Positions 1 through 32,649 are shown, numbered from the stretch's first letter. The stretch is 32,649 nucleotides of DNA from Candidatus Omnitrophica bacterium CG_4_8_14_3_um_filter_43_15 (GCA_002783585.1 PFHB01000055.1:784-33432); one strand, 5' to 3'. The notes: generated by a model from the sequence alone, not told the origin. Numbers and translations are program-made.

Positions 1-63
1 AAGTTAAGATGCATAATATTTTCCAGCTTTTTAAACAACGAAAAGATAATAGGAGATAATAAA

Positions 64-645
64 ATGCCTAAATGCAAAATAAAAGATTGCCAAAAATTTA
101 CAAGATATATAAACACGAAAAATACTTACTGTGATATGCATCTGGCGAGAATCGGGCGACATGGACACCCTAACTTAAAAAAAGATTCTCATGGCTTAGA
201 AAAACTACCCCATCATTTTGTTGATGATTTTATCCGTGAAAATTGCAAGAAATTAATTGACAAACAAATTGCAATACTGTTAAAAGAAAAAGGATTTAAG
301 GACGCTGCCCCGTGGACAATAAAATATCGCAGAAGAAAATTAGGAATCAAAAAATATTTATACGGTGAAATTAAAAAACACAAAGCCTGGGTTCGGACTC
401 AAGCAATAAAAAAATATGGAAGTAAGTGTGAGTTATGTGGATTTAAACTAGCAGTCGATACGCATCATATTTTATCAAAAAAAGAAGGCGGATTGCATGC
501 AATAGAAAATCTAATAGTACTATGTCCAAATTGCCATGCGCTTATAACAAGAGGACATCTCACCTTGACAAGCAGAAATGATATAGCTTCGCTTAAAAAC
601 AAACTAACAAAATTATTAAAGTCACGTCAACCATATTTCGGATAA
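64..645 (+). CDS. HNH endonuclease with N-terminal Cys/His cluster and central HTH-like segment
   Basis: A 193-residue protein whose C-terminal third is an HNH/McrA-type nuclease. CELC (C122, C125) and CPNCH (C154, C157, H158) supply the zinc knuckle, and HH at 134-135 with N149 supply the ββα-metal catalytic core. The N-terminus carries a second possible zinc site (C4, C9, C23, H26, followed by RxGRHGHP), a pattern seen in phage-type HNH proteins. Residues about 65-97 ([13 protein letters not shown] to RRRKLGI) resemble the helix-turn-helix of the RpoN DNA-binding box. An AGGAG lies 8 bases before the ATG. The gene is clearly richer in A+T than its neighbours, and its last 19 bases overlap the convergent end of secA, which suggests recent arrival. 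No methylase or phage gene accompanies it, so a restriction, homing or phage origin cannot be decided. Confidence 0.85.
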
Positions 646-3356
646 CAACACAATTTGTACTTCATGATTTTACCTGTTTTAGGATTTATTTTCCCGCATG
701 GACACGGATCATTTCTTCCGACTTTTGGAGTTTCACGCTTATATTGGGCAAGTTCTTCTGGAGGAACATCCTGACGAGATTCCGGCTGCTGTTGCCTTGT
801 AATCTTTAAAATATCTGCCGCCTCAGCATGTTCAAGTTTCTGCGGCACTGCGTTAAAAACGCTTTTTTGCGCTTCCGGCCGCACGGCCTGGACTCTAAAA
901 ACAAATTCGACAACCTCTTCTTTTATGCTGTCGGTCATCTGCACAAACATATCATAACCCTCGTGCTGATACTCGACAAGAGGGTCTTTCTGGCCGTATG
1001 CCCTGAGGCCTATGCCGTCGCGCAGGTTATCCATTGCGTATAAATGGTCCTTCCATCGGCTGTCTGTAACCTGCAGCATTACAAAACGTTCTATATGGCG
1101 CATATGCTCAGCGCCCAGCTGAGCCTCTTTCTCGTCGTAAGCGCGCATTATTTCGGCCAATAATTCATCGCGTATAATATCGCGCGCCTTTGCTTCGAAA
1201 AATGTTTTTTCAATCGTTATTGCGAATTTTCGCTGGGCCCATTTTGACAAACCGTCAAAATCCCATCCTTCTTCTGGCGAAGCATGTTCGTTCAAATAAA
1301 AATCAAGCCCGCTATTTAAAACCTCTTCGGTAATTTCTTTTATGTGCGACTTAAGCCACTCATCATCACCTTCTAAAACCTTTCTGCGCTCGGAATATAT
1401 CACCTCCCGCTGCTTGTTCATCACGTTATCATATTCCAGCAGATGTTTTCTTATGTCAAAGTTGTATGCCTCAACGCGTTTCTGCGCTGTTTCAATGGCC
1501 TTTGACACAAACGGATGCTGTATTTCCTGGCCTTCTTCCATGCCAAGTTTATCCATTATGCCGGCAATCCTGTCTGAGCCGAATATGCGCATCAAATCGT
1601 CCTGAAGCGAAATAAAAAATTTCGATGAACCGGGGTCTCCTTGCCTGCCTGAACGGCCGCGCAGCTGGTTATCTATCCTGCGCGACTCATGGCGCTCTGT
1701 GCCAAGAACATGTAAACCGCCTGCTTCAACAACCTTGCCGTGCTGTTCCTTAACGCGCTGCCTGATGCGTTCCAAATCCGCATCATATTCGGTTACCGGC
1801 ACATTTTTAGGATCGATATTGCGCTGGCGGTATAAATCCTTTAGTTCATATTCCGCGTTGCCGCCGAGGGTAATATCTGTTCCGCGGCCAGCCATGTTTG
1901 TGGCTATGGTAACGCCGGCGAAACGGCCTGCCTGCGCCACAATAACCGCTTCCATCTCATGGTATTTGGCGTTTAAAACATTGTGCGGCACATCTTTTGC
2001 TCTAAGCATCCTTGACAGGCGCTCTGATTTTTCTATTGAGATAGTGCCCACTAAAACCGGCCTGCCGTTTTTCTGCATCTGAATTATCTCGTTAACAACG
2101 GCATCAAATTTTTCCTTTTCTGTTTTATAAATAACATCCGCGAAATTCTGCCTTTTTAAAGGCCTGTTTGTCGGGATAACAACAACGTCAAGTTTGTAGA
2201 TATGGCTGAATTCCGGCGCCTCTGTGGCGGCTGTGCCTGTCATGCCTGAAAGTTTGCCGTACATCCTGAACAGGTTCTGAAAAGTAATCGTTGCAAGGGT
2301 CTGGTTCTCGCGCTCTATCTTGACATTTTCTTTTGCCTCTATCGCCTGATGAAGCCCGTCTGACCACCTTCTGCCAGGCATAAGCCGGCCTGTAAATTCA
2401 TCCACTATAACAACCTGGCCGTCTTTAATCATATAATCCACGTCGAGCTTGTAATGCTGATGGGCCCTTAACGCCTGATTTATATGGTGCACGTAATCAT
2501 TATGTATATCATCGTACAAATTTTCCACGCCAAGAAGTTTCTCGGCAGTTTTTACGCCCTCTTCCGTAAGGTATGAGGTTTTTGTTTTTTCTTCATTCTG
2601 AAAATCCGAGCCCTCTTTAAATTTCGGTATCAAGCGGTCTATCTTATAATAAAGTTCTGTTGATTCTTCAGCAGGGCCTGAGATAATTAAAGGCGTACGC
2701 GCCTCGTCTATTAATATAGAGTCAACCTCGTCAACTATCGCGTAATGAAGCCTGCGCTGCACCATATCCTGTTTTGACACAACCATATTATCGCGCAAAT
2801 AATCAAAACCAAATTCGTTATTTGTGCCGTATGTGATGTCACAATTATAAGCATTTCTTCTGGTCTCAGGATCCAGATCATGTTGGATAACGCCTACTGA
2901 CAAGCCCAGAAAATTATATATAGGCCCCATCCATTCGCTGTCTCTTTTGGCAAGATAATCATTTACAGTAATAATATGGACACCTTCTCCTGTAAGCGCG
3001 TTAAGATAAGCCGCGAGCGTTGCTACAAGCGTTTTACCCTCACCTGTTGCCATCTCGGCAATCTTACCGCTGTGTAAAATAACCCCGCCTATAAGCTGCG
3101 CGTCAAAATGCCGCATATTCACTGCGCGCTTTGCTGTCTCCCGCACAATGGCAAATGCCTCAGGCAAAATATCATCCAATAATTGCCCTTGCTTTAAGCG
3201 CTGCCTGAACTCATCTGTCTTGGCGCGTAATTTATTATCTGAAAGCGCTTTTATATCCGGTTCAAACGCGTTTATCTTCTCAACTAAAGGCTGTATCTTT
3301 TTTAACGCGCGCTGGTTCTGCGTGCCTATAACTTTATTGATTACAAATTTTATCAT
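627..3356 (-). CDS. secA: Preprotein translocase ATPase SecA
   Basis: SecA is the cytoplasmic motor that drives unfolded preproteins through SecYEG. The 909-residue length is normal for the family. Visible motifs are Walker A (MATGEGKT, 102-109), the DEAD-type Walker B with following segment ([16 protein letters not shown], 209-224), the helicase-type [13 protein letters not shown] segment and [10 protein letters not shown] near the middle, and a C-terminal zinc tail. The tail is unusual: C885 and C887 are followed by the CC pair at 903-904. This leaves 15 residues between the halves instead of the usual 8, the extra stretch being roughly INPKTGKIM. The gene starts 4 bases after the prfB stop, with AGG a few bases before its ATG, so the two are probably cotranscribed. 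Its 3' end overlaps the HNH gene by 19 bases. Confidence 0.99.
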
Positions 3357-3360
3357 TTTT

Positions 3361-4459
3361 TTACCTGCCTATATTCCATTTAAGCCACGCCTGTATAAGC
3401 GCGTCTAATTCCCCGTCCATAACCGCCTGGACATTTGATGTCTCAAATCCTGTGCGGTGGTCCTTAACCATCGAATAAGGATGTAAAACGTACGAACGTA
3501 TCTGGCTTCCCCATGCGATATCGCTTTTGGCGCTGTAGGCGGCTTTTACCTGAGCTCTTTGTTTGTCTCTCTCGGCCTGATGCAGCCTGGCATACAAAAC
3601 CTTCATTGCCGTTGCCTTATTTTTAAGCTGGGAACGTTCGTTCTGGCACTGCACAACCAGGCCCGTCGGTATATGAGTCACGCGCACAGCCGAGTCAGTG
3701 GTATTTACGCCCTGTCCGCCGTGGCCGCCTGCGCGGAATACATCAATACGCAAATCTTTTTCCTGCACATCTATCTTTATATCGTCCGCGACCTCCGCGA
3801 CAACATCAACAGAAGCAAAAGACGTATGCCTTCGCTTGTTGGAATCAAAGGGTGAAATCCTTACCAGCCGGTGCACGCCTTCTTCGGCCTTAAGATACCC
3901 GTAGGCATATTCTCCGTCTATCATAAGCGTTATATTTTTAACGCCTGCCTGCTCGCCTGCCAGAAAATCAACGGTTTTTACCTTATAACCCTTGCGCTCT
4001 GACCAGCGCGTATACATCCTTAAAAGCATGCTTGCCCAGTCGCAGCTTTCAGTGCCGCCCGCGCCGGCGTTTATGCTTAATATAACGCCGGAACGGTCAT
4101 CCGGGTCACTAAGCATTTGGTTAAACTCCATCTGGGCCAGCTGTTTTTCAAAAGACGCCAAGTCGCGCTCTATCTGCGAAATAGAATGCTCATCATTTGG
4201 CTCGACAATAACAACCAGTTCATCCAAATCATTCAGGATTTCGTTTTGGGTTCTATAGAGCTGGGTGGTTGATTTGAGAAACTTTAATTCCTGTATGATT
4301 TTATTCGCGGATACCTGATCGCGCCAGAAATCAGGCGCTGACATCAATACTTCTAACTCTTTTATCCTTGTTTCTTTTTTATCAGCGTCAAAGATGCCTC
4401 CCCAGCTCATCCAGGCGCTGCCTCAAGGCCTCTAGCTGTGACTTTATTTTATCTAGCAT
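3361..4459 (-). CDS. prfB: Peptide chain release factor 2, programmed +1 frameshift
   Basis: RF2 terminates translation at UGA and UAA. The gene is read in two frames. A 23-codon first part starts at the ATG at 4459 and ends in CTT TGA C, the TGA being 4390-4388. A GGGGAGG Shine-Dalgarno-like stretch sits three bases before CTT, as in the classical prfB autoregulatory site. Slipping +1 continues as GAC GCT GAT, giving a 365-residue protein, the same length as E. coli RF2. The SPF recognition tripeptide is at about 202-204 and the catalytic GGQ at about 247-249 of the fused protein. An in-frame ATG at 4410 inside the slip region is not needed and would omit the first helix. The CDS sits between a mutase gene, from which it is separated by a large inverted repeat, and secA. 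Confidence 0.97.
4388..4402 (-). promoter_or_regulatory. RF2 programmed frameshift signal
   Basis: On the minus strand the sequence reads GGG AGG CAT CTT TGA C. It combines an internal Shine-Dalgarno-like purine run, the slippery CTT and the in-frame UGA stop with a following C, the standard arrangement by which low RF2 activity promotes +1 slippage. Confidence 0.95.
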
Positions 4460-4469
4460 TGTTTTTGCA

Positions 4470-4564
4470 GGTTACGAATGTTACGAAGGGTACCTGAGGT
4501 TACGGAGGTTACATTTAAAAAGTAACCTTCGTAACTTTATGTAACATTCGTAACCTTCGTAACC
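4470..4564. repeat. Large dyad built of 9-bp GTTACGAAx repeats
   Basis: Two arms of 43 bases (4470-4512 and 4522-4564) are imperfect inverted repeats around ATTTAAAAA. Each arm is a run of near-9-bp units such as TTACGAAGG and TTACGAATG. The left part is intergenic. The right part encodes the last residues of the upstream mutase (VTKVTNVT). A related run lies at 17535-17563. The dyad could fold in the mutase-prfB transcript and might attenuate transcription, but no U-run follows it. Confidence 0.85.
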
Positions 4565-5931
4565 TCTCCTTTAATTCGCCCAATATATTCTAACGCCTGT
4601 TCTTTAGTGAGCGCTTCTGCCATAATCCTGATTACAGGCTCTGTATTTGAACCGCGTATATGCGCCCAGCCATCAGGCCATTCTATTTTAACTCCGTCGG
4701 TTGTATTTATTTTATCATTGCTGAAGGCCTTTTTTACGTCTTCAAGAACCGGATTTATTTTATCCTGCGGGCAGTCAATCTTTGTCTTTTCAATATAATA
4801 CTGTTTTGTAGAGCCTACTAAATCCGAGACTTTCTTTTTGCTGCGCGCCATATATTCCAACAGAAGCGCCATGCCTATAAAACTGTCCCTGCCGAAATTT
4901 ATAGCCGGATATATCACACCGCCATTGCCCTCGCCGCCTATCACAGCGCCAACCTCGCGCATCTTGTCCACCACATTTGTCTCGCCAACCGCCGAGCGGA
5001 AAAGCTGAGCGCCAAATTCGCTACAGATATCATCAATCATGCGCGATGTGGAAAGATTCACCACCACCTTAAATTTTTCGCTTTTCGCTTTTAGCTTTTC
5101 GCTTTTAGATAACACATGCTTCACCGCCAATGCAAGCGTATTCTCCTCGCCTATGGCAATGCCTTTTTCAGAAACAACCGCAAGCCGGTCCGCGTCAGGG
5201 TCCTGCGCAAAACCAATATCCGCTTTTGACTCTCTGACAAAAACGCAAAGCTGTTCTAAGTTTTTGGGTGTTGGTTCCGGGTTGTGGGCAAATTTTCCGT
5301 CGGGTGATGTATTTATAGCTGCTATTTCGCATCCGAGTTTTTCAAGAAGATACGGCGTAGTTACTGCGCCTGTGCCGTTACAATAATCAAGTACTACCTT
5401 AAACCTTGCGTTTTTTATTGCCTGGACATCCACTGCCTTTAAAATCGCGTCCAGATACGCCTTTGATGCGTCTTTTTTCTCTGTAACGCCGCCTTTTTTG
5501 CCGGAGAGTTTAAACTTTTTATTATTATAGATATCCAACAGACAGAAAACTTCTTCTTTTGTCAGAAATGTGCCGTCAGGCCTGACGAATTTAAGGCCGT
5601 TCCACTGCTCGGGGTTATGGCTCGCTGTAATAATTATTGCGCCTGCGGACTTTAAATGTTTTGTTAAAAATAAAACCGTTGGCGTGGGCGCAAAACCAAC
5701 ATCAATAACACTATGGCCTGTTGCCAAAAGGCCATCTATAACAATACCGCGCACAAATTTCCCGCTTGTGCGCGTATCGCGGCCTATAAGTATGGGGCCA
5801 GGTTCTAAACCTGGCCCCATAGATGCGGACACAAAAGTACCGTATGCCTTTGCAAAATTACTGATAACCTCTTCGGTCAGGGAATCATTTATAATCCCCC
5901 TGACACCTGATACGCCTATCTTTAACGACAT
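4537..5931 (-). CDS. Alpha-D-phosphohexomutase (phosphoglucosamine/phosphomannomutase family)
   Basis: The enzyme moves phosphate between C1 and C6 of a hexose phosphate through a phosphoserine. Visible motifs are TASHNP (102-107, active Ser104), the metal loop DPDADR (244-249), the sugar loop GEGNGG (333-338) and the phosphate-binding RGSNTEPVIRIM near the C-terminus. At 464 residues it has family length. It starts 3 bases after the GH94 phosphorylase stop, so it probably converts the released hexosamine-1-phosphate to the 6-phosphate for NagA, although a role in cell-wall GlmM chemistry is equally compatible with the motifs. Three repeat-derived segments interrupt it: a palindrome encoding MGPGLEPGPI at 38-47, a heptamer run encoding KSEKLKAKSEKFK at 276-288, and the VTKVTNVT tail. 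The substrate is inferred from neighbours only. Confidence 0.9.
   Translation of the reverse strand: MSLKIGVSGVRGIINDSLTEEVISNFAKAYGTFVSASMGPGLEPGPILIGRDTRTSGKFVRGIVIDGLLATGHSVIDVGFAPTPTVLFLTKHLKSAGAIIITASHNPEQWNGLKFVRPDGTFLTKEEVFCLLDIYNNKKFKLSGKKGGVTEKKDASKAYLDAILKAVDVQAIKNARFKVVLDYCNGTGAVTTPYLLEKLGCEIAAINTSPDGKFAHNPEPTPKNLEQLCVFVRESKADIGFAQDPDADRLAVVSEKGIAIGEENTLALAVKHVLSKSEKLKAKSEKFKVVVNLSTSRMIDDICSEFGAQLFRSAVGETNVVDKMREVGAVIGGEGNGGVIYPAINFGRDSFIGMALLLEYMARSKKKVSDLVGSTKQYYIEKTKIDCPQDKINPVLEDVKKAFSNDKINTTDGVKIEWPDGWAHIRGSNTEPVIRIMAEALTKEQALEYIGRIKGEVTKVTNVT
5075..5108. repeat. Tandem 7-bp repeat (TTTTCGC) inside the mutase gene
   Basis: Five consecutive units alternate TTTTCGC and TTTTAGC with period 7. 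Read on the minus strand they encode KSEKLKAKSEKFK, a low-complexity basic loop with no counterpart in ordinary phosphohexomutases. It sits before the strand VVVNLSTS. Confidence 0.85.
5791..5821. repeat. Perfect palindrome inserted in frame in the mutase gene
   Basis: Fourteen-base arms beginning TATGGGGCCAGGTT flank a CTA loop. A 29-base core is identical to the intergenic palindrome at 22566-22594. On the coding strand it supplies ten codons (MGPGLEPGPI) just before the conserved strand LIGRDTR, which points to an in-frame insertion. Confidence 0.9.
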
Positions 5932-5934
5932 GGC

Positions 5935-8313
5935 CTATGCCTTTCGGGTAGACCCCATGACGACTTCAACTTTATGCGTTTTGCCGTCTGCATGCGGAGT
6001 TATCAAATTTGTTTTCATCTGTTTGCCGTCAAGAGTAATCTGCTCTATGCCTGATTCAACTCCGTTGGGATTTTTTATGGTTATCTCATATACCGCGTCC
6101 CTGTAAGGCCGGCGGATAAAACATTCTTTCCATTCTTTCGGCAGGCACGGATCTATCAATAAACCCTTAAGCTCCCTGCGCGCGCCGAGTATCCATTCTG
6201 TTGCGGCTGTAAACATCCATGGCGCGGTACCCGTATTCCACGTAAACGCGCCTTCGCCAAAACGGTATTTTGAACCCGGGCCTATAACATACTCTGACCA
6301 GACATACGGCTCTACTTTATACCTGTCATGGTCCTCCTTTGCCTTGCTCATAGGCATGAGTTTCTTAAATGTATCATAAGCCTGTTTGCCTCTTTTTATC
6401 GTACAATCTGCCACTATCTTGAAAGCGCAGGCGTGTGAAAATACTGCCGCATTTTCCTTTGTGCCTTCGGCAAAAGCCGTAACACGGCCTATGCCGGGAT
6501 TATACGCTGTATAACTGGGCAGAAACAGCGCAGGGCCGTATTCTGTATCAAGATAATTATCTATCTTATCAAGTATCTTCGGCAGCCGCTCCTTTGTGGC
6601 AATACCACTAAGGATAGCCCACGTCTGGCTGTTTAAAGGGACTTTGCCTTCCTCGTTTGCGTTTGAACCGATCTTTCTTCCCTCGTCGTTAAACGCCGCC
6701 AAGTACCAACTACCATCCCAGCCGATTTTATTTACAATCTCATAGAGTTCGTCATAAATCTTTTTCATCTCCCCTGAAACCTTTTTATCGCCTATAAAAT
6801 CCGCGAGCTCCATTATCTGGCTTGCCGCGCGGCAAAGCGCCATGCCAAGCCATACGCTTTCGCCCTTGCCTTTACTGCCAACCGCGTCATACGCGTCATT
6901 CCAGTCAGCATGGCCTATTAAAGGAAGCCCGTGCTGGCCGCGCTGTGAATAGATATAACGAACCGCTCTGAGTATATGTTCGTATACAGTCGCCTTGCCT
7001 CCGTCATGAAACTCTATCTCTTTCTGGAGAAATTTAACGTCTCCTGTTTCTTTCACGTAAGAAAGCACTGTATATGGCACCCATACCGCAACGTCCGCTT
7101 TTTTTACAACGCCTGCCTGGCCCTGATTTTCCCATGTGCCCTCGATATCGGAAAACCCTGACACAGCGTGGCCTGAATTATACTGGTAGTACAATATCTT
7201 CTCCAGTTTTTTACGCGCGAGATCCATATCCACTGACAAAAGGCCTTCTGCGTCCTGGGCAGTATCTCTAAAACCAAGCCCTCCCTCAACGCCGTGATAA
7301 TGGGAGGTGCCGCGCCAGTGCGTAATGGCGAAAAGCTGGTATTTACCCCAAATATTTACCATTGTATTAAAATCCTCGTCCGGGGTTTTGACATAAATCC
7401 TATCTATTTGCTTTTGCCAATACTCCTTTATTGCCTGAAGCTCTTTCTGCGCTGTTTTTACATTGTTGTATTTTTCAATAAGCGAGCGTATATCCTTTCT
7501 TTCTTCGGTGCAACCCAAAACAACGACAAATTCATCCTTTGCCCCGGGCGCAAGCGAAAGATCTACCTGAAAAACACCCACCATATCCTCGCCGCGGCAC
7601 GATGTATTTTTGCAGCCGCCGTTATTAAGCGCATCGGGGTTATCCACATCATTATACCTGCCTATAAAAACCTCTTTACGGCAGTCATAGGCTTTTGTCT
7701 TGGCGCTTGTGGCAAAAAAACCAAACCCGTATTTTATATTCTCCTTAAAAGAATGCTTAAACGCGACTATGGTGTTAAGCTTTTTGTCTAAGTCTGCTTC
7801 ATTATATAAACAAAGTATGTTCCTATAGTGCATCTCAAGGGCCACGTCTCCGCAGATAAACTCAACAAACGGAAACAGGCTTATATCTTTTTGGGCTTTG
7901 GATGTGTTCTCAACCTTTACATGCCATATTTCAACAGGGTCCTTCTCTGTCACAAAATAAGTAATCTCTGATTTTATGCCGTTATGCTCGGAGGATATAA
8001 CGCTGTAACCTATGCCGTGGCGACACTCCCACTTATCAAGTTTTTTTCTTACAGGCTGCCAATTCAGCGACCACAACTGGTTGGTCAAACGATCCTTGGC
8101 ATAAATATAACGGCCGGGCCGGTCTGTGCTTAAATGGTCATAACGCAAAAGCCTATGATATTTAGGATCCTTTAAATAGCTGTACCCGCCGCCTGTATGC
8201 GAAACTAAACTATGATAAACGCCGTTAAAAAGATAATTAAACCAGGGCCTTGGTGTATCGGGATTTGTTATTATGTATTCTTTTTTATCGTCTGAAAAAT
8301 GCCCATATTGCAT
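5935..8313 (-). CDS. GH94 disaccharide phosphorylase, probably chitobiose/cellobiose type
   Basis: GH94 enzymes cleave a beta-linked disaccharide with inorganic phosphate, giving a sugar-1-phosphate and a free sugar, in the cytoplasm. The 792-residue protein opens with the family hallmark MQYGHF, EYIIT, PRPWFNYL and GGGYSY. It has GLGFRDTAQD (345-354), the catalytic Asp region GHADWND (467-473), a KENAAVFSH phosphate-site segment and TWNTGTAPWM near the C-terminus. There is no signal peptide. GGAGG lies about 9 bases before the ATG. It is followed within 3 bases by the mutase and shares the strand and neighbourhood with nagA and sugar permeases, so an N-acetylglucosamine disaccharide is the likeliest substrate. 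The acceptor-side segment HWRGTSHYHGVEGG differs from the chitobiose and cellobiose enzymes I can recall, so specificity remains open. Confidence 0.9.
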   Translation of the reverse strand: MQYGHFSDDKKEYIITNPDTPRPWFNYLFNGVYHSLVSHTGGGYSYLKDPKYHRLLRYDHLSTDRPGRYIYAKDRLTNQLWSLNWQPVRKKLDKWECRHGIGYSVISSEHNGIKSEITYFVTEKDPVEIWHVKVENTSKAQKDISLFPFVEFICGDVALEMHYRNILCLYNEADLDKKLNTIVAFKHSFKENIKYGFGFFATSAKTKAYDCRKEVFIGRYNDVDNPDALNNGGCKNTSCRGEDMVGVFQVDLSLAPGAKDEFVVVLGCTEERKDIRSLIEKYNNVKTAQKELQAIKEYWQKQIDRIYVKTPDEDFNTMVNIWGKYQLFAITHWRGTSHYHGVEGGLGFRDTAQDAEGLLSVDMDLARKKLEKILYYQYNSGHAVSGFSDIEGTWENQGQAGVVKKADVAVWVPYTVLSYVKETGDVKFLQKEIEFHDGGKATVYEHILRAVRYIYSQRGQHGLPLIGHADWNDAYDAVGSKGKGESVWLGMALCRAASQIMELADFIGDKKVSGEMKKIYDELYEIVNKIGWDGSWYLAAFNDEGRKIGSNANEEGKVPLNSQTWAILSGIATKERLPKILDKIDNYLDTEYGPALFLPSYTAYNPGIGRVTAFAEGTKENAAVFSHACAFKIVADCTIKRGKQAYDTFKKLMPMSKAKEDHDRYKVEPYVWSEYVIGPGSKYRFGEGAFTWNTGTAPWMFTAATEWILGARRELKGLLIDPCLPKEWKECFIRRPYRDAVYEITIKNPNGVESGIEQITLDGKQMKTNLITPHADGKTHKVEVVMGSTRKA

Positions 8314-8362
8314 GCGAAAAATCCTCCAAATTTTACAGTTGAATATTTCTGGTTTAAAATTT

Positions 8363-8401
8363 GTCCCGAGCCACCAGCTATCACGTTTAGTGGCGAGGGA
8401 C
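8363..8401. repeat. Hairpin in the leader of the GH94 gene
   Basis: Two GTCCC-type blocks and two GCCAC-type blocks pair as inverted repeats with a GA/GA internal mismatch (GTCCCGAGCCAC against GTGGCGAGGGAC). It lies about 50 bases before the GH94 start. It may be a dispersed repeat or an RNA structure in the leader. No known riboswitch class is recognised. Confidence 0.7.
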
Positions 8402-8421
8402 TAACGGCTGTATCATAAAAA

Positions 8422-8460
8422 CGTCATTGCTGAGTTTAAGATATTAACCAAGCAATGACG
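8422..8460 (-). terminator. Putative terminator after the ROK regulator
   Basis: Ten-base perfect arms (CGTCATTGCT and AGCAATGACG) enclose a 19-base loop. On the minus strand the stem is followed by TTTTTATG. It lies 12 bases beyond the ROK stop codon, so it may limit read-through into the GH94 gene. The GTCATTGC arm also resembles a dispersed repeat found at 27246-27342. Confidence 0.65.
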
Positions 8461-8472
8461 AAAAAACTCGGA

Positions 8473-9675
8473 TTATGCCTGCGCGAATACTTTTCTGACA
8501 ACAAGGCTGGCTGCGCCGATCGCAACAGAATCTTCTCCAAGCCTTGCGGGTATAATCTTTACCGCCTCTGCCATTTCCTCAAAACAACAAGTCTTGATCA
8601 TCCTCTTTATAGCATCTATAAGAGGAGGGCCTGCAGCCTCTATGCCGCCTCCGATAACAACAACCCCCGGATTAAGCAAATTAACCAAAAATGATATCCT
8701 AACGCCAAGACGTTCTCCGGCCTTTTCAAGAAGCTCTATCGCCAGCCGGTCGTTCTCTTTGGCGGACTTAAATATAACATCTGTTGTGATTTTTGTCAAA
8801 TCAGAATTTACTTCCTTGAATATCCTTGAATCAGCCTGCTTGCTAAAGGCCTCTTTTGCCTCATCAGGCATTCCAAGGCTTAAATCCCACGGTTTTAACA
8901 TAATGCTGTTTTGCGCCCAGTTACTTGAATAATCAAGCAACTCTTTTAAGCTTACCTCGCCTGCTGTGCCGCTTACCCCGCGGTATATCTCGCCGTTTAT
9001 TATTATTCCGCAGCCAACACCTGAGTACATATAAAGCATAACCCTTGCGTCTGTGCCAAGGCCCACTGACCATTCTCCGTAAGCCGCTGCTGTGGCATCA
9101 TGCTCCATCATGGCTGGTATGCCGAATTTCTGATCAAGCAGAGTATTTACAGGAACATATATACTTGCTATTCCCTCTGTGCAGCGCACTGTGCCTGCCT
9201 CTCTGTCAATAACGCCTGAGGCGCCTATACATATGCCGTTTATTTTCTTGGAATCTATATCAGGAACTTTTATTAATTTGCTTATTATATCAACAATCGT
9301 ATTTATAACAGCCTCTGCGTTATCCTTTGGCCTTGGCGCCTTTTCCTTGGCAATAACCTTGGCATCAAGGTCTGTAAGCACGCCTATGATCCTGTTTACT
9401 GCCAGATCTATGCCTATTACATAATATGCCTTTGGGTTTAATTCTATCATTGTAGGCCTTCTGCCGCCGCTTGATACATCCAGGCCCCTCTCAAGGATTA
9501 AACCCTTTTCAACAAAATCATTCACATAGTTTGAAACCGTTACTATGTTGAGTTTTGTAATCTTGGACACATCGGCCTTGCTTATAGGGCCGCTGCGCTT
9601 AACGGTTTCAAGTATAGCCAGATTCTTTCGTTCTTTATCTGTTAATATTTCGCCTTCAGATTCAAGATTTCTCAT
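8473..9675 (-). CDS. ROK-family transcriptional regulator (NagC/Mlc/XylR type)
   Basis: This protein has an N-terminal winged helix (about residues 12-65, with ISKADVSKITKLNIVTVSNYV) followed by SGGRRP and a ROK sugar-sensing domain. The ATG at 9675 is preferred over the in-frame one 12 bases upstream, because GAGG lies 6 bases before it and overlaps the upstream ATG; the protein then has 400 residues. The catalytic-type Asp is present in EHDATAAAYGE. However, the phosphate motif is altered (GIDLAVN instead of DxGGT), and the usual GH plus CxCGxxGCxE zinc motif is absent after GVSGTAGE, so it is probably not a kinase and lacks the structural zinc. It has its own promoter and sits among amino-sugar genes, so it most likely senses a GlcNAc-related sugar. 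Confidence 0.9.
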   Translation of the reverse strand: MRNLESEGEILTDKERKNLAILETVKRSGPISKADVSKITKLNIVTVSNYVNDFVEKGLILERGLDVSSGGRRPTMIELNPKAYYVIGIDLAVNRIIGVLTDLDAKVIAKEKAPRPKDNAEAVINTIVDIISKLIKVPDIDSKKINGICIGASGVIDREAGTVRCTEGIASIYVPVNTLLDQKFGIPAMMEHDATAAAYGEWSVGLGTDARVMLYMYSGVGCGIIINGEIYRGVSGTAGEVSLKELLDYSSNWAQNSIMLKPWDLSLGMPDEAKEAFSKQADSRIFKEVNSDLTKITTDVIFKSAKENDRLAIELLEKAGERLGVRISFLVNLLNPGVVVIGGGIEAAGPPLIDAIKRMIKTCCFEEMAEAVKIIPARLGEDSVAIGAASLVVRKVFAQA

Positions 9676-9700
9676 ATTGTACCTCATTATTTTTAATAGA

Positions 9701-9718
9701 TTTTATATTAATTTAAAA
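9701..9718. promoter_or_regulatory. Candidate operator of the ROK regulator
   Basis: TTTTATATTAATTTAAAA is an 18-base dyad with one mismatched symmetric pair. It overlaps the predicted transcription start of the ROK gene. Its TTTTA/TAAAA arms resemble AT-rich ROK operators, so autoregulation is plausible. AT-rich dyads arise easily by chance. Confidence 0.45.
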
Positions 9719-9721
9719 AGT

Positions 9722-9750
9722 ATTATAACATCTTACCGGCTTAATGTCAA
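9722..9750 (-). promoter_or_regulatory. Sigma-70 promoter for the ROK gene
   Basis: On the minus strand TTGACA (9750-9745), a 17-base spacer and TATAAT (9727-9722) match the consensus exactly. The -35 box overlaps the stop codon of the upstream TIM-barrel gene. Confidence 0.85.
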
Positions 9751-10742
9751 TGTAATTTCTTGTACATCCTGCCAAGGGTTTGCCAAACTGCTTTTGGGTC
9801 ATCGCTGGATAGATTTGACATCTGGTATGTGCCGTAATAGCTCCATGCGGCAATGTTGCGGATACCTGCTTTATGTGTGGTTTCAATGGCTAGTTCTATG
9901 TCTTTCTCTCTGCCTTTTGCTATATTAAAATTCAGGATCCATATCTGGCCTTCTTTATTATATTCCTTGGCCAGTTTGGCTATTCTTTCAGCTTGCCCAC
10001 CAACCCTTTTTACAATCTCTTGCTCTGTCTGGCCCTTGCGCCAATATGGGTCTGTGCCTATTATATCTAAGGAAGCTATTTTGGCAACCTTTGACCAATC
10101 GGTGAATGTGCTTGTGTTTTCAAACGGAAGATAGCACATAGAATTTACGATATCTTTTTTCTTTGTCTTGGCATAATCACACAGGAATTTAAGGAAATCC
10201 ACCAAACAATCCTCTTTGAACAATCTTACATTATCATCCATTACCACCGGCATATCCTTGCTGAAACGCTTTTTGAATAAATCACAGCATATGTCACACC
10301 TACACGCCCAACCCTTACAACCTTCGGCTTCAGGATAAAGATAAAAATGCGGCTCATCCCAAAATATATTATCAGCCCCTATCTTTATAGCGGCATCTGT
10401 CCACTCCGTCATAAACTTCCTGTATTTCGGATTATTAAGGCATGCCGCAGGCAAAAGCCCGCCTTCTGCATTTTTTTGCATCGCGTCAACATTTTTGGCT
10501 ATAAAATTAGAATAACTCTCGCCTCCCCATGTCTGGCCCACTGCCCAGGGATCAATCCAAACCTCAAGGCCCTCTTTTTTGGATGCCTTGACTATCTTTT
10601 CCATTGTGCCCGGGTAAAATTCCATATCCTCTTCGCTAAATGTATGCACAACGAAATTACATCTATTATCCCTGATTGCCTTCATATCATCCGCAACATC
10701 ATCCGGCATTCTGGAGCCAAAATAACTAACACCTAATTTCAT
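9747..10742 (-). CDS. Uncharacterised TIM-barrel protein, possible glycoside hydrolase
   Basis: This is a 331-residue cytoplasmic protein without a signal peptide. It opens MKLGVSYFGS, then alternates strands and helices in a TIM-barrel-like order: VVHTF, EVWIDPWAVG, NIFWDEPHFY, DIIGTDPYW, IWILNF and NIAAWSYYG. Acidic residues at strand ends (WDEPH, TDPYW) resemble the acid/base and nucleophile positions of barrel glycosidases. A Cys cluster (CKGWACRCDICC) follows the WDEPH strand, as in some GH42-like proteins where it binds zinc. It overlaps the end of nagA by 4 bases (ATGA), so it is translationally coupled to amino-sugar catabolism. A hydrolase or isomerase acting on the imported sugar is a reasonable guess. 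I do not recognise a characterised family. Confidence 0.8.
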   Translation of the reverse strand: MKLGVSYFGSRMPDDVADDMKAIRDNRCNFVVHTFSEEDMEFYPGTMEKIVKASKKEGLEVWIDPWAVGQTWGGESYSNFIAKNVDAMQKNAEGGLLPAACLNNPKYRKFMTEWTDAAIKIGADNIFWDEPHFYLYPEAEGCKGWACRCDICCDLFKKRFSKDMPVVMDDNVRLFKEDCLVDFLKFLCDYAKTKKKDIVNSMCYLPFENTSTFTDWSKVAKIASLDIIGTDPYWRKGQTEQEIVKRVGGQAERIAKLAKEYNKEGQIWILNFNIAKGREKDIELAIETTHKAGIRNIAAWSYYGTYQMSNLSSDDPKAVWQTLGRMYKKLH

Positions 10743-11920
10743 TTTATGATTTCTCCCGCGATTATAGTAGTTTTAACATTACAATTTTTATCCATCACTA
10801 CAATATCAGCATCCTTACCAACTTCCAGCGAGCCTTTTTTCTTTTCTATGCCTAAAACCTTTGCCGGAACAAGGCTCGCCATTCGTACTGCATCTTTTAA
10901 ATCAACTATACCCATATCAACTATACGTTTTACAATTTTATTAAGTGTCAATGCAGTGCCGATAAACGTATCCGCGCCGCAATAAACAGCCAAACCGTTT
11001 TTTGCCTCATATTTTAATCCATTATAAACATATTTTCCGTCCGGCAATCCTGCCGCTGACATTGAATCTGTGATAAGCGCGATTTTATCAGGCCCTTTTT
11101 GTTTAACTACAAGCTTAACCACTGCAGGATGCAGGTGTTTTCCGTCGGCAATAAGCTGGGCGCTGACTCTATCATCTGTCAGGATCGCGCCGGCAGCGCC
11201 GGGCTTTCTATGATGCAAGGCGCTCATTGCGTTAAACATGTGTGTTGCGTGCGTTATGCCCGCGTCAAAACCTTTTAGCGCCTCTTCATACGTCGCGTTT
11301 GTATGGCCTATTGCAGCAACAACTTTATTTTTCTTCAATTTTTTTATTATATCAATTGCCCCAGGTATCTCCGGGGCGATAGTCATCATCTTCAACGAAC
11401 CATCGCAGGCGTCAATGATATCAAAAAGGTGCCTGGCACCTTTTTTGGTGCCTGGCACCTTTTTGATGTTTTCCGGCTTTATCATCCCGCGTTTCGCCGG
11501 GCTGATAAACGGCCCTTCAAGATGCGTACCCAGCACCTCGGCGCCGTCTGTGCCTTTTTCCATCGCCTCTTTCACCGCACAAAAAAGCGCCTGACCCCTT
11601 TTTGAATATACAGTTGTCGCTAAAAATGCGGTAACGCCGTTTTTTGCCAGGGTTTTGGCAATCGCATTTACCGCATCGTATGTGCCGTCAAGAATATCGT
11701 ATCCGCCGGCGCCCTGAACATGCACATCGATAAAGCCGGGTGAGATGTATTTGCCGCGGCAGTCGATGACTGTTGCGCATATGGGGTCAGGTTCTAAACC
11801 TGACCCCATATGCCCTGACACCCCTGCATAAACGATTTTCCCGTCGCCAACGACAACGACACCGTCTTTAATGATTTCTTTGGGCGTTATTACCGCGCCT
11901 TTTAATGCAAACATAATCAT
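10739..11920 (-). CDS. nagA: N-acetylglucosamine-6-phosphate deacetylase
   Basis: NagA removes the acetyl group of GlcNAc-6-phosphate to give glucosamine-6-phosphate. The 393-residue protein shows the amidohydrolase fold markers: SPGFIDVHVQG (60-70), HLEGPF (133-138, metal-binding Glu135), GHTNAT (205-210), THATHMFNAM (223-232) and the catalytic Asp in ITDSMSAAG (D285). It starts inside the stop codon of the HEPN gene (ATGA overlap) and overlaps the next gene in the same way. Two repeat-derived segments interrupt it in frame: one encoding HMGSGLEPDPIC at about 37-48, before the VIDCRGKYISPGF strand, and one encoding IKKVPGTKKGARHLFD at 152-167, after the HLEGPF loop. All catalytic motifs remain intact, so the enzyme is probably active. 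Confidence 0.96.
   Translation of the reverse strand: MIMFALKGAVITPKEIIKDGVVVVGDGKIVYAGVSGHMGSGLEPDPICATVIDCRGKYISPGFIDVHVQGAGGYDILDGTYDAVNAIAKTLAKNGVTAFLATTVYSKRGQALFCAVKEAMEKGTDGAEVLGTHLEGPFISPAKRGMIKPENIKKVPGTKKGARHLFDIIDACDGSLKMMTIAPEIPGAIDIIKKLKKNKVVAAIGHTNATYEEALKGFDAGITHATHMFNAMSALHHRKPGAAGAILTDDRVSAQLIADGKHLHPAVVKLVVKQKGPDKIALITDSMSAAGLPDGKYVYNGLKYEAKNGLAVYCGADTFIGTALTLNKIVKRIVDMGIVDLKDAVRMASLVPAKVLGIEKKKGSLEVGKDADIVVMDKNCNVKTTIIAGEIIK
11420..11467. repeat. 48-bp double palindrome inside nagA
   Basis: Two copies of the palindrome GGTGCCTGGCACC are separated by six T and flanked by ATCAAAAA and TTTTTGAT, making the whole 48 bases a near-perfect inverted repeat. It contributes exactly 16 codons (IKKVPGTKKGARHLFD) in frame. 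The same GTGCCTGGCAC core forms the hairpin at 22482-22545. Confidence 0.9.
11778..11812. repeat. Perfect palindrome inserted in frame in nagA
   Basis: Sixteen-base arms starting CATATGGGGTCAGGTT flank a CTA loop. It is a variant of the elements at 5791-5821 and 22563-22599, with the central TCAGGTT/AACCTGA replacing CCAGGTT/AACCTGG. On the coding strand it gives HMGSGLEPDPI. Confidence 0.9.
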
Positions 11921-12327
11921 AATTCTATAATGTTATCACAAATCCATCGATGAAATCTTGTTACCAGTTTGGCCAGTTCATCGGCTTCTGATCTGTGTAT
12001 ATTGCGCCTCTCATATTGTATCAAATTTTTCTTGCTGATTATTTTTCGGAGAATACCTGCCTTCTCTTTTGCTTCGGGCAAAGTAACGGAACTAACTAAA
12101 TCGCAGACATCGAAATGATCGCTTGAAATAGAACGAATACCTTTCTCATATATACAAATAGCGTCTGCCGAAGATATGGCGCATTGGATAGCCAGTGTTC
12201 CGACAGCGTTAAAATTCTCTGAATTTAAAGCTACTGCCATAGCTGAATAGTTATCTTTTGCCTTTTTAAGATAATCGCTTGCGGCAGTTTTGTCTTCTTC
12301 TTTTATTTTTATATTTTTGGAAGTCAT
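11917..12327 (-). CDS. HEPN-domain protein, partner of the upstream nucleotidyltransferase
   Basis: A 136-residue, helix-rich protein resembling small HEPN proteins. Telling segments are NAVGTLAIQCAISSADAICIY (residues 40-60), SSDHFDVCDLV, and a last helix pair with LIQYERRNIHRSEADELAKL and RFHRWICDNI. It follows an HTH-nucleotidyltransferase gene after 5 bases and precedes nagA with an ATGA overlap. MNT-HEPN pairs are commonly toxin-antitoxin modules in which the NTase AMPylates the HEPN RNase. The classical HEPN catalytic Rx4-6H motif is not clear here (R107 and H111 are only three residues apart), so an active RNase is uncertain. An alternative is a non-toxic regulatory pair of the operon. 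Confidence 0.75.
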   Translation of the reverse strand: MTSKNIKIKEEDKTAASDYLKKAKDNYSAMAVALNSENFNAVGTLAIQCAISSADAICIYEKGIRSISSDHFDVCDLVSSVTLPEAKEKAGILRKIISKKNLIQYERRNIHRSEADELAKLVTRFHRWICDNIIEL

Positions 12328-12332
12328 ATTGT

Positions 12333-12965
12333 TTATAACCTATGCGGATCAACTCCATAAATCACATTATAAGATTTCATCAAAGCAGAAACCGGAGTAA
12401 GATTTCTATCGCGGCGGGCTCTAAACTCTTTTAAAGTCTTTATATACGTATCCAAGGAAAATCCAAAATATTTATAAAAATCACTGTAAATCTTGCCTAT
12501 AAACACATCTTCCGTTCGTTTCTTTGAAAAGCTGTCCTTTGTTATCACGGCAACATCGCAATCGCTATTTTGATGGGTTTTGCCTTTAGTGATGCTTCCG
12601 TAAAAAATTAAAGAAACTATTGACGGACCTATTTTATAATCTTTTATCTTTTTAAGAAGAAAATTCTTTATATCTTCTTTTATTAAGACTTCTTTTCTGA
12701 AAGCCGGCTGCAAGATATCTTTTACAGTGCGATTCGAAGAATTTATCTTATATAGGTGTTGTTTGCCGATAATTTCCCGCTTCAGTATATTCAGATTATA
12801 AAGCTCTTTGAGGGCGGAATGCGCTGCAGGCGGGCTTACGCCTATAAGCGCTGCTATCTCTCTTCCTGATGCCATGAAATCACTGGTTCTTGATGTAAAC
12901 AGCCGCAGGATTTTTACCTTTGATTTTGTATTTAATATATCGTCCAGGTTCTTTTCTATGGGCAT
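12333..12965 (-). CDS. Winged-HTH plus minimal nucleotidyltransferase (MNT) protein
   Basis: The ATG at 12965 is chosen because GGAGG lies about 10 bases before it; an in-frame TTG 24 bases upstream sits on the operator and is unlikely. The protein has 210 residues. An N-terminal winged HTH (about 10-75; SGREIAALIGVSPPAAHSAL, then a wing ending in KQHLYKIN) is followed by a polymerase-beta-type NTase with GSITKGKTHQNSDCDVAV at about 123-140, the family pattern GSx4Gx5SDxDxxV. In MNT-HEPN modules the NTase is the antitoxin, and the fused HTH would add autoregulation. It is the first gene of a tightly spaced run through the HEPN gene, nagA and the TIM-barrel gene. Confidence 0.85.
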   Translation of the reverse strand: MPIEKNLDDILNTKSKVKILRLFTSRTSDFMASGREIAALIGVSPPAAHSALKELYNLNILKREIIGKQHLYKINSSNRTVKDILQPAFRKEVLIKEDIKNFLLKKIKDYKIGPSIVSLIFYGSITKGKTHQNSDCDVAVITKDSFSKKRTEDVFIGKIYSDFYKYFGFSLDTYIKTLKEFRARRDRNLTPVSALMKSYNVIYGVDPHRL

Positions 12966-12981
12966 ATCTTTGTTGCCTCCG

Positions 12982-12997
12982 CTTAACAACTGTTAAG
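12982..12997. promoter_or_regulatory. Perfect inverted-repeat operator candidate
   Basis: CTTAACA and TGTTAAG are perfect 7-base arms around two bases. The dyad starts at the last bases of the -10 box and covers the expected transcription start. That placement suits repression by the winged-HTH protein encoded immediately downstream. Confidence 0.7.
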
Positions 12998-13024
12998 TAT
13001 ACTTTACATAAACAAATTTGTCAA
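12996..13024 (-). promoter_or_regulatory. Sigma-70 promoter for the MNT-HEPN-nagA operon
   Basis: On the minus strand TTGACA (13024-13019), 17 bases, then TATACT (13001-12996). The leader to the ATG at 12965 contains GGAGG. Confidence 0.85.
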
Positions 13025-13052
13025 GCAAATTCTAAAACGCTTTATAGCAAAC

Positions 13053-13077
13053 GCAGGGCCTCTAAACCTGCCCCATG
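13053..13077. repeat. Degenerate copy of the CAGGTTCTAAACCTG palindrome
   Basis: GCAGG and CCTGC flank GCCTCTAAA, followed by CCCAT. It looks like a decayed, partly deleted relative of the elements at 5791 and 22563. It lies between the MNT promoter and the permease stop codon. Confidence 0.5.
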
Positions 13078-13088
13078 GCTTTGACTAA

Positions 13089-14387
13089 TTATCCTTTAGT
13101 TGCGCCTGCGGTAAGGCCAGCGATGATATTTTTCTGGAATATAAGAAAGACGATGATAACCGGTAATGCGGTGATTGAGGAGCCGGCCATAAGATGCACC
13201 CAATCAACCCCTTGCAGGCTCTTGTAAAGCGCAAGGCCTACAGGTAAGGTACGCATTTGAGGCGTATTGGTTAAAATAAAAGGATAAAGAAACGTATTCC
13301 AGCTTCCCATAAAGGCGTTTATGCCTATAACGGCTAATGCCGGGCGCGCCAGCGGAAGCACAACCCTGAAAAATATCCCGAAATCAGAACAACCGTCTAT
13401 CCTGGCCGCTTCTTCTAAAGATATAGGCAGTTTACTTATATACTGGCGCATCAGGAATATATTAAACGGGCATAATAATGCCGGCAGGGTGAGCGCCCAG
13501 TATGTATTTAGCCATCCGAGGTTTTTGATTAAAATAAAAACAGGCACCATTATGACCTGCGTAGGTATCATAAGCGAACCTATTACAATCATAAATATAC
13601 TCTTCTTAAAAGGAAACTCTTTCCTGGCAAAGGCATAACCGACCATGGAGCTGAATATCATATTGCCCGTAACAACGCAGAAAGTAATGAATATGCTGTT
13701 AAAAAAATACCTGCCGAAAGGCCCGCTTATCAAAACGTCGATGTAATTATTAAACGTAAATTTCTTAAAATCAAAACGCAGATCATCCATCTCTACGGCG
13801 TATGAGGCGCCGGGAGAGAATTTTATATAAAAATTTTCCGCGATCTTCTCCCTTAAATCCGGATTTATCTTTAAAATATCAAAATCTTTAAGCGGTATGA
13901 TTATTTTCTGCCAGGATGTTTTAAGCCCCCCTGGCATATACTTATCAACCGCAACCTCTGCGGCCCTGCCCTTGACATCCTCAAGGCCAATAAAAAATTT
14001 CTCGCCGCCTGAGGCCCCGCGGCAGCTAAATTCAAGCGTATCAAACTTACGCACATCCTGGCCAAGCCTTGTCCAGAAAACCGCGTCCCCGCCTTTTGAA
14101 GTATCGGCCTTTATGCTTAAGAATCTGCCGCTTCTTATTTTATCATCTATAAATTCGGTAGTAATAGCGGCCTGCTGCGCCTGCCTTGTCGCTATGGGCC
14201 CGCCTATGGAATTGGTAGAGCCAATATCAAAATCCGCCACCAGTATATTCTCGACGGACTCAAACAATGTGCCGCCTGTCTTTATTGATGTATAAAACAT
14301 CAGCCCAAGCGGTATCATTGTAAGGATAAGCATAATCGTAAGGACTATTATGCTCGCTATTAACACCGATGAATTTTTATTTACCAT
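13089..14387 (-). CDS. MalG-type sugar ABC permease with inserted extracytoplasmic jelly-roll-like domain
   Basis: This is an inner-membrane permease subunit for sugar uptake. The C-terminal half is a normal MalG-type permease: NNYIDVL and GRYFFNS before the second TM segment, several TM helices, and the EAA loop EEAARIDGCSDFGIFFRVVLP (about 325-345) that docks the ATPase. Between TM1 (about 9-31) and TM2 lies an extra 160 residues (about 48-206) where relatives have only a short loop. The insert reads like a carbohydrate-binding jelly roll: VADFDIGSTNSIGG at the start, then FDTLEFSCRG, FFIGLEDVKGR, SWQKIIIPLKDF and YAVEMDDLRF. It would face the periplasm. The gene shares one base (TAATG) with the preceding SBP-permease gene. 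No ATPase gene follows. Confidence 0.9.
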   Translation of the reverse strand: MVNKNSSVLIASIIVLTIMLILTMIPLGLMFYTSIKTGGTLFESVENILVADFDIGSTNSIGGPIATRQAQQAAITTEFIDDKIRSGRFLSIKADTSKGGDAVFWTRLGQDVRKFDTLEFSCRGASGGEKFFIGLEDVKGRAAEVAVDKYMPGGLKTSWQKIIIPLKDFDILKINPDLREKIAENFYIKFSPGASYAVEMDDLRFDFKKFTFNNYIDVLISGPFGRYFFNSIFITFCVVTGNMIFSSMVGYAFARKEFPFKKSIFMIVIGSLMIPTQVIMVPVFILIKNLGWLNTYWALTLPALLCPFNIFLMRQYISKLPISLEEAARIDGCSDFGIFFRVVLPLARPALAVIGINAFMGSWNTFLYPFILTNTPQMRTLPVGLALYKSLQGVDWVHLMAGSSITALPVIIVFLIFQKNIIAGLTAGATKG

Positions 14388-16624
14388 TACTCTCCAATCT
14401 GCTCGCCCATTTTAAGCCACTTCATCTGTAAAAGCGAAAAACCAAGTATAATAAAAAACAAAAGATATCCTACTGCCGCGGCATTGCCCATGCGGAACTT
14501 ATGAAAACCTGTTTCATAAAGATAATAAACTATGGTTGTGGTTGAACCCAAAGGCCCGCCTTGAGTCATGGCAAATATCTCAGGGAACACCTGCAATGTA
14601 TTTATAGTATTTATAACAATGGCAAATAATACTATCGGGCGCAGCTGCGGAAGCGTAACCTTGATAAATTTCTGCCAATCGTTGGCGCCGTCTATGGACG
14701 CTGCCTCGTATAATGATTCGGGTATTGTCTGCAAACCGGCCAAAAAAAGCACCGTGTAATAACCAAAACTCGCCCACACATTCATAAACATTATAGACGG
14801 TAAAGCAAGCTTTGTATTCATAAGCCACGTAGGATCCGGAGGCTTTATATGCAGTTTGGTAAGCACAAAATTAAAAAATCCCCCGGGAGCGTAAAGATAC
14901 GTAAATATCATCGCTATAACAATTACAGATGTGGCCACCGGAAGGAAAAAACCCGCCTGATAAAACTGTTTCAGCGGCACTTTCTGATTTATAAGCACTG
15001 AACAAAATAATGCCAGGCACATTGTTATGGGTATTGTGCCTGCGGCAAAAAACATAGTATGAAGGACTGAGCTTCGAAACGCCGGGTCCATTATAACTTC
15101 TATAAAATTCCTGAGGCCTATAAACGACATCTGCGAGCTTAAAAGATTGTATTCAGAAAGGCTTATAACTATGGAGTATATTAACGGATATATGCCGAAT
15201 ACCAGAAATGTAACAAGCCACGGCAGGAGAAAAAACAGGGTGCTTCTATCCTTTACTATTGCAAACCTGTATGCAGGCTTAATACCCCTTATTTTCTTGC
15301 TTATATAAAATGCCGCTGAAAACAACACTATGAAAACGCATATAAGGATGGTAACAAATTTATCCGAGAACCTGTCCACCGCTACGCGCTGATTGAGTAT
15401 CTTGTCTATCCTGGCAGCTGCCTGGTCAAGCGCGGCTTTCGGCTTGATGTTTCCGACGACAACATTCTCTATGGCGTTTGTAACCTCTTCCTGTATTGAA
15501 ACCCAGTTTGGATGCGGCGGAGGCGCAACGGCTGTAAGCATCTGCTGGAAAAATATCCTCTCGTTCGGATGAGTCTGGTAATACGAGCTATTTATGGAAT
15601 CCTTGTAGGTCGGCACTATATTGTGCTGAACCTTGACTATCTCCAGGGCATTTTCTTCGCGCATTAAAAACTTCATAAGTTTAATGGCTTCTTTGGAATG
15701 TTTTGATTTTTTCAGTATAACAAATACTTCTCCTCCGGCAAAGGCGGCAGAGAAACCCTTGTTTTTTGCCGGCTTCGGCAGCATGGCAACCCCGAAATTA
15801 AGCCCCGGGTTTTGCCTTGGTATAAGCGTAAAATTCCAAAAACCTGATATCTGCATCCCGACCTGGCCCTTGGCAAAAAGCATATTTACCTGGGGCTGGC
15901 GCTCAATAATAGAATACGACTTTAAGCTGTCATAAAACTTCAACGCCTCAACAGCGGCAGGAGAATTCAGGATGCATTTTGACATATCTTCAGAAAGCAC
16001 ATCTGCGCCATTAGCCCATGCAAAGGGGAGAAATTGCTGCCAGGGAGCATACGGCTCAGCCGCGAATATACCAAATCCATAAATGCCTGGGCCTATATCG
16101 CTTATCTTTTTTGCCGCATAACTAAGCTCCTCCCATGTAGTCGGAGGATTATCAGGGTTAAGGCCTGCTTTAAAAAACAGGTCTCTGTTATAAAAAAGCA
16201 CCCTTGTGCCGGCAAGCCATGGCGCGCCATATAGCCGGCCATCATATGTAACCGCCTCCCATAAAAGATACTGGTCTTTTATATCCGTCATCTGGTCTGT
16301 AACATCAAGCAGAACCCCGCTTGATGAAAACTTCGGCACCCAGTCAGTGCCCAACTCGCAGACATCAGGAGCGTTATTGGCAGCTACGGAAAGCACTATC
16401 TTGTCAAATCCGTAGTCCCATGAAAGCTGCTGCAGCTTAACCTCTATATCAGGATTTTCTTTTTGGAATTTATCAAGAAGTGAACGCATCAATTCCTCGC
16501 CCACGCTGAACTCCCAGAAGTTTAAAACCACCTTCGAGTCAGCAGAATGAGTTGATGCAGGAAGGAATATCAAAAATGCAAATAAAGCCGCGATAAATAT
16601 TTTACCAATCAGGGTTATTTTCAT
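14387..16624 (-). CDS. Fused extracellular sugar-binding protein and MalF-type ABC permease
   Basis: This single polypeptide carries two transporter parts. From the ATG at 16624 (745 residues), a signal peptide (KITLIGKIFIAALFAFLIFL) is followed by a family 1 solute-binding domain (about 30-415; KVVLNFWEFSVGEE, NAPDVCELGTDW, APWLAGTRVLFYNRDLF and GGEVFVILKKS). Then come a TM anchor (about 421-442) and a MalF-type permease with the EAA loop YEAASIDGANDWQKFIKVTLP (about 639-659). Separate proteins are the norm in this transporter class. An in-frame TTG upstream coincides with the -35 box and is rejected as the start. There is no Shine-Dalgarno before the ATG. The substrate is inferred to be an amino-sugar disaccharide from the downstream catabolic genes. 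Confidence 0.93.
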   Translation of the reverse strand: MKITLIGKIFIAALFAFLIFLPASTHSADSKVVLNFWEFSVGEELMRSLLDKFQKENPDIEVKLQQLSWDYGFDKIVLSVAANNAPDVCELGTDWVPKFSSSGVLLDVTDQMTDIKDQYLLWEAVTYDGRLYGAPWLAGTRVLFYNRDLFFKAGLNPDNPPTTWEELSYAAKKISDIGPGIYGFGIFAAEPYAPWQQFLPFAWANGADVLSEDMSKCILNSPAAVEALKFYDSLKSYSIIERQPQVNMLFAKGQVGMQISGFWNFTLIPRQNPGLNFGVAMLPKPAKNKGFSAAFAGGEVFVILKKSKHSKEAIKLMKFLMREENALEIVKVQHNIVPTYKDSINSSYYQTHPNERIFFQQMLTAVAPPPHPNWVSIQEEVTNAIENVVVGNIKPKAALDQAAARIDKILNQRVAVDRFSDKFVTILICVFIVLFSAAFYISKKIRGIKPAYRFAIVKDRSTLFFLLPWLVTFLVFGIYPLIYSIVISLSEYNLLSSQMSFIGLRNFIEVIMDPAFRSSVLHTMFFAAGTIPITMCLALFCSVLINQKVPLKQFYQAGFFLPVATSVIVIAMIFTYLYAPGGFFNFVLTKLHIKPPDPTWLMNTKLALPSIMFMNVWASFGYYTVLFLAGLQTIPESLYEAASIDGANDWQKFIKVTLPQLRPIVLFAIVINTINTLQVFPEIFAMTQGGPLGSTTTIVYYLYETGFHKFRMGNAAAVGYLLFFIILGFSLLQMKWLKMGEQIGE

Positions 16625-16634
16625 ATAGGCAGTT

Positions 16635-16663
16635 AATATATCAAATATAGCATATAATGTCAA
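16635..16663 (-). promoter_or_regulatory. Promoter of the transporter operon, near-leaderless
   Basis: TTGACA (16663-16658), 17 bases, then TATATT (16640-16635) on the minus strand. Only 10 bases separate the -10 box from the ATG at 16624, so the mRNA would have almost no leader, consistent with the missing ribosome-binding site. Confidence 0.7.
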
Positions 16664-16686
16664 GTAATTTGCTCACGGAATACTCG

Positions 16687-16770
16687 CTGCAGGCAGGCGG
16701 CCGGCTTCGGGTGGGCTGCTCGTCCCGCTGATGCGGGACTGTGCTGCCCACCCTTCGTGGCCGCCTGCAG
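16687..16770. repeat. Long GC-rich hairpin between divergent operons
   Basis: CTGCAGGC and GCCTGCAG ends enclose an imperfect stem with GTGGGC/GCCCAC and GTCCCGC/GCGGGAC blocks and a TGAT loop. GCTCACGG occurs on both sides (16671-16678 and 16790-16797), possibly a target duplication. It fills most of the gap between the divergent promoters and has no coding potential that I can see. Confidence 0.8.
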
Positions 16771-16818
16771 TGAAAATAAACGCGTTCGCGCTCACGGGTG
16801 GGGTTAACAAGAAATAAT

Positions 16819-16848
16819 TTGACAATATTGTATAATATAAGGTATAAT
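16819..16848 (+). promoter_or_regulatory. Sigma-70 promoter of the HAD/surface-protein operon
   Basis: TTGACA (16819-16824), an 18-base spacer and TATAAT (16843-16848). In the leader, CTACCT (16855-16860) can pair with AGGTAG (16877-16882), which contains the likely ribosome-binding site, so translation may be structure-controlled. Confidence 0.8.
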
Positions 16849-16892
16849 AGACAACTACCTATTTAATAAAATAAAAAGGTAGCTTATATTGC

Positions 16893-17594
16893 ATGAAAAA
16901 ATTGATACTTTGCGATTTTGACGGCACAATAACCAGGCAGGACACCCTTGTAAAGATACTTGACAGATTCGCGGGTAATGCCTGGCATCTTATCGAAAAA
17001 AAGATACTAAAAGAAGTATTCGGCAACCGCATTGGATTAAAGCAGGAATTTGATCTATGCGACCCGAAACAGGCCACAAGAGACAATATAGCGGGCCTGC
17101 TGAACGAAGAGATCGAGATAGACCCGCATTTTAAACAGTTCCTTGAGTTTTGCCGGAGAGAATCCTATGAATTCGTTATAGTAAGCGGGGGGTTTTCTCT
17201 TTGCATAGACACAATATTAAAAAAATACGGCTTGGGCAGCATACCGTATTATTCAAACAAATTGCTTTTTGAGAAAAACAAACTGCGCATAGAAAACCCC
17301 TATTCCAGCGATGATTGCGCGCTCTGCGGTAATTGTAAAACTATGCACTTGCGCAGATACATGTCTTTAGGGTATTATATTATATATATAGGCGACAGCA
17401 CAACAGACAGGTGCCCTGTCAAATACGCAGACATGGCATTTACCAAAAATCACCTGACTGAATACTGTCTTAGGGAAAAAATGGCTCATATACCATACGA
17501 AACATTTGCCGATATACAGGCATATCTGTCAGAAGTTACAGAACGTTACGAAAGTTACAAAAACAGCGGAGAAAAAAATGAAAAATATAACTAA
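16893..17594 (+). CDS. HAD-superfamily phosphatase, MtnX-like
   Basis: A 233-residue cytoplasmic HAD hydrolase of the MtnX (2-hydroxy-3-keto-5-methylthiopentenyl-1-phosphate phosphatase) type. Motif I is DFDGTIT near the N-terminus, motif II is VIVSGGFS, the MtnX-like Cys group is CALCGNCK, and motif IV is YIGDSTTDRCPVKYADMAF. It is the first gene of an operon of exported proteins, and its 3' end overlaps the next start by 17 bases. No other methionine-salvage gene is present, so the physiological substrate is unknown. The C-terminal tail VTERYESYKN is encoded by a GTTAC repeat run and extends past the HAD fold. Confidence 0.85.
   Translation: MKKLILCDFDGTITRQDTLVKILDRFAGNAWHLIEKKILKEVFGNRIGLKQEFDLCDPKQATRDNIAGLLNEEIEIDPHFKQFLEFCRRESYEFVIVSGGFSLCIDTILKKYGLGSIPYYSNKLLFEKNKLRIENPYSSDDCALCGNCKTMHLRRYMSLGYYIIYIGDSTTDRCPVKYADMAFTKNHLTEYCLREKMAHIPYETFADIQAYLSEVTERYESYKNSGEKNEKYN
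17535..17563. repeat. GTTAC(G/A)AA repeat run at the 3' end of the HAD gene
   Basis: Three units (GTTACAGAAC, GTTACGAAA, GTTACAAAA) with 9-10 base period, the same family as the dyad at 4470-4564. Here too the repeat forms the C-terminal tail of a protein. Confidence 0.7.
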
Positions 17595-18240
17595 AACTAT
17601 CCTTTTAATATTTATAATTACATCTATTATGTGCCTTGACGCTCAAACATCTTTTGCCAAGCGCGCCATCATACCAACGCGCGGAAAAGTAAATTCTTTC
17701 GGCACATATTCTTTTGCCGGTAAGCTGGACTTTGACATCAAAAATGCCGGCGAACAAGAGATAGGAAAAATTGTTATTGAAGGCACCTATAACGGCGAAT
17801 ACCCGTGGATCATGCGCATATATACAGATAACACAAACTACACCGGCATAGCAGGCTCGGTAAAACCACAAAGCAATCAGGGCCTGATATCTACTGACGG
17901 AAGATTCTCAATACCGCTTATGATCGATATACCCACAATGAATGCCGTAGGCTATAAAACAATACCTGACATCAGCCAGCCGGAATACAAAACATACAGG
18001 CCTGACAAATTAAATAAGGCCGGCGCTTACACCGATTGTATAATAATGGGCATTGACCCGAGAAACGAGGCATGGGTATCGGGTAGTAACGGAATATTGT
18101 TTGATTCAGATGACAACACTATCGGCGACATGACAGCGCAAACGCCTATTACTATAAAATTCAGGGGCCGCTTTGATGAACGCGCCGTAGCGACAAACTA
18201 TACCGCTAATTTATATGTGGAGATAATCACATGCCCATAA
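17578..18240 (+). CDS. Exported beta-rich protein, paralogous to the C-terminal domain of the third protein
   Basis: The ATG at 17578 is chosen because GGAG lies just before it and it begins a clear signal peptide (KNITKTILLIFIITSIMCL, cleavage near SFA). The mature part, about 190 residues, is predicted all-beta. It shares PW(I/Y)MRIYTDNT, GI--SV, GL(I/V)S(T/S)DG and the C-terminal NY(T/S)A--EI ending with residues about 145-346 of the protein at 19040-20080, so the two are paralogues. It carries no recognised domain. Its place next to a PapD-like protein and an outer-membrane barrel suggests a secreted or polymerised surface subunit. Confidence 0.8.
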   Translation: MKNITKTILLIFIITSIMCLDAQTSFAKRAIIPTRGKVNSFGTYSFAGKLDFDIKNAGEQEIGKIVIEGTYNGEYPWIMRIYTDNTNYTGIAGSVKPQSNQGLISTDGRFSIPLMIDIPTMNAVGYKTIPDISQPEYKTYRPDKLNKAGAYTDCIIMGIDPRNEAWVSGSNGILFDSDDNTIGDMTAQTPITIKFRGRFDERAVATNYTANLYVEIITCP

Positions 18241-19040
18241 TAAAAAACTGTGAGTCAAAAATCAAAAGTTTTATTTTTCTACTTTTTACTTTTTCATTTT
18301 TACTTTTTACTCTCTCCTCTATTGCCCTGGCCTCTATTGAAATAGACCCTATGCGCCTTGAACTTGAGGCTGTCAGCGATAAAACCATTACAGGATATAT
18401 AACAATTAAAAACCACGGCGATGAAGACATAGATCTGTCATTTTCAGCCGGAGAATACCGGTATATCATCCCTGGTAATGCGCCTTCATGCAAGGCATGG
18501 ATATCCTTAAACCCGGATAAAATAAAGGTTGAAAAAGAAAAACAACAGGAAATACAATACTCGATAAAAATACCCGCATATTCAAAAGGCGAATACGTGG
18601 CATCCGTATTAATAGACAAAGAGCAGCAGCCTGAACCCATAAACCCCAAAGAAAAAGGCCAGGTCAGGGTAAAAATAACCCCAAGGATAAACATGCCTGT
18701 TTATGTTACAATAAAAAATTCCCTTGTCCGCTCATGCTCAATAACAGAGCTGGCAACATTACAATCGGAAGATAAAAAAAGTGTTGATTTTTCCGTATCC
18801 GTCAAAAACACAGGCACAACGCACATAAGGCCTGCTATAATCCTTGCAATATTAGACGAGAACAAAGCCGTTGTCAAAAAGATACCGGTAGGCAAGGCGC
18901 TGCCGATATTCGCGGGATTTGCTGAGAAGTTTTCTGCTAAATGGAACGCGCCTGAAAAAAATAAATATACCGTAGTTGCAACAGTAGATATGGGCAATGG
19001 CGATTTTATACAAAACAGCAGCGAATTTGAGGTTAAGTGA
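18231..19040 (+). CDS. Periplasmic PapD-chaperone-like Ig-fold protein
   Basis: A 269-residue exported protein. The start overlaps the previous stop by 10 bases, with GGAG 9 bases upstream. After a signal peptide (cleavage near IALA) come two Ig-like segments. The first has IEIDPMRLELEA, TITGYITIKNHGDEDIDLSF and SLNPDKIKVEKEKQQEIQYS, then IPAYSKGEYVASVLID; this matches the layout of pilus chaperones, with a G1-like strand and a GEY-type edge. The second has VDFSVSVKNTGTTHIRPAI and a sortilin-like FAEKFSAKWNAP segment. A role in folding or presenting the two paralogous secreted proteins beside it is inferred. The hydrophobic signal core is encoded by a heptamer repeat (18274-18310). Confidence 0.75.
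   Translation: MPIIKNCESKIKSFIFLLFTFSFLLFTLSSIALASIEIDPMRLELEAVSDKTITGYITIKNHGDEDIDLSFSAGEYRYIIPGNAPSCKAWISLNPDKIKVEKEKQQEIQYSIKIPAYSKGEYVASVLIDKEQQPEPINPKEKGQVRVKITPRINMPVYVTIKNSLVRSCSITELATLQSEDKKSVDFSVSVKNTGTTHIRPAIILAILDENKAVVKKIPVGKALPIFAGFAEKFSAKWNAPEKNKYTVVATVDMGNGDFIQNSSEFEVK
18274..18310. repeat. Tandem 7-bp repeat (TTTTTAC) encoding a signal-peptide core
   Basis: Units TTTTTAC, TTTTTCA, TTTTTAC, TTTTTAC follow TTTTTCTAC. They encode FLLFTFSFLLFTL of the signal peptide of the chaperone-like protein. Confidence 0.8.
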
Positions 19041-20080
19041 TGCGTAAAATTATTATGGCTATATTATTTTCTGCGTTAATATTGCTGCATAGTCATGCGT
19101 TTGGCGCGCAGTCAGCAAGGGTTATAGGTTATAATTATCATAAAAACACTACTGCAGGCAACCAGATCATATTCACCACATCCATAGAGAATGCCGGCGA
19201 TGCAATAGCGGCTCCTGGATATATATATGTGCAGGTAATATTAACAAGCAGGGGCAATGGAGTTGAAAGCTATCCTGCCGAAGCAACATCAACAGCCGCA
19301 CTTGCGCCGGGCGCAACATTTAAAAGCACAACAAACTGGACAGCAGTTACCGGACAATACACTATAACGCTTGTCATATACGGTTCTGAAGACGGCATTA
19401 CTGAAACCGAACTTTCAAGAGAATACGGCGCATTCCCTGTTCGCGTCGGCGCAAACCCGACAGCTGAAAAACTTCAAATCTTTCCAACTATGATTGATTT
19501 TGGCGTAATCCCGTACGGCAGGCATATGCACCCGGCGCCGCTTGAAGTTAAATGGGATTTCTTTTTATATAACGTAATGCACCATCAGCAGCCATGGTAT
19601 ATGCGCATATATACGGATAACACAACAAGATACAGAGGCATAGAAGATTCTGTTTACAAAGGCAGCCCTGCGGGCCTTGTTTCATCTGACGGAAAATACA
19701 CCCTTCCCATAAAAACATGGTGCCTGAATTATCCCCCTGATGACCAGGAGATGGGATGGGACACAGTGATGTCAGGGCCTCCGACTGTTGATGATGACAC
19801 ATACTGGATAGGCCCTTATTTAGATAGCGGAGAACGATATGAAAATAAGGCTGCATGGATAAGGATACCTGATTACAACGAAATGACATCTGACAGGGCA
19901 ACTTGGAGAAACCTGATAGGCCAGGATATTTACGACACTCAATACGTTACGGATGTGAATCCTACGGGGGACTTTACCCTGACAAGCCCTATAAGCGTGT
20001 ATTTCGCTACAGAAGCAGGGCCGGCAACAGTAAAAGGAAATTACTCGGCAACCATGATTCTTGAGATCTATTCGCCATGA
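19040..20080 (+). CDS. Exported two-domain beta-rich protein
   Basis: The ATG at 19040 is preferred to the GTG three bases before it, because GAGG lies 8 bases upstream of the ATG; it overlaps the previous stop (TGATG). The protein of 346 residues has a signal peptide ending near FGA. It then has a CARDB/FN3-like domain (about 25-135; VIGYNYHKNTT, IIFTTSIENAGDAIAAPG and ATFKSTTNWTA) and a C-terminal domain (about 145-346) paralogous to the protein at 17578-18240, sharing PWYMRIYTDNT, GLVSSDG and a closing NYSATMILEIYSP. It could be the tip or adaptor form of the simpler paralogue. Confidence 0.8.
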   Translation: MRKIIMAILFSALILLHSHAFGAQSARVIGYNYHKNTTAGNQIIFTTSIENAGDAIAAPGYIYVQVILTSRGNGVESYPAEATSTAALAPGATFKSTTNWTAVTGQYTITLVIYGSEDGITETELSREYGAFPVRVGANPTAEKLQIFPTMIDFGVIPYGRHMHPAPLEVKWDFFLYNVMHHQQPWYMRIYTDNTTRYRGIEDSVYKGSPAGLVSSDGKYTLPIKTWCLNYPPDDQEMGWDTVMSGPPTVDDDTYWIGPYLDSGERYENKAAWIRIPDYNEMTSDRATWRNLIGQDIYDTQYVTDVNPTGDFTLTSPISVYFATEAGPATVKGNYSATMILEIYSP

Positions 20081-22482
20081 TGCATAAGAACGTTAAAAAA
20101 ATATTCGCTATACTCATATCTTTGAGCGTTTGCCTTGGCCCCGGCTCTTCTATTGCTCTTCAACCGCAGCCGGGCCAGGTTGACCTTGCCATAGCCAGAG
20201 GCTGTTATCTTTATGATTCAGGAAATATGAAAGAAGCTATGATGGAATTTGAAATGATACTGCGGCTTGACCCTGATAATAAGGCGGCAAAAGAATATAT
20301 AGACAAGATATGGCGCAATATGAGCGAAAACGGAATATCGGAGCAGGAGCTGCAGGAACAAATAAACGGATACAAAAACGCCGTCATGGCCAGAAAAAAA
20401 ATAGAGGTTACAGACGCATTTAAACCTGTTATTGAATACCGTAGAAAACCTTATAAAAGATTCATAAACCAGACAACATTCGGATATAACAACAGGGATG
20501 TGGGAAATTCAGCAGACCCAAGTTTTAACCCTGACGGTTTTTTCATTGCCGAACACGTAAGGATGGATGATATTCTAAGAGCGCAGCTGCCATCAGTGCC
20601 CAAAAAAATGCCAAAACCCAGGCGCGGGCTTGACTGGAATGAATTTATATTTGACGCGACAAGTTCATACGATCCGGATGACCAGGAACTTTCGTTTTAC
20701 TGGGATTTCGGAGATGGAGAAACAAGCAATCTGCCTGTAGTCAGGCATAAATATGAAAAAGAAGGCGATTATACCGTAATCCTGACAGTAATAGACAGTT
20801 CGGAATTAGCGTGCAACACAGCAACCGCCCAGAGGCAGATAAAGGTATATAAAGCCATCGAAGAGCCGGCGCCGGGTGAGGTGTTTATGAAACCGCTGGG
20901 TGAAGAATGGCAAAGCAATATCTCTATTGACGCGCGCTATCATGATAACAGCCATGAAGACGCGAGGCTGCGCAGGATTATGTATTCATTAAGCAACCCC
21001 AACGGCGCGGCCTTTATAGCAGGCGACACCTCGACAAATTTCAGCAGATATACATTAAGAGGCCTTTATTACAGGGGCGTAAATTACGCGCTTAAAAATG
21101 ATGACAACGAATTCAGGATCCTCTGGGGAGCTGTCCCTCATTTTCTTGCCAGAACACAACAACACACCAATAGAGACAATGGCTACATATACCCGCGCAA
21201 GGTATTCGGCGCAAGAGATCTTTATAAGGTTTCCGACAGGTATAAAATAGGCGTCTCTTATATGGAATTAAAGGATTCTGAAAGAGTGCGCATGATAGAC
21301 CCTAATTACAACCCAAAACTAAACAGGGTTTATTCGGTTGAGCAGCATATAGATGTGGCGCCGGAGACCTGGAAAATAAAAACAGAAAACGCCTATTCAA
21401 CAAGCGACGAAGACCGCACAGATAAAGATATCCTTGTAACCGACGAAAAACTTAAGGACTTCGCTCATTACATATATTCATCCATCCAGGTGCCGAAATT
21501 CCGGCTTATAAACTCATATGAACGAATAGGGTCAGACTTTCGCTCCTATTCAGACCTTGCCGCAACCACCACCACATGGCTGGCCGGCATAACATCTGAC
21601 AGGGAAAAAATAGAAAATTACCTGGAATACAGGCCGTTTAATTTTGACCCGATATATATAGACATGAATTTTTCCAGAATCAGGAATAACCTTGACAGGG
21701 ACAACGAAATAGAAACAAACCGCCAGACCAATTACGGAGGCGCTTTAAGATTCGTCCCTGAGATGGAAAACTGGCTTCCTCAAAGCGCTATAAGATTAAA
21801 ATTTATGAATACGCTTTCTGTCCCGGGAAGCGAATACGCCTCAAACGATGTCTCTGACAGGGACATCATATTCGAACTGGCAAAACAGCTTTACGGCGTT
21901 GACCTTAACACATCCTATACAAGAAGGCGCGCTGTTGACAACATAGAAACCTTCGAGACTTATACAAATATCTACAACATAAGAATGGCAAAGGAATTAA
22001 CTGACATGGTCCTGTTCTCAACCGAATACATGCACTCAAATACGCAAAAAGACCAGGACGGCTCTGAAGGCACTATAGGAAGGCAGAACTATTTCAATGT
22101 AAGCACGGCCCTGTATTTATGGGCGGGGTCAAACCTGTCATTCGGATACAGCTATCAGGCGGATTCTGATAAAACAGGCATGTTGCAGGATAAAAAAGCA
22201 AACATATATTCAACAACATTCTCATGGCCTTTCAGCAGGTATTTCTTTGAAAGCGGCGCTCAATTAAATTTTACGCCTTATTTCACTTACCAGCTTGATG
22301 ACAACAGGGATGTGGGAAACCGCTCAGTATGGACAGCCGCCTGTGACGCCACTTATCAGATGTCCAAAGACCACAGGATATCCGCAAGCTTCCTTTACCG
22401 CGAAGACCAGGATGACTCTCTAGCGGACGCAGGCACTGAAGACCGCCGATTCCTGTTAACCTACAAGAAAATATTCCAATAA
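20077..22482 (+). CDS. Outer-membrane beta-barrel protein with TPR and PKD domains
   Basis: An 801-residue protein starting in the ATGA overlap of the previous gene. A signal peptide (to about 28) is followed by a short TPR (about 35-75; AIARGCYLYDSGNMKEAMME, ILRLDPDNKAAKEYI) and a linker. Next comes a PKD domain (about 187-258; FDATSSYDPDDQELSFYWDF, GDGETSNLP, HKYEKEGDYTVILTVID). Residues about 275-801 show alternating amphipathic strands with many Tyr, Arg and Asp, typical of an outer-membrane barrel, ending in LTYKKIF plus Q. It shows no usher (FimD) signature. As the last gene after the chaperone-like and paralogous secreted proteins, it could be their outer-membrane anchor or exporter. 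Confidence 0.8.
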   Translation: MMHKNVKKIFAILISLSVCLGPGSSIALQPQPGQVDLAIARGCYLYDSGNMKEAMMEFEMILRLDPDNKAAKEYIDKIWRNMSENGISEQELQEQINGYKNAVMARKKIEVTDAFKPVIEYRRKPYKRFINQTTFGYNNRDVGNSADPSFNPDGFFIAEHVRMDDILRAQLPSVPKKMPKPRRGLDWNEFIFDATSSYDPDDQELSFYWDFGDGETSNLPVVRHKYEKEGDYTVILTVIDSSELACNTATAQRQIKVYKAIEEPAPGEVFMKPLGEEWQSNISIDARYHDNSHEDARLRRIMYSLSNPNGAAFIAGDTSTNFSRYTLRGLYYRGVNYALKNDDNEFRILWGAVPHFLARTQQHTNRDNGYIYPRKVFGARDLYKVSDRYKIGVSYMELKDSERVRMIDPNYNPKLNRVYSVEQHIDVAPETWKIKTENAYSTSDEDRTDKDILVTDEKLKDFAHYIYSSIQVPKFRLINSYERIGSDFRSYSDLAATTTTWLAGITSDREKIENYLEYRPFNFDPIYIDMNFSRIRNNLDRDNEIETNRQTNYGGALRFVPEMENWLPQSAIRLKFMNTLSVPGSEYASNDVSDRDIIFELAKQLYGVDLNTSYTRRRAVDNIETFETYTNIYNIRMAKELTDMVLFSTEYMHSNTQKDQDGSEGTIGRQNYFNVSTALYLWAGSNLSFGYSYQADSDKTGMLQDKKANIYSTTFSWPFSRYFFESGAQLNFTPYFTYQLDDNRDVGNRSVWTAACDATYQMSKDHRISASFLYREDQDDSLADAGTEDRRFLLTYKKIFQ

Positions 22483-22545
22483 AAAAAGTGCCTGGCGCCC
22501 CCGACAGGTTAATCTTTTGCGCTAAGGGTGCCTGGCACTTTTTTT
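22482..22545. terminator. Bidirectional terminator-like hairpin
   Basis: AAAAAAGTGCC and GGCACTTTTTTT arms form a stem with a run of A before and T after it. It sits between the convergent barrel gene and the DUF4954 gene. The stem is made of the GTGCCTGGC repeat also seen in nagA, so it is probably a repeat doing terminator duty. Confidence 0.7.
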
Positions 22546-22562
22546 GTTATGCGGCCATCTTA

Positions 22563-22599
22563 AAGAATGGGGCCAGGTTCTAAACCTGGCCCCATTCTT
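22563..22599. repeat. Perfect intergenic palindrome
   Basis: Seventeen-base arms beginning AAGAATGGGGCCAGGTT flank CTA. Its 29-base core is identical to the one inserted in the mutase gene at 5791-5821, which shows it is a dispersed element. It ends 8 bases before the DUF4954 stop codon. Confidence 0.9.
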
Positions 22600-22606
22600 A
22601 CATGCA

Positions 22607-24520
22607 TTACTTCTTCTTTTTCGGTAAACCTACCACTTTTATCAAAGCGGAAATTTCACGCTGCATCTTCTTTGTATCATCCCAGGTCTGCTTTACAAAA
22701 CTGTCATCCGCAGCCACAGGGTGCGCAAACGCATAATCCGATATAATCTTAGCACCGCGTTTATCATCCTTTTCCTTTGATACCTGGACATCCCTGGCTA
22801 TCTTCTCCTGCATCTGGCTTAGAATATCAAGGCATTCAACAGCGCTCTTATCCTTTAATTCCTGGATAAGTATCTTTCTCTCGTGCTCCCATCTTTTATC
22901 CTTTGAATGAAGCGTAAGGACATTTCCTGAATTTTTCTTAAATGCCGACTTTTTGCCTGCTAAAAGCTCTTCAAGCTTTTTCTTTAAACCCAAAAGCGCG
23001 TAATACCTTATATAAAAAGTATATGCCTCAACACCCCTTGCGCGGTCTGTTTCAAGCAGGTAATTCTTGCCAAGGCCCTGGATATCCTTAAATGTGTAAT
23101 AATTCTTCTTAAACTTTATATCTATAAGACGTTGCCTGGCATCAAGCATAAGGTCAACTATCTGAGGCCTGAACACTTCAAAAACAAACTTGGACCTTTT
23201 TGCCTTGTTTCTTTTCTGGTATTTTCCTTCGTTTCGCTTTATGGTATAAATATTATCCGACAGAACCCATCCCGGGGCTATCTCGTTAAATGCCGGGGAT
23301 ATGCCGTCTAAAGAAAGCGAAGCGGAATTAATCAGTGAGAACGGAAAAGTAACTTTCTGCGGAAGCGCGTTTACACCGGACGCTATTATGGTATAGGGGG
23401 ACTTGCTGAAATCCGAAGGAAATTTTATGTTGGTGCCTAAGCCGAAGAAAGCGCCTTCTCCGGGCCATATCTCCTGGTCAGGCGCTTTTGACGTGTGATT
23501 TGAACCAACGTTCGCGCCATAACCGACATTGCCTTTTCCTTCAGGCCAGAATGCCGCTATTAAAAGCGACTGGTGATGAAATCCCACAAACGGCCCTACA
23601 AGAGAGGCTGTTACTTCGCCCTCTGCTATACCTGTATTGGGCCCAAGTATTGACTGGGTAACCTTGCCGTGACGCTCCACGCGCGAATGTTCTGTAAGGC
23701 ACGATGAATCGACTATGGCGCCGGAGGCAACCTCGCTGCCCCATTGTATAATTGAATTCTTTACGTAGGCGCCGTCTATAATCTCGGCCTTTTCGTCCTT
23801 GTTGCTGAGTATGGTTGTGTTTTTCACCATAACAGCATTATCAATAACCGCGTACGCTCCGACAAATGTATCCGCTACCTTCTGGGTATTGCGTATTACG
23901 GCGCCTTCTTCTATTATACCGCAAACCGAAGAAACATTTTTTACGAATCCGGATATCTTTTTTTCGTATTCTGCCAATAACTTTTTATCGTGGCGCGAAC
24001 CGGCTATTTTAGCGGCTTCGTCAATAGTTATATCGGCATAAAGCTTTACTTCTCTGCCGCCGGTTTCTATGGCAATAGGCACTTCTGTGCCGTTGCCGAA
24101 TACAGACGGCGAGGCGCAGGAAATAATACCATTATTAAAAAGCACTGCCTTTTCTTTGACAACATAATTCACCAGGCACTTTACATCGCTTATTAAAACA
24201 TTATCCCCTATCTGGCAATCTACTATCTTGCTGTTATATAAACCGCTGCTTAATATTATCCCCTTGGACACCTCTATCTTTTCAACAAAAACGCCAAGTG
24301 TAACTTTGCCGTCAAAATAACAATTAAATACGCGGTTTGGATTAAAATTCTTTGCCACCTTTACTTTTTTCCAGTCATGGCAAAAATTTCCGTTTTTTTC
24401 AAGAACAGCTATCTGCTCGGGCTTTAAGGCCTCGGCCTTTTTACCGGTTGCAGCCGACTGGGTAGCTTTACCTAAAAACTGCTTTACTTTTGATACGCTA
24501 TTTATTAATTCGGATTGCAT
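22607..24520 (-). CDS. DUF4954 left-handed beta-helix protein
   Basis: A 637-residue cytoplasmic protein with many hexapeptide-like turns (GAYAVIDNAVMVKNTTI, GAYVKNSIIQWGSEV, ILGPNTGIAEGEV) and the signature stretch GFHHQSLLIAAFWPEGKG, NVGYGANVGSNHTSKAPDQE and IWPGEGAFFGLG, which I associate with DUF4954. The fold is that of acyltransferases and nucleotidyltransferases with a parallel beta-helix. The C-terminal 200 residues are helical and charged. GAGGTGAT precedes the ATG. It lies downstream of nagB, separated by a palindrome, and may be cotranscribed. This suggests an activity on a sugar or sugar nucleotide, but the function is not known. Confidence 0.85.
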   Translation of the reverse strand: MQSELINSVSKVKQFLGKATQSAATGKKAEALKPEQIAVLEKNGNFCHDWKKVKVAKNFNPNRVFNCYFDGKVTLGVFVEKIEVSKGIILSSGLYNSKIVDCQIGDNVLISDVKCLVNYVVKEKAVLFNNGIISCASPSVFGNGTEVPIAIETGGREVKLYADITIDEAAKIAGSRHDKKLLAEYEKKISGFVKNVSSVCGIIEEGAVIRNTQKVADTFVGAYAVIDNAVMVKNTTILSNKDEKAEIIDGAYVKNSIIQWGSEVASGAIVDSSCLTEHSRVERHGKVTQSILGPNTGIAEGEVTASLVGPFVGFHHQSLLIAAFWPEGKGNVGYGANVGSNHTSKAPDQEIWPGEGAFFGLGTNIKFPSDFSKSPYTIIASGVNALPQKVTFPFSLINSASLSLDGISPAFNEIAPGWVLSDNIYTIKRNEGKYQKRNKAKRSKFVFEVFRPQIVDLMLDARQRLIDIKFKKNYYTFKDIQGLGKNYLLETDRARGVEAYTFYIRYYALLGLKKKLEELLAGKKSAFKKNSGNVLTLHSKDKRWEHERKILIQELKDKSAVECLDILSQMQEKIARDVQVSKEKDDKRGAKIISDYAFAHPVAADDSFVKQTWDDTKKMQREISALIKVVGLPKKKK

Positions 24521-24541
24521 ATATCACCTCATGAACTAGAT

Positions 24542-24571
24542 GGGGACAGGTTCCTTAAGGAACCTGTCCCC
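24542..24571. repeat. Perfect 30-bp palindrome between nagB and the DUF4954 gene
   Basis: GGGGACAGGTTCCTT followed directly by its exact reverse complement. It could act as a transcript-stabilising or attenuating stem in the nagB-DUF4954 transcript. It is related to the GGGGACACC elements at 25486 and 31919. Confidence 0.9.
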
Positions 24572-24583
24572 AAATATATTGTT

Positions 24584-25348
24584 TTATCTCTTTAACACGC
24601 TCGGCTCTTCAGCGTATTCTCTTGTAAGCTTACTTGACGCGGCCTTATCGGTTATGATGGTTGCCTTCGGATGAAGCTGTACTATAGTTGCCGGAACCAT
24701 TGCTGTAATCGGCCCCTCTACAGTTTTTAATATCGCGTCCGCCTTATTTTCCTTGTTTGCAAGCAAAATAAGCGACCTTGCCTCCATTATAGTGCCGATG
24801 CCCATGGTTATTGCGTATTTTGGGACCTCGTCTATTGTCTTAAAAAATCTCGCATTGTCCTTTATTGTTTTTTCATCAAGCGTCTTAACGCGCGTCCTGG
24901 AACCAAGGCTTGATCCTGGCTCATTAAAAGCTATATGGCCGTTTCCGCCGATACCTAAAAGCTGCACATCTATACCGCCTGCCTTTAAAATCTGCTCTTC
25001 GTACCATTTACAGAAAGCCGGAATATCCTTTGCCATTCCATCGGGAACATGCGTCTTCTTTTTATCTATATTGATATGATTGAAAAGATTATCGTTCATA
25101 AAATAACGATAGCTCTGGTCGTGTGTCGGCGGCAAGGCAACATATTCATCCAGATTGAATGTTGTTACGTTTGAAAAATCAAGCTTCTCTTCTTTATGCA
25201 TCCTGATTAATTCCTTATAAGTACCTATCGGGGTGCTTCCGGTTGCAAGGCCTAAAACCGCGTTTGGCTTGGACCTGACAATCTTGGCAATCATTTCCGC
25301 AGCCAGCTTGCTCATCTCCTCATAACTATTTTTTACAATCACTTCCAT
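24584..25348 (-). CDS. nagB: Glucosamine-6-phosphate deaminase
   Basis: NagB converts glucosamine-6-phosphate to fructose-6-phosphate and ammonia, the last step of the amino-sugar route whose earlier enzymes lie at 4537-11920. Motifs are LGLATGSTP, TTFNLDEYVALPP (catalytic Asp), LLGIGGNGHIAFNEPGSS and ITMGIGTIMEAR. At 254 residues it is slightly shorter than E. coli NagB, lacking most of the C-terminal tail that contributes to allostery there. GGAGGGG stands before the ATG. It is separated from nagA by about 12 kb and has its own promoter. Confidence 0.97.
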   Translation of the reverse strand: MEVIVKNSYEEMSKLAAEMIAKIVRSKPNAVLGLATGSTPIGTYKELIRMHKEEKLDFSNVTTFNLDEYVALPPTHDQSYRYFMNDNLFNHINIDKKKTHVPDGMAKDIPAFCKWYEEQILKAGGIDVQLLGIGGNGHIAFNEPGSSLGSRTRVKTLDEKTIKDNARFFKTIDEVPKYAITMGIGTIMEARSLILLANKENKADAILKTVEGPITAMVPATIVQLHPKATIITDKAASSKLTREYAEEPSVLKR

Positions 25349-25408
25349 TTAAAACCCCTCCTTTATTTATTGGTTTGATTGTTTTATTGGATTAATGTTA
25401 GGTTGACA

Positions 25409-25437
25409 ATTTTAACACAACGGCCTATGCATGTCAA
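25409..25437 (-). promoter_or_regulatory. Sigma-70 promoter of nagB
   Basis: TTGACA (25437-25432), 17 bases, then TAAAAT (25414-25409) on the minus strand. The leader runs about 55 bases to the GGAGG-preceded ATG. Confidence 0.8.
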
Positions 25438-25445
25438 GAAAAAAA

Positions 25446-25474
25446 TTGACACAAAAATTATTTTATGCTATACT
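25446..25474 (+). promoter_or_regulatory. Sigma-70 promoter of rpsT
   Basis: TTGACA (25446-25451), 17 bases, then TATACT (25469-25474). Its -35 box lies only 8 bases from the -35 box of the divergent nagB promoter. Confidence 0.85.
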
Positions 25475-25485
25475 TAAATACTTGT

Positions 25486-25512
25486 GGGGACACCTTTTAA
25501 AGAAGTGCCCCC
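25486..25512. repeat. Imperfect palindrome in the rpsT leader
   Basis: GGGGACACCTT and AGAAGTGCCCC form an imperfect stem of the same family as 31919-31945. It lies in the 5' leader of the S20 mRNA, between promoter and start. Confidence 0.75.
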
Positions 25513-25560
25513 GCCAACAAACATATTGTAAATCATTAAATTACAGGGGGTTAGGAACAA

Positions 25561-25824
25561 ATGCCAATTAAAAAATCTGCGTGGAAAGAATTGCGTAAAA
25601 GCGAAAGAAGACGGCAAAGAAATATGTCCATAAAATCGGAATTTAGGACACTTTTGCGCAAAATGGAAAAATTTATCTCTTCTTCTAATAAAACCGAGGC
25701 GCTAACGCTTTATAAAATACTCGCCTCAAAATTAGACAAGGCCGCTTCAAATAAAATAATCCACAAAAATACGGCCTCAAGAAATAAATCCCGCTATATG
25801 AAAAAAATCAGCAAATTAGCGTAA
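25561..25824 (+). CDS. rpsT: 30S ribosomal protein S20
   Basis: An 87-residue, highly basic, all-helical protein binding 16S rRNA. The start MPIKKSAWKELRKSERRRQRN and the end NTASRNKSRYMKKISKLA are typical of S20. AGGGGG and AGGA precede the ATG. It is monocistronic, converging on holA with only 16 bases between, and has a strong promoter as expected for a ribosomal gene. Confidence 0.96.
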   Translation: MPIKKSAWKELRKSERRRQRNMSIKSEFRTLLRKMEKFISSSNKTEALTLYKILASKLDKAASNKIIHKNTASRNKSRYMKKISKLA

Positions 25825-25840
25825 ATAAAACCACTAAACC

Positions 25841-26731
25841 CTAAGAGCAAAGCCTGGCCACTAAAAGCTCAAAGGCCCTCCATGACTCTACAGGGCTTGA
25901 TTTAATATCTTTGTCAAGCTCTAACAGTAATTTGAACCCCTGCTCCAACTCTTTTGTAGAAAATCTATCGCCCTGCCTTAAAAAACTATTGCCGGATTTT
26001 TTAGAGCTCCATATCCTGCGCAGCTGCCACCCTAACAGGCCCACAAGCTGAGGCACAACGCCTGCATCTTTTTCCATAGCATTTAAAACCTTAAAAGCCG
26101 CATTCGCATTTTTGGCGCCTATGGCGTCGGTTAACGCAAAAGCGGTAACCTCAAGATTTTTGCCTGTTAATTTTTCGATATCCGCAACCACTACATTATC
26201 TCTTTTACCTGTAAAGGCAGCCACAAGCTCTACAGTTAAATCAAGCTGCGTAAGGTCAACGCCTACATTATCTATCAGGAGTTTCAACGCAGCCGGCTCT
26301 ATGCGTTTTTTAAGCTGCGCAAACCTCTCGTTGATCCATCGGTTTAATTTGTCCTTGGAAAACGCGTCAAAATTCATTATCTTACCGCGCTTCATAACAG
26401 CCCGGTAAATTATATCTTCCTTTTTAAGCTCGCCTGCAACTAAAGCCAACACCGTACTCTTGGGTTTATTTTCCATAAAAAGCCCAAGCTCATCTTTTTG
26501 AGCCTCCGAAAGATCATTAACGCCCCTTATAACAAAAAGCCTGTGTTTAGACATAAAGGGGGCTGTGCGGGCATCATCCAGCAGGTTTTTAAAATCATCC
26601 TGGCCGGCTTCTTCGACTGAAAATTCCCTGTAATTCAAATAAGATGAAGCCCCGGCGCATGCTTTCGCCTTAAGCAGAGCGAGCGCCCGGCTTTTTAAAA
26701 ATTGCTCATTGCCTAAAAAAAGGTATATCAT
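25841..26731 (-). CDS. holA: DNA polymerase III subunit delta
   Basis: HolA is the clamp-loader subunit that opens the beta sliding clamp. The 296-residue protein begins MIYLFLGNEQFLKSRALALL, has the degenerate AAA+ first domain (LFVIRGVNDLSE, VLALVAGELKKEDIIYRAV) and the collar region with LKLLIDNVGVDLTQLDLTVE and VPQLVGLLGWQLRRIW. It follows the LptE-like gene after 4 bases. The lptE-holA order is the one known from E. coli, which supports both calls. Confidence 0.93.
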   Translation of the reverse strand: MIYLFLGNEQFLKSRALALLKAKACAGASSYLNYREFSVEEAGQDDFKNLLDDARTAPFMSKHRLFVIRGVNDLSEAQKDELGLFMENKPKSTVLALVAGELKKEDIIYRAVMKRGKIMNFDAFSKDKLNRWINERFAQLKKRIEPAALKLLIDNVGVDLTQLDLTVELVAAFTGKRDNVVVADIEKLTGKNLEVTAFALTDAIGAKNANAAFKVLNAMEKDAGVVPQLVGLLGWQLRRIWSSKKSGNSFLRQGDRFSTKELEQGFKLLLELDKDIKSSPVESWRAFELLVARLCS

Positions 26732-26735
26732 AAAA

Positions 26736-27362
26736 TTACCAGCGGTTGACTATGCGGCTTATAACTCTTCTTGATAAATCCTCGAGGAGGGTATCTATGG
26801 CGGAATCTTCTGACTTGGCTGACTTGCCTGTGACAAAATATGTCGTATCGGCCGTAAGGTTTTTCTCATCCAGCAAAACCTTGCCTGTCTTTAAATCCTG
26901 CAGTTTAAAATTTATAATAACGTTGAGCCTGTATTCTAAGATATCCTTTGCGTCAGAATACCTTAAAGGTTGCCTCAGGTAATCTATGACCTCTCCCGTA
27001 AGCAATAAATCCGATAAATCTCTGTTTACTATCTTAAAATTACCGTCGTACAGTATCCTTTTTATAACAGCATTGGTAACCTTTACTTCAATAAAAGGTT
27101 TATAAACGCTGAACCTCTGTCTTACGGTAATTTCTTTTGTTATGTCTATACTGTTCTTAAAAGTATCAACAAATATGGTATCCGCGTCGGGGGCTATTAG
27201 AGACCTGTTGGTATAACCGCAGCCGGAAATAATAAACGCTGATATCGTCATTGCGAGGAGTGCTGAGCAAAGCGAAGCACGACGAAGCAAACTCCTCGAT
27301 CCAAGGAGATTGCTTCGCTCACTTCGTTCGCTCGCAATGACGTTACTGTTGAAATTTTTCAT
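26736..27362 (-). CDS. lptE: LptE-like outer-membrane lipoprotein
   Basis: LptE is the lipoprotein plug of the LptD lipopolysaccharide translocon. The lipobox ISGCGY is followed by a short LptE-type domain (DADTIFVDTFKNSID, RFSVYKPFIEVKVTNAVIKR, YRLNVIINFKLQDLKTGKVL and a last helix DTLLEDLSRRVISRIV). The 208-residue protein has an abnormal N-terminus: between MKNFNSN and ISAFIISGC lies about 33 residues (VIASERSERSNL to ASLCSALLAMT) encoded by the repeat at 27246-27342. This still includes a hydrophobic part, so export may be preserved. A later start inside the repeat is also possible. The gene overlaps the upstream BamD-like gene by 4 bases and precedes holA. The call rests on short similarity plus gene order. 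Confidence 0.75.
   Translation of the reverse strand: MKNFNSNVIASERSERSNLLGSRSLLRRASLCSALLAMTISAFIISGCGYTNRSLIAPDADTIFVDTFKNSIDITKEITVRQRFSVYKPFIEVKVTNAVIKRILYDGNFKIVNRDLSDLLLTGEVIDYLRQPLRYSDAKDILEYRLNVIINFKLQDLKTGKVLLDEKNLTADTTYFVTGKSAKSEDSAIDTLLEDLSRRVISRIVNRW
27246..27342. repeat. GTCATTGCGAG-type dispersed repeat within the lptE-like signal region
   Basis: A 97-base element with perfect 12-base terminal inverted repeats (CGTCATTGCGAG and CTCGCAATGACG) and internal inverted blocks around GAAGCAA and TTGCTTC. This type is known as a non-coding dispersed repeat in several bacterial groups. It encodes VIASERSERSNL in the reading frame of the lipoprotein gene. Confidence 0.9.
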
Positions 27363-28321
27363 TTGATTTTCCTCTTATTCTTCAGTATCTCCAGGCGCTC
27401 AAGCGCCTTGACGGCCCAGGTTGTCTTGGGATATTCATTAAGGATCTGCTTGTAATAAAGCTGGGCGCTGTTAAACTTGGATATTCTTTCGTAAAACTTG
27501 GCTGTAGAATAAATAGATTCGGCCTTCTTTTCTTTTAATTTATCAAGTATCTTTACTGCATCGGTTGTTTTTTCGCCTTCAGGGTTTGACTCCACCAGTT
27601 CCTTGAATTCCCTGATGGATTCTTCCGTGTTAGCCTGGTCATACCCCGGCTTTGGAGCGGCTTTCATATAGCACTGGCCTATCTGAAACTTCGCCTCTTC
27701 GGCAAGCTTGCTCTGCGGATACTCGTCAAGCAGTTTCTGAAACGCATCGATTGCTTCTTTATGCTGGCCCATTTTTTTATAGCTTAAGCCCAGATAATAC
27801 TGCGCCGAATCCGCGTATTTACCGTAAGCCGAATTCTCAACAATCTTTTCAAAAATCTCAACCGCCTTGTCTGTCGACGGTAATATAGCCAGCCCAAACA
27901 GCTTTGATTTGTAGCCGTCGTAAAAAAGCTTTCCTATGTCAAACTGCTCTGCAATTATCTTATCAACTCTTTCGCTGTAAGGATAGGCCTCTATAACCTT
28001 CTGATACGATTCAAATGCCTGGTAATACTGCTCCTCTTTCTGGTAGCAAAGCCCGACATAATACTGGGCCTCCGGCGCGAATTCAGAATTAGGATACGCC
28101 TTCAATAATCTCCTGAATTCCGCCTGCGCCCTTTTATAGTTAGGCGCGTTAAAAAAAGACATCGCAAACTCAAATTGTGATTTTGGCGTATCCTTGGGCG
28201 CCTGTTTCGGGTTTTCCCATTTCTTTGTTTTAGGAGTCCACACCCAGAAAGCGCCGGCCGGCTCGGCAAAAATAAATAAAAATAACATAAACGCCAAAAT
28301 TTTCACAACGGTCTTCTTCAT
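27359..28321 (-). CDS. BamD-like periplasmic TPR protein
   Basis: A 320-residue exported protein. The signal peptide ends near AGA. Five or six TPR/Sel1-like helical repeats follow, for example QFEFAMSFFNAPNYKRAQAE, EAQYYVGLCYQKEEQYYQAF, SAQYYLGLSYKKMGQHKEA and AKFQIGQCYM. This resembles BamD/YfiO, the beta-barrel assembly lipoprotein. However, there is no Cys at the cleavage site, so it is not a lipoprotein by sequence and BamD identity is tentative; YbgF/CpoB-like is the alternative. The mature N-terminus FWVWTPKTKKWENPK is a Trp-rich motif of unknown purpose. It overlaps its neighbours on both sides by 4 bases, inside an operon with LptE-like and HolA. Confidence 0.8.
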   Translation of the reverse strand: MKKTVVKILAFMLFLFIFAEPAGAFWVWTPKTKKWENPKQAPKDTPKSQFEFAMSFFNAPNYKRAQAEFRRLLKAYPNSEFAPEAQYYVGLCYQKEEQYYQAFESYQKVIEAYPYSERVDKIIAEQFDIGKLFYDGYKSKLFGLAILPSTDKAVEIFEKIVENSAYGKYADSAQYYLGLSYKKMGQHKEAIDAFQKLLDEYPQSKLAEEAKFQIGQCYMKAAPKPGYDQANTEESIREFKELVESNPEGEKTTDAVKILDKLKEKKAESIYSTAKFYERISKFNSAQLYYKQILNEYPKTTWAVKALERLEILKNKRKIK

Positions 28322-29427
28322 GTATTCTCCTGTTCACCAATCATGCTCTTTATAAAAACATCTACAACCTGCGGGTCAAATTGCGTCCCGGAATTATTTT
28401 TCAGTTCCAAAAAAGCCTCTTCTTTCGGTATCCTGTTTCTATATGGCCTGTCAGAGGTCATAGCGTCATAAGCGTCGGCGCAGGCTAATATACGCGCGGT
28501 AAGCGGTATTTTTTCGGCCTTGAGCCTGTCCGGATACCCGGATCCGTCAAACCTCTCATGATGATGCCTTACAATCGGTATGCCCGGCCTCAAAAAAGAT
28601 AAAGGCGACAAAACTGACGCCCCTTCTGCCGGATGCCTCTGTATATTTTTTATTTCTTCATCATTCAAGCTGTCAGGTTTGTTCAAGATTGTATCGGTTA
28701 TAGCGATCTTGCCCAAATCATGCAAAAGCCCGCAGTATTTTATCATCTGCACCTGATGCGGGTCCAGGCTCATATTATTAGCTATTATAAGGGAATATTC
28801 AGTAACCCTTTCAGAATGGCCTTTGGTATACGGGTCCTTTGCCTCCATTGCCAGCACAAGCGACCTGATGGTGTTAAAATAATTAACGTGCATATTATTA
28901 TATAAATGGTAATTCTGAATAGCAAGGGCTATCTGGTAAGCCAGCGCGGATGATGTTTTTAAATGCATCTTTGTATAATTGGCCCTTTTGCCGGAATAAA
29001 GAATAAGCGCTGCCAGAAGCTTCCTGTTAAAAATAACAGGCACGCAAAACGATGAAAGGAATTCACCGTCGGCTAAAAACGCCGGATACCTGAACTTGGC
29101 CTTTTTGGTTATATCGTCTATTGCGAATATCTTTTTCGTATGGTTTAAATGGTGTATAACGCGCTTTTCAAACTCAAAAGGGCCTTTTAGCAATACATCC
29201 TTATTTATACCAAAGCCCGCAGGCGCGCAAACGCCTTTTGTGCCTACTGAAACTGTAATCACGCTTGCGGCAACGCTCTCGGTCGCGGCAGAGGCAATAC
29301 TGGCAATCACAGAAAGTACCTCCTCAAGATTAAAATTAGAGGTTATTACCTTTCCGATTTTACAGGAAGCTGCCCAGCCGTGAATATGTTCTTTAAGCCT
29401 GTTTTTATTGTTCTTTTTTCTTGCCAT
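28318..29427 (-). CDS. GAF domain plus HD-GYP phosphodiesterase
   Basis: A 369-residue protein. An N-terminal GAF-type sensor (about 28-175; NFNLEEVLSVIASIASAA, SSFCVPVIFNRKLLAALILY) is joined to an HD-GYP domain with HDLGK (236-240), HPAEGASVL and HHHERFDGSGYP (288-299), the full metal and GYP signature of c-di-GMP hydrolases. It has no membrane segment, so it senses a cytoplasmic ligand. It is the first gene of an operon with the BamD-like, LptE-like and holA genes (ATGA overlap with the next). No Shine-Dalgarno precedes the ATG. The substrate c-di-GMP is family knowledge, not shown here. Confidence 0.93.
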   Translation of the reverse strand: MARKKNNKNRLKEHIHGWAASCKIGKVITSNFNLEEVLSVIASIASAATESVAASVITVSVGTKGVCAPAGFGINKDVLLKGPFEFEKRVIHHLNHTKKIFAIDDITKKAKFRYPAFLADGEFLSSFCVPVIFNRKLLAALILYSGKRANYTKMHLKTSSALAYQIALAIQNYHLYNNMHVNYFNTIRSLVLAMEAKDPYTKGHSERVTEYSLIIANNMSLDPHQVQMIKYCGLLHDLGKIAITDTILNKPDSLNDEEIKNIQRHPAEGASVLSPLSFLRPGIPIVRHHHERFDGSGYPDRLKAEKIPLTARILACADAYDAMTSDRPYRNRIPKEEAFLELKNNSGTQFDPQVVDVFIKSMIGEQENT

Positions 29428-29437
29428 AAGTGCTATT

Positions 29438-29466
29438 ATTATACTCTATTTCTAATTAAACTTCAA
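29438..29466 (-). promoter_or_regulatory. Near-leaderless promoter of the HD-GYP/holA operon
   Basis: TTGAAG (29466-29461), 17 bases, then TATAAT (29443-29438) on the minus strand, partly within the end of comEC. The -10 box ends exactly 10 bases before the ATG, the same spacing as at the transporter operon. Confidence 0.7.
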
Positions 29467-31563
29467 ACATATTTTACCGTTATTCAATTCCACTGTTATA
29501 TTTCCGTCGCGCCCTGTTATATAAACTGCGCAATTTGACTCAACAAGCTGGTTGATAAGCTTTTCGGATACTTCGCCGGCAGGGGCGCTTACCAGGGCTA
29601 TTTTAGAAGCTATATATTTTAAAAAAACCTCGCCTGTGCCAGACAGGCTTGACCCGTGATGCGCGACTTTAATTACATCTGACTTAAGCAGACCCGGATA
29701 TGCCAACAACGAGGCCATGGCCTGATCCTGGATATCAGCGCAAAATATAAAAGACCGGCTGCCGGATACAACCTTAAGAACAAGTGAATTTTCATTTTCT
29801 TCGCTTCCAACCGCGCGAAAACGCTCATCCGGCGGGTTAAGCACCAGGATATCAGCGCCCTTAAAACCTGTTATCTTATCGCCGAATTTAAGATTATAAG
29901 AATCAAATTTGTTTTTTACATTAAAATTCTTAATAATATAATCCATGCCGCCGGCGTGATCATTGTCGTTATGCGTTGTAAAAACAGCGTCTATTCTTTT
30001 TATCCTGCGGCTTAACAGATAAGGCGCAATAACCCTTTCGCCCATATCCAAACCGCGTATTTTTTTACCTGCATCTATCAAAGCGCAGCTGCCATCGGCA
30101 AATTCCAGCATTATCGCATCGCCATGGGCGACGTCCAGAACCGTACATCGTACGTCGTATTTCGTACATCGTAAAACGCCGCCCCAAACCGATATATTTA
30201 AAAATACCAATAAGGCAATCGCGGCATGGTATTTTCGAATGTTCTTTTTATACAAAGTCAATCCCATCGCCGCAAGGGCGATATAAAAACTGATTATTTC
30301 AGCAGTATTCCACGGGTGCGTCCGGAAAAACGCAAACGGCATATTTGAAAACACAGTCACTGCCTTTATCAGCGCGGCTATAAAAAATTCAACCGCGCCG
30401 GCAAAAAAGTGAGCTAAAAAAGGCGCAGTAAGGCCGACGCTTAAAAATACCAAACCCGACGCTACTATCAGGGATAAAAGAAAAACAGCCGGTATATTCG
30501 CAAGTATGCATACGGGAGATATCATATTAAAATGATACGCTACAATGGGTATAATTCCAAACCACGCTGCCAGTGAAACCGCTATCGAGCGTTTCAAATA
30601 ATCAATAACCCTGTTTTTTTCAAAATCGCAGCCTAATACCGTTTCTAATCCCGGCGCCAGCGCAATTATGGAAATAACAGTGGCAAAAGACAGCTGAAAA
30701 CCCGCGTCAAACAGCATCTTTGGATTTATTAAAAGAAGAAAAATACCCGCTAAGCCAAGGCAGTTTAAAATATCAACTTTTCTGTTAAACGCCCTGCCTA
30801 TTAATACACTGGACGCCATCAGCGTTGCCCTTGTAACAGGCGTGTTTGCGCCTGTCAACACAGCGTATGCTATCAGCAAAAAAGGCACTACTATATATGT
30901 CACGCGCACTGGAACATAAAAAAACCTTGACATCAAAATAAAGATCGCCGCTATAATACCAACGTGCAACCCGCTTATGGCAAGAATATGCACTGTGCCT
31001 GTCTGAACAAACCTCCCCTTTAAATCATTCTCTATTGCTGAACGCTCGCCTAACAAAACTCCGGTTAAAACATCGCCCTCTGCGCCGGGAAGATGTTCCC
31101 TGATTAATATCCTCAGCTTATTCTTAAATCTAAAAATATTCCTGGTAAAACAGCTGCCGCTGCCTTTTTTAATTACTGATATGAACCCGCTTTTATTAAC
31201 CGTCACTGCCGAATATATGCCGCGGCGCGCCAGATATGGTGCTCTAAGACGGCTCGTGTTGCCCTTGATTAAAATATAATCGCCATATTCAAGCGCTGCA
31301 TCTTTTTCATCGTAGCTTGTAACATTAACAAGCCCGCGCGCGCTTGACTGGGCCTTACCGATACTGACAGCCTCTGCTGTAAAAGTTACCGCTGCCCTGC
31401 CGTAGGCATCTGTTTTATGGACTGGGTCTGTTACTATATTTGCCGTAAGGTAGATTTCGCCTGTTGTTGTGAAATTTTTGATGTGATTAGGAAGGAGGGT
31501 TTCACATATCCATATCCCTGCGCATATCGCCAAAAAAGCAAAAAATAAAGGCCTTTTTCGCAT
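29452..31563 (-). CDS. comEC: ComEC/Rec2 DNA-uptake channel protein
   Basis: ComEC is the inner-membrane channel for transforming DNA. The 703-residue protein has the N-terminal DUF4131/OB part, the multi-TM competence domain (GVLLGERSAIE, ILAISGLHVGIIAAI and YAVLTGANTPVTRATLMAS), and a C-terminal metallo-beta-lactamase-like domain (VLDVAHGDAIMLEF, LIDAGKK, TTHNDNDHAGGMDY, VAHHGSSLSGTG). Full length indicates the whole architecture is present. Residues about 464-474, just before the VLDVAHGDA strand, are encoded by a heptamer repeat (30142-30173, RCTKYDVRCTV). The start shares one base with the comEA stop (TAATG). Confidence 0.93.
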   Translation of the reverse strand: MRKRPLFFAFLAICAGIWICETLLPNHIKNFTTTGEIYLTANIVTDPVHKTDAYGRAAVTFTAEAVSIGKAQSSARGLVNVTSYDEKDAALEYGDYILIKGNTSRLRAPYLARRGIYSAVTVNKSGFISVIKKGSGSCFTRNIFRFKNKLRILIREHLPGAEGDVLTGVLLGERSAIENDLKGRFVQTGTVHILAISGLHVGIIAAIFILMSRFFYVPVRVTYIVVPFLLIAYAVLTGANTPVTRATLMASSVLIGRAFNRKVDILNCLGLAGIFLLLINPKMLFDAGFQLSFATVISIIALAPGLETVLGCDFEKNRVIDYLKRSIAVSLAAWFGIIPIVAYHFNMISPVCILANIPAVFLLSLIVASGLVFLSVGLTAPFLAHFFAGAVEFFIAALIKAVTVFSNMPFAFFRTHPWNTAEIISFYIALAAMGLTLYKKNIRKYHAAIALLVFLNISVWGGVLRCTKYDVRCTVLDVAHGDAIMLEFADGSCALIDAGKKIRGLDMGERVIAPYLLSRRIKRIDAVFTTHNDNDHAGGMDYIIKNFNVKNKFDSYNLKFGDKITGFKGADILVLNPPDERFRAVGSEENENSLVLKVVSGSRSFIFCADIQDQAMASLLAYPGLLKSDVIKVAHHGSSLSGTGEVFLKYIASKIALVSAPAGEVSEKLINQLVESNCAVYITGRDGNITVELNNGKICLKFN
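30142..30173. repeat. Tandem 7-bp repeat (CGTACAT) inside comEC
   Basis: Units CGTACAT, CGTACGT, CGTATTT, CGTACAT and CGTA. Encodes RCTKYDVRCTV in the linker between the competence and lactamase-like domains. Confidence 0.85.
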
Positions 31564-31901
31564 TAATCAACCGTTAAACAATCTTTTATGGCTTCGTATT
31601 TCTTTTCACCTATACCGCTTACATTTTTTATATCCTGCTTTGCGGAAAAAGCCCCAAATTTAGCTCTGTAATCCACTATCCTCCCGGCAAGCGCCGGGCC
31701 TATGCCCGGCAGGCGCGCAAAATCGCCTGCTGTAGCAGTATTTATCCTGATTGACCTTGTTTCTTTTTCTATTTTATCTATATCTATCTTTTCAACTTTT
31801 AAAACTGGTACGCCGCTGTGCGCCTTGTAAAACTTGACAGCCAGCCCAAGAACCAAAAGCCCTATTAAAAATAATATTACAAGTTTTTCCTGCTTTGTCA
31901 T
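31563..31901 (-). CDS. comEA: ComEA-like helix-hairpin-helix DNA-binding protein
   Basis: A 112-residue protein with one N-terminal TM anchor (KLVILFLIGLLVLGLAV) and a C-terminal double helix-hairpin-helix of the ComEA type (RINTATAGDFARLPGIGPAL, AGRIVDYRAKFG, VSGIGEKKYEAI). ComEA receives DNA at the periplasmic side and feeds ComEC, encoded immediately downstream with TAATG overlap. No ribosome-binding site is visible. Confidence 0.9.
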   Translation of the reverse strand: MTKQEKLVILFLIGLLVLGLAVKFYKAHSGVPVLKVEKIDIDKIEKETRSIRINTATAGDFARLPGIGPALAGRIVDYRAKFGAFSAKQDIKNVSGIGEKKYEAIKDCLTVD

Positions 31902-31918
31902 AACAGTTACCAGTCGGT

Positions 31919-31945
31919 GGGGACACCTCTTTAAGAGGTGTCCCC
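31919..31945. repeat. Perfect palindrome upstream of comEA
   Basis: Thirteen-base arms (GGGGACACCTCTT and its reverse complement) around a single T. It lies in the 50-base gap between the glycosyltransferase stop and comEA. It has no U-run on the minus strand, so it is a repeat rather than a clear terminator. Confidence 0.9.
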
Positions 31946-31951
31946 ATATAG

Positions 31952-32649
31952 TTACATAAACTGTTTAAAACTTACAATCTTTTTCGTATGTAATATATAT
32001 TTCAGCATTGTCCTTAGAATACCCAGGCCGTACCTTGTGCCCTGCCAGAACCTGACAGTTGATGCCTCGGGAAAATAGCGCGTCCTTATCGGTATCTCAT
32101 CTATCTTAAAGCCCTTTAACAATATCTGCACGATTATTTCTGTATCAAACACAAAATTATCCGAGTTATCCTCAAACTTTATTGCCTTAAGCAGTTTTGC
32201 GCTGTACGCCCTAAAACCGGAATGATATTCTGTCAGATATGTCCGTAAAATTACATTCTCAAGCGCTGTCAGGAGTATATTGGCGTTATGCTTCCACAGC
32301 GGCATGCCGCCTTCAAGCGCGCCGCCCTTCATCATCCTTGAACCAAACACCGCATCTGCCTCGCCCTTTTTTATCGGCTCAATAAGCTGCGGTATCATCT
32401 TGGGGTCATACTGGTAATCCGGATGCACCATTACCACAATATCAACGCCAAGTTTTAACGCCTCTTTGTAGCATGTCTTCTGATTACCGCCATAACCGGT
32501 GTTTTTCTCATGCACAAAAATATGCTTAATCCCAAGCTGTTTCGCCACATCGACGGTGTTATCCCGGCTTACATCATCCACCAGGATAATATCATCCACG
32601 CAATCGCGCGGGATATCATCCAATGTTATTTTTAACGTCTTTGCGGCGT
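31952..32649 (-). CDS. Family 2 glycosyltransferase, N-terminus beyond the window
   Basis: The open frame continues to the right edge (AAKTLKITLDDIPRD before VDDIILVDD), so the first 10-20 residues lie outside; an internal TTG is not a start. The visible part has the GT-A features VDDVSRDNTVDVA, EKNTGYGGNQKT (nucleotide-sugar loop), MVHPDYQYDPKMI (DxD-like) and GSRMMKGG, with YHSGFRAYSAKLL and a C-terminal basic amphipathic helix that may touch the membrane. The family resembles dolichol-phosphate-mannose-synthase-like or polyprenyl-phosphate glycosyltransferases. Acceptor and sugar are unknown. Confidence 0.9.
   Translation of the reverse strand, partial: AAKTLKITLDDIPRDCVDDIILVDDVSRDNTVDVAKQLGIKHIFVHEKNTGYGGNQKTCYKEALKLGVDIVVMVHPDYQYDPKMIPQLIEPIKKGEADAVFGSRMMKGGALEGGMPLWKHNANILLTALENVILRTYLTEYHSGFRAYSAKLLKAIKFEDNSDNFVFDTEIIVQILLKGFKIDEIPIRTRYFPEASTVRFWQGTRYGLGILRTMLKYILHTKKIVSFKQFM

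Follow-up and report, generated by a model that had tools for sequence, protein, structure and literature searches.

The window analysed here, 32,649 nucleotides from Candidatus Omnitrophica bacterium CG_4_8_14_3_um_filter_43_15, corresponds to contig 23 in a MAG of 1.28 Mb. Between positions 16893 and 22482, an operon of five overlapping genes, designated P1 to P5, occupies the + strand. The genes and their associated features mapped as follows:

16819..16848, +: candidate promoter TTGACA-18-TATAAT, called solely by its 12/12 consensus match, 5’ of all five genes
16893..17594, +: P1, MtnX-like HAD-IB phosphatase, 233 aa, cytoplasmic (TIGR01489, E 2.8e-29, above cut-off)
17578..18240, +: P2, small secreted subunit, 220 aa, signal peptide and one beta-sandwich-like domain
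17803..17835, +: PWIMRIYTDNT block, P2 residues 76-86 (from the alignment)
18196..18225, +: P2 C-terminal strand NYTANLYVEI, from residue 207 (from the alignment)
18231..19040, +: P3, WxLIP-like partner, 269 aa, signal peptide and two Ig-like domains
19037..20080, +: P4, large secreted subunit, 347 aa, CARDB-like N-terminal domain and P2-paralogous C-terminal domain
19592..19624, +: PWYMRIYTDNT block, P4 residues 186-196
20039..20068, +: P4 C-terminal strand NYSATMILEI, from residue 335
20077..22482, +: P5, outer-membrane protein, 801 aa, signal peptide, TPR-like helices, PKD and barrel
20176..20328, +: TPR-like helices of P5 (Pfam, sub-threshold at E 0.07; helices in the AF2 model)
20638..20838, +: PKD domain of P5 (PF18911, E 3e-18; not kept in orthologs)
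20878..22470, +: barrel of P5, including the GDTS..SRY.LRG..YRGV hairpin at residues ~317-338
22524..22542, +: terminator-like hairpin, 3’ of P5

Successive genes overlap by 17 bp (P1/P2), 10 bp (P2/P3), 4 bp (P3/P4) and 4 bp (P4/P5); P2 has an in-frame TTG at 17506, and P4 starts with GTG. The initial annotation, which described five overlapping or abutting genes on one strand under one promoter, was right in coordinates, strand and overlaps, and the promoter-like site was recovered. P1 is predicted to be co-transcribed with P2-P5. The signal-peptide-like N-termini of P2-P5 were judged by eye, and AF2 predictions were made for P2 and P5. The operon is flanked on one side by genes for a sugar ABC transporter, a GH94 phosphorylase and a ROK protein and on the other by a glucosamine-6-phosphate isomerase gene; an amidohydrolase gene is also among the neighbours.

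Conservation of the gene set

P4 was encoded in 13 of 384 genomes of the same class. Every one of these 13 genomes also encoded a P2 homolog, located near P4 in 12, and the order P2-P3-P4-P5 was constant in the 13 orthologous Omnitrophota loci as far as contigs reach; P5 was out of sight in two loci because the contig stops after P4. Loci with the four genes fall in families f1, f2, f16, f18 and f44. With P2 in every P4-bearing genome, and P3 and P5 in the same order, the arrangement is not chance. The repeated co-occurrence in other genomes that had been suggested as a check was found, in support of a conserved surface-type cassette of subunits, Ig partner and outer-membrane barrel. The phosphatase had been listed among the five genes; its identity was confirmed, but the MtnX-like HAD gene adjoined P2 in just 7 of the 13 loci, and we rejected it as a constant component.

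A WxLIP-like protein between paired subunits

The profile of P3 orthologs aligned with 10 Gram-positive WxLIP proteins (DUF916-DUF3324) at 90.2% (hhalign, E 1.5e-6) over 230 columns that include both Ig domains. A wider family (A12), made up of P3 relatives found beside paralogous subunits elsewhere in the phylum, aligned with the same proteins at 97.7% (E 2.2e-12). These hhalign comparisons are pairwise, and their significance therefore depends on controls: a reversed target gave 0.2%, column-shuffled targets ≤ 0.9%, and PapD-type, pilin and usher controls ≤ 2.3%. The A12 profile matched only one PDB protein, EfmWxLIP1 (two entries, E 3.4e-5), co-linearly across both domains. The profile of P3 orthologs alone matched no PDB chain, so the WxLIP link passes partly via the wider family, in which membership of P3 is, by profile comparison, beyond doubt (99.9%, E 1.7e-36). 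Pfam further detected a CARDB-like second domain in P3 (E 2.8e-7), together with weak PapD-superfamily-like and WxLIP_PGBD signals.

Two hallmarks of WxLIP proteins were missing. Hydropathy revealed no C-terminal transmembrane helix in P3 (C-terminal values ≤ 1.3 in 12 P3 orthologs versus 2.8-3.6 in 9 of 10 WxLIP), and the NQIDKxxxYFDLK motif of the WxLIP first domain was absent from the P3 ortholog alignment. The initial annotation had taken P3 for a PapD-chaperone-like Ig protein and suggested profile searches; these upheld the Ig assignment but placed the protein with WxLIP rather than PapD. Mature P3 matched eight E. coli PapD-type chaperones at ≤ 1.3%, against 90-98% for WxLIP, and a first PapD signal of 25-38%, which came mostly from aligned signal peptides, vanished on mature sequences. 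We consider it very probable, on these profile comparisons, that P3 is related to WxLIP.

The proteins encoded on either side of P3 share a C-terminal domain. As the initial annotation had recognized, the P4 C-terminus is paralogous to P2 (99.7%, E 1.3e-26 by hhalign; alignments of 13 P2 and 11 P4 sequences), and PW(I/Y)MRIYTDNT and NY(T/S)A..EI occur in both proteins at the residues listed above. Judged by sequence, P3 is a WxLIP-like two-Ig protein, flanked by one small and one large protein that have a C-terminal domain in common. That domain had no match in Pfam or NCBIfam, in agreement with the earlier statement that the subunits resemble no known pilin; the N-terminal domain of P4 resembled CARDB below the Pfam cut-off (E 0.0034), and a PDB sequence search with the P4 profile returned nothing useful. 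A WxL assignment was likewise not obtained for the P2/P4 domain (no PF13731 match; hhalign ≤ 2.1%), the second tryptophan of the WxL domain is missing from it, and no WxL family was found in the window's own genome. The W-x-M of the P2 block may occupy the site of the first W-x-L motif in WxL proteins.

Sister loci elsewhere in Omnitrophota are closer to WxL. Across 16 extended loci, 30 small proteins beside WxLIP-like genes matched WxL at 86.5% (hhalign, E 4.6e-6) over the full domain, and W-x-[LMIV] is retained at the first motif in 27 of the 30 (12.4 expected). Several paralogous subunits per locus are present, and in four sister loci (L110, L112, L146, L147) the P2/P4 domain is also C-terminal in large proteins.

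The AF2 model of P2 was of moderate confidence (pLDDT 63.7, core 75-88; pTM 0.62). Foldseek placed CanA of the Pyrodictium cannulae first among its PDB matches (E 0.005), followed mostly by donor-strand pilins, including CfaB, FaeG, CS17, FimF, SafA, Csu and Caf1; all had E ≥ 0.005 and none was significant. This enrichment of donor-strand pilins among the matches of a predicted model is suggestive. CanA assembles by donor-strand complementation; the cannulae are archaeal and have no partner protein or barrel. A viral structure library was uninformative for P2. The strand-exchange logic suggested earlier for the terminal strands is plausible, because the P2 model matched mostly donor-strand pilins and CanA and because WxLIP is a predicted strand donor; the PapD-type partner is not supported.

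P5 and the barrels of sister loci

The P5 model comprised N-terminal helices and ~26 strands; its overall pLDDT was 62, with most strand positions at 70-90. Its TPR and PKD modules, both proposed earlier, fared differently: the TPR helices are in the model, though sub-threshold by Pfam, and the PKD domain, unequivocal in the window's P5, was absent from the other 10 of 11 orthologs. We therefore rejected PKD as a functional core. The description of a barrel without usher features was supported. P5 had no usher match in Pfam (PF00577) and gave 6.6% against ushers by hhalign, and usher homology was rejected, the GD..RG hairpin alone aligning (5-7%). Structural matches of the model were to generic large barrels, with PapC at rank 19 (Foldseek); SlpA, MtrB, LptD and T9SS SprA are in the same size class, with TM-scores (~0.2-0.4) that are likewise generic. 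A PDB sequence search with the P5 profile yielded nothing useful.

Relatives of P5 were instead found in sister loci. P5 matched barrels 3’ of WxLIP-like genes at 98.6% (hhalign, E 1.1e-15, 406 columns; reversed, 1.4%). P5-family barrels of 883-1381 aa lay downstream of WxLIP-like genes in all 16 extended loci, immediately so in 15; these loci are a chosen rather than random set, and roughly one in three of the remaining WxLIP-like loci has a different neighbourhood. Those barrels that were scanned showed variable combinations of TPR, pilus-N and copper-amine-oxidase-N domains, as well as C-terminal SdrD_B/carboxypeptidase-regulatory-like repeats. By these comparisons, P5 belongs to a barrel family that adjoins WxLIP-like genes across Omnitrophota.

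Relation to WxL clusters and alternative readings

The WxL (csc) clusters of Gram-positive bacteria combine a small WxL protein, a large WxL protein and WxLIP (PMC10599100; PMC9772566), and have been proposed to serve carbon or carbohydrate acquisition (PMC1534035). Such clusters (cscA-D: Lactobacillales, Bacillales) have been described almost exclusively in Firmicutes, which account for > 91% of 938 WxL sequences (PMC9772566), and a search of titles and abstracts found no description of WxL in Gram-negatives. The operon shares with them a homologous two-Ig protein (P3), a small and a large protein with a common C-terminal domain (P2, P4), predicted Sec export, a sugar-gene neighbourhood and the order small-WxLIP-large, which we also found in five annotated Gram-positive plasmid clusters (L151-L154, L157); at sister Omnitrophota loci, where the first W-x-L motif is retained, the subunits also match the WxL profile. 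It differs in its diderm host, in the added large TPR-barrel outer-membrane protein, in a P3 devoid of the transmembrane helix, in a P2/P4 domain with neither a significant WxL match nor the second tryptophan, and in having no LPxTG protein. Because the WxL domain, the transmembrane helix and the NQIDK features were not found, we keep the operon apart from the WxL clusters themselves; its mode of action is probably the same.

As a class, the system is likely a diderm relative of WxL-WxLIP. We favour, with somewhat less assurance, the fuller reading that it is an outer-membrane-barrel-coupled relative of the csc cluster that acts by strand complementation. P2-P5 would be exported by Sec. P3 would then supply a beta-strand to P2 and to the C-terminal domain of P4, completing the open sandwich of each, in the periplasm or at the surface; such a role has been predicted for a hairpin strand of WxLIP, which would complete the WxL sandwich (PMC10599100). 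The TPR helices of P5 would face the periplasm and recruit P3-subunit complexes, the wide barrel would pass and/or anchor these at the cell surface, and the CARDB-like domain of P4 would face out from the cell and bind either a substrate or a partner cell. Given the GH94, ROK, sugar-ABC and glucosamine-6-phosphate isomerase genes around the operon, carbohydrate binding or acquisition is the likeliest purpose. Strand donation coupled to export through P5 is offered tentatively, as a scheme that could well be right but falls a little short of an even chance.

One alternative would keep P2, P3 and P4 in the periplasm, where they would bind peptidoglycan and hold P5 to the wall. In Gram-positives, peptidoglycan binding has been reported for both WxL and WxLIP (PMC10599100), and in a diderm that polymer is periplasmic; the TPR helices N-terminal to the barrel and a P3 free of the transmembrane helix also fit a tether. 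The related domains of sister loci, however, end large extracellular-looking proteins, more in keeping with surface display, and several paralogous subunits per locus suggest assembly over a single tether, making this reading unlikely.

The neighbourhood bears on a second alternative, in which P5 moves glycans through a SusCD-like uptake or export port and the Ig proteins merely bind glycans at the surface. The flanking GH94, ROK, sugar ABC transporter, amidohydrolase and isomerase genes are syntenic in several relatives, and two loci (L061, L069) lie beside genes that by sequence impression are glycosyltransferase-like and flippase-like. The partner and barrel families nevertheless occur far from such genes as well (L201, for example), and domain searches turned up neither SusC/D nor a TonB plug or polysaccharide-export domain; we regard a port as improbable.

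A very divergent true chaperone-usher pilus (Fim/Pap or archaic Csu), with P3 as PapD-family chaperone, P2/P4 as pilins and P5 as usher, would account for the layout subunit - Ig partner - subunit - barrel, the pilin-like P2 matches, the GD..FRG hairpin, where P5 locally resembled ushers most, and a match of the wide set of small proteins to FimA-type pilins (37%, E 3.5e-4), but is very unlikely given the negative PapD, pilin-family and usher searches and a P5 model of ~26 rather than 24 strands in which neither plug nor C-terminal usher domains were seen. The chaperone-usher resemblance first suggested for the locus lies in gene layout, and perhaps mechanism, rather than in demonstrated homology; a literature search found no Omnitrophota paper with chaperone-usher.

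The operon looks like a previously undescribed surface-assembly variant that is not fimbrial chaperone-usher. WxLIP-like genes were present in 91 of 237 Omnitrophota genomes sampled, where partner and dedicated barrel make a candidate surface-assembly system for a little-known uncultured phylum, and the poorly understood WxL field would gain a relative from diderms, one that may include an export component. More speculative, and on balance doubtful, is a separate outer-membrane assembly class in Omnitrophota and perhaps other diderms, with a WxLIP-type donor for pilin/WxL-like subunits, a TPR-barrel exporter distinct from ushers, and a common monoderm-diderm ancestor with WxL clusters. The comparison also informs the question of common origin versus convergence between PapD-usher and WxLIP-WxL as solutions to strand complementation.

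Two genomes of the same family mark the point at which the module splits, between P3 and P4: in G001, P2-P3 lie on one contig and P4-P5 on another, and in G061, other ORFs intervene between P3 and P4.

WxLIP-like cassettes and their surroundings

Genes resembling WxLIP, the Gram-positive DUF916-DUF3324 two-Ig partner protein, were present in 91 of 237 Omnitrophota genomes. A widespread cassette, seen across 16 extended Omnitrophota loci (L188-L203), has as many as six small, secreted proteins of WxL/pilin-like type, followed by the WxLIP-like gene and a TPR-barrel-type protein with SdrD_B/CarboxypepD_reg repeats at its C-terminal end. Genes for sugar use flank the operon in the window (4537-16663 and 22607-25348), including phosphoglucomutase family, GH94 phosphorylase, ROK, amidohydrolase, fused solute-binding/permease ABC protein, DUF4954 and glucosamine-6-phosphate isomerase genes; this neighbourhood is partly syntenic among relatives.

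Variant partners and large proteins

Two longer WxLIP-like proteins had additional second-Ig-domain matches:

L183 / L200 2887-4590, 568 aa
L180 / L193 4499-5596, 366 aa

Encoded beside WxLIP-like genes are large proteins, extracellular-looking and glycosidase- or carbohydrate-binding-like by sequence impression, that end in the domain common to P2 and the P4 C-terminus:

L110 3346-6786
L112 9375-11588
L146 250-3993
L147 4728-6968

Elsewhere (G015, L111 5924-13846), genes that look secretin- and PilN/PilO-like from their sequences adjoin a WxLIP-like/subunit pair. The plasmid record CP069367.1, which is assigned to Klebsiella pneumoniae by its label, encodes at 101758-102471 a stretch that shares 74.5% identity with E. 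faecium WxLIP1; misassembly or contamination may account for this.

The P5 outer-membrane barrel

P5 contains one usher-like segment:

21025-21090, hairpin GD(T/S)x..SxYxLRGxxxRGV, P5 residues ~317-338

The hairpin is similar to the GDxxTxGxxFDxxxFRG segment of chaperone-usher ushers, but the profile comparison was not significant. In genome G110 (L066 5180-8149), a second outer-membrane barrel-like part is fused to the P5 barrel. One member of the P5 set A4 matched Pom (PF17251; E 2.1e-67), and the additional C-terminal part was confined to that member.
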